Below, piece by piece: positions 1-37,722 of a stretch of 37,722 nt of DNA. The DNA lies in the NCBI GenBank assembly GCA_902790475.1, contig CADASG010000024.1, positions 1 through 37,722 on the forward strand. The letters are read 5' to 3'. A program made the translations under genes and the position numbers. The notes below the pieces were generated by a model. It did no database searches. It was not told where the DNA came from and saw nothing but the letters and a program-made list of their open reading frames with translations. Each line of letters begins with the position of its first letter. Position 1 is the first letter of the stretch. Source of the stretch: an uncultured Ruminococcus sp. (GTDB lineage: Bacteria; Bacillota; Clostridia; Oscillospirales; Acutalibacteraceae).

Positions 1-100
1 GGTACTGCACTCAAACTATTGAACCGCCGTGTACCGAACGGTACGCACGGTGGTGTGAGAGGTCGGCTGCTCAACTAATGGGCAGCCTCCTACTCGATTG
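1..100 (+). mobile_element. Group II intron 3' end (domains V and VI), partial
   Basis: Positions about 21-52 fold as a domain V hairpin: nine pairs between ACCGCCGUG and CACGGUGGU, a two-base CG bulge on the 3' side, then UACC/GGUA closed by a GAAC loop. Positions about 60-95 form a domain VI-like stem, GGCUGCUC/GGGCAGCC, around an AACUAAU loop, and end CCTACTCGAT. A CGC triad in the domain V stem is typical of the IIC class. The intron-encoded reverse transcriptase would lie to the left, outside the window. The 3' splice point near 99-100 is inferred from the usual terminal AY dinucleotide. Confidence 0.72.
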
Positions 101-146
101 TACAAAAGTCGTTTGCTTTTTATCGGAAATCAAACGCAAATAAACA

Positions 147-178
147 AAGGGCTGTCTGAGTGACAGCCCTTGTTTTGA
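147..178 (-). terminator. Rho-independent terminator, possibly bidirectional, downstream of adhE
   Basis: A perfect 10-bp stem AAGGGCTGTC/GACAGCCCTT (147-156 with 162-171) closes a five-base loop. The minus-strand transcript leaves it with a U-rich run (TTTGTTTATTTG), 16 bases past the adhE stop. The plus side also has TGTTTTG, so it could stop transcription from the left as well. Confidence 0.8.
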
Positions 179-186
179 TATAAACT

Positions 187-2808
187 TTATACAGCGTCTT
201 TGTTGTTGCCGTAGTAGGCGTTGAGGTACATTTGCTTGATTTCCTTGAACAGGGGGTAACGGGGGTTAGCGCCTGTACACTGGTCGTCAAACGCCTGCTC
301 GGTCATCTCGTCGATCGTCGCGAGGAAGTCCTCTTCGCTCACGCCGTAGTCGGCGATGGTCTCCTTGATGCCGACGCGCTTTTTCAGCTCGTTGATGCCG
401 TCGATCAGGTTTTCCACGCTTTCCTTATCGTCCTTGCCGCCGAAGCCGAGGAATTCCGCGATCTCCGCGTAGCGCTCCAGTGTGTGCGGATGGTCGTACT
501 GGGGGAAGGTTCCCATCTTCGCAGGAACCTCCGCGCTGTTGAAGCGAATCACCTGCTCGAGCATGAGGGCGTTGGCTACGCCGTGCGCGATGTGGTGGTA
601 CGCGCCTAATTTATGCGCCATGGAGTGGCACACGCCGAGGAAGGCATTGGCGAACGCCATACCTGCCATTGTGGCTGCGTGAGCAACCTTTTCACGGGCG
701 ACAGGCTCGTTCATTCCGTTTTCGTAGCAGGCAGGCAGGTACTTAAAGATAACCTTGAGCGCCTTGAGTGCCAGACCGTCGGTGAAGTCGGTCGCCATCA
801 TGGAGGCGTAGGCTTCAAGCGCGTGGGATACCGCGTCGATACCCGAAGCGGCGGTCAGTCCCTTGGGACCGCTCATCATGTTGTCGGCGTCAACGATAGC
901 CATATTGGGCATGAGCTCGTAGTCAGCCAGCGGATACTTGATTCCGGTTTTCTGGTCGGTGATAACGGCGAAGGGTGTTACCTCCGAGCCGGTGCCGGAC
1001 GAGGTGGGGATAGCGATGAAATACGCCTTTTCACCCATTTTCGGGAAGGTGTATATGCGCTTGCGGATGTCGCTGAAGCGCATAGCCATATCTTGGAAAT
1101 CAGCGTCGGGATGCTCGTAAAGCACCCACATGATCTTTGCGGCGTCCATTGCGGAGCCGCCGCCCAGCGCGATGATAACGTCGGGCTCAAACTTGCGCAT
1201 CGCCTCCGCACCGTTCTGTGCGGAGATCAAAGACGGATCGGGCTCCACGTCCGCGAAGGTCGCGTAGGGAATTCCCATTTCGTCGAGTTTATCGGTTATC
1301 GGCTTGGTGTAGCCGTTCTTATACAAAAAGCTGTCTGTTACCAAAAAGGCTCTCTTCTTGCCGAGCACGTCCTTGAGCTCCTGCAGTGCTATCGGCATAC
1401 AGCCCTTTTTGATGTAAACCTTTTCGGGCGCTCTGAACCAAAGCATATTCTCTCTCCTCTCGGCAACGGTTTTGATGTTCAGCAAATGCTTCACGCCGAC
1501 GTTTTCTGAAACGGAGTTGCCGCCCCAGGAGCCGCAGCCCAAAGTCAGCGAGGGCGCGAGATTAAAGTTGTACAGGTCGCCGATACCGCCGTGCGAGGAG
1601 GGTGTGTTCAGCAGGATGCGGCAGGTCTTCATATGCGCGGCAAAAAGGTCGATCTTCTCTCTTTCGTTCACCGCGTCGGCATACAGGGAAGCTGTGTGAC
1701 CGTAGCCGCCGTCAGCGATAAGCTGCTCGGCTTTGGCTATCGCGTCGTCAAAGTCCTTAGCCTTGTACATCGCGAGCACGGGCGAGAGCTTTTCGTGGGC
1801 GAATTCCTCGCTGATGTCTACGCTCTCAACCTCGCCGATGAGTATCTTGGTGCTCTCGGGTACGGTAACGCCTGCCAGCGCCGCGATCGTCACGGGCTTC
1901 TGACCGACAATCTTCGCGTTGAGCGAGCCGTTGATGATGATAGTCTTTCTGACCTTCTCGGTTTCCTCGTCGCTGAGGAAATAGCAGCCTCGCGCCAAAA
2001 ACTCCTGCTTTACAGCGTCGTAAACGGGCTCGAGCGCGATCACGCTCTGCTCCGACGCACAGATCATTCCGTTGTCAAAGGTCTTGGAATGTATGATGGA
2101 ATTTACCGCGAGCGTTACGTCGGCGGAGTCGTCGATGATAGCGGGGGTGTTGCCTGCGCCTACGCCCAGCGCCGGCTTGCCGCTGGAATACGCCGCCTTG
2201 ACCATGCCGGGACCGCCCGTTGCCAAAATGATGTCAGCCTCCTGCATCAGCAGATTGGTAAGCTCGAGAGACGGAACGTCGATCCAGCTTATGATGCCCT
2301 CGGGAGCGCCTGCCTCAACAGCTGCCTCCAAAACGATCCTTGCCGCCTCGATAGTGCTTTTCTTGGCGCGGGGGTGGGGGCTGATGATGATTCCGTTGCG
2401 GGTTTTCAGACAGATAAGCGTCTTGAAAATCGCAGTGGAGGTCGGGTTCGTGGTGGGGATGACCGCAGCTACCACGCCGATAGGCTCGGCGATCTTAGTG
2501 GTGCCGAAGGTTTTGTTTTCTTCGATTACGCCGCAGGTCTTGACGTTCTTGTAGGCGTTGTAAATGTACTCGGAGGCAAAGTGGTTCTTGATGACCTTGT
2601 CCTCTGCGACGCCCATGCCGGTTTCCTCGACCGCCATTTTAGCGAGCGGCAGACGCGCACGGTTGGCTGCGGTTGCGGCGGCAAGGAAGATCTTGTCCAC
2701 CTGCTCCTGCGTGTAGGTCGCGAAAACGCGCTGCGCCTCACGGACTCTCGCGAGCGCTTCCTTGAAGCTTTGGGTGTTTTCCACAATTGGATACTCTTTG
2801 TTGCTCAT
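187..2808 (-). CDS. adhE: Bifunctional acetaldehyde-CoA/alcohol dehydrogenase AdhE
   Basis: Cytoplasmic fermentation enzyme that reduces acetyl-CoA to acetaldehyde and then ethanol, regenerating NAD+. The 873 residues match the family's usual size of about 870-890. Residues 1-450 are a CoA-acylating aldehyde dehydrogenase with the catalytic cysteine C250 in GMICASEQS. Residues 455-873 are an iron-dependent alcohol dehydrogenase with the nucleotide loop GGGSAMDAAK at 549 and likely Fe ligands D658, H662, H728 and H742. These sit in the same relative places as in the E. coli enzyme. The start is preceded by a purine-rich AGAGGG. It lies 26 bp downstream of a lipoprotein gene on the same strand, so it may be co-transcribed. 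No Rex-type operator is visible in that gap. Confidence 0.96.
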   Translation of the reverse strand: MSNKEYPIVENTQSFKEALARVREAQRVFATYTQEQVDKIFLAAATAANRARLPLAKMAVEETGMGVAEDKVIKNHFASEYIYNAYKNVKTCGVIEENKTFGTTKIAEPIGVVAAVIPTTNPTSTAIFKTLICLKTRNGIIISPHPRAKKSTIEAARIVLEAAVEAGAPEGIISWIDVPSLELTNLLMQEADIILATGGPGMVKAAYSSGKPALGVGAGNTPAIIDDSADVTLAVNSIIHSKTFDNGMICASEQSVIALEPVYDAVKQEFLARGCYFLSDEETEKVRKTIIINGSLNAKIVGQKPVTIAALAGVTVPESTKILIGEVESVDISEEFAHEKLSPVLAMYKAKDFDDAIAKAEQLIADGGYGHTASLYADAVNEREKIDLFAAHMKTCRILLNTPSSHGGIGDLYNFNLAPSLTLGCGSWGGNSVSENVGVKHLLNIKTVAERRENMLWFRAPEKVYIKKGCMPIALQELKDVLGKKRAFLVTDSFLYKNGYTKPITDKLDEMGIPYATFADVEPDPSLISAQNGAEAMRKFEPDVIIALGGGSAMDAAKIMWVLYEHPDADFQDMAMRFSDIRKRIYTFPKMGEKAYFIAIPTSSGTGSEVTPFAVITDQKTGIKYPLADYELMPNMAIVDADNMMSGPKGLTAASGIDAVSHALEAYASMMATDFTDGLALKALKVIFKYLPACYENGMNEPVAREKVAHAATMAGMAFANAFLGVCHSMAHKLGAYHHIAHGVANALMLEQVIRFNSAEVPAKMGTFPQYDHPHTLERYAEIAEFLGFGGKDDKESVENLIDGINELKKRVGIKETIADYGVSEEDFLATIDEMTEQAFDDQCTGANPRYPLFKEIKQMYLNAYYGNNKDAV

Positions 2809-2834
2809 GTAATCTACCCTCTTTTAGTTTGTGA

Positions 2835-3569
2835 TTATCTGGCAAGCTCCTCGGTCTTATAGCTGTGCTTCTTTGCGTAGCTTAAGCCGTAGGAGTCGGA
2901 ATATGCTTTAATGATCAGATCCTTTGAGCACTCGTTGAACGCGTCGTCGGCGATATTGGTGATGGTTATGGGGATGGTGACCTCTTTGAGATCAAAGGAC
3001 TGATAGAATGTGAATCTGTCGATGGTGCTCAGGGTGTCGCTCTGAGGGATCTCGACGCTCGTAAGACCGGTCGCGGAGAACGCGTATACGCCGATTTTTT
3101 TCAGGCTCGCGGGAAGCTCGATGGATTTGAGGTTTTTGCAATCCCAGAACGCGTTGTTGCCGATGACCTTGAGGTTCTGTGACAGCTTAACGGAGCTGAG
3201 GTTTTTGTTGGAGGCAAAGGAGTAATCCTGAACCTCGGTGACGGTGTCGGGGATCTCTACGCTCTCGATATCGGAGTTCTGGAACAAGCCGTGACCCACA
3301 ACGGTGACCTTATAGTTTTCATAGGTATCGGGGATCTTGATATTCTTGGAGTTGCCGAAGTAAGACGATACCATAAGCTCCTCTTTGTTGAGGCGGTAAA
3401 AGCCGAACTCCTTGTCCTTCAGATCGGGATCGGTGGGAACGACCTTGTAACCGGGTTCCGCAGAGCCGCCCTTTTTGGCTTTCTTGCTGTCGCAGCCGCA
3501 GCCTGCAAAAGCGACGGCGGTAGTGGCGATCATCACGCCGGCTAAAAGAATACTTAAGATTTTTTTCAT
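2835..3569 (-). CDS. BspA-type leucine-rich repeat lipoprotein
   Basis: A 244-residue surface protein. The start used here (MKKILS) follows AGGAAAGGAAACC; an upstream in-frame extension to 3623 lacks a Shine-Dalgarno site and would bury the signal peptide. Residues 1-24 are a lipoprotein signal ending in the lipobox AFAGC, with C24 the lipidated residue. A Lys/Gly/Ser linker follows. Residues 90-215 hold about five LRR_5 repeats of the form 'L..I.IP..V..I...AF..c..L' (e.g. VEIPDTVTEVQDYSF). This family is usually surface-exposed and is often linked to adhesion, but ligand and role cannot be read from the sequence. Its stop is 26 bp from adhE. Confidence 0.85.
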   Translation of the reverse strand: MKKILSILLAGVMIATTAVAFAGCGCDSKKAKKGGSAEPGYKVVPTDPDLKDKEFGFYRLNKEELMVSSYFGNSKNIKIPDTYENYKVTVVGHGLFQNSDIESVEIPDTVTEVQDYSFASNKNLSSVKLSQNLKVIGNNAFWDCKNLKSIELPASLKKIGVYAFSATGLTSVEIPQSDTLSTIDRFTFYQSFDLKEVTIPITITNIADDAFNECSKDLIIKAYSDSYGLSYAKKHSYKTEELAR

Positions 3570-4047
3570 TGTTTGGTTTCCTTTCCTATCTTTTTCTGTT
3601 TTGTCGTCCGCAGCCGATTTCATACAGTAGCTCGTATACTATATTATATATCGGCGCAATTTCGGCACAGCTTTTTTCGGGGAGCCGCTTTGCCCCTCAC
3701 GACAGCTGTAAACATTATATATCATATAACATATTTGCCGATTTTGCAATAATAACTTGCGTGAAACTTACGTGAAATTTAATTTTTTTAAGAAAATGAT
3801 TACGATTATTTCCAAAATATTACAATTCCGCGAAATAATGTAACCAAAAGCTTTAAAAAAACACTTTGGCGAAATTAATACTTGAGCAGATTGCCCTAAA
3901 TTGCCCTTCCCGGAAAAAAATAGGGGCAAAAGGGTTGACATTTTGCAATATTCGGGCTATAATTATTACAAATTTGTTATCAAGTTTCCTTTCGCTTGTA
4001 ATTTTTCGGTTACAAAATCAGGACTTGAATAATTGGAGGTAATAGCA
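3570..4047. other. AT-rich divergent intergenic region
   Basis: No credible gene. It separates the minus-strand lipoprotein/adhE unit from the plus-strand hydrolase gene. It contains the strong plus-strand promoter listed separately, and upstream of it two TTGCCC motifs in direct repeat (3891, 3901) and a GGGCAA in inverted orientation (3924). A minus-strand TATAAT (3643-3648) could serve the lipoprotein gene but has no good -35 box. Confidence 0.5.
3935..3963 (+). promoter_or_regulatory. Sigma-A-type promoter for the NlpC/P60 gene
   Basis: Consensus -35 TTGACA (3935-3940) and consensus -10 TATAAT (3958-3963) with a 17-bp spacer, giving an expected start near 3970 and a leader of about 80 nt before the ATG at 4048. 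Confidence 0.88.
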
Positions 4048-5748
4048 ATGCACAGGATAAAAAAGCTTACAGCTGTAATCTTGAGTGTTCTCACGATTTC
4101 GAGCGTGTCCGCTGTTGGCAGCTTCACTGCAGGAGCAAGCGGCACAGGCGCAGGTCTTGCAGAATGGTCGTTAAACGCTTACAACGAGGGCTGGTCCTAT
4201 TCATGGGGCGGTTCCTCACCGGGAGCGGTAGACTGCTCGGGACTTATCTGGTCCTACTGCGGCGGCGACAGAATGAATATGCTCTCGGACGCGCAGGCTA
4301 ACGGCAGAGACTGGGGCTACGTTGACAACGGCGTGCCCAGAGTCCACGGCCTCGGCTTGTCAAGACCCGGTCACGTTGGCGTTTACATCGCCGACGGCAT
4401 GGAGGTTGACGCACGCGGCGACGAGTACGGCGTATGCTATCAGGAAATCGGCGGCTGGAACACATGGGACTGCTGGTTTAAGCTCACTGCAGTGTCCTAT
4501 CCCGAAAACGGATGGGAGGAATTCAACGGAGACAGCTACTACTATGAGGACGGCGAGTACATTGTCAACACGTCCAGAACGATTGACGGTACCACCTACT
4601 ACTTTGACTCACAGGGTCGCTCCGACACAACTCCTTCCGACACTTCCGGAACAACAACGAGCTCTTCATCCTCTTCAAGCTCCAAAAAGTCTGAAAAGCA
4701 GACGCTTTGGCAGAAGGGCTCCAACGGCGACGAGGTCACCAAGATCCAGACCCGTCTGGCAGAGCTCGGCTTCTACAACGGCTCTATCGACGGCGATTTC
4801 GGTGACGCGACAGACAAGGCGTTCAAGGCATTCCAGAAGGCGGCGGGTCTTTATGTAGACGGTATCGCCGGCTCTGACAGAGAGGTTCTCTATTCCGACG
4901 ACGCTCCTTATGCTCAGACCGAGAAAAAGGAAGAGAAGCAGGAAGAAAAACAGGAAGAGACCGCAGAAAACAACGATGACGAACAGGAGACCACCGAGAC
5001 TGAAACGCTGACTACCCTGCAAAACGGCGACTTCAATACCGAGGTATTCAACGTTCAGAATCAGCTCGCGTCACTGGGCTACTTCGGTCTTGACGCGACA
5101 GGATATTTCGGCGACTTCACCACCGAGGCTATCAAGGCATTCCAGAAGATTAACGGTCTGGAAGAGACCGGCGTGGTTGATGAGGCTACATACGAGCTGC
5201 TGTTCAGCGAGAACGCGGCAGGCAATGTGATCGAAGAAACCACAGAGCCCGAGGAAGAAGCGACCGAGCCTACCGAGGAAACTACTGTTGAGGAGACCGT
5301 ACCCGAGATCACCGAGGAAGAGCCCGAGGTTATGGTCGAGGAGATCGAGGAACCCGAGTATATCGAGGAGCCCGAGGTGACCGAGACTGAGACCGAGCCC
5401 GCGACGGAAGCTGCTGCTCCCATGGGTCCCGTTCTTCCCCAAACACTCCCCACCGCTCCTGCGACTGTAAATAACTCGGCAGCTGACGGTGATTACGCGG
5501 CAAACGCTTCCAATGTAGCTGCAAAGACCAACAAGGTAGCGGAAAACGCGCTGGCTGATTCCTCCGCAAACGTGTCCTCCTCTTTCGTGGCACAGGTCAA
5601 GAGAACAGCCAATATCTGGATTTGGTTCGTGCTGGTTGCCCTCATCTTGGGCGTAGTGACCTTCTTCGTGCTCAAGCGCGACAGAAAAAGACAAAAATAC
5701 GCTTTCAAGAAGAAGTCGGTAAGAGCACAGCTCAACTCCAAATGGTAA
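4048..5748 (+). CDS. Secreted NlpC/P60 endopeptidase with two peptidoglycan-binding domains and C-terminal membrane anchor
   Basis: Likely cell-wall hydrolase that cuts stem peptides. The ATG at 4048 is chosen because GGAGGT ends 8 bp upstream; a TTG at 4033 overlaps that site. Signal peptide about residues 1-30. NlpC/P60 domain about 35-150 with catalytic C63 (VDCSGLIWSY) and H109 (RPGHVGVYI). A Ser/Thr-rich linker follows. Two PG_binding_1 domains sit at about 220-285 and 335-395, with the typical 'VxxiQxxLaxLGfY.g..dG.fG..T..AikaFQ' pattern. Then come a long Glu/Thr/Pro-rich stretch (about 400-470) and, near the C-terminus, a hydrophobic segment (IWIWFVLVALILGVVTFFV) followed by a basic tail. 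The last two suggest that the protein spans the wall while tethered to the membrane. It is monocistronic, with its own promoter and terminator. Confidence 0.9.
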   Translation: MHRIKKLTAVILSVLTISSVSAVGSFTAGASGTGAGLAEWSLNAYNEGWSYSWGGSSPGAVDCSGLIWSYCGGDRMNMLSDAQANGRDWGYVDNGVPRVHGLGLSRPGHVGVYIADGMEVDARGDEYGVCYQEIGGWNTWDCWFKLTAVSYPENGWEEFNGDSYYYEDGEYIVNTSRTIDGTTYYFDSQGRSDTTPSDTSGTTTSSSSSSSSKKSEKQTLWQKGSNGDEVTKIQTRLAELGFYNGSIDGDFGDATDKAFKAFQKAAGLYVDGIAGSDREVLYSDDAPYAQTEKKEEKQEEKQEETAENNDDEQETTETETLTTLQNGDFNTEVFNVQNQLASLGYFGLDATGYFGDFTTEAIKAFQKINGLEETGVVDEATYELLFSENAAGNVIEETTEPEEEATEPTEETTVEETVPEITEEEPEVMVEEIEEPEYIEEPEVTETETEPATEAAAPMGPVLPQTLPTAPATVNNSAADGDYAANASNVAAKTNKVAENALADSSANVSSSFVAQVKRTANIWIWFVLVALILGVVTFFVLKRDRKRQKYAFKKKSVRAQLNSKW

Positions 5749-5763
5749 GCAAATAAAAAATTC

Positions 5764-5796
5764 AAGGGTCAGCCTGAGCTGACCCTTATTTTTTTG
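5764..5796 (+). terminator. Rho-independent terminator of the NlpC/P60 gene
   Basis: A perfect 10-bp stem AAGGGTCAGC/GCTGACCCTT (5764-5773 with 5778-5787) with a CTGA loop is followed by ATTTTTTTT, 15 bp past the stop codon. Confidence 0.95.
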
Positions 5797-5806
5797 GCGT
5801 GAATGT

Positions 5807-5956
5807 TATAGGCAACACCGCACAATTCAAGGCGCCCGGCTTGCTTGAATCTTATTCCGTCAGCTTGCCCAAAAAATCTCGGCAAGGCGACAGCCTTACC
5901 TCAAGAAAAATCTTGCTGCGCAATCTGCACACCTGAATTATGCGGTATTGCCTATA
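5807..5956. mobile_element. MITE-like element, intact copy
   Basis: About 142 bp bounded by imperfect terminal inverted repeats. The left end reads GGCAACACCGCACAATTCA (5811) and the right end, reverse-complemented, reads GGCAATACCGCATAATTCA. Both ends are flanked by TATA, which could be part of the inverted repeat or a target duplication. There is no coding capacity. The interior carries the segment also found at 16702-16780. It lies between two convergent genes, 12 bp past the pyrD stop. Confidence 0.7.
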
Positions 5957-5968
5957 TTTTGCAAAAAG

Positions 5969-6880
5969 CTACCACGGTTGGACTGTGGCGGTCAATTCGG
6001 TTACGGAGGTTATGCCGTTTTTGTCGAGGAAACTGTTTAGACCCTCGTTGATTTTTATTGGTGCGTAGGGATCGGAGAAAAGCACTGTGCCGATTTGGAG
6101 CGCCGTTGCGCCTGCCATCAGCATTTCTGCCGCGTCCTCCCATGTGGATATGCCGCCCATTCCGATGATGGGGATATCCACGGCGTTTGCCGCCTGCCAT
6201 ACCATGCGGACCGCTACGGGGAAAATCGCTGCTCCGCTGAGACCGCCTGTGTTGTTGCGTATGATGGGGCGGCGCGAGTTTATGTCGATGCGCATACCAG
6301 TGAGGGTGTTTATCATCGAAAGCGCGTCCGCGCCAGAAGCCTCCGCAGCTTTTGCGATAGAGGCGATGTCCGCTACATTCGGACTGAGCTTGACCACCAG
6401 CGGCTTGGTGCAGTGCCTGCGCACTGCGGCTGTGATAGCTCCGACCGACTCGCAGCTCGTGCCGAACTGCACGCCGCCGTTTTTCACGTTGGGGCAGGAG
6501 ATATTCATCTCGATCATATCAACGTCGGTCGCGCTGAGCTTTTCCGCCATAAGGCAGTATTCCTCGGGGGTATTGCCCGCGATGTTGGCGATCACGACTG
6601 TGTTCTGCTGCTTTAGCCACGGCAAATCGTCGCGGATAAAAGCGTCAACTCCCGGGTTTTGCAGTCCAACGGCGTTGAGGATACCCGAGGGGGTCTCGGC
6701 GATCCGCGGAGGGGGATTGCCGTCGCGCCGCGTCGGTGTGATACCCTTGCAGGAAATGCCGCCCAGCTTTTCAAGCGGATAAAACTCGCTGTACTCTCTG
6801 CCGAAGCCAAAGGTGCCGGAAGCGGCGATAAGCGGATTGTTAAAGGTAACGCCTGCTACCTTGACTGATAGATCTGCCAT
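5969..6880 (-). CDS. pyrD: Dihydroorotate dehydrogenase B, catalytic subunit (PyrD, class 1B)
   Basis: Oxidises dihydroorotate to orotate in pyrimidine synthesis. As class 1B it passes electrons through FMN to the PyrK subunit and NAD+. The 303 residues match the usual length. Seen: the N-terminal GTFGFGREY, the KGIT..PR.GNPPPRI..T..G.LNAVGLQNPG substrate/FMN segment (about 45-77), the catalytic cysteine C129 in MNISCPN, the SPNV lysine loop and the FMN-phosphate motif GMGGI. Its ATG overlaps the pyrK TGA by one base (TGATG), so the two subunits are translationally coupled. Confidence 0.96.
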   Translation of the reverse strand: MADLSVKVAGVTFNNPLIAASGTFGFGREYSEFYPLEKLGGISCKGITPTRRDGNPPPRIAETPSGILNAVGLQNPGVDAFIRDDLPWLKQQNTVVIANIAGNTPEEYCLMAEKLSATDVDMIEMNISCPNVKNGGVQFGTSCESVGAITAAVRRHCTKPLVVKLSPNVADIASIAKAAEASGADALSMINTLTGMRIDINSRRPIIRNNTGGLSGAAIFPVAVRMVWQAANAVDIPIIGMGGISTWEDAAEMLMAGATALQIGTVLFSDPYAPIKINEGLNSFLDKNGITSVTELTATVQPW

Positions 6881-7632
6881 CAGAAAACCACCTCCTCAGC
6901 GTTAAATACGGGGCCGTCCTTGCAGACGTGCTTCATGAGCTCCTCTCCGTTTTCGCGAACCTTGACGGCGCAGACCAGACACGCGCCCACGCCGCAGCCC
7001 ATGCGCTCTTCAAGAGAGATCTGACAGGGCTTGCCTGCCTGACGGCATACATCTGCCACAGCCCTGAGCATCGGAGTGGGACCGCAGGCGCAAACCTCGT
7101 CGATCTCATCTATCCGCTCTCTGAGCAGATCGGTGACAAAGCCCTTTTGTCCTGCCGTGCCGTCGTCGGTACACAGCAGGGTCTCGGCTCCTGCCGCCTT
7201 GAGATCGTCTTGTAAGATCACGAGGCTTTCGCTGCGGAAGCCCGTGATGACAAGAGGCTCGGCACACTGCTTCGCCGTGTAGAGCATCGGCGGTACTCCT
7301 ATGCCGCCGCATATAAGACAGTAGCGTTTGTTTGGGTCGATGTCGAAGCCGTGACCCAGCGGAAGAAGCACATCTACCGTTTGACCCGGCTGCATTTTTG
7401 CCATTATAGCGGTTCCCTCGCCCTTGATCTGATATACCAGCCGCAGAACGCCGTCGGAGGCGTCGCATACGGAAATCGGTCGGCGAAGCGTTTTGCCCGG
7501 TACATATACGTGTGCGAACTGACCGCAGCAAACGCTGAGATCGGGCGCGTCAAGCTTCAGCCGCATGTCGAAAATATCCTCGGCGATTTGGCTGTTGTCG
7601 AGCAGCATAAGCTGTCTTACGTCATATTTCAT
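6880..7632 (-). CDS. pyrK: Dihydroorotate dehydrogenase electron-transfer subunit PyrK
   Basis: FAD/[2Fe-2S] subunit that links PyrD to NAD+. 250 residues, usual length. The FAD-binding motif RRPISVCD is at 50-57. A nucleotide-binding stretch follows (CLICGGIGVPPM at 105). The C-terminal [2Fe-2S] ligands are C213, C218, C221 and C237 in the arrangement C-x4-C-x2-C-x15-C. Its ribosome site AAGGA lies inside the last codons of the upstream transglutaminase-like gene, 4 bp away, so the three genes form one operon. Confidence 0.95.
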   Translation of the reverse strand: MKYDVRQLMLLDNSQIAEDIFDMRLKLDAPDLSVCCGQFAHVYVPGKTLRRPISVCDASDGVLRLVYQIKGEGTAIMAKMQPGQTVDVLLPLGHGFDIDPNKRYCLICGGIGVPPMLYTAKQCAEPLVITGFRSESLVILQDDLKAAGAETLLCTDDGTAGQKGFVTDLLRERIDEIDEVCACGPTPMLRAVADVCRQAGKPCQISLEERMGCGVGACLVCAVKVRENGEELMKHVCKDGPVFNAEEVVF

Positions 7633-7636
7633 AACA

Positions 7637-8911
7637 TCATCCTTCGTAATATAGTAAGAACGTTATCAAGCCGCGTTCTTCAAAAGCGTAGAGCGAGCAT
7701 TTTTTATTGAGCTGATGATTTTTGTCATTGCGTTTGTTCGATTCCTGTATCCACTTAAAGCCCTCGCCCTCCGAGATCTTCGTTTTGATTTCGTTGAAAT
7801 CAAGCTCGGGGTCAACAACAAAGTCAAAGTAGGTCATCTTTTTCTTTGCCGCGTCGGTCAGCGCGTTCACAATAGCGCTGCTTTTGTCGATAGAGGTCAG
7901 GGTAGGACAGTTCATGCGGAAGTAATTGTAATGTCTTGTGTTGCAAAGCGGAATAAAATGGTTGCGGTAATCGGATTTTTGGGCGCTGCTTTCCGTATCG
8001 CCGTAGAGCGGACTGATCGCGTGATCCCGTTCGATTTCCCTGGCGGTGAGATTGAGATAATAGTAGCGGCGCGAGGCTACGTTTTTGAAAGCCTCGTCAA
8101 CGTTGTCGTTCCACGTCGTGTCAACATGATACCACGCGCCGTCAAGCTGAACGCAGTTCCACGCGTGAGCCGTGCGTGCGATCCTGCCGTCGTCGGTGTT
8201 TTCATGAGCGTAGCCCTCTATGATGGTGCAGTCCACGTTCAGGCGCGTACACAGCAGCTGAAAGGCGCGTGCGTAGCCTTCACAAACGGCTTTGCGCTCG
8301 ACCAGAGCGCCGTAAACGTCCTGCTCGTTGGCGAGTATCCGCTTTTTTTCTTTGTGGATAGCCACGGCGTCCTCGTCGTATTCGCAGTTGTCCACCAGCC
8401 AGTCGTTGATATACAGCTCTTTTTCGTATTCTGTGCCTTTGACGGGAGCTTTGGAGATAATGTCCTTTACGGCTTTGTCGAGCTTTGCTTTCTGAAGCTC
8501 AAGCTCGTCGCCTCTCGTCTTGAACGCAAGCTCGATAGATACGGTCGCGCCCCTGTCGATGTAGGTGTACGCCACGTCGTCCTTGATCCAGAATACCTCG
8601 GGATGGTCGTTTTTGTAGAATTCGAGGATATCGTTGAAATTCTCAAAGACCTTGCCGCCGGGAATGTCAAAGGTAACGCTGACGTCTTCGTTTGCGGCTA
8701 TGTCTATCGAGGCGTAGGCGTCCTGTTCCTCGGCGGTTTTCAGGGAGGTGTAGCCCCTGCCCTGAAACTTGCTCTTGTGCTCGTCCAGCATTTGAGAACG
8801 GCTCGCCTTGTACGACTGATCCGCCTTGTAGTCCTCGACCAGCTTGCTGCAGCCGCCGAAAACCGATAAAAGAAGCAGCGCCGCAGCGGTAAATACTATT
8901 AATTTTTTCAT
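7637..8911 (-). CDS. Transglutaminase-like lipoprotein
   Basis: 424 residues with a lipoprotein signal (FGGC, lipidated C21), so it is exported and membrane-anchored. A transglutaminase-like/papain-fold core at about 165-285 shows the triad C210 (RKAVCEGYARAF), H249 (TAHAWNCV) and D264 (YHVDTTWND). In bacteria this family includes peptidases and cross-linking enzymes; the substrate is unknown here. The region before the core (about 50-150) and the last 130 residues resemble no family I recognise. The start is supported by AGAAAGGAAA upstream. Translation ends 4 bp before pyrK, an odd partner for a surface protein. Confidence 0.85.
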   Translation of the reverse strand: MKKLIVFTAAALLLLSVFGGCSKLVEDYKADQSYKASRSQMLDEHKSKFQGRGYTSLKTAEEQDAYASIDIAANEDVSVTFDIPGGKVFENFNDILEFYKNDHPEVFWIKDDVAYTYIDRGATVSIELAFKTRGDELELQKAKLDKAVKDIISKAPVKGTEYEKELYINDWLVDNCEYDEDAVAIHKEKKRILANEQDVYGALVERKAVCEGYARAFQLLCTRLNVDCTIIEGYAHENTDDGRIARTAHAWNCVQLDGAWYHVDTTWNDNVDEAFKNVASRRYYYLNLTAREIERDHAISPLYGDTESSAQKSDYRNHFIPLCNTRHYNYFRMNCPTLTSIDKSSAIVNALTDAAKKKMTYFDFVVDPELDFNEIKTKISEGEGFKWIQESNKRNDKNHQLNKKCSLYAFEERGLITFLLYYEG

Positions 8912-9308
8912 AGCGCTGTTTCCTTTCTGTTGAGTGTGATTTGATGTAGCATTGCGTTAGGCTTTGAGCGGAAAGCCCCCTTTGTTAAAGGGGGTGGCGC
9001 GCCTTATAGGCGCGACGGGGGATTTACATGGCAGGCGGTTACCTTTACGTTCAGCGTTATTCGATATAGCCTAACGTTGGTTTCCATTAGGAAAAAGCGG
9101 ACGTATGAGAAAGAGCGGCGCAGGAATCCTCAGTCAGCTGCGCTGACAGCTCCTTTACTAAAGGAGCCTTTGGCGCGAACCCTAACGTTGAATTCCGTTA
9201 GGAAAAAGCGGACGTTATAGGAAAAATCGGTGCAGGAATCCTCAGTCAGCTGCGCTGACAGCTCCTTTATTAAAGGAGCCTTTTGGTATGAAGCCTGACG
9301 TGTTGCCT
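8912..9308. repeat. Repeat-filled intergenic region with a 111-bp tandem duplication
   Basis: No gene. From 8971 there is a CCCCCTTTGTTAAAGGGGG hairpin followed by a GGCGCG..CGCGCC hairpin. Positions 9070-9174 and 9181-9285 are two similar copies of one unit: CTAACGTT, then TTAGGAAAAAGCGGACGT, then a CAGCTGCGCTG hairpin, then CTCCTTTAnTAAAGGAG. The second copy ends just after the minus-strand DUF4340 gene and may end its transcript, although no U-run is obvious. Confidence 0.75.
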
Positions 9309-10808
9309 TTATTTTGTCAGTTTCTTAACGTCGTTTATTACCCTTGTGACATCGGCGCTGTAGCAGCTGCTCACAGCCTTGCCGTTGAGCACGGCGGTAT
9401 AATTTTGACCGTCGGCAGGGTAGAACTCCACTGTATCGGAGGAGCCGTCGCTGAAGGTGTAGACGACCTTTAACCCGGGCTTGCCGCTGAAGCTTTTGCT
9501 TGTGAGCTTAGCGGACTTGATAAGCGAGACATCATCATAGAGATTTGTGAAATCACCCACGGGTATCTCCTCGTCGTCGTAGTGTACTGTGGTTTCGGTG
9601 GTGGAGGTCTCGCTGCCCTCGTTGTCGGTCGCAGTGGAAACCTTGGTTTCCAGCGCAAAGTCATAGTCCTTGTCGGCGGTGAACTTTACGCCGGTCAGCG
9701 CCGTCATGGTGGGATTGAGCACATACTCGGACTGCAGTCTTTCGTAGCTGCTGTCAGCCCACGCCACCTTGTCGGCTGAAATGGTGTAGACCAGCTTGCC
9801 GCCGTCCGCCATCAGATATACGGTGCCGCTGCTGTTTGGCTTGGTGCCTGAAAGCTTTACGGTCACGTCGGGATATACTGCGGTGACTTTGGCGTAGGGA
9901 TGATCCAGTCCCACTTTTTTGAGCTGCTCAGCCGAGGGATTCACAAGCTCTACCGTGTCGGCGAGCAGGCCGCGAATGCCGCCCTCGATGTTGCTGCTCT
10001 CGGAAATATTGGCGTATGCCTCCTCGGGCTCGGTGATCTTGTAGGAAGCGCTGTTTTTGCCGTCGTCGTTGGGGACCAGCTTAACTGTTCCGCCGTAGGC
10101 TTCACCCGTAAGGGTAATTGAGGAAGCCGCGCCGTTTTCGTCGTTTTCGGCAGCTTTGTTGATGTTGAGATCCATGAAATCGGTCAGACCCAAATCAAAG
10201 GATTTGACCGCTTCTCCGTCGCAGAGGTACACGGTTTTTTCGGTGCCGAACTGCACATATGTGCCTGCCGACTGCGGCGCGTCGTTGCCCACGGTGAACA
10301 CAGACTTGGTTTTGTCGGTGTAGGTGACCGTGACCGTGGCGCGCGGCTTGTCAAGTCCGTATTCCTCGGGCTTGTCGCCGCTTGCCGAAGCGACCTGAGT
10401 AAATTTCATGCTCGCAGCAGCACTTGCGACTTGGTCGGGGATACCCGATTGCAGGCTGAAATCCTCGTAGCCCTTGAGGGTATAGACCGTCGCCTCGCCC
10501 TTGGGAGTGTTCGCCTCTACATCAAGCGTGCCTTTTTGATTTTCAACGTGAATGCTTTTGATCTGCGCGGGGGTGTATTCGATCAGCGTGCCGTAGCTGT
10601 TGTTTTTGATCTCGCCGTTTGGCTCGGTGGCTACGACCACCTGATGAACGCCGTTTTTGTCGGTGGCTGTCCTGATCTTGGCGCCCTCGTCAAGCGTCGC
10701 GCTGTCGGCGCTTTCGCCTCCCTTGGGCAGGAAGATCAGCAGCAGCATGACGCCGACCAGCAGCGCCGCCGCGATAAGCACGATAATAAGCGTTTTTTTC
10801 TTTTTCAT
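9309..10808 (-). CDS. DUF4340 domain-containing membrane-anchored protein of a Gld-type ABC system
   Basis: 499 residues with one N-terminal membrane segment (about 5-27) and a large extracytoplasmic part matching the DUF4340 pattern (repeated 'YTLxGYEDFSLQ...' / 'YGLDKPRATVTVTYTDKT.' / 'VYLCDGEAV' modules, about 80-330). The ATG at 10808 overlaps the upstream TGA (TGATG) and follows AGGAGG; the longer reading from 10832 would start inside that ribosome site. It is the last gene of a four-gene operon with a GldG-like protein, an ABC-2 permease and an ATPase. The role is unknown; the family is consistently linked to such exporters. Confidence 0.85.
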   Translation of the reverse strand: MKKKKTLIIVLIAAALLVGVMLLLIFLPKGGESADSATLDEGAKIRTATDKNGVHQVVVATEPNGEIKNNSYGTLIEYTPAQIKSIHVENQKGTLDVEANTPKGEATVYTLKGYEDFSLQSGIPDQVASAAASMKFTQVASASGDKPEEYGLDKPRATVTVTYTDKTKSVFTVGNDAPQSAGTYVQFGTEKTVYLCDGEAVKSFDLGLTDFMDLNINKAAENDENGAASSITLTGEAYGGTVKLVPNDDGKNSASYKITEPEEAYANISESSNIEGGIRGLLADTVELVNPSAEQLKKVGLDHPYAKVTAVYPDVTVKLSGTKPNSSGTVYLMADGGKLVYTISADKVAWADSSYERLQSEYVLNPTMTALTGVKFTADKDYDFALETKVSTATDNEGSETSTTETTVHYDDEEIPVGDFTNLYDDVSLIKSAKLTSKSFSGKPGLKVVYTFSDGSSDTVEFYPADGQNYTAVLNGKAVSSCYSADVTRVINDVKKLTK

Positions 10809-12406
10809 CACTTGTTCCTCCTGAGAACCCAAAGCACGATGCCGAGAATGATAACGCCCAGCGGAATGATGATAACGAAGATGACCATTACGAACGCGGT
10901 GGAGGAAACGTCGGTGATGCCTAACTCCGCGTTTTCAAGGGATTTGCCCTCGATGACAACGGTATCGTCGTCCTTTTCTGCGAGGGTGTTAAAGATATTC
11001 ATCAGGTAGCCTGCGTTATTGAAGCTGTTGTACTGCATGAACGCATTGAGCAGCATTCTGTCTGAGCTGAACGTGATGACGCGTGAGGCAGAGTCGCCCT
11101 CGGTCTTTACGCCCTCTGCGGCGATTGCTATCGGGTTGCCGGTGATGGCGCTGTTGTAGTCCCAGTTTTCGTCGTGGTCAACAGGCTCGGTTCCGGCGCG
11201 GTCGGAGGTGTTGAGCAGCGCGGAGGCAGCGGAATCATCTGTGATATCAATGCCGTGAGCGTAGTTTACCACAACGGGGATATTCGGGTTTTTGAGGTTT
11301 TCTACATATTTTTGGTTGTAGTCCGCAATAAAGGTATAGGGGTTCGCGCCCGTTTGCAGATGATTCGGGTCGGTTTCAAAGACAAAGCCGCTGTTGATCT
11401 TCATGCCCCAGCTGTTGAGGAACGAGTTGATGTTGGGGGTGTCCACAGGCTGAGAGCTTGCGACGTAGATCAGGTTTTTGCCGAGCTTGCCGCCGTTGTC
11501 GAGCCATTTTGAGAGCTTCTCGATCTGGCTTGAATCCAAATCCGCTTGGGGAGCGAACAGCACTACGAACAATGCGTCCTTGCTGATCTCGCCGGTTATC
11601 AGAGAGACCTCGTTGACCGTGTAGGCGTTGTCGTTGAGCAGTGCGGTAACGCCCGAGTAATCGCCGGGCTGGTTGTCCTTGATAACGTCAACGACGACCT
11701 TATCTTCGGTGGTGATGTACAGAGCGCCCTTGACTACCGCCTGTTCGATGGTGGTTCCGGTATACTGGTACATGCCCTGAGCGGCGTACTCCTCGTCATA
11801 GGTGAAGCAGTCGTTCAGCGAGAGCGCCTTGTACTGCTCGCCGCATTCGATCACAGCCACGTTCGTGGCGGAGGTCCAGTCGATGTTTTTGTACTTCTTT
11901 GTGAAGTTGGGGTCGGAGGCGGTGTCCTTGTACACCACCTTGAGCTTGCCGTTTGATTCCTGCACCATTTTTTCAAGCAGGTTCTTTGCCTGAACAAAAT
12001 ACTCGCCGTTGTTCTCAAAGGCGGTTTTTGTTGAGAGGATATAGAGCGTAACGTCCTTGTTGAGGTTTTTCATGTACTCCTTGGTGTCGTTCTGCAAAGC
12101 GTAGGCGCTGTTGGAGGTGAAATCAGCCTTTAGGTTGGGGAAGCGGTCTACAAGCAGACCGGCGATGACGTTGAGCACTATAACAGCTGCGATAACGACT
12201 GCGGTGATCGCTGCGGCGACCGTTCCGTGACGCAGGCGGCGGGATTTAAGAGCCTTTTTCACCTTGCCCTGTTTCTTGTCCTTTTTGGGCTCGGGCGTTT
12301 TCTGTTCTTCCGTTGCAGCCTCGGGGGCGGTCTGTTCGTCAGTCACGGTCTCGGGAGCGGTAAGCTCCTCGTTCTGCGCGGAAGTCGTAAATTCCTGATT
12401 TGACAT
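10808..12406 (-). CDS. GldG-like auxiliary protein of ABC-2 transporter
   Basis: 532 residues. A charged, Glu/Thr/Pro-rich cytoplasmic N-terminus (about 1-50) precedes a membrane segment (about 60-85). A long extracytoplasmic domain follows, with the typical post-membrane motif 'DLT.NS.Y.L...TK..LKNL...V.LY' (here FTSNSAYALQNDTKEYMKNL). A C-terminal membrane helix ends in RRNK. This matches the Gldg/ABC_transp_aux family, named after Bacteroidetes gliding genes but widespread in non-motile Clostridia. The start is 12 bp past the permease stop, with AAGGAGGG upstream. Confidence 0.87.
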   Translation of the reverse strand: MSNQEFTTSAQNEELTAPETVTDEQTAPEAATEEQKTPEPKKDKKQGKVKKALKSRRLRHGTVAAAITAVVIAAVIVLNVIAGLLVDRFPNLKADFTSNSAYALQNDTKEYMKNLNKDVTLYILSTKTAFENNGEYFVQAKNLLEKMVQESNGKLKVVYKDTASDPNFTKKYKNIDWTSATNVAVIECGEQYKALSLNDCFTYDEEYAAQGMYQYTGTTIEQAVVKGALYITTEDKVVVDVIKDNQPGDYSGVTALLNDNAYTVNEVSLITGEISKDALFVVLFAPQADLDSSQIEKLSKWLDNGGKLGKNLIYVASSQPVDTPNINSFLNSWGMKINSGFVFETDPNHLQTGANPYTFIADYNQKYVENLKNPNIPVVVNYAHGIDITDDSAASALLNTSDRAGTEPVDHDENWDYNSAITGNPIAIAAEGVKTEGDSASRVITFSSDRMLLNAFMQYNSFNNAGYLMNIFNTLAEKDDDTVVIEGKSLENAELGITDVSSTAFVMVIFVIIIPLGVIILGIVLWVLRRNK

Positions 12407-12418
12407 TTGTATCCCTCC

Positions 12419-13123
12419 TTAGCTCCAGCGTCTTTTTTCCAGAACGCGCACGGTAAAGAACAAAAACAGCGCCGTGACGCTCAGGAAGAATACGATATCA
12501 ACCGGACTGAGCACACCGTAGGTGAAGTTCTGGTAGTAGTTGATAAAGTTGATTTTTTCAAGAACAGCGGTGATCCAGTCAACGTTGATCGCATTTATAA
12601 AGTAGGTCATCATATCGACCAGCAGACCGATAGCCATGCCGGCTACAGCCGCGACTATCATGCTTTCGGTCAGCGAGGAGATAAACACGTTGATCGCGAT
12701 AAACGCGCTGCCCAGCAGCATCAGTCCCACAAAGGTACACAGAATGACCGACCACTGCGGCTGCGCAAAGAACGAGATAACGACCGCGTATACCAAAAAG
12801 ATAACGCTGCACAGCGCAAAAAGCAGAAACGCGCCCAAAAACTTGCCCAGCACGATCTCGGTCAGTCCGGTCGGCGAGGTAAGCAGCGCCTGATCGGTTT
12901 TTTGCCGCTTTTCCTCGGAAAAGGTTTTCATGGTGATGATGGGTATAATGAACATGATGATGTAAAACATGTTGGCGTAAACGTATGAGAGGTTGCTGGA
13001 GTTGCCGCGGAAGCAGTAGAGGTAAAAGAAGAGTCCCGAAAAGAAGAAGTACACGCCCATGACCACGTACGCGGTCGCGGAGCGGAAGTAGGACGAGAGC
13101 TCGCGTTTTAGTATGGCAATCAT
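12419..13123 (-). CDS. ABC-2 type transporter permease (GldF-like)
   Basis: 234 residues with about six hydrophobic helices and the N-terminal cytoplasmic amphipathic start 'MIAILKRELSSYFRSATAY' typical of ABC-2 permeases. It contains the family's 'PIITMKTFSEEKRQKTDQALLTSP' loop after the second helix. Its ATG overlaps the stop of the ATPase gene (ATGA), indicating co-translation. Together with the ATPase it should form the membrane core of the exporter; the cargo is unknown. Confidence 0.9.
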   Translation of the reverse strand: MIAILKRELSSYFRSATAYVVMGVYFFFSGLFFYLYCFRGNSSNLSYVYANMFYIIMFIIPIITMKTFSEEKRQKTDQALLTSPTGLTEIVLGKFLGAFLLFALCSVIFLVYAVVISFFAQPQWSVILCTFVGLMLLGSAFIAINVFISSLTESMIVAAVAGMAIGLLVDMMTYFINAINVDWITAVLEKINFINYYQNFTYGVLSPVDIVFFLSVTALFLFFTVRVLEKRRWS

Positions 13124-14067
13124 TTTTTCTTACCTCCTTTTTCCTTGGTAAGGCGCAGGAACATATCCTCGAGGCTTTCGTTGCCCGACTGCATTTCCAA
13201 AATCGGACAGCTCACGCGCGCCATGGCGCTGAAAACGTCGCGGCGGATATCCGCGCCCTTGTTATAGTCAACGGTGTACTTGCACACATTGTCGCCGCTT
13301 TCGCGTTCTTTTCTCACGCCCGTAACATCGGGGATCTTTTTCAGCTCGGTGATAACGGTCGAGGGCGTGCCCTCTATGAGCAGCGACAGCTTGAGGTTGC
13401 CGGAAAGCGTAGCGGCAAGCTCGTCGGTTTTTGCGTCGGCAACGATTTTGCCGCCGGCTATAACGATCACGCGGTCGCAGATCTCGGACACCTCGGAGAG
13501 CACGTGAGAGGAAAAGATAACGGTGTGCTTTTTGCCTAAGCTGCGGATAAGGCTGCGGATCTCAATGATCTGCTTGGGGTCGAGACCGACCGTGGGCTCG
13601 TCCAAAATCAGCACGGGGGGATTGCCCAGAAGCGCCTGTGCAAAGCCGACGCGCTGCTTGTAGCCCTTGGAGAGGTTTTTGATGATGCGGTCGCCCTTGT
13701 CGGTGATGTGAACCAGCCGCATGACTTCCTCGACGTGCTCCTTTTTAGGCAGCTTTACGCGCTTGAGATCAAACATGAAATCGAGATAGCGCCTCACCGT
13801 CATGTCGATATACAGAGGCGGTATCTCCGGAAGATAGCCGATTTTCATCTTAGCCTGCTTGGGCTCCGATAAAATGTCGTATCCGTCCACCTTTACGGTA
13901 CCGGAGGTGGAAGAAATATAACCCGTTATAATATTCATCGTGGTCGATTTGCCCGCGCCGTTTGGCCCGAGAAAGCCGAGTATCTCGCCCGAATCCGCCT
14001 TGAAGCTGATGTCGTCAACAGCCGTGACGGAGCCGTAGCGTTTGGTGAGAGATGTTACCTCAACCAT
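13120..14067 (-). CDS. ABC transporter ATP-binding protein (GldA/CcmA-like)
   Basis: 315 residues. Walker A GPNGAGKST (34-42), Q-loop region GYLPEIPPLY (about 78-87), signature LSKGYKQR (132-139), Walker B VLILDEPTVGLDP (152-164) and a switch histidine in FSSHVLSEV. A C-terminal extension of about 90 residues is usual for ABC-2 ATPases. The ATG at 14067 sits 8 bp after AAGGAG; an in-frame GTG at 14076 overlaps that site and is less likely. First gene of the exporter operon. Confidence 0.94.
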   Translation of the reverse strand: MVEVTSLTKRYGSVTAVDDISFKADSGEILGFLGPNGAGKSTTMNIITGYISSTSGTVKVDGYDILSEPKQAKMKIGYLPEIPPLYIDMTVRRYLDFMFDLKRVKLPKKEHVEEVMRLVHITDKGDRIIKNLSKGYKQRVGFAQALLGNPPVLILDEPTVGLDPKQIIEIRSLIRSLGKKHTVIFSSHVLSEVSEICDRVIVIAGGKIVADAKTDELAATLSGNLKLSLLIEGTPSTVITELKKIPDVTGVRKERESGDNVCKYTVDYNKGADIRRDVFSAMARVSCPILEMQSGNESLEDMFLRLTKEKGGKKK

Positions 14068-14246
14068 GTGCTTCACTCCTTACAAAGATTGGAATTCCTA
14101 AATATCCATTTATAGATTGTACCACAAGTTTTAGAAATTGTGTAGTATATTTTTTAAAAAATCAGTTCTTTTTCACATTTTTCGCATGATTCACGCTCTT
14201 TTGTAAATGCTATCAGTAAAAGACCAGCAAGAAAGATGTGATATGA

Positions 14247-14600
14247 TTGCAATTTATTAACGCTTTTATCTTCGGCGGACTGATTTGCGCCGTCGGTCAG
14301 CTGCTGATAGACAAGACCGCTCTCACCCCAGCGCGTATCCTCACCGCCTTTGTTATGGCAGGTCTGGTGCTCGGAGCGCTCGGACTGTATGAGCCGGTGC
14401 TGAACGCAGGTCAGGAGGGCGCGGCGATCCCTATCTGCGGCTTCGGCAACCTGATGGCTGAAAGCGTGCATCAGGCGCTGCGCCGCGACGGAGCGCTCGG
14501 CATCCTCACAGGAGGCTTAACGGGCGCAGCGGCAGGTATATCGGCAGCGGTTTTTTTCAGTGTGACAGCCGCCCTGACAGTCCGCTCACGGGATAAGTGA
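14247..14600 (+). CDS. spoVAE: Stage V sporulation protein AE (SpoVAE/SpoVAEb)
   Basis: 117-residue membrane protein matching SpoVAE almost end to end: FINAFIFGGLICAVGQLLIDKT, LTPARILTAFVMAGLVLGALGLYEP, then AAIPICGFGNLMAE and a final GGLTGAAAGISAA helix. In spore formers it belongs to the SpoVA channel that moves dipicolinic acid. The start is probably TTG at 14247, because an in-frame TGA lies directly before it and the nearby ATG (14243) is out of frame; the ribosome site is weak (AGAAAG). The usual neighbours spoVAC and spoVAD are absent here, so this is an isolated copy. It may be expressed, or be a remnant of a dismantled locus. Confidence 0.8.
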   Translation: MQFINAFIFGGLICAVGQLLIDKTALTPARILTAFVMAGLVLGALGLYEPVLNAGQEGAAIPICGFGNLMAESVHQALRRDGALGILTGGLTGAAAGISAAVFFSVTAALTVRSRDK

Positions 14601-15362
14601 TACTGTAACTGCGCAGGGTCGCACCCATGTGTGCGACCGAAGGCGGCGTGCCGCCGCTGTCAGCTCGCGGACTATGGTGCGGCATGATAAGTAATGTCGC
14701 CGTTACGCGAGAAATGCTCATTGTATTTTCTTTTCGGCGCAGATGAGCACAACATTCTGCTCCTATCATCATGCGGACAGGAAAACAACATCGGCGCAGC
14801 GGGCTTGCAATGCAAGCCCCTACAGGTTGAAACGCTAACGTATTGTTGTATCGCAGGGTTATTGCATTTCCAAAACATGTCATTTCAAGCATTTAGCGCG
14901 TTACCTCCATATGTCATTGAAACCGCGGTTCACCTCCAAGGAGATTTCTCCGCGCGTTTTTCAGGTCGCGTACTTAACGTCGGGTGTATTGGTAACGTCG
15001 GTGTTTACGCGAGCCGGAATAGAAATATCGGAAGCTGTGAGGGCAATCGGCGTGCCGCCGCGGTCAGCTCGCGTACTTAATTTCGGGTTCAAAGGTAACC
15101 TCGGCGTTTACGCGAGATAGAATCGTTCTGTAGGAAGCTGTGAGGGCAATGGAAACGACGTTTTTTATCATCGTTTCATTTACTGCGTAGGGTCGCACCC
15201 ATGTGTGCGACCGAAGGTGCTGAACACAACGTTCTGCTTCTATCAACACTCGGACAGGAAACCACGGTTCACCTCCGAGGAGATTTCTCCGCGCGTTCCG
15301 TTTCGCTTCATTTGGTCGAAATGACATCGGGAGGTAAGCTGTAAGATAAAACGGTCGTATAG
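14601..15362. repeat. Composite intergenic hairpin-repeat island I
   Basis: No real gene. It holds two copies of the palindrome GGTCGCAC-N6-GTGCGACC (14617-14638, 15191-15212) and one GGGCTTGC/GCAAGCCC palindrome (14801-14819). It also has two clear copies (14957-15047, 15067-15150) and one decayed copy (about 14660-14712) of the 'GCGTACTTAACGTCGG' module, and two copies of the 'GGTTCACCTCC.AGGAGATTTCTCCGCGCG' module (14919-14960, 15257-15299). Reading frames across it are by-products of the repeats. Confidence 0.85.
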
Positions 15363-15388
15363 AAAAAGGCGGCGCGAACGCCGTCTTT
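15363..15388 (-). terminator. Rho-independent terminator of the nucleotidyltransferase-like gene
   Basis: The stem AAAGACGGCG/CGCCGCCTTT (minus strand, one G-U pair) with a short loop is followed by a U-run (plus-strand AAAAA at 15363). It directly abuts the stop codon. Confidence 0.8.
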
Positions 15389-16596
15389 TATGATTTTTTG
15401 CCGTCTTTATCGGTTTTGTCATGCGGCGTTGACTTGTAATTGAACGCCGCGTCGTCGTCGATACGGAAGGCTTTAACTTTTTTATAATCGCTCAGGATCC
15501 CTTTGGGGTGGGTCAGCAGACCCTTTATGGGACGGTAGATCAGCAGCGCGGGATAAAGCGCTTTGTGGCGGTATACAAACGGGTAGCTCTCCCTGAGGTT
15601 TTCGCCCGAAATAAACACCCTGCCGAGGAGATAGCTGCGCTTTGAGGCAGTGCTGTCGTCGCTGCCGAGGAGCATTTCGGTTTGATGATATTCATTGTGG
15701 TCGGTGATCCCTCCGCTTCCCGAGGCTATAAGGTAGCGAAGCTCGGCTGACTCGTTTTCGGTCAGCGGCTGAGCTGTGAAGGTCTTTTGCGCGAGCGTGC
15801 GGAAGCTGCGCTCGAAATCCGTCAGCTCCAGCTTTTTCAGCTCGGTTTCGAGATGATCGCGGTCGAGCCGCTCCCTGAACCTTCTGTTAAACACGTAAAT
15901 GTCCGCCAAAGCTCGCAGTCCGATGCCGCCCTTTCTGTAATGGTTGAAAATATGAGCCGTTAAATAAACGTAAAAATCCTCGTCGCTCATTCTGCCTGCC
16001 TCGAGCATACTGCCTTCAAGCTGCTGATAGTAACGGGCAAGCTCGGGACAGTCCCGGTCGGAAAACAGGCTGCGGTGCATTTCAAATTCCAGCGTCGGAG
16101 GCTTTGAATAGATGTCGTGATTTGACTCTCCGAATTTATCGCACTCATAGCCGAGCCGCTTCATGATGCCGTTCACAAGGTGCATTTTTTCGCCGTCGCA
16201 AAGTATATCGTTGTCGGTCATCTCGCGCAGATACGACTGCGGATAAAGCGACTTCATGATAATGCCTTTCAGGGGGACGTAACGGATACCCTCTTTGTCG
16301 AACTCTCGAAGGATAATGCCGCGCTCAATGTCGAACAGCGCGATTTTGCGGATCGCTTTCTTTTTTGCCTGATCGAACGGACGTGGAAGCTCCGCGACCT
16401 GTTCGAGCGCGTGAGCAGCCGCTGCGGTCAGCATATGGAACTGCGACAGGCGGTAGAGCTTTCCAAGCTCCATTGCCGCGCAGCGCTTTGCGTCAGGCTT
16501 TTCTTTGTTCAAAACGCAGGACAGCAGGTATATCAGGTCGTTCGCGCTGTTGTCCGCCGCGGCGTTTCGGGCTGCTGCGGCGGGTCTTTTTTTCAT
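15388..16596 (-). CDS. Nucleotidyltransferase family protein (NTP_transf_5-like)
   Basis: 402 residues. The centre carries the family signature: VPLKG (107-111) followed by 'SLYP....REMTDNDIL' with the paired acidic residues D128 and D130, expected to hold the catalytic metal of a nucleotidyltransferase fold. Later helical segments include 'LEFEMHRSLF' and 'HIFNHYRKGGIGLRALADIYVF', also usual for this family. Members occur near polysaccharide loci, and a capsule locus begins 2 kb away, but the substrate is unknown. It starts after AAGGAGG and has its own promoter (16658-16686) and terminator. Confidence 0.8.
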   Translation of the reverse strand: MKKRPAAAARNAAADNSANDLIYLLSCVLNKEKPDAKRCAAMELGKLYRLSQFHMLTAAAAHALEQVAELPRPFDQAKKKAIRKIALFDIERGIILREFDKEGIRYVPLKGIIMKSLYPQSYLREMTDNDILCDGEKMHLVNGIMKRLGYECDKFGESNHDIYSKPPTLEFEMHRSLFSDRDCPELARYYQQLEGSMLEAGRMSDEDFYVYLTAHIFNHYRKGGIGLRALADIYVFNRRFRERLDRDHLETELKKLELTDFERSFRTLAQKTFTAQPLTENESAELRYLIASGSGGITDHNEYHQTEMLLGSDDSTASKRSYLLGRVFISGENLRESYPFVYRHKALYPALLIYRPIKGLLTHPKGILSDYKKVKAFRIDDDAAFNYKSTPHDKTDKDGKKS

Positions 16597-16657
16597 TCGG
16601 CGTCCCTCCTTGACGGTCAGATATGCATTAGGGGATCTCTAATACTCATTTAAAAGC

Positions 16658-16686
16658 AGTATAACATATTCGCGGTAAAAAAGCAA
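16658..16686 (-). promoter_or_regulatory. Promoter for the nucleotidyltransferase-like gene
   Basis: On the minus strand, -35 TTGCTT (16686-16681) and -10 TATACT (16663-16658) are separated by 17 bp. The start would lie about 55 bases before the ATG at 16596. Confidence 0.65.
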
Positions 16687-16701
16687 CGGCACAAAGCCTT
16701 A

Positions 16702-16780
16702 GGGCAACACCGCACAATTCAAGGCGCACGGCTTGCTTGAATATTATTCCGTCAGCTTGCCCAAAAAATCTCGGCAAGGC
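16702..16780. mobile_element. MITE-like element, truncated copy
   Basis: About 79 bp nearly identical to 5811-5888: GGCAACACCGCACAATTCAA through TCGGCAAGGC, with only a few substitutions. The right half and the right inverted repeat are missing, and the sequence passes straight into unrelated DNA. Confidence 0.75.
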
Positions 16781-16814
16781 TTAGGTTCGCATTCGTGATA
16801 AAAACCTCTTGAAA

Positions 16815-16843
16815 TTTGCGCAGGTTTATGATAAAGTGTAATA
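16815..16843 (+). promoter_or_regulatory. Candidate promoter for the membrane protein-mrp operon
   Basis: -35 TTGCGC (16815-16820), a 17-bp spacer and -10 TAATAT (16838-16843), about 27 bp before the ATG at 16870, with GGAGG at 16855. The -35 box is weak. Confidence 0.5.
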
Positions 16844-16869
16844 TAGAATAATTTTGGAGGTAAACACTT

Positions 16870-17412
16870 ATGAAAAAACCCGATAAGAGAGAACACATCA
16901 ATCTGTTTTTCTCGGCTTTTTTGATTATCGCGTTTATTATCTGCGCGAACTTCTTTTCACAGTTCACTAAAGCCATTCAGCCGCCCTTCGGTCAGATCGT
17001 GACCGTTGCGGTTTGCGCGGTGTTCGGTCTGCTGATGTTCTACGCTACACGCGTCGGAGACGGCAAGGCGATCAAGCGCTTTTCGCCCCTGACCCTTATC
17101 GTGCTCGTTCTGCCCACACTGTACATCATGATCGCGGCAGTGGCGCCCTTTATGCCCCTGCACAACATCTTTACAGACGGCAGCAACATGTCGCTGATGG
17201 TCTATCTCGCCGCCGTCGCTTTCGGCTACGGTCTGATGTACACCTTCTTCAGCGGCTTTGAGCTTGCTGAAGAGGAGTCTCTTGACGATGTTTCCGAGGA
17301 AACAAAAATTTTAGCCGGCGGTGTTGAGCAGGATCTGCTCAGCGAAAACGAGAATTCGGATATTCTTGACGATGAAAAGGATATCATGGACGATTACGTA
17401 GAGGAGACTTAA
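16870..17412 (+). CDS. Four-helix membrane protein of unknown function
   Basis: 180 residues with about four hydrophobic helices (near 12-32, 42-64, 72-95 and 105-128) and an acidic cytoplasmic tail (about 130-180) rich in Glu and Asp. I do not recognise a family. The start follows TTTGGAGG at good spacing. One base separates its stop from the ATG of the Mrp gene (TAAAATG), so translation is coupled and the two are probably functionally or at least regulatorily linked. Confidence 0.8.
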   Translation: MKKPDKREHINLFFSAFLIIAFIICANFFSQFTKAIQPPFGQIVTVAVCAVFGLLMFYATRVGDGKAIKRFSPLTLIVLVLPTLYIMIAAVAPFMPLHNIFTDGSNMSLMVYLAAVAFGYGLMYTFFSGFELAEEESLDDVSEETKILAGGVEQDLLSENENSDILDDEKDIMDDYVEET

Positions 17413-17413
17413 A

Positions 17414-18235
17414 ATGGGATGCAATCATGACTGCGAATCCTGCGGCAGCAGCTGCGGCGGATCGGAAAGCCTCATTGAGGAGCTTAACGCCCAAAGCACG
17501 GTAAAGAGAGTTATCGCCGTGGTGTCGGGCAAGGGCGGCGTAGGCAAAAGCCTGCTCACCTCACTGATGGCGGTAGAGTATAACCGCCGCGGCAAAAAAA
17601 CCGCGATCTTAGACGCTGATATCACGGGACCTTCCATTCCCAAGGCGTTCGGAATAAAAGACAGGGCTATGGGTACCGAAGCAGGTATTTTGCCTGCAAT
17701 AACCGAAACAGGCATCGAGATCATGTCTGTCAATCTTCTGCTCAAAGAGGAGACCGACCCCGTTGTATGGCGCTCACCGATGATCGTGGGCACCGTAAAG
17801 CAGTTCTGGAGCGACGTTATTTGGAACGACGTGGACTATATGTTTGTGGATATGCCTCCCGGAACGGGCGACATTCCGCTGACTGTGTTCCAAAGCCTGC
17901 CTGTTGACGGTATCATAGTTGTGGCTTCTCCCCAGGAGTTAGTCGGCATGATCGTGGAAAAAGCCGTAAAAATGGCGGAGCTGATGAACGTTCCGATTTT
18001 GGGCTTGGTGGAAAACATGAGCTACTTCACCTGTCCCGACTGCGGCAAGCGCCACGCGGTGTTCGGCGACAGCCACATTGAGGCGATCGCGGAAAAGTAC
18101 AACACCCGAGTGCTCGCCAAGCTTCCCATCGATCCCGACCTCGCCGCCAAAATCGACAGCGGCCGCGCCGAAGCGTTCGAGGGAGACTGGCTCAGCGACG
18201 CCTGCGATACGATCGACGAGATCTTGAAAGACTGA
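17414..18235 (+). CDS. Mrp/NBP35-family Fe-S cluster carrier ATPase (ApbC-like)
   Basis: 273-residue cytoplasmic P-loop protein that carries [4Fe-4S] clusters to target enzymes. Deviant Walker A SGKGGVGKS at 38-46, 'DADITGPSIPKAFG' at 68, Walker B-like 'DYMFVDMPPGTGD' at 141. The cluster-bridging C-x2-C motif is CPDC (C207, C210). An N-terminal cysteine group (C3, C7, C10, C14) is seen in clostridial relatives and may bind an extra cluster. A terminator follows at 18267. Confidence 0.93.
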   Translation: MGCNHDCESCGSSCGGSESLIEELNAQSTVKRVIAVVSGKGGVGKSLLTSLMAVEYNRRGKKTAILDADITGPSIPKAFGIKDRAMGTEAGILPAITETGIEIMSVNLLLKEETDPVVWRSPMIVGTVKQFWSDVIWNDVDYMFVDMPPGTGDIPLTVFQSLPVDGIIVVASPQELVGMIVEKAVKMAELMNVPILGLVENMSYFTCPDCGKRHAVFGDSHIEAIAEKYNTRVLAKLPIDPDLAAKIDSGRAEAFEGDWLSDACDTIDEILKD

Positions 18236-18266
18236 TCCGACATTTTAATAAACACGTTATTATAAT

Positions 18267-18297
18267 AGGCTTCTCCGTTTTGGGGAAGCCTTTATCT
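18267..18297 (+). terminator. Rho-independent terminator after mrp
   Basis: The stem AGGCTTCTCC/GGGGAAGCCT (one G-U pair, loop GTTTT) is followed by TTATCTT, 31 bp past the stop. The tail is only moderately U-rich. Confidence 0.7.
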
Positions 18298-18577
18298 TGG
18301 CATAAAAAGCCCGCTTTGATGATATCAAAGGATTCATGAGTTGACGCGCTTGCGGTGTTCAGACGAAAAACGGGAGTTTCTTTTTTGTGTACCGAATACA
18401 AATACACTTCTGTTTTTTGTGCATATCAAACACATCTTTTATTTTTTAATGTAGTTGTTGTCGTAAAATGATGATTTCCTGAACTTACCGGAGATATTTT
18501 AGTTTTTTAATTGAAAAATGAAATCTTTTATTGTATAATGATATCTGTACAAATATGTTTTGGAGTGATTGTGACTA
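18298..18577 (+). other. AT-rich leader region upstream of the polysaccharide locus
   Basis: No gene. It contains T-rich tracts and a GTGTACC..AATACAC imperfect palindrome (about 18388-18407), and ends in the promoter at 18511-18539. A short open frame from 18511 overlaps the first capsule gene out of frame and has no ribosome site. Confidence 0.45.
18511..18539 (+). promoter_or_regulatory. Sigma-A-type promoter of the polysaccharide operon
   Basis: -35 TTGAAA (18511-18516), a 17-bp spacer and a consensus -10 TATAAT (18534-18539). The transcript would start about 30 nt before the first ATG. No riboswitch or antiterminator-sized leader fits in that space. Confidence 0.85.
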
Positions 18578-19297
18578 ATGGAATTTTCTTTCAAGGATAT
18601 CCTGCAAATTGTCAGGAAAAATATATTGTTTATTTTGATCGTCTCAATTGTTGCGGGCGCGGGGACCTTCGCTTGTACAAAGCTTTTTATAAAGCCTACC
18701 TATACCTCCACCGTAAAGCTGTACGTCAATACAACAAATTCCGGCAAAACCAGCTACGAAGACTTGAATTCACATAACTACGCGCAAAAAATGGTTGCCA
18801 CCTATATCGAGATACTGGACACCAATCATTTTTACAGCAAGGTTGCAATGTCGCTCCCGGATAGATACAATGAAGCATTTTTGAAAAAATCCATCTCCTT
18901 CTCCGAGGTCACCGATACCGAGGTGTTCAGCGCCACGGCTACGGCAAACGACCCGATCGAGGCGAAAACGATCGCCGACGCGGTCGCAAAAGCGGCTCCT
19001 GCCACTATCAAGGAGCAGTTCGAGGGCAACGCCAGTCTGAAAATCGTAGACGAGGCGCAGCTTCCCAAGAACCCCACCTCTCCGAATCCCGTCAGAAACG
19101 CCGTGATCGCTTTCCTCGGCGGTATGCTGCTCAGTCTTATTATCGCCTTCGTCCGCGATTACTTCGATGTAAAGATCAAGTATGACGACGAGCTGACCGT
19201 GCTTTGCGGATTGCCTCTGCTTGCGGCAATTCCCGAATTCGCAAAAACAAATGAAAGCCAGGTCAAAAAGCAGCCGCAGAAAAAGGAGGCAAAATGA
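18578..19297 (+). CDS. Capsular polysaccharide chain-length/kinase-activator protein (CpsC/YveK-type Wzz)
   Basis: 239-residue membrane protein that controls polymer length and activates the partner tyrosine kinase. Two membrane helices (13-36 and 172-192) flank an outer Wzz-type domain. A proline-rich stretch LPKNPTSPNP (162-171) stands before the second helix, as in polysaccharide co-polymerases. The short cytoplasmic C-terminus (193-239) is the expected kinase contact. It overlaps the kinase gene by four bases (ATGA), the usual arrangement of this pair in Firmicutes. Confidence 0.92.
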   Translation: MEFSFKDILQIVRKNILFILIVSIVAGAGTFACTKLFIKPTYTSTVKLYVNTTNSGKTSYEDLNSHNYAQKMVATYIEILDTNHFYSKVAMSLPDRYNEAFLKKSISFSEVTDTEVFSATATANDPIEAKTIADAVAKAAPATIKEQFEGNASLKIVDEAQLPKNPTSPNPVRNAVIAFLGGMLLSLIIAFVRDYFDVKIKYDDELTVLCGLPLLAAIPEFAKTNESQVKKQPQKKEAK

Positions 19298-20034
19298 TGT
19301 TTAACAAAAAGAAAAGCTCCGCAAAAAACAGGAACAATAAAAACCAGCAGTCGGTCAATGTGGACGCGGTCAACTTTTTGATCCGCGAGTCCTATAAAAC
19401 AGCCCGTACCAACATCGACTACTCCATCATCAAAAAGGGCTGCAAAAAGATAATTTTCACCAGCTCCGCCAAGGGTGAGGGAAAAACCCTGACTGCGGTA
19501 AACATCGCCTCTGCGCTGGCGCAGCAGGTCGATACAAAGGTCGTTTTGGTCGAGACCGATCTTCGCCGTCCGCACGTTCATTTGGCTCTGGGTCTTGCTC
19601 CGTCTCCGGGACTGACCAACTACCTCAACATGGAGTGCGAGATGCAGGATATCATCAAGACCTCGCATGTTGAAAACCTCAGCGCGATCTGCTACGGCGC
19701 GGTTCCTCCGAACCCCTCCGAGCTTTTGTCGAGCGAAAACATGACCGAGCTTATCAAAAAGCTGGAGCGGGATTTTGACTATATTATTTTTGACTCGCCG
19801 CCTGTAGCGGTGGTCATTGACGCCGTGCCTATCATCAAGCAGAGCGACGGCGTGGTATTGGTGGTCAAGAACAACTCTACCACCTATCCCCAGCTCAACA
19901 AGACTATCGACATCGTAAAGCGTTCGGGCGGCAAGCCCCTGGGCGTTATCATCAACCGCGTCAGACCCGAAGACACACGTAAGGGCAAGCGCTACGGCTA
20001 TGGATACGGATATGGTTACGGATACGGCTATTAA
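19294..20034 (+). CDS. Bacterial tyrosine kinase CpsD/CapB-type
   Basis: 246-residue cytoplasmic BY-kinase that autophosphorylates C-terminal tyrosines and so tunes polymer assembly. Walker A SSAKGEGKT (57-65), Walker A' VLVETDLRRP (84-93), Walker B YIIFDSPP (163-170). The RESYKTARTN segment near residue 31 is the conserved oligomer-contact motif. The tail is a strict Tyr-Gly alternation with seven tyrosines (Y234 to Y246), more regular than the usual scattered tyrosine cluster. The ribosome site AAAGGAGG lies within the upstream gene. Confidence 0.94.
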   Translation: MMFNKKKSSAKNRNNKNQQSVNVDAVNFLIRESYKTARTNIDYSIIKKGCKKIIFTSSAKGEGKTLTAVNIASALAQQVDTKVVLVETDLRRPHVHLALGLAPSPGLTNYLNMECEMQDIIKTSHVENLSAICYGAVPPNPSELLSSENMTELIKKLERDFDYIIFDSPPVAVVIDAVPIIKQSDGVVLVVKNNSTTYPQLNKTIDIVKRSGGKPLGVIINRVRPEDTRKGKRYGYGYGYGYGYGY

Positions 20035-20047
20035 AGGGAGGCTTACC

Positions 20048-20707
20048 ATGAGCGCAAATGCTTCTTCTGAAAAACAGAATACCGCAGCGCCTTCCAAGCC
20101 TGTTTATCGTTTTATCAAGCGCGCTTTTGATATCGTGTGTTCACTTCTGGCGCTGATCCTGCTTTCACCGTTCTTCCTGATAGTCTCTGTCTGTATAAAG
20201 CTCGGAGACGGCGGTTCGGTTTTCTTCAGGCACAAGCGTATCGGAAAAGACGGCAAGGTGTTTTATCTTGCGAAATTCCGCAGCATGGTGCCAAACGCCG
20301 AGGAGCTGATAAAGAGCTTCACTCCCGAACAGCAGGAAGAGTACAATAAAAACTATAAACTGGAAAACGACCCCAGGATCACCAAGGTCGGCAAGGTGCT
20401 GCGAAAAACCAGTATTGACGAAATACCCCAGTTTTATAACATTCTCAAGGGTGATATGTCGTTTGTGGGTCCCCGACCCGTCACAGACGACGAAACCAAG
20501 ATCTTCGGTTCCAACCGTTCGCTGCTGCTCAGCGTGCGCCCGGGTCTTACGGGTTATTGGGCGGCTTTCGGCAGAGGCGAGCTGACCGGCTACCGCCGCC
20601 GCCGCGCAATGGAGGTCTATTACGTAAAGAATCGTTCGTTATGGCTTGATATAAAGATTATTTTTATGACCTTTGCCACGGTATTTACAGGCAGAGGCTC
20701 AAGATAG
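20048..20707 (+). CDS. Priming undecaprenyl-phosphate sugar-1-phosphate transferase
   Basis: Starts repeat-unit assembly by moving a sugar-1-phosphate from a UDP-sugar onto undecaprenyl phosphate at the inner membrane face. 219 residues. One membrane helix (about 25-48) is followed by the bacterial sugar transferase domain: KRIGKDGKVFYLAKFRSM, LRKTSIDEIPQFYNILKGDMSFVGPRP with the catalytic Asp-Glu pair D124/E125, and PGLTGYWA. This is the short monotopic form without extra N-terminal helices. The ATG at 20048 follows AGGGAGG; an in-frame ATG at 20000 lies inside the kinase tail. The sugar cannot be told from sequence. Confidence 0.93.
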   Translation: MSANASSEKQNTAAPSKPVYRFIKRAFDIVCSLLALILLSPFFLIVSVCIKLGDGGSVFFRHKRIGKDGKVFYLAKFRSMVPNAEELIKSFTPEQQEEYNKNYKLENDPRITKVGKVLRKTSIDEIPQFYNILKGDMSFVGPRPVTDDETKIFGSNRSLLLSVRPGLTGYWAAFGRGELTGYRRRRAMEVYYVKNRSLWLDIKIIFMTFATVFTGRGSR

Positions 20708-20720
20708 AGGGGACTAAACA

Positions 20721-21500
20721 ATGAAGGCAGTTATTCTCGCCGGCGGCTTCGGCACACGCATTTCTGAAGAATCACAGTACAAACCCAAGCCCATGATCGA
20801 AATAGGAGGTATGCCGATCCTTTGGCATATCATGAAGCAGTACTCGCACTACGGCATAAATGATTTCATCATCTGCGCCGGTTACCGTCAGCATACGATC
20901 AAGGAGTGGTTTGCCGACTATTTTCTGCACACCTCGGACATCACCTTTGATTTCACACGCGACGACAAGATCATCGTACACAACAAGCGCGCGGAGCAGT
21001 GGCGCGTCACCGTGATCGACACGGGACTCAAAACCATGACGGGCGGCAGGCTCAAGCGCATTAGACAATATTTGGACGAAGATATATTTTTCATGACCTA
21101 CGGCGACGGCGTGTCCGACATAAACATCGACGACCTGCTCATGTTCCACAAGTGCCACGGGAGACTTGCCACGATGTCGGCGGTCAAGCCCGAGAGCCGC
21201 TTCGGAACAATTGATTTTGAGCAAAACGGCAAGGTCAACGCTTTTCGCGAGAAAAACGAGGCGGACACAGGCTACATCAACGCAGGCTTTATGGTTCTCA
21301 ACAAAAAGGTGCTCGACTATGTAGAGGGCGACAGCATCATGTTTGAGCGTCAGCCTATGGAAAAGCTTGCTGCCGACGGCGAGCTGATGTGCTACCGTCA
21401 CAACGGCTTCTGGCAGTGCATGGACACCATGCGCGACAAAACCAAGCTGGAAGATTTATGGGAGAGCGGAGACGCTCCCTGGAAGGTATGGAAAGACTAA
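20721..21500 (+). CDS. rfbF: Glucose-1-phosphate cytidylyltransferase
   Basis: Makes CDP-glucose from CTP and glucose-1-phosphate, the first step to CDP-deoxysugars. 259 residues, family length 255-260. N-terminal nucleotide-binding motif LAGGFGTR (6-13) with KPKPMIEIGG, then YGDGVSDI (metal/substrate) and the RFGTIDF and ADTGYINAGFMV segments typical of RfbF. The start is preceded by GAGGGG. Its TAA overlaps the rfbG ATG (TAATG). Confidence 0.96.
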   Translation: MKAVILAGGFGTRISEESQYKPKPMIEIGGMPILWHIMKQYSHYGINDFIICAGYRQHTIKEWFADYFLHTSDITFDFTRDDKIIVHNKRAEQWRVTVIDTGLKTMTGGRLKRIRQYLDEDIFFMTYGDGVSDINIDDLLMFHKCHGRLATMSAVKPESRFGTIDFEQNGKVNAFREKNEADTGYINAGFMVLNKKVLDYVEGDSIMFERQPMEKLAADGELMCYRHNGFWQCMDTMRDKTKLEDLWESGDAPWKVWKD

Positions 21501-22555
21501 TGCAGAATTTTTATCAGGGAAAACGTGTATTTATCACAGGTCACACGGGCTTTAAGGGAAGCTGGCTGTGCAAGATCCTCACGGGCATGGGCGCTGAGGT
21601 AACGGGCTACTCGCTCGAGCCTCCGACCGAGCCTAACCTGTTCACGCTTGCGGATATCGGCAGCGAGATCAACTCCGTTATCGGCGATGTTCGCGATTAT
21701 GAGAATCTCAAAAAGGCGTTTGACGAAGCTAAGCCCGAGATCGTGCTTCACCTTGCGGCTCAGCCGCTGGTGCGCGAGAGCTATCAGAATCCCCTGCTGA
21801 CCTACGATACAAATGTGATGGGCACTGCGAACATCCTCGAGTGTATCCGTCAGAGCAAATGCGTAAGATCCTTTGTCAACGTTACCACCGACAAGGTGTA
21901 TGAAAATAAAGAGTGGGAGTGGGGCTACCGCGAAAACGAGCCTCTTGACGGCTTTGACCCCTATTCCAACTCCAAAAGCTGCAGCGAGCTGGTGACAGCC
22001 ACCTACAAGCGCTCCTTCTTCTCGGACGGACGCGTGGCGATCTCCACCGCGAGAGCAGGCAATGTTATCGGCGGCGGCGATTTTTCCGCTGACCGCATTA
22101 TCCCCGACTGTGTACGTGCGCTCGAAAAAGGCGAGGATATCATCGTTCGCAACCCGTACTCAACGCGTCCCTATCAGCACGTTATCGAGCCTCTGTACGC
22201 TTATCTGCTGATAGCAAAGGCTCAGTATGAAAACCCGGAGCTTTCAGGCAGCTACAACGTCGGACCCGACGAAGCGGACTGCGTTACCACGGGCAGACTG
22301 GTAGATCTGTTCGTCAAGCTGTCCGGCGACAAAATCAAGCGCGTGGACAAAGCGGAGAAGAACGCTGTTCATGAAGCCAATTTCTTAAAGCTGGACTGCT
22401 CCAAGCTGAAAGCGACGCTGGACTGGAAACCGCGCTGGCACGTTGCCGACGCCGTAGCGAAAACCGTTTTGTGGACGCTGGTATGGCTCGAAGGCGGAAG
22501 CGTCAGCCGCGCAATGGAACGCCAAATCGAAGAATTTTTTAGTTCGCGTACTTAA
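21500..22555 (+). CDS. rfbG: CDP-glucose 4,6-dehydratase
   Basis: Converts CDP-glucose to CDP-4-keto-6-deoxyglucose. 351 residues, extended SDR fold: NAD motif TGHTGFKG (13-20), active-site TTDK and YSNSK (Tyr-x3-Lys), and the family hallmark 'GNVIGGGDFSADRIIPD'. The start MQNFYQGKRV fits homologues; longer in-frame readings run antisense to nothing useful and overlap rfbF. The last residues, SSRT, and the stop codon are encoded by an intergenic repeat (TTTTTTAGTTCGCGTACTTAA), so the native end has apparently been replaced. Confidence 0.96.
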   Translation: MQNFYQGKRVFITGHTGFKGSWLCKILTGMGAEVTGYSLEPPTEPNLFTLADIGSEINSVIGDVRDYENLKKAFDEAKPEIVLHLAAQPLVRESYQNPLLTYDTNVMGTANILECIRQSKCVRSFVNVTTDKVYENKEWEWGYRENEPLDGFDPYSNSKSCSELVTATYKRSFFSDGRVAISTARAGNVIGGGDFSADRIIPDCVRALEKGEDIIVRNPYSTRPYQHVIEPLYAYLLIAKAQYENPELSGSYNVGPDEADCVTTGRLVDLFVKLSGDKIKRVDKAEKNAVHEANFLKLDCSKLKATLDWKPRWHVADAVAKTVLWTLVWLEGGSVSRAMERQIEEFFSSRT

Positions 22556-23130
22556 CGTCGGGCATTTCGGTAACGTCGGCGTTTCGCTGCGGCGTGCCGC
22601 CGCAGTCAGTTCGCGTACTTTATGTCGGACATTTTTGATAACGTCGGCGTTTCGCGGCGGCGTGCCGCCGCAGTCAGCTCGCGTACTTAACGTCGGGCGT
22701 TTCGGTAACGTCGGCGTTTCGCGGGATAGAATAGAAATATCGGAAGTTATGAGGGAAATGGAAACGGCGTTTTGTTTTCGGTTCACGGACTTAACACGGT
22801 AATTACGCAGGGTGTTTGTAAAAAACCTGTAGGGGCTTGCATTGCAAGCCCGCTGTGCCGACGTTGTTTTTCTGTCCGAGTGTTGAGAGAAACAGAACGT
22901 TTGGCGCAGCACTTGTTTTTATCCTGAATTAGCTGTCATTTCGACCAAGTGGAGCGAAGCGGAACGCGTGGAGAAATCTCCTCGGCGGTGAACCGTGATT
23001 TCCTGTCATGGAGATTTCTCGACTAAATCACTTCGTGATTTTGCCCTTCGGGCACCGCTCGAAATGACAGATTTAGATAACGAACCTATCCGCCAAAACT
23101 CTCAACTCTCAACTTTCAACTTCAAAAAAT
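22541..23130. repeat. Composite intergenic hairpin-repeat island II inside the polysaccharide locus
   Basis: Three tandem units of 67-68 bp start at 22541, 22608 and 22676. Each is 'AG(T/C)TCGCGTACTTnAnGTCGG...TAACGTCGGCGTTTCGC'; the first two end in the palindrome GCGGCGTGCCGCCGC. Then come the GATAGAATAGAAATATCGGAAG tail, a GGGCTTGC/GCAAGCCC palindrome (22833-22851), an inverted-repeat element (22933-23070) and a low-complexity run of CTCAACT-type heptamers (about 23097-23124). No gene fits in the 618 bp between rfbG and the next coding region. Confidence 0.88.
22933..23070. mobile_element. Small inverted-repeat (MITE-like) element
   Basis: 138 bp with perfect 12-bp terminal inverted repeats CTGTCATTTCGA/TCGAAATGACAG. 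The interior holds GAGAAATCTC and AATCACTTCGTGATT hairpins. A related end without its partner occurs near 37418. No coding capacity. Confidence 0.65.
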
Positions 23131-23173
23131 ATTAATTATAAAAAACGTCTGTAAAAAACGGAGTGAACGAATC

Positions 23174-24091
23174 ATGAATAACGTGATAATAACAGGCGCC
23201 AACGGCTTTGTAGGCTCAAATGTCTGCCGGCTGTTGTGCGAGAGCGGTACGCGTGTGACCGCCGTGATCAAAGATGAAAATGAAGATATCCAAAACATCA
23301 AAGCCCTGCCGAACCTCAGTGTGGTTTACTGTGACTTGTCGCAGCTTGACACTCTCGGGGACAAAATAAGCGACAGAGGTTTTGATGTTTTTTACCATTT
23401 TGCGTGGGTAGGAAGCGCCGGACCCCTTCGCTGCGACGAGGAAATGCAGCTTCAAAACGCCCTTTGGACAGCAAAAGCGCTGCGCACAGCGGACAGCCTC
23501 GGCTGCAAAAAATTTGTCAACGCAGGCTCCATCATGGAAAAAGAAACCTACACCGCCGTTTACACTCAGGACAGCACACCGGGGCTGCCCTATATTTACG
23601 GAGCCGGCAAGCTGGCTGCAAGAGCGATTTGCAAGCCCATTGCCAACAGCCTTGACATCGACCTCTGCTGGGCGGTGATCACCAACGCCTACGGAGTGGG
23701 CGAGCTTTCTCCGAGGTTTGTAAACACAACTATCCGCAAGATAATCGCAGGCGAGCCGCTGCAGTTCACCGCCGCGACCCAAAACTATGACTTTATTTAT
23801 ATTGACGACGTGGCAAGGGCGTTCGCCGCTATCGGCGAACACGGCAAGCCCAACCGCGAATACACCATCGGCAGCGGAAACGCGCGTCCGCTCAGGGAGT
23901 TTATCCTTGAGATGCAGCAGGCGCTCGCGCCCGACGCGGCTCCCATTTTCGGCGACGTTCCCTTTACCGGCGTAAACATGCCGCTCGAGGCGTTCGACAC
24001 CACGCCGATTCAGGAGGACTGCGGCTTTAAAACCACCGTGAGCTTTGCCGAGGGCACACGCCGCACAATGGAGTGGCTCAAGCAACTGTAA
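23174..24091 (+). CDS. NAD(P)-dependent SDR, probable CDP-4-keto-6-deoxysugar reductase/epimerase
   Basis: 305-residue extended short-chain dehydrogenase. Nucleotide motif TGANGFVG (7-14), active-site serine in NAGSIME (about 119), Y142-x3-K146 (YGAGK), and RFVNTTIRKIIAGEP followed by YDFIYIDDVARA as in nucleotide-sugar enzymes. With rfbF/rfbG upstream and an RmlC-like epimerase downstream, the likely role is the final 4-keto reduction of a CDP-6-deoxyhexose, as in the abequose/paratose synthase group; this is inferred from context. The ribosome site is GGAGTG, and transcription must cross the repeat island or start inside it. Confidence 0.82.
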   Translation: MNNVIITGANGFVGSNVCRLLCESGTRVTAVIKDENEDIQNIKALPNLSVVYCDLSQLDTLGDKISDRGFDVFYHFAWVGSAGPLRCDEEMQLQNALWTAKALRTADSLGCKKFVNAGSIMEKETYTAVYTQDSTPGLPYIYGAGKLAARAICKPIANSLDIDLCWAVITNAYGVGELSPRFVNTTIRKIIAGEPLQFTAATQNYDFIYIDDVARAFAAIGEHGKPNREYTIGSGNARPLREFILEMQQALAPDAAPIFGDVPFTGVNMPLEAFDTTPIQEDCGFKTTVSFAEGTRRTMEWLKQL

Positions 24092-24112
24092 TCATATTTG
24101 GGGAGGAACATA

Positions 24113-24688
24113 ATGGTATCACCGTTTGAATTTTGCAAGACAGATTTTGAGGGGGCTTATCTGATCAAGCCTTTTTGCGCCACGGACGTCCGCGGCGCGT
24201 TTATCAAGGACTATTCCAAAGAGGTCTTTGAGGCGCAGGGTATCCGCCACGACTTAGCCGAGGTGTTCTACACGGTATCGCACAAGGGCGTTATCCGTGC
24301 GCTGCACTTTCAGCGCGTACACGAGCAGGCAAAGCTGGTGCGCTGCGTCAAGGGAAAGGTGTACGACGTTATCGTAGATCTGCGTCCCGAGTCCCCCACC
24401 TTCAAGCACTGGCAGGGCTTTTATCTCACCGAGGAAAACCGAAACGAGCTGCTGGTACCCGAGCACTTCGCGCACGGCTATTTGGTGCTTGAGGACAGCA
24501 TCGTAAGCTATAAATGCGGCGAAAAATTCTACGGAGAATTCGACGACGGCATTATGTACAACGACCCCGATCTGGGCGTTGAATGGCCTATGGAGGAGAT
24601 TGGCGGCGAACAAAACCTGATTGTTGCCGACAAGGACAAAAATCTGCAAAGCTTTCAGGAATATAAGGAAAGATATTTAGACGTATGA
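24113..24688 (+). CDS. RmlC-like nucleotide-sugar 3,5-epimerase
   Basis: 191-residue cupin of the dTDP-4-dehydrorhamnose 3,5-epimerase family. Catalytic and binding residues are in place: R62-A-L-H65-F-Q67, D89 (VDLRPES), H118/H121 in EHFAHGYLVLED and Y133 (VSYKC). No rmlA, rmlB or rmlD is present here, so the substrate is probably the CDP-4-keto-6-deoxyglucose made by rfbG rather than a dTDP sugar (inference). The ATG at 24113 follows GGGGAGG; the frame is open a few codons upstream without a better site. Its stop overlaps the next ATG (ATGA). Confidence 0.85.
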   Translation: MVSPFEFCKTDFEGAYLIKPFCATDVRGAFIKDYSKEVFEAQGIRHDLAEVFYTVSHKGVIRALHFQRVHEQAKLVRCVKGKVYDVIVDLRPESPTFKHWQGFYLTEENRNELLVPEHFAHGYLVLEDSIVSYKCGEKFYGEFDDGIMYNDPDLGVEWPMEEIGGEQNLIVADKDKNLQSFQEYKERYLDV

Positions 24689-25671
24689 ACATCGTATATT
24701 CAAGCTCCGACAGCTACGCAGCCGTAGCAGGAGTGTCGCTGTACTCGCTCATGGTCAACAACAGCGACTGCGATGAGCTGCGTATCTTTATAATTGATAA
24801 CCACATCAGCGAAAAAAATAAGGAGAAGCTCACCTCTATGTGCCGTCAGTTCGGCAGGGACGTGACCTTTATCCCGATTGCCGATATCGAAAAGCTCGTC
24901 GGTACGTCGATCGACGTGGGAAGGTGGAACATCTCTACCTTTGCGCGGCTTTTTTACGGCAGCCTTCTCCCGAAAAGCGTTGACAAGGTGATCCACGTTG
25001 ACTGCGACACCATGGTTATGGATTCGCTAAAACCGCTTTGGGATATGGATCTTAGCGGAAAAGCCGTTGCGGGCGCTCTGGAGTGCATCGGCGACAGCTA
25101 CAAGACCGAGATCGGTATGCAAAAGGACGACATCTACCTCAACGCAGGCAACGTAATGCTCAACCTTGACTATATTCGTGAAAACGGGCTGGAAGAAAAA
25201 TTCAAGAAGTTTATCGCCGGGCGCGACCGTCTGTCCTTTATGGATCAGCCCGTGCTCAACGCCTGCACCACCAACGAAGAAAAGCTGGTGGTGGATTTGC
25301 GTTACAACCTCTACGCGCTCGTTTACTACCTGAAATATAAAAACGTGCTGAAGGCAAAGCGCGTTTCGCATTATTACACCGACAAGGAAGTGGCGCTGGC
25401 AAAGCGCAACCCCTGCATCGTACATTTCACCACCTGCTTTATGGACGGCACTCGCCCGTGGATAGAGGGCAACCGTCATCCGCTGGTTGACCGTTATCTG
25501 GAATACAGGGCGCAGACCCCGTGGGCTGACGAGCCGCTTTGGACGGATGACCGCAGCGCAGTCAAGAAGCTGGGCTACACCATGTTCAACAAGCTGCCGC
25601 AGGGCTTTGTGGCAGGCTCCATCGGCACTGTCCACGACAAGATAATCCCGATGAAAAATAAACTCAAATAG
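24685..25671 (+). CDS. Family 8 glycosyltransferase
   Basis: 328 residues, GT-A fold retaining glycosyltransferase of the LgtC/GspA type. N-terminal 'NIVYSSSDSYAAVAGVSLYSL', metal-binding D106-C-D108 in HVDCDTMVM, the DIYLNAGNVMLNLDYIRE segment and the C-terminal HFTT..RPW. It adds one sugar, often glucose or galactose in this family, to the lipid-linked repeat unit on the cytoplasmic side. Donor and acceptor are unknown. Overlaps the epimerase gene by four bases. Confidence 0.92.
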   Translation: MNIVYSSSDSYAAVAGVSLYSLMVNNSDCDELRIFIIDNHISEKNKEKLTSMCRQFGRDVTFIPIADIEKLVGTSIDVGRWNISTFARLFYGSLLPKSVDKVIHVDCDTMVMDSLKPLWDMDLSGKAVAGALECIGDSYKTEIGMQKDDIYLNAGNVMLNLDYIRENGLEEKFKKFIAGRDRLSFMDQPVLNACTTNEEKLVVDLRYNLYALVYYLKYKNVLKAKRVSHYYTDKEVALAKRNPCIVHFTTCFMDGTRPWIEGNRHPLVDRYLEYRAQTPWADEPLWTDDRSAVKKLGYTMFNKLPQGFVAGSIGTVHDKIIPMKNKLK

Positions 25672-25681
25672 GCGGTGCGCT

Positions 25682-26191
25682 ATGGGCGTAATGATTTTAA
25701 AACTGATGTTTCACATAAATGCCGCGTTAAAAAAATTCGGCTATAAGCTGATTTACGGCAAGCGGCTGCAATTCGGCAAAAAATCCACCTTTCGCCGCAG
25801 ATTCTATGTGTACATAGAGGGCGACGGAAGGGTGGATATCGGCGACGACTGCTTTTTCAACAACGGCGCGTCGCTCAACAGCCTGAGCAGTATAACCATC
25901 GGCGACCGCTGCGTGTTCGGCGAGGACGTCAAGATATATGACCACAACCACAAGTTCCGCGACCTCACACGCCCCGTAAAGGATCAGGGCTTTTCCTCAA
26001 AGCCCGTAGTGATCGGCAGCGACACATGGGTATGCAGCAACTGCGTGATCTTGCAGGGCGTCACCATCGGCAGCCACTGCGTTATAGGCGCAAACTGTCT
26101 GGTATACAAGGACGTACCCGACAACACCATAGTCACCAACGGCGCTCCCATGGTGATGAAGTCCATGAGTATGAACAAGGAAGATCAATAA
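25682..26191 (+). CDS. Left-handed beta-helix (hexapeptide repeat) O-acetyltransferase
   Basis: 169 residues. A short N-terminal amphipathic stretch (about 1-30) is followed by hexapeptide repeats from about 50 to 165 (IGDDCFF, ITIGDRCVFG, VVIGSDTWVCSNCVILQGVTIG, HCVIGANCLVYKDVPDNTIVTNGAPM). The loop DHNHKF carries the histidine that serves as general base in this family. It probably acetylates a sugar of the repeat unit. The first ATG is taken; an in-frame ATG at 25691 is also possible and the ribosome site (AGGCGG) is weak for both. Confidence 0.87.
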   Translation: MGVMILKLMFHINAALKKFGYKLIYGKRLQFGKKSTFRRRFYVYIEGDGRVDIGDDCFFNNGASLNSLSSITIGDRCVFGEDVKIYDHNHKFRDLTRPVKDQGFSSKPVVIGSDTWVCSNCVILQGVTIGSHCVIGANCLVYKDVPDNTIVTNGAPMVMKSMSMNKEDQ

Positions 26192-26192
26192 T

Positions 26193-27329
26193 ATGGAACC
26201 GATAAGAGTATTACAGGAAGACGTTATTATGGATATGGGCGGCATAGAAGTGCTGCTGATGAACCTTTACCGCCATATCGACCGCGAGGCGCTGCAATTC
26301 GACTTTATGATGCACCGCCCCGACCACGCTTTTTTTGAGGAGGAGATCGAGTCATTAGGCGGCAGGATCTACCGCACACCGCCGTTCAACCCCTTCAAGA
26401 TAGGCGCGTTCAAGAAGAGCATAACGGACATTCTGTCCTCTCACCCCGAATACAATATAATCCACTGTCACGCTGAGCTGAACCTTTGGCCGCTGAAATA
26501 CGCGCATGAGCTGGGCGTACCCGTGCGCATAGCGCACAGCCACAACGCAAAGACCACACTCAACCTAAAATACTTCTTTTTTTTATACGAGAAGATGTTT
26601 ATAAAAAACCACTGCACCGATATGTTCATGTGCTCTCCGCTCGCAGGCGAGTGGAGCTTCGGCAAAAAAGCGGTCGCAGAGGGCAAGGTACATATGCTGA
26701 AAAACGGCATTGTCACCGATGATTTCCGCTATAATGAAGCCGTCCGCCGCGAGGTCAGAGAAGAGCTCGGCTTGACCGACGAGATCGCTGTCGGTCACGT
26801 GGGACGCTTTATGAAGCAGAAGAATCACGCGTTTTTGATCGAAATATTCCGTGAGATACACCGCAAAAATCCAAAGACCGTTCTGTTTTTGACGGGCATG
26901 GGCGAGCTCGAGGACAGCATCCGCAGCCTTGTGTCCGAATACGGGCTCACTGACAGCGTGCGCTTTTTGGGCGTGCGCAACGATACCGTGAGACTGTATC
27001 AGGCGTTCGACCTGTTTTTGTTCCCCTCGCTGTGGGAGGGACTTCCCGTTACCGCCATCGAAGCGCAGACAGCCGGACTGCCTGTGCTCATGACCGACGT
27101 TATCGCCGACGAAACCGTAGTTACCGGCAACGTCACCAAGTTCAGCCTCACCCGAAACGCGGAGGAGTGGGCTGATAAAGCGCTGGATATTACAGGCGGC
27201 TTTGACCGACGCGATGTGTCGGATCAGGTGAAGAAGGCAGGCTTTGACATCATTGACACCGCGCAGCGGCTTCAGGCGTTCTATATCGACAGACACCAAA
27301 AAGCCGAACGCGAAAAGAAGAACCGCTGA
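26193..27329 (+). CDS. Family 4 (GT-B) glycosyltransferase
   Basis: 378 residues. N-terminal 'IRVLQEDVIMDMGGIEVLLMNLYRHID' with the glycine-rich acceptor loop, 'HCHAELNLWP', and the C-terminal donor site with the E-x7-E motif in 'LWEGLPVTAIEAQTAGLPVLMTD' (roughly residues 280-300). The 'HVGRFMKQKNHAFLIEIF' segment is the usual GT4 linker to the second Rossmann domain. It starts one base after the stop of the acetyltransferase gene, so it depends on coupled translation. Sugar specificity unknown. Confidence 0.92.
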   Translation: MEPIRVLQEDVIMDMGGIEVLLMNLYRHIDREALQFDFMMHRPDHAFFEEEIESLGGRIYRTPPFNPFKIGAFKKSITDILSSHPEYNIIHCHAELNLWPLKYAHELGVPVRIAHSHNAKTTLNLKYFFFLYEKMFIKNHCTDMFMCSPLAGEWSFGKKAVAEGKVHMLKNGIVTDDFRYNEAVRREVREELGLTDEIAVGHVGRFMKQKNHAFLIEIFREIHRKNPKTVLFLTGMGELEDSIRSLVSEYGLTDSVRFLGVRNDTVRLYQAFDLFLFPSLWEGLPVTAIEAQTAGLPVLMTDVIADETVVTGNVTKFSLTRNAEEWADKALDITGGFDRRDVSDQVKKAGFDIIDTAQRLQAFYIDRHQKAEREKKNR

Positions 27330-27342
27330 GAGGGAGGCTGTC

Positions 27343-28455
27343 ATGGATAAAAAAACCGTTGCCTATATTACGCGGCACCGCGTGACAAACTACGGCTCCG
27401 CGCTGCAAACCTACGCCACACACGCGGTTTTGGAGCGGCTGGGCTATGAAGCGGTGTGCATAGACTACATCCGCGAGGCTGAGCTTTCAAAAAACGTAGC
27501 CTCCACGCGCCTTTCGACCTCGCGCTGGAACGCGAATATCCTGACAAGGATAGTTTATCTTTTGACTCAGAAGCCGATAATGACGACCGCCGCCAAGCGC
27601 TTTGACAGCTATATCGGACGGCTCGTCAAAACGACCGAAAAAGAATATCACTCCGAGCAGGAGCTCAAGGACGACTTGCCTCCTGCCGACGTATATATGA
27701 CGGGCAGCGACCAGGTGTGGAACATCATTTCCGGCATCGGCGTCGATCCTGCCTACTTTCTCTCATTCGTCCCCGACGACAAAAAGAAGATCGCCTATGC
27801 CGCAAGCTTCGGCGGCGCTGAGGTGAATGATAAGGACAGACCGCTGATGGCAAAGCTGCTCAGCCGCTACCAAGCCATAACCGTCCGCGAAAAAAGCGGC
27901 GTGAAGCTTGTTGAGAGCATGGGCGCTCAGGCGCGTCAGGTGCTTGACCCCACTCTGCTTATCGAGCAGAAGGACTGGCTGCGCATCATCCCCGACCGCC
28001 CCTGCACCGAGCAGTATGTGTTGGTTTATCACCTGCACCCAAACAAGGAATTTGAGGCTTACGCCAAGGAATTCGCCAAGCGGCGCGGCATGAAGCTTAT
28101 CCGCATCCACCCGTTTTGGCACCACACCTTCAAGCCGGGCGAGTTTATCCACTGCCCTCCCCTCGAGGACTTTTTGTGGTATATCAAAAACGCTTTCTGT
28201 TTGCTGACCGACTCCTTCCACGGCACGGCGTTCGCGCTGGGGCTCAACACGCCGTTCACCGACGTGCTCCCCGACAAATACAGCGAGCGCATCGAAAGCC
28301 TGCTGGCTGTCACGGGACTGCAAAGCCGAATTTTAAAAAGCTACACCGACTTTGATTCGCCTGCGTTGCCGATAGATTTTGACAAGGTGAACGAGCGGCT
28401 CGCAAGCGAGCGCAAGGAGTCCCTTGACTGCTTAAAACATATGATTGAGGATTGA
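27343..28455 (+). CDS. Polysaccharide pyruvyl transferase family protein (copy 1)
   Basis: 370 residues, PF04230-type GT-B-like fold. Motifs: NYGSALQTYA (16-25), GSDQVWN (121-127), SFHGTAFAL (291-299). Proven members put a pyruvate ketal from phosphoenolpyruvate on a sugar; many members in capsule loci are untested. The ATG at 27343 follows GAGGGAGG; the frame is open upstream into the GT4 gene but lacks a site there. A ferredoxin/FrhB-type gene starts 2 bp past its stop, so the two are closely coupled. Two more family members lie downstream and share only the motifs above. Confidence 0.88.
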   Translation: MDKKTVAYITRHRVTNYGSALQTYATHAVLERLGYEAVCIDYIREAELSKNVASTRLSTSRWNANILTRIVYLLTQKPIMTTAAKRFDSYIGRLVKTTEKEYHSEQELKDDLPPADVYMTGSDQVWNIISGIGVDPAYFLSFVPDDKKKIAYAASFGGAEVNDKDRPLMAKLLSRYQAITVREKSGVKLVESMGAQARQVLDPTLLIEQKDWLRIIPDRPCTEQYVLVYHLHPNKEFEAYAKEFAKRRGMKLIRIHPFWHHTFKPGEFIHCPPLEDFLWYIKNAFCLLTDSFHGTAFALGLNTPFTDVLPDKYSERIESLLAVTGLQSRILKSYTDFDSPALPIDFDKVNERLASERKESLDCLKHMIED

Positions 28456-28457
28456 AT

Positions 28458-29627
28458 ATGAACAATATTTCGGCATTGGGCAAAAAATGCTGCGGCTGCG
28501 CCGCGTGCGAACAGGTTTGCCCCAAGCATTGTATTCAGATGAAGCCCGACGAGGAAGGCTTTTTATATCCTGTAATAGATACCGAAAGCTGCGTTGACTG
28601 CGGCGTGTGCGTCAAGCGCTGCCCTGTTTTGTCCCTGAAGCCTGCGGGCAACACCCCAAAGGTGTTCTCCGTCAAGTCAAAGGACACCGAGATGCTGCAA
28701 AAATGCACCTCCGGCGGCGTTTTTCCGCTGCTTGCGCTTCAAACGATACGCAGCGGCGGCACCGTGTTCGGCTGCGCCTATGACAAATCGCTGCGCGCGC
28801 GTCACACCGCGGCGCGTACCGAATCAGAGCTTGAAGCTATGTTCGGCTCCAAGTACGTGCAGAGCGACACCCGCGGCGTTTATACCGAGGTCAAAGACGA
28901 ACTGCAAAAGGGCGTGCCCGTGCTGTTCAGCGGCACAAGCTGTCAGGTCGCAGGTCTTGTAAGCTTTTTGGGCAGAGACTACGACAATTTGCTGACCGTT
29001 GACGTGCTTTGTCACGGCGTACCTTCGCCGCTGCTGTTCAAAAGACACATGGAGTACCTCGGCAAAAAGCTCGGCGGCGAAGTGAAAAACTTCACCTTCC
29101 GCTGCAAGGATAAGGGCTGGGGCGTGTTCTACAGGGTCGAGACCGCCGACATAAAAAAGGTCGAGCACTCGCATTTTGACCCGTATTTCAGCGCGTTTGT
29201 CGAGGGCAAGACCGTCAGGGAAAGCTGCTACAGCTGCGTTTGCGCGACGCCTGACCGCCACGCCGACATAACTCTCGCCGACTTCTGGGGCATAGACGAT
29301 ATAGACCCGAAGTTCTTTGACAAAAACGGCGTATCGCTGGTGCTTGTCAACACCACCAAGGGCGATAAGGCGATGAACGGACTCAGCTCCGATATAATAT
29401 CTAAACCGCAGAAATTTGAGGACGCGGTAAAGAAAAACAGCAATCTGATAAAGCCCACCAAGCGCCCTGCGTGCCGCGATACCATCTATCAGGGCATGGA
29501 CGGCAACTATGAGGAATATGTGAAAACAAAGCTGAAAATCAAATCGGTTTTGAAAAAGAGAATAAAAATGCTGGTGTCCTTTGACACTAAACGCAAGATA
29601 AAACAACTGATCAAACACAGAGGATAA
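28458..29627 (+). CDS. Ferredoxin-domain FrhB-like (coenzyme F420 hydrogenase beta-type) flavo-Fe-S protein (copy 1)
   Basis: 389 residues. The N-terminal ferredoxin has two [4Fe-4S] motifs: C11-x2-C14-x2-C17-x3-C21-P and C45-x2-C48-x2-C51-x3-C55-P. The FrhB/FdhB domain follows with C83-TSGG, FSGTSCQV (C162), CHGVPS (C185) and ESCYSC (C257, C260) before ADITLADFWG, all usual for the family. F420 is not expected in Clostridia, so the partner is probably ferredoxin with bound flavin (inference). It could reduce or oxidise a sugar or lipid-linked intermediate; the reaction is unknown. The ATG at 28458 has GAGG at 8 bp. Confidence 0.88.
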   Translation: MNNISALGKKCCGCAACEQVCPKHCIQMKPDEEGFLYPVIDTESCVDCGVCVKRCPVLSLKPAGNTPKVFSVKSKDTEMLQKCTSGGVFPLLALQTIRSGGTVFGCAYDKSLRARHTAARTESELEAMFGSKYVQSDTRGVYTEVKDELQKGVPVLFSGTSCQVAGLVSFLGRDYDNLLTVDVLCHGVPSPLLFKRHMEYLGKKLGGEVKNFTFRCKDKGWGVFYRVETADIKKVEHSHFDPYFSAFVEGKTVRESCYSCVCATPDRHADITLADFWGIDDIDPKFFDKNGVSLVLVNTTKGDKAMNGLSSDIISKPQKFEDAVKKNSNLIKPTKRPACRDTIYQGMDGNYEEYVKTKLKIKSVLKKRIKMLVSFDTKRKIKQLIKHRG

Positions 29628-29640
29628 TAAAGGAAACGAT

Positions 29641-30822
29641 ATGGGAAACGATATGAAAAAGATAGGCTTATGCTGCTGCTACAAGCAGCGCAACTACGGC
29701 AGTCAGCTTCAAAGCTACGCCACGACCGTTGAAATGCGCAACCGAAACATCAACTGCGAGGTGATCGTACACACCAAAAAATGGGATCTTGATTATATGA
29801 AGGTCGCCAAGGTGTGGACATTCCCGTTCAACAAGGTGCTGCTCAGCGAGCGCCGCTCACGCTACAAAAAGCGCTTTCTGCTGCTCTTTCACAAGGACGT
29901 CAAGGCGCAGAACGACAAGCGCAACGCCAAGCTTGCCGAATTCTCCAAAAAGCGCTTCACCAATCTTTCCAGACCCGTTGTCGGCTACAGGGAGCTTCAA
30001 AAGCTCGCTGCCGAATACAGCGGCGTATTTGTAGGCTCCGACCAGCTTTGGAGCCCCGGCGGTATCACGGGCAACTTCCACAACCTGATGTTTGTGCCCG
30101 ACGACGTTCACAAGTTCTCTTACTCCACCAGCTTCGGCGTGTCTCAGCTCCCGAAGGACAAGCGCGAGCTTTACCGCACCTTTTTGAACCGTCTTGATTA
30201 CATCAGCGTGCGCGAAAACGCGGGCGCGGAAATCGTGAAGGACGTGTGCGGAAGAACAGCCGAGGTGGTCGCCGACCCCGTTATGCTGCTCACTACCGAG
30301 CAGTGGGAAGAGGAGATACCCTTTGTCAGACAATATGACGAGCCCTATATTTTCGCTTATTTCTTGGGTAAGGACGACACCGGACGCAGACAGGCAGAAA
30401 AGCTTAGAGAGCAGACCGGACTGAAGATCGTCACCGTTCACCACATGGATTCCTACAACAAGGTAGACGTCGGCTTCGGCGATTACGCACCCTACGAGGT
30501 GGGACCCGAGGAGTTCATCAACCTTATCCGCGGCGCGGAATACGTGCTCACCGATTCCTTCCACGGCTCGCTTTTGTCGCTTATGCATCACAAAAAGATG
30601 ATGATATTCAGCCGCTACGCTCAGGGCAGCTCGACCTCAAAGAACTCGCGTATCGACAGCCTGTGCGAAAACCTCGGAGTGCCCGACCGCAAGTATAACG
30701 GCAGCAACTTTGACAACATCACGCAGACGCCGGATTACGATATGGTGGACGAGCGTATGCAAGCCATCCGCGACCGCTCCAAGCGGTTTCTTGACAAGGC
30801 GCTGGCTTTTTATTTTGAATGA
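29641..30822 (+). CDS. Polysaccharide pyruvyl transferase family protein (copy 2)
   Basis: 393 residues, same family: RNYGSQLQSYA (17-27), GSDQLW (132-137), DSFHGSLLSL (about 305-314). It is rich in basic residues between 70 and 110. Two possible starts, at 29641 and 29653, each sit behind a GGAAACGAT site, because a 12-bp unit GGAAACGATATG is perfectly duplicated (29632-29643, 29644-29655). Placed straight after an FrhB-like gene, as for copy 1. Donor and acceptor unknown. Confidence 0.86.
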   Translation: MGNDMKKIGLCCCYKQRNYGSQLQSYATTVEMRNRNINCEVIVHTKKWDLDYMKVAKVWTFPFNKVLLSERRSRYKKRFLLLFHKDVKAQNDKRNAKLAEFSKKRFTNLSRPVVGYRELQKLAAEYSGVFVGSDQLWSPGGITGNFHNLMFVPDDVHKFSYSTSFGVSQLPKDKRELYRTFLNRLDYISVRENAGAEIVKDVCGRTAEVVADPVMLLTTEQWEEEIPFVRQYDEPYIFAYFLGKDDTGRRQAEKLREQTGLKIVTVHHMDSYNKVDVGFGDYAPYEVGPEEFINLIRGAEYVLTDSFHGSLLSLMHHKKMMIFSRYAQGSSTSKNSRIDSLCENLGVPDRKYNGSNFDNITQTPDYDMVDERMQAIRDRSKRFLDKALAFYFE

Positions 30823-30840
30823 TCCTTTTTGGAGGAACAC

Positions 30841-31842
30841 ATGGAACGACCTTTAGTTTCGGTGATTGTACCCGTATACAACGCCGCAGATTATCTTAAA
30901 ACCACGGTGGAGGGGCTTTGCAGCCAAACCTACCGCAATTTGGAGATACTGCTAATCAACGACGGCTCCACCGACAACAGCCCGAAGGTGTGCCGTGAGC
31001 TGGCGGATGCCGACAGCCGCGTTCGAGTGATCGACCGCGAGAACGGCGGAGTTTCAGCCGCGCGCAACAGCGGACTTGAAGCCGCAAGCGGCGAGCTTAT
31101 CGCCTTCTGCGACAGTGACGATTACCCCTGCCCCACCATGATCGAGCACCTTGTGAACATCATGGACGAATACGGCAGCGACGCCGTACACCAGCGCTTC
31201 ATCATGCAGCAGGAGGACAAAACCGACTTTACCGTGCCTGCCGAAACGGGCGAAGTAAACGTGAGGGACACCGGGGAGAGCGTGAAGTGGCTGCTCACCA
31301 AAAAAGAGCCCTACGGCAACGCGGTGTGGGCTAACCTTCTGAAAAGATCGGTGACTGAGGGCGTTACCTTTCCGCTCGGCGTAGCGGTCGGAGAGGACAA
31401 GTTCTTTGTGCTCAAAGCTTATATGAACTGTAAAAACGTCGCGTTCTATGAGGGCAGGGAATATATCTACGTGGTGCGCTGCAACTCGATCGTTCACGAT
31501 ACCTTCAGCGAAAAGCACCTTTCCTCTATCAACAACGCCAACGAGATACTGGCGCTGATAGAAAGGGAGCATCCCGAGTATACCGAATACGCGGTCGTAA
31601 ACAAATATAAAAACTACCTTTCCAATATCAGCCACATTCGCCGCTTTGATAGATCAAATCCCGTTATGGCGGAGGCTTACAAAGAGATAATCACCTTTTT
31701 AAAGGGTAAAAAACCCGACTATATCTACGGTTACCTTTCCAAAAACAGAGCTTTTGAGCTGAGACTGATCAGCTTCAGCGTTCCGCTGTACAGGCTTTAC
31801 ACGCTGATAAAATCGCTCGCCGCAGGCATTTTGAAACGGTAG
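30841..31842 (+). CDS. Family 2 glycosyltransferase
   Basis: 333 residues. GT-A inverting glycosyltransferase: 'VSVIVPVYNAADYLKTTVEGLCSQTY' (6-31), NDGSTDNS (40-47), 'ENGGVSAARNSGL' (67-79), and the metal-binding D91-S-D93-D94. The ATG at 30841 follows GGAGG at 6 bp; a TTG at 30829 overlaps the site. The C-terminal 80 residues include a hydrophobic/basic amphipathic segment that may touch the membrane. Adds a sugar to the repeat unit; identity unknown. Confidence 0.93.
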   Translation: MERPLVSVIVPVYNAADYLKTTVEGLCSQTYRNLEILLINDGSTDNSPKVCRELADADSRVRVIDRENGGVSAARNSGLEAASGELIAFCDSDDYPCPTMIEHLVNIMDEYGSDAVHQRFIMQQEDKTDFTVPAETGEVNVRDTGESVKWLLTKKEPYGNAVWANLLKRSVTEGVTFPLGVAVGEDKFFVLKAYMNCKNVAFYEGREYIYVVRCNSIVHDTFSEKHLSSINNANEILALIEREHPEYTEYAVVNKYKNYLSNISHIRRFDRSNPVMAEAYKEIITFLKGKKPDYIYGYLSKNRAFELRLISFSVPLYRLYTLIKSLAAGILKR

Positions 31843-31862
31843 CGTACCGACGGAGGAATCAC

Positions 31863-33239
31863 ATGTCTCAATATGCTGCCCTTGCGCGGAGCAGGGGCTA
31901 CGGCGAAAAAACCGGGCGCGTTATAAAGCTAAAGGATATTCTCAACTTTATTTCAATGATGATTTTTGCCGCCGTTATTTTCAGCGGCACCACCAAGATC
32001 GCGCCGCTAAAAAAGGAGCTGCTTGTGGTAGGCGGAATGGTCTGTCTGGTCTCCTTTTTTATCACTAACCAAAAAATCCGAATAATGAACGTAACAGCGG
32101 TCATATGGCTGTATGTGATAATGTATATGCTTGCAAGCTCCATGCTGAACAGCAATATGAGCAAGACGATAATCTACGTTTTGATGTATATGGCGTCCTT
32201 TATCGTTATGGTCACGGGCTTTTCCAAAAAGGACTACCTGATGTTCATAAAGATATGCGAGATATTCGCCGCGGTTTTCTGCGCGACTGTCCTGCTCGAG
32301 TTTTTTATCCGTCCGCTGTTTACAAACTATCTTATATTTTTGATGGACACCCCCTCGCGCGCCGCGAGTATCCGCTCCGAAATGAAAATCGGTATTTTCT
32401 CGGGGCTGAGCGGCGAAAAGGGCGAGGCTTCCTATGCCGCAAATATTCTGATCTCCATACAGCTCTGTCAGATATTCGTGCGGAGAAAGGCGAGCAAAAA
32501 GAACATCGCGCTGCTGCTTCTCGCCGTGTTCTCACTGCTGATGTCGGGAAAGCGCACCATGCTTATGATGCCGCTTGTGATAACGCTGGCGTTCTTTTTC
32601 GTCAACAAGATCAAGGGCAGGGTCTTTAAGCTGATTGCCGCTGCGGTCATCGTCGGCATCAGCGTATATATCCTCACCATGATATTCCCGCCCCTCGCTA
32701 TCACAATCGACCGTATCTTCAACTCGTCCTCGGACGATATGCTGACGGGCAGAGGCGACCTGTGGAACGTGTGCAAAAACATGTTCGTTTCAAATCCGCT
32801 GTTCGGCAGAGGCTTCGCCTCCTTCAACACCTTCGCAAACCGCGACTACAACGTAAACGTCATGATGGCGATACAGAACCACGAAAAATGGCTCTTTCAC
32901 GCTCACAGCCTGTATTATCAGTTTTTGGGCGAGCTGGGACTGTTCGGCTCCATCCCCGCGTTTTCCGTTATCCTGTATTCGTGTATCGGCGTTCTCAGGC
33001 TCAGAAAGAACATGGATCAGATGAGCGGCGGCGAAAAGATCATTTATCATTTTTCGCTTTATTATCAGCTTTGGTTTATTATATACGGCTTTACCAGCAA
33101 CGTCGGATACTATCCGCAGGACTTGATAATGTATTTCCTGTGCGTGAGCATGTATCTGTATTTAAAGCACCGCTTTAAGCCGATGCGCAAACCCGTACCC
33201 GACGAAATCAATACGATACAACAAGAGGAATATGTATGA
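31863..33239 (+). CDS. wzy: Polysaccharide polymerase (Wzy/O-antigen ligase-like)
   Basis: 458-residue polytopic membrane protein with about ten to twelve helices and a large outer loop near residues 280-350. This loop carries the family pattern 'GRGDLW......SNPLFGRGFASF' and 'HAHSLYYQFLGELGLFG', as in O-antigen ligase/Wzy proteins. It joins flipped repeat units at the outer membrane face. It overlaps the next gene by four bases (ATGA). The sequence outside that loop is diverged, as is normal for Wzy. Confidence 0.87.
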   Translation: MSQYAALARSRGYGEKTGRVIKLKDILNFISMMIFAAVIFSGTTKIAPLKKELLVVGGMVCLVSFFITNQKIRIMNVTAVIWLYVIMYMLASSMLNSNMSKTIIYVLMYMASFIVMVTGFSKKDYLMFIKICEIFAAVFCATVLLEFFIRPLFTNYLIFLMDTPSRAASIRSEMKIGIFSGLSGEKGEASYAANILISIQLCQIFVRRKASKKNIALLLLAVFSLLMSGKRTMLMMPLVITLAFFFVNKIKGRVFKLIAAAVIVGISVYILTMIFPPLAITIDRIFNSSSDDMLTGRGDLWNVCKNMFVSNPLFGRGFASFNTFANRDYNVNVMMAIQNHEKWLFHAHSLYYQFLGELGLFGSIPAFSVILYSCIGVLRLRKNMDQMSGGEKIIYHFSLYYQLWFIIYGFTSNVGYYPQDLIMYFLCVSMYLYLKHRFKPMRKPVPDEINTIQQEEYV

Positions 33240-34315
33240 GAATAGGAATAGTTACCTTTCAGCGCGCGCTCAACCACGGCGCGTCGCTTCAGATGTACGG
33301 ACTTTACCGCACCCTTAAAAAAATGGGACACGACGTCAAGGTGATCGACTACATCTCCGATCATCAGAGCAAGGCTACGCTCAAAAAGAAGATAGCCGAC
33401 ACGCTCAACGTCGCCCACGACCGCCGCAAGGCTGAGCAGTACCGTAAATTCCGCGAGGAATTTTTAGGCGCGGATATCACCGAGCCGCTCGCGCCCGATC
33501 AGCTCGGCGTGCTCAACGACCGCTTCGACCTCTTTATCGCGGGCAGCGACCAGATCTGGAACAATCATATCGGTTTTTTTGAGCCGTTCTACTTTTTGTG
33601 CTTCGTAAACGACGACAGAAAGAAGTACAGCTACGCGGTCAGCTTCAACCTCAAGGGCGTGCCCGAGAGCAAGGAAGCCGCCTACACCGAGCGGCTGTCC
33701 TCGTTTATGCGTTTTTCGGTCAGAGAGCCCGACGGCGTAGAGGCTGTCAAAAAGCTCACAGGCCGCGACGCGGAGATTCACATCGACCCCTCGCTGCTGC
33801 TCAACACCGACGAATGGCTCAGCTGTATCAAGGGCGTCGAGGTTCCTTCGACAGATAAATATATAGTTATATACACGGTCGGCAAGCCCGTGGCGCTGGT
33901 GGAAAAAGCCAAGGAGCTCGCGAAGAAAAAGGGGCTCAAGCTGTTTTACATGAGCGATTTTTACGGTCATCTCGACGTTAAACACCTGCGCGGCAGAGGT
34001 CCGCTGGAGTTTTTGGCGGCAATCGCCAACGCGGAGTATGTGTTCACAAACTCCTTCCACGGCACTGCATTTTCAATCAATTTCCACCGCCCGTTCTTTA
34101 CGGAGTGTCAGACTCAGAACCGCTACAACTTCCGTTCCGAGTCGCTGATGAGAAAATGCGGATTATTTGACCGCGATCTGTCAAACAATCCCGACGCGCT
34201 CGCGCTCGCTGACAAGCCCGTTGACTGGGAGCGCGCGGAAGCTTCTCTGAACGAGGAGCGCCGCCGTTCAGCCGAATATTTTGAATCTATTGTATCAGAG
34301 GTATCCAGTAAATAA
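33236..34315 (+). CDS. Polysaccharide pyruvyl transferase family protein (copy 3)
   Basis: 359 residues. Motifs NHGASLQMYG (13-22), GSDQIWN (103-109) and NSFHGTAFSI (272-281). The N-terminal motif is NHGAS rather than NYGS, and spacing differs from copies 1 and 2, so it is a separate subtype. It sits between wzy and wzx, with overlapping starts and stops on both sides (ATGA, TAATG). It could act on the repeat unit before export; donor, acceptor and even the pyruvyl activity are untested. Confidence 0.87.
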   Translation: MRIGIVTFQRALNHGASLQMYGLYRTLKKMGHDVKVIDYISDHQSKATLKKKIADTLNVAHDRRKAEQYRKFREEFLGADITEPLAPDQLGVLNDRFDLFIAGSDQIWNNHIGFFEPFYFLCFVNDDRKKYSYAVSFNLKGVPESKEAAYTERLSSFMRFSVREPDGVEAVKKLTGRDAEIHIDPSLLLNTDEWLSCIKGVEVPSTDKYIVIYTVGKPVALVEKAKELAKKKGLKLFYMSDFYGHLDVKHLRGRGPLEFLAAIANAEYVFTNSFHGTAFSINFHRPFFTECQTQNRYNFRSESLMRKCGLFDRDLSNNPDALALADKPVDWERAEASLNEERRRSAEYFESIVSEVSSK

Positions 34316-35889
34316 TGTCTAACGAAAAACAACAGGAGAATCTAACGCTGAAAAGCGGAGGAAGCCGTACAAAAAAATTCATGCACAACTCGATATCCAC
34401 CGCCGTCTATCAGGTCATTTTGATGATTTCGGGCTTTATCACTCCCAAAATCATGCTCGACTGCTACGGCAGTGAGGTCAACGGATTGGTGTCGTCCATC
34501 CAGCAGTTCATGACGCACTTTCAGATCGTTGAAGCAGGTATCTCGGGCGCGGCTATCTTCGCTCTTTATCTGCCTTTGGCACAGCAGGATCACAAGCGGA
34601 TCAACGCCATCGTATCCGCTTCGAGAAAGTTTTATTTTCAGTCAGGTTATATTTTTGTCGGTCTGGTAGTCGCCCTTTCCATAGGCTACATGTTTTTGGT
34701 GCCGACGCCGGAGCTCGCTCCGTGGCTGGTCGCGCTGCTCGTGCTCTCTCTGGGCGGCAAGGGCTTTATGGACTTTTTCACGCTCGCGAAATACCGCGTG
34801 CTGCTGTCCGCCGACCAGCGAACCTATATGATCTCGATCGCTTCGTCGGTGTACATCATCCTGAACACCCTGTTCATCGTCATTTTCTCCTACATGAAGA
34901 TGAATGTAGTGCTGGTGTACGCACTTTCGATCGTCTCCATGTACGTCCGTTCGCTTATCCTGAAGATCTACGTCAAAAGACATTACAAATACATCAATTA
35001 TCACGAGACTCCCGATTCCACAGCGCTGAACAAACGCTGGGACGTGCTGTATCAGCAGATTTTGGCGACCGTTCAAAAAAGTGCGCCCACTATCTTGGCG
35101 ACAATGCTGACGCCGCTCAAGCAGGTATCGGTATACGCCATCTACAACATGGTGCTCGTCGGTATCAACGACGTGCTTGGCATCTTTACAACGGGTCTTG
35201 TTTCATCTTTCGGCGACGTTATCGCCCGCGGACAGATAAAAACGCTGCAAAAATCGTATTCGGAGTTTTCGTTAGTCTACTATTCCCTGATAACGATAGC
35301 ATATCCCGTCACGGCGGTTATGATCGTACCCTTTGTTATAGTCTACACCAAGGGCGTACACGATGTGAACTATAACGTGCCGATCATCGGTTTCCTGTTC
35401 GCGCTCAACGGCTTGCTCTACAACATGAAAACGCCGCAGGCTATGCTGACGTTTTCCGCAGGTCTGTACAAGGAAACGCGCGTTCAGGCAAGTATCCAGG
35501 GCTTGATCATCATTATCGGCGGTTTGATTTTCGGTTACTTCTGGGGACTCATCGGAATTCTTATCGCTTCCTGTCTCTCCAACCTCTACCGCGTGATCGA
35601 CCTGATGATTTTTGTTCCAAAGCATGTTACCAAAATGCCAATTCGTATCACGGTGTTCAGCTACACGAGGATGATCATCAACTGCATGATCATCATGCTG
35701 CCGTTCACCTTATTTATTGATCTTGAGAAACTGACCCCCAACTTCTTTATGTGGGCAGTTTGGGCGCTGATCGTTACGGTTTACGCCGCGGTCATTGTGC
35801 TTGCGTCCGACTTCCTGTTTGAGAGAGAAGTATTTTGGGACGTTATGAAGCGCGTTAAAAAAATGATCCCCGGCAAAAAACACGCGTAA
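34315..35889 (+). CDS. wzx: Repeat-unit flippase Wzx (MOP superfamily)
   Basis: 524-residue membrane protein with about 14 hydrophobic helices. It starts with a cytoplasmic stretch rich in polar residues and then 'YQVILMISGFITPKIMLDCYGSEVNGLVSSIQQF', typical of the polysaccharide biosynthesis/flippase family. It moves the lipid-linked unit across the membrane. Together with the polymerase and the CpsC/CpsD pair it defines a Wzx/Wzy-dependent pathway. Confidence 0.9.
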   Translation: MSNEKQQENLTLKSGGSRTKKFMHNSISTAVYQVILMISGFITPKIMLDCYGSEVNGLVSSIQQFMTHFQIVEAGISGAAIFALYLPLAQQDHKRINAIVSASRKFYFQSGYIFVGLVVALSIGYMFLVPTPELAPWLVALLVLSLGGKGFMDFFTLAKYRVLLSADQRTYMISIASSVYIILNTLFIVIFSYMKMNVVLVYALSIVSMYVRSLILKIYVKRHYKYINYHETPDSTALNKRWDVLYQQILATVQKSAPTILATMLTPLKQVSVYAIYNMVLVGINDVLGIFTTGLVSSFGDVIARGQIKTLQKSYSEFSLVYYSLITIAYPVTAVMIVPFVIVYTKGVHDVNYNVPIIGFLFALNGLLYNMKTPQAMLTFSAGLYKETRVQASIQGLIIIIGGLIFGYFWGLIGILIASCLSNLYRVIDLMIFVPKHVTKMPIRITVFSYTRMIINCMIIMLPFTLFIDLEKLTPNFFMWAVWALIVTVYAAVIVLASDFLFEREVFWDVMKRVKKMIPGKKHA

Positions 35890-35907
35890 GCGAGAGGAGA
35901 ATAAACG

Positions 35908-37029
35908 ATGGAGCTGTTTGTAAGGCAATCTGAATGCTGCGGCTGCGAGGCTTGCAAAAACATCTGTCCCGTAAACGCGATACAGATGAAAAACGACGCC
36001 AAGGGCTTTGCCTATCCCGAGATAGACGAAGATAAATGCATCTCCTGCGGCGCGTGCCAAAGAGTCTGTCCGCTGAAAGGCGAGGCGCAAAAGCCATCGG
36101 CGCAAAAGACCTACGCTGTGAAGCATAAAAACAGCGGTGAAAGAAAGAGCTGCTCCTCGGGCGGTGCGTTCATCGAAATGGCGCGGCACATCATAAAGAA
36201 AGGCGGCGTCGTATACGGCGCGGCTTACGGAGAGAACTTTCAGGTCAGCCACATCCGCGCGGCTGACAAAGCGGAGCTGGAGCGGCTGAAAACCTCAAAA
36301 TACCTTCAAAGCCGCATCGGGGACGTCTACAGCCAGGTCAAGGCTGACTTGAACAGCGGTCTGCCTGTGCTGTTTTCAGGCACAGGATGTCAGGTTCAGG
36401 GACTGCGCTCCTTTTTAGGCAAGGACTATCCTCAGCTTTACTGCGTGGACATCGTATGCCACGGCGTACCCAGTCAAAAGCTGTTTGACGATTACATCAA
36501 ATATCTGGAAGAAAAATACAAGAGCAAGGCGGTAAGCGTCAACTTCCGCGGCAAGCAGGTCAAAAACGTGGTGCAGGATATGCTCGTCACCTTTGAAAAC
36601 GGCAAATCATACAGCTGCGCCGCGACCTTTGACAGCTATTACATGTTTTTTATCAAAAACTTTTCGCTCCGCGAGTCCTGCTACGAGTGTCACTTTTCCA
36701 ACAGCGAGCGCTGCGGAGATATCAGTCTGGCGGATTTCTGGAAGCTCGAAAAGCAGTTCCCGGAGTTTCAGGATTTCAAGGGCGTTTCGCTGGTCATCAC
36801 CAACAACGACAAGGGCGAAAAGCTCTTTGGCGAACTGAAGGACAAATACGAGATCATCGAGACACCAAAGGAGCTCGCGTTCGCTCAGCATCCCCTGAGA
36901 AAGCCCTTCGCCAAGCCCCAAAAAAGCGATTTGTTCTGGAACACCTACCTCACCCAAGGGTACAAGGCGTGCGTTAAAAAATACAACTCCTTCCCCAAAC
37001 TAAAAAACTTCATCCGCAAACATTTTTAG
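35908..37029 (+). CDS. Ferredoxin-domain FrhB-like flavo-Fe-S protein (copy 2)
   Basis: 373 residues, paralogous to the product at 28458. Two [4Fe-4S] motifs: C10-x2-C13-x2-C16-x3-C20-P and C44-x2-C47-x2-C50-x3-C54-P. FrhB landmarks: C82-SSGG, FSGTGCQV (C161), CHGVPS (C184), ESCYEC (C258, C261) before GDISLADFW. Every cysteine of the landmarks is kept, so it should be active. It follows the flippase by 18 bp with AGAGGAG upstream. Its stop TAG lies in the first bases (TTTTTAG) of an intergenic repeat. Last gene of the locus. Confidence 0.88.
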   Translation: MELFVRQSECCGCEACKNICPVNAIQMKNDAKGFAYPEIDEDKCISCGACQRVCPLKGEAQKPSAQKTYAVKHKNSGERKSCSSGGAFIEMARHIIKKGGVVYGAAYGENFQVSHIRAADKAELERLKTSKYLQSRIGDVYSQVKADLNSGLPVLFSGTGCQVQGLRSFLGKDYPQLYCVDIVCHGVPSQKLFDDYIKYLEEKYKSKAVSVNFRGKQVKNVVQDMLVTFENGKSYSCAATFDSYYMFFIKNFSLRESCYECHFSNSERCGDISLADFWKLEKQFPEFQDFKGVSLVITNNDKGEKLFGELKDKYEIIETPKELAFAQHPLRKPFAKPQKSDLFWNTYLTQGYKACVKKYNSFPKLKNFIRKHF

Positions 37030-37722
37030 TTCGCGTACTTAACGTCGGGCGTAGAGGTAACGTCGGCGTTTACGCGTTTTTTGCTTCGCGTACTTAACGT
37101 CGGACATTTTGGTAACGTCGCTGTTTGCGCGAGATAGAGTAGAAATATCGGAAGCTGTGAGGGCAATGAAAACAACGTTTACATAGTCAATGTTTTCCTT
37201 AACTGAGTAGGGGCGCGCATTGCGCGTCCGCAGTTGACGCTCTAAACGTTTCACTCCTATCGACACTCGGACAGGAAAACCACGTCGGCACAGCGGGCTT
37301 GCAATGCAAGCCCCTACAGGTTAAAACGCTAACGTATTGTTGTGGCGCACGTTTGGTACAGTTCCCCAATACGTCATTTCGAACCATTTCGAACCTTTAA
37401 CACGTTTCCTCCATATGTCATTTCGAGCGGTCGGCGTAAGCCGAATTCGCGCAGCGAATAGCCGAGAAATCTCCCTGACAGGAAACCGCGGTTCACCTCC
37501 AAGGAGATTTCTCCGCGCGTTTTTTAGTTCGCGTACTTAACGTCGGGTGTAGAGGTAACGTCAGCGTTTCGCGAGACAGAATAGAAATATCGGAAGTTGT
37601 GAGGGCAATGGAAACAACGTCTGCAAAGGCTCCTTTAATAAAGGAGATTCCTCCGTTGGAGGAAATGTCGCGCAAGCGACAAAGGTGGTGCCGCCTCTGC
37701 AAGAGGCTGTCAGCGCAGCTGA
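37025..37722. repeat. Composite intergenic hairpin-repeat island III
   Basis: No real gene to the window end. Three 'GCGTACTTAACGTCGG' modules start at 37028, 37085 and 37526. There is a GGGCGCGC/GCGCGTCC palindrome (37211-37229), a GGGCTTGC/GCAAGCCC palindrome (37295-37313), a GTCATTTCGAGC end (about 37418) and a 'GGTTCACCTCCAAGGAG' module (37476-37520). From 37625 to the edge runs a chain of short hairpins, CTCCTTTAATAAAGGAG, TCCTCCGTTGGAGGA, GTCGCGCAAGCGAC, CTCTGCAAGAG and CAGCGCAGCTG. These are the full-length relative, in reverse, of the unit at 9131-9170. Confidence 0.85.
37032..37082 (+). terminator. Repeat-derived terminator-like hairpin at the end of the polysaccharide locus
   Basis: CGCGTA (37032-37037) pairs with TACGCG (37071-37076) and, after a 3-base bulge, AACGTC pairs with GGCGTT. 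This gives a 12-bp interrupted stem followed by six Ts (37077-37082). It is one copy of the 'GCGTACTTAACGTCGG' repeat; other copies lack the T-run. Confidence 0.55.

Follow-up and report, generated by a model that had tools for sequence, protein, structure and literature searches.

Two ferredoxin-FrhB proteins and three PF04230 proteins in a Ruminococcus polysaccharide locus probably form lactyl ethers by way of enolpyruvyl ethers

The closest chemical precedent for the locus described here is the MurA/MurB pathway, in which an enolpyruvyl group is transferred to UDP-GlcNAc and then reduced. MurA has the EPSP-synthase fold, MurB is an NADPH flavoprotein, and C=C bonds are the targets of MurB as well as of BciB. 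Sugars carrying 4-O-(1-carboxyethyl) groups are known from the EPS of Butyrivibrio fibrisolvens. Several enterobacteria also have surface polysaccharides that contain lactyl ethers, according to the accessible part of PMC10609480. The accessible portion of the open literature searched names no enzymes for these ethers and assigns no pair of PF04230 and FrhB proteins to them; coverage was partial, and such an assignment may be in print. The PF04230 family includes the ketal pyruvyltransferases CsaB, WcaK and Pvg1p, and its studied members make ketals, as far as the available text of PMC6801904 extends. The PEP site of CsaB carries the motif R306-x-H308, as given in the available part of PMC10435577. 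FrhB, finally, shares a family (PF04422 and PF04432) with HCAR and F420-dependent sulfite reductase.

The window, by which we mean the whole stretch analysed, is a single complete contig of 37,722 bases, and the locus was followed on its 3' side to the contig end. It is a Wzx/Wzy-type polysaccharide locus in which two ferredoxin-FrhB proteins are interleaved with three PF04230 proteins, all genes described here lying on the + strand. Its first gene set (18578..22555) comprises Wzz (start 18578), a capsule kinase-like ATPase (start 19294) and a sugar-phosphate transferase of the Bac_transf family (start 20042), all assigned by Pfam, and a glucose-1-phosphate cytidylyltransferase (start 20721) and a CDP-glucose 4,6-dehydratase (start 21506), assigned by Pfam and TIGR matches (TIGR02623, 399.9 bits, and TIGR02622, 453 bits, both above cut-off). 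The second set (23174..27329) contains an epimerase-family sugar enzyme (start 23174), an RmlC-type 3,5-epimerase (start 24098, with a TIGR01221 match above cut-off in this set), a GT8 protein (start 24685), a hexapeptide acyltransferase (start 25682) and a GT4-like glycosyltransferase (start 26193), again by Pfam and, for the RmlC-type enzyme, also by TIGR.

There follow PF04230 protein 1 (27343..28455), whose reading frame ends close to the start of FrhB-1 (28458..29627 from an ATG, or from a TTG at 28452), and, after a gap of 25 or 13 bases, PF04230 protein 2 (29653..30822, alternative start 29641). A family 2 glycosyltransferase (30829..31842; PF00535, 130.2 bits) and a Wzy-type polymerase/ligase (31863..33239; PF04932, 63.3 bits) separate these genes from PF04230 protein 3 (33236..34315), which overlaps the end of Wzy by 4 bases. 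A flippase-like membrane protein (Wzx; 34315..35889) overlaps PF04230 protein 3 by 1 base and is followed 18 bases on by FrhB-2 (35908..37029). The flippase-like protein has no Pfam match at 0.001 and was assigned through its positional counterparts in R. albus 7 and in P. xylanivorans, with which it shares 28-29% identity along some 400 residues. A flippase-like gene likewise lies between PF04230 and FrhB on plasmids pNP95 and pRUMAL02, and PF04230 protein 3 is, where the two align, 31% identical to its equally placed PF04230 counterpart on pNP95 of P. xylanivorans. At E <= 0.001 the genome, which is 94% complete, holds three PF04230 and two PF04432 matches, all five of them in this locus.

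Matches to both families exceed the curated cut-offs, and the arrangement of three PF04230 proteins around two FrhB proteins that had been read from the letters stands. The PF04230 proteins score 126.7, 125.1 and 112 bits against a curated Pfam cut-off of 25.3 bits. The two FrhB copies score 26.3 and 22.2 bits for FrhB_FdhB_N (cut-off 22 bits) and 72.6 and 74.8 bits for FrhB_FdhB_C, and both carry Fer4 domains, FrhB-1 combining a 2x[4Fe-4S] ferredoxin domain with FrhB_N and FrhB_C. Across 34 aligned FrhB sequences, four cysteines besides the ferredoxin set are invariant (C162, C185, C257 and C260 in FrhB-1 numbering), and both window copies keep these together with the eight ferredoxin cysteines, just as the original prediction had it. 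The predicted model of the window FrhB, a weak one with a mean pLDDT of 65.6, matches the fold of solved FrhB-like structures, among them HCAR, which reduces an organic substrate. In domains, fold and cysteine arrangement the window proteins thus resemble the family of FrhB, HCAR and F420-dependent sulfite reductase; they differ from it in having PF04230 as their partner and in their genome, where CofD (TIGR01819) gave no match at E <= 0.001. Because CofD was not found, the sequence data make host-made F420 an unlikely cofactor of FrhB.

The PF04230 proteins of the window share with CsaB, WcaK and Pvg1p their Pfam family, the predicted donor PEP and a conserved Arg and His, the latter two having invariant counterparts (H293 and R182) in the PF04230 comparison. 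By sequence, however, they stand outside the CsaB type. The CsaB equivalog model TIGR03609 (cut-off 213.1 bits) gave 23.0 bits, 32.4 bits and no match with the three proteins, whereas eight of nine scanned RLH-type controls passed it, the exception (L149) scoring 186.2. Where CsaB-type controls read MRLH and WcaK reads TRLH, PF04230 proteins 1 and 2 read DSFHG and protein 3 reads NSFHG, that is, the His is kept and Ser stands in place of the Arg of R306-x-H308. In the tree the 26 RLH-type proteins form one side of a branch with support 99, and the FrhB-linked PF04230 proteins lie on the other. None of the 96 FrhB-linked proteins scored has the RLH motif; an Arg at the second position ahead of the His, as in RTHA and like motifs, occurs in 15 of them and in three more from a second sample. 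The statement that PF04230 enzymes ketalise sugars can therefore not be upheld as worded for this group. Against PDB sequences the PF04230 profile gave nothing above chance level, and the absence of Pvg1p among the 50 fold matches listed carries no weight in either direction.

A functional link between the two families, as the original prediction had it, is borne out by a survey of their co-occurrence in related genomes. Among 98 FrhB ORFs on 91 stretches of 76 related genomes, 36 are fused to PF04230 (21 with PF04230 first, 15 with FrhB first), 26 lie less than 300 bases from it, and 16 are separated from it by 441-2470 bases, with a flippase homologue inside the gap in 11 of these 16, as in the window. 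A PF04230 gene on the same strand is hence fused or within 2.5 kb for 78 of the 98; by our own arithmetic, with about two PF04230 per 2.3 Mb genome, random placement would be expected to give well below 0.01. A second genome sample showed the pairing in 16 of 19 stretches, the other three being free of PF04230, and paired distances of FrhB and PF04230 co-vary (r 0.48, where permutations reached at most 0.16). Multi-domain fusions of the types GT2-FrhB-PF04230 and GT2-GT2-PF04230-FrhB tie the pair to glycosyl transfer. The contexts of PF04432 are wider than this pairing: four further FrhB ORFs have PF04230 only beyond 2.5 kb, 16 ORFs on 15 stretches have none in the stretch, and the 17 best-scoring PF04432 phylum loci (L187-L203) have none within 1.5 kb. 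When 11 of the 15 PF04230-free stretches were inspected by eye, nine were unlike sugar loci and two (L052 and L127) resembled them.

We consider it probable that each set of PF04230 and FrhB proteins attaches a lactyl (1-carboxyethyl) ether to one of the sugars in the lipid-linked repeat unit, ahead of flipping and by way of an enolpyruvyl ether. PF04230, a predicted GT-B-fold enolpyruvyl transferase, would transfer the enolpyruvyl group of PEP to one sugar hydroxyl, and the product would remain an enol ether, R-O-C(=CH2)-COO-, with no second hydroxyl joining in to form a ketal. FrhB, the predicted enol-ether reductase, would then take up single electrons at its ferredoxin domain and relay them via a third [4Fe-4S] cluster onto a flavin, which would reduce the C=C bond to give R-O-CH(CH3)-COO-. 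This route would repeat the logic of MurA and MurB on unrelated folds. In its favour are the fusions and linkage, the separate PF04230 subfamily, the Klebsiella capsules and the MenD-like neighbours of PF04230 treated below, the structural match with HCAR and the missing CofD; against it count the motif Arg retained in some FrhB-linked PF04230 proteins, the FrhB ORFs distant from or lacking PF04230, and the weak FrhB model. Of the earlier suggestion that FrhB feeds electrons into a sugar, a pyruvyl group or a lipid-linked unit, the reduction of a pyruvyl-derived group by low-potential electrons probably stands, and it may be narrowed to the step from enolpyruvyl to lactyl ether. The presence of two sets (27343-30822 and 33236-37029) suggests two lactyl-modified positions or sugars. 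MurA and MurB families are absent among the Pfam matches and the best 25 NCBIfam matches of each of the five window proteins, and the host genome also encodes its own MurB. A single MurA-FrhB neighbour pair elsewhere (L217) raised the idea that FrhB replaces MurB, which was rejected as that genome keeps MurB. If the proposal is true, two large families would share a reaction, lactyl sugars would become predictable from sequence, which would help capsule typing, and muramic-acid chemistry would have been invented a second time with other folds.

Klebsiella capsules provide a comparison from known structures. In the accessible part of PMC4616057 four types, K8, K22, K37 and K66, have pyruvyltransferase genes and no reported pyruvylation; by our own count of columns in the available portion of a review table (PMC6856556), O-lac sugars occur in K22, K37 and K66 only, and K8 has pyruvate. 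The chance that all three lactyl types fall among these 4 of 46 types is 2.6e-4. For K22 the sugar is 4-O-[(S)-1-carboxyethyl]-D-glucuronic acid, as named in a reference title. The K22, K37 and K66 loci thus combine lactyl-bearing capsules with pyruvyltransferase genes and no reported pyruvate, as predicted for the window pair. Among 1515 Klebsiella cps genes, the part of PMC4616057 available to us lists a single coenzyme F420 hydrogenase along with two nitroreductases, and the cps genes of K22 and K37 are given as common to both except for one frameshift. Because of this sharing the counts fit one reductase per lactyl type, with the F420-type enzyme presumably belonging to K66 and the nitroreductases to K22 and K37, where, unlike in the window, a nitroreductase probably replaces FrhB. 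With a 'coenzyme F420 hydrogenase' gene in one Klebsiella capsule locus, the idea of an anaerobe-specific modification is not supported as worded. Starting from the FrhB gene of the window and from two FrhB-PF04230 pairs of Bacteroidales, blastn searches aimed at reaching lactyl loci of Klebsiella and E. coli yielded no DNA match.

Could PF04230 instead make an ordinary pyruvate ketal, with FrhB carrying out an independent step, such as deoxygenation or keto reduction, on a sugar nucleotide or a lipid-linked sugar, and the two being linked only by decorating the same repeat unit? The family's naming for pyruvyl transfer and the ketals made by its studied members, the invariant counterparts H293 and R182, the motif Arg kept in 15 of 96 proteins and the CDP-sugar genes of the locus as a potential source of substrate all speak for this, yet we regard it as unlikely, since the 36 direct fusions, with either partner first, suggest a single intermediate common to both, the FrhB-linked proteins form a separate subfamily, and the K22, K37 and K66 capsules, as far as the sources could be consulted, are lactyl and not pyruvyl. 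Quite improbable, in our judgement, is a direct reduction by FrhB of a finished ketal, or of an oxocarbenium ion bound to PF04230, to the lactyl ether with no free enol ether. End product and gene pairing would be the same, and fusion would favour a bound intermediate, but the MenD-like partners discussed below would require an acceptor containing a C=C bond, and such bonds are the substrates of MurB and BciB.

A flippase-like gene separates PF04230 from FrhB in the window, on the plasmids pNP95 and pRUMAL02 and in 11 of the 16 spaced pairs, which might indicate that FrhB lends its redox function to the polyprenyl carrier or to some other membrane step instead of to the pyruvyl group. The pair is, however, fused or less than 300 bases apart in 62 of 98 cases, more commonly than the 16 of 98 in which it is spaced, and we hold such a role to be very improbable. 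Both families are accessory genes of sugar loci and could meet by chance in a gene-rich variable locus, an explanation that is scarcely credible given the fusions, which by their counts already speak against it, the common strand, the co-varying distances and the second genome sample. Like chance co-location, a methanogen-like hydrogenase role for FrhB was rejected on the genome-wide matches, the missing CofD and the linkage counts.

The formation of lactyl ethers by PF04230 and FrhB may be one case of a wider scheme, which we put forward tentatively: PF04230 proteins of the DSFHG type could be a hub for enolpyruvyl sugar ethers, with an exchangeable second enzyme setting the product. Ferredoxin-FrhB would then lead to lactyl ethers, as would the nitroreductase in Klebsiella K22 and K37, and a radical SAM enzyme may yield a further product. 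A MenD-like enzyme could add a two-carbon unit at the CH2= end, and an SDR could reduce the resulting ketone, giving 2,4-dihydroxypentanoic acid 2-ethers, which are known from Providencia alcalifaciens O31; a known relative of the MenD-like enzymes adds to an unsaturated carboxylate. Homologues of MenD (SEPHCHC synthase) do sit with PF04230 in sugar loci of related genomes, often together with an SDR, though none is present in the window. The MenD-like enzymes are fused to PF04230 or lie within 2 kb of it in ten of ten cases; of the MenD homologues beside PF04230, one exceeds the MenD cut-off (L143, 280.8 against 244.2 bits) and two fall below it. One locus (L103), in which a PF04230-TPP protein, an SDR and FrhB occur together, is not explained by the simple two-step model. 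On the tree, the partner changes between FrhB and a thiamine enzyme nine times, four of these changes being forced by starred branches, and the nine changes fit the reading of PF04230 as a hub. Within the same tree the closest relatives of PF04230 protein 2 of the window are radical-SAM-linked.

Genome linkage, the partners of orphan PF04230 proteins and the lactyl types among Klebsiella capsules together lead us to propose that PF04230 would transfer an enolpyruvyl group and that FrhB, driven by ferredoxin, would then reduce the product to a lactyl ether. We infer both reactions, the flavin content, the stereochemistry and the acceptor sugar.

The window is one entire contig of 37,722 bases, in which a Wzx/Wzy-type polysaccharide locus starts on the + strand at 18578 with Wzz, a capsule kinase-like ATPase and a sugar-phosphate transferase, followed on the same strand by glucose-1-phosphate cytidylyltransferase and CDP-glucose 4,6-dehydratase (both above the NCBIfam cut-offs), further sugar genes, GT8, an acyltransferase and GT4. 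Its 3' part, also on the + strand, comprises in order the pyruvyl transferase family protein PF04230-1 (27343-28455), the ferredoxin-FrhB protein FrhB-1 (28458-29627), PF04230-2 (29653-30822), GT2, Wzy, PF04230-3 (33236-34315), a flippase-like protein and FrhB-2 (35908-37029). The interleaving put forward in the original prediction is borne out in gene order and in the overlaps or few-base gaps between genes, and the host genome's three PF04230 and two PF04432 matches all lie inside the window. The CDP-sugar set at 20721-24685, which includes the cytidylyltransferase, the dehydratase, an epimerase-family enzyme and an RmlC-type epimerase, suggests an unusual CDP-6-deoxyhexose.

The proposed survey outside methanogens finds FrhB and PF04230 paired above chance. 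Among 247 genomes of the order PF04230 occurs in 173, a tally that takes in CsaB, and PF04432 in 78; both families are present in 77 of these 78, as read across the two tables, compared to PF04230 in 96 of 169 PF04432-free genomes (Fisher p 5e-14). Linkage was assessed in 91 stretches from 76 genomes around FrhB places, excluding the window's own and five places below the cut-off, with adjacent places sharing one stretch. Home-made profiles identified 98 FrhB ORFs, distributed over 90 of the 91 stretches. Of these ORFs, 36 are fused to PF04230 (21 PF04230-first, 15 FrhB-first), 26 have it within 300 bases (25 within 60), 16 at 441-2470 bases and four farther away, and for 16, in 15 stretches, PF04230 was not found in the stretch. 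Eleven of those 15 were inspected by eye; nine are unlike sugar loci, and L052 and L127 resemble them. The gap measures 1449-1641 bases in ten of the 16 spaced pairs, and in 11 a homologue of the flippase-like protein in the window lies between the partners, in the window's gene order. In 82 pairs, FrhB distances correlate with PF04230 distances (r 0.48, against at most 0.16 under permutation) and nearest neighbours match in 21 (about one expected), both figures still including common genome ancestry. Genes, fusions, PF04230 subfamily, fold and conserved cysteines are shown by the analysis. Two longer fusions were also seen, PF04230-FrhB-hexapeptide-SDR-SDR (L118:5692-11667, 1992 aa) and GT2-GT2-PF04230-FrhB (L120:3533-8455, 1641 aa).

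Named relatives include plasmid pNP95 of Pseudobutyrivibrio xylanivorans, which has both window arrangements: PF04230-membrane protein-FrhB, and PF04230-FrhB with PF04230 annotated as two pieces. In Ruminococcus albus 7, pRUMAL02 carries PF04230 (two pieces)-flippase-FrhB plus a separate 4Fe-4S gene, and two Bacteroides finegoldii plasmids carry FrhB-PF04230.

Nine PF04230 proteins of the FrhB-linked SFH motif type lack a close FrhB. Four lie near a MenD-like thiamine enzyme (L140, L143, L145, L147), two (L142, L144) adjoin a radical SAM/SPASM protein, and the other three (L151, L152, L154) come from genomes carrying FrhB elsewhere. The L143 enzyme exceeds the MenD cut-off (280.8 vs 244.2 bits), those of L145 (156.6 bits) and L140 (185.2 bits) fall below it; an SDR is nearby in L143 and L147 (Pfam) and L140 (by likeness), and none was seen in L145. 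Searching the 247 genomes (E <= 1e-30) gave ten MenD-like genes in nine genomes, eight with PF04230 fused (three) or within 1.5 kb (five, L184 being a weak match) and two with it within 2 kb; five were search seeds, and each of the five non-seed genes is fused to PF04230 or lies next to it. The tree included nine of the ten linked PF04230 proteins (L184 omitted), all outside the RLH side of CsaB-type ketal enzymes. Polysaccharide loci with a MenD-like enzyme close or fused to PF04230, often with an SDR, are L140, L143, L145, L147, L103 and L182-L186.

MenD catalyses addition to an unsaturated carboxylate. Should PF04230 supply an enolpyruvyl ether, the MenD-like enzyme would add a pyruvate-derived two-carbon unit to it, and SDR reduction would then yield 2,4-dihydroxypentanoic acid 2-ethers. 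We thus predict PF04230, MenD-like enzyme and SDR as a candidate pathway to these ethers, which occur in Providencia alcalifaciens O31 (PMC10609480). The FrhB-less loci point the same way as the enolpyruvyl-ether reading. Radical SAM/SPASM proteins stand immediately beside PF04230 at L142:6254-8581, L144:5113-7397 and L041:9675-11938. PF04230-2 clusters on the tree with the radical-SAM-linked proteins of L142 and L144, and its partner may be FrhB-1 or an enzyme past the contig end.

Among 46 Klebsiella capsule types without reported pyruvate, K8, K22, K37 and K66 still have pyruvyltransferase genes, and one coenzyme F420 hydrogenase and two nitroreductases are found among the 1515 cps genes (PMC4616057). 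By column counting in Table 1 of PMC6856556, O-lac sugars ('O-lactose' in its text, O-lactyl in PMC11048683) occur only in K22 and K37 (both beta-D-GlcA) and K66 (beta-D-Glc), and pyruvate is given for K8. Comparing the two lists, the types with an unexplained gene are therefore K8 and the three lactyl types, and the chance of all three falling within the four is 2.6e-4. K22 and K37 differ in their cps genes by one frameshift only, and for K22 a reference title names 4-O-[(S)-1-carboxyethyl]-D-glucuronic acid (both PMC3857182). The three odd reductase genes equal the three lactyl capsules in number and would presumably belong to them.

L103, which combines PF04230-TPP, SDR and FrhB in one locus, and the PF04230-less sugar-locus FrhB of L052 and L127 are not accounted for by the proposed scheme. 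In a second sample, of 299 genomes of the phylum, no PF04230 lies within 1.5 kb of any of the 17 best-scoring PF04432 loci (L187-L203), which score 105-132 bits against PF04432 but only 32-117 against the home-made FrhB profile; they therefore look like a further FrhB subgroup, and probably represent other uses of the family within the phylum. Among 20 wider stretches hand-picked from lower-scoring PF04432 places, 19 (all except L233) have an FrhB above 150 home-profile bits, with PF04230 linked in 16 (two fused, 14 within 2 kb) and absent from L217, L221 and L223. In the single case of L217 (6458-8892) the PF04230-free FrhB gene begins about 70 bases downstream of murA, whose product is an enolpyruvyl ether; murB is present elsewhere in that genome.
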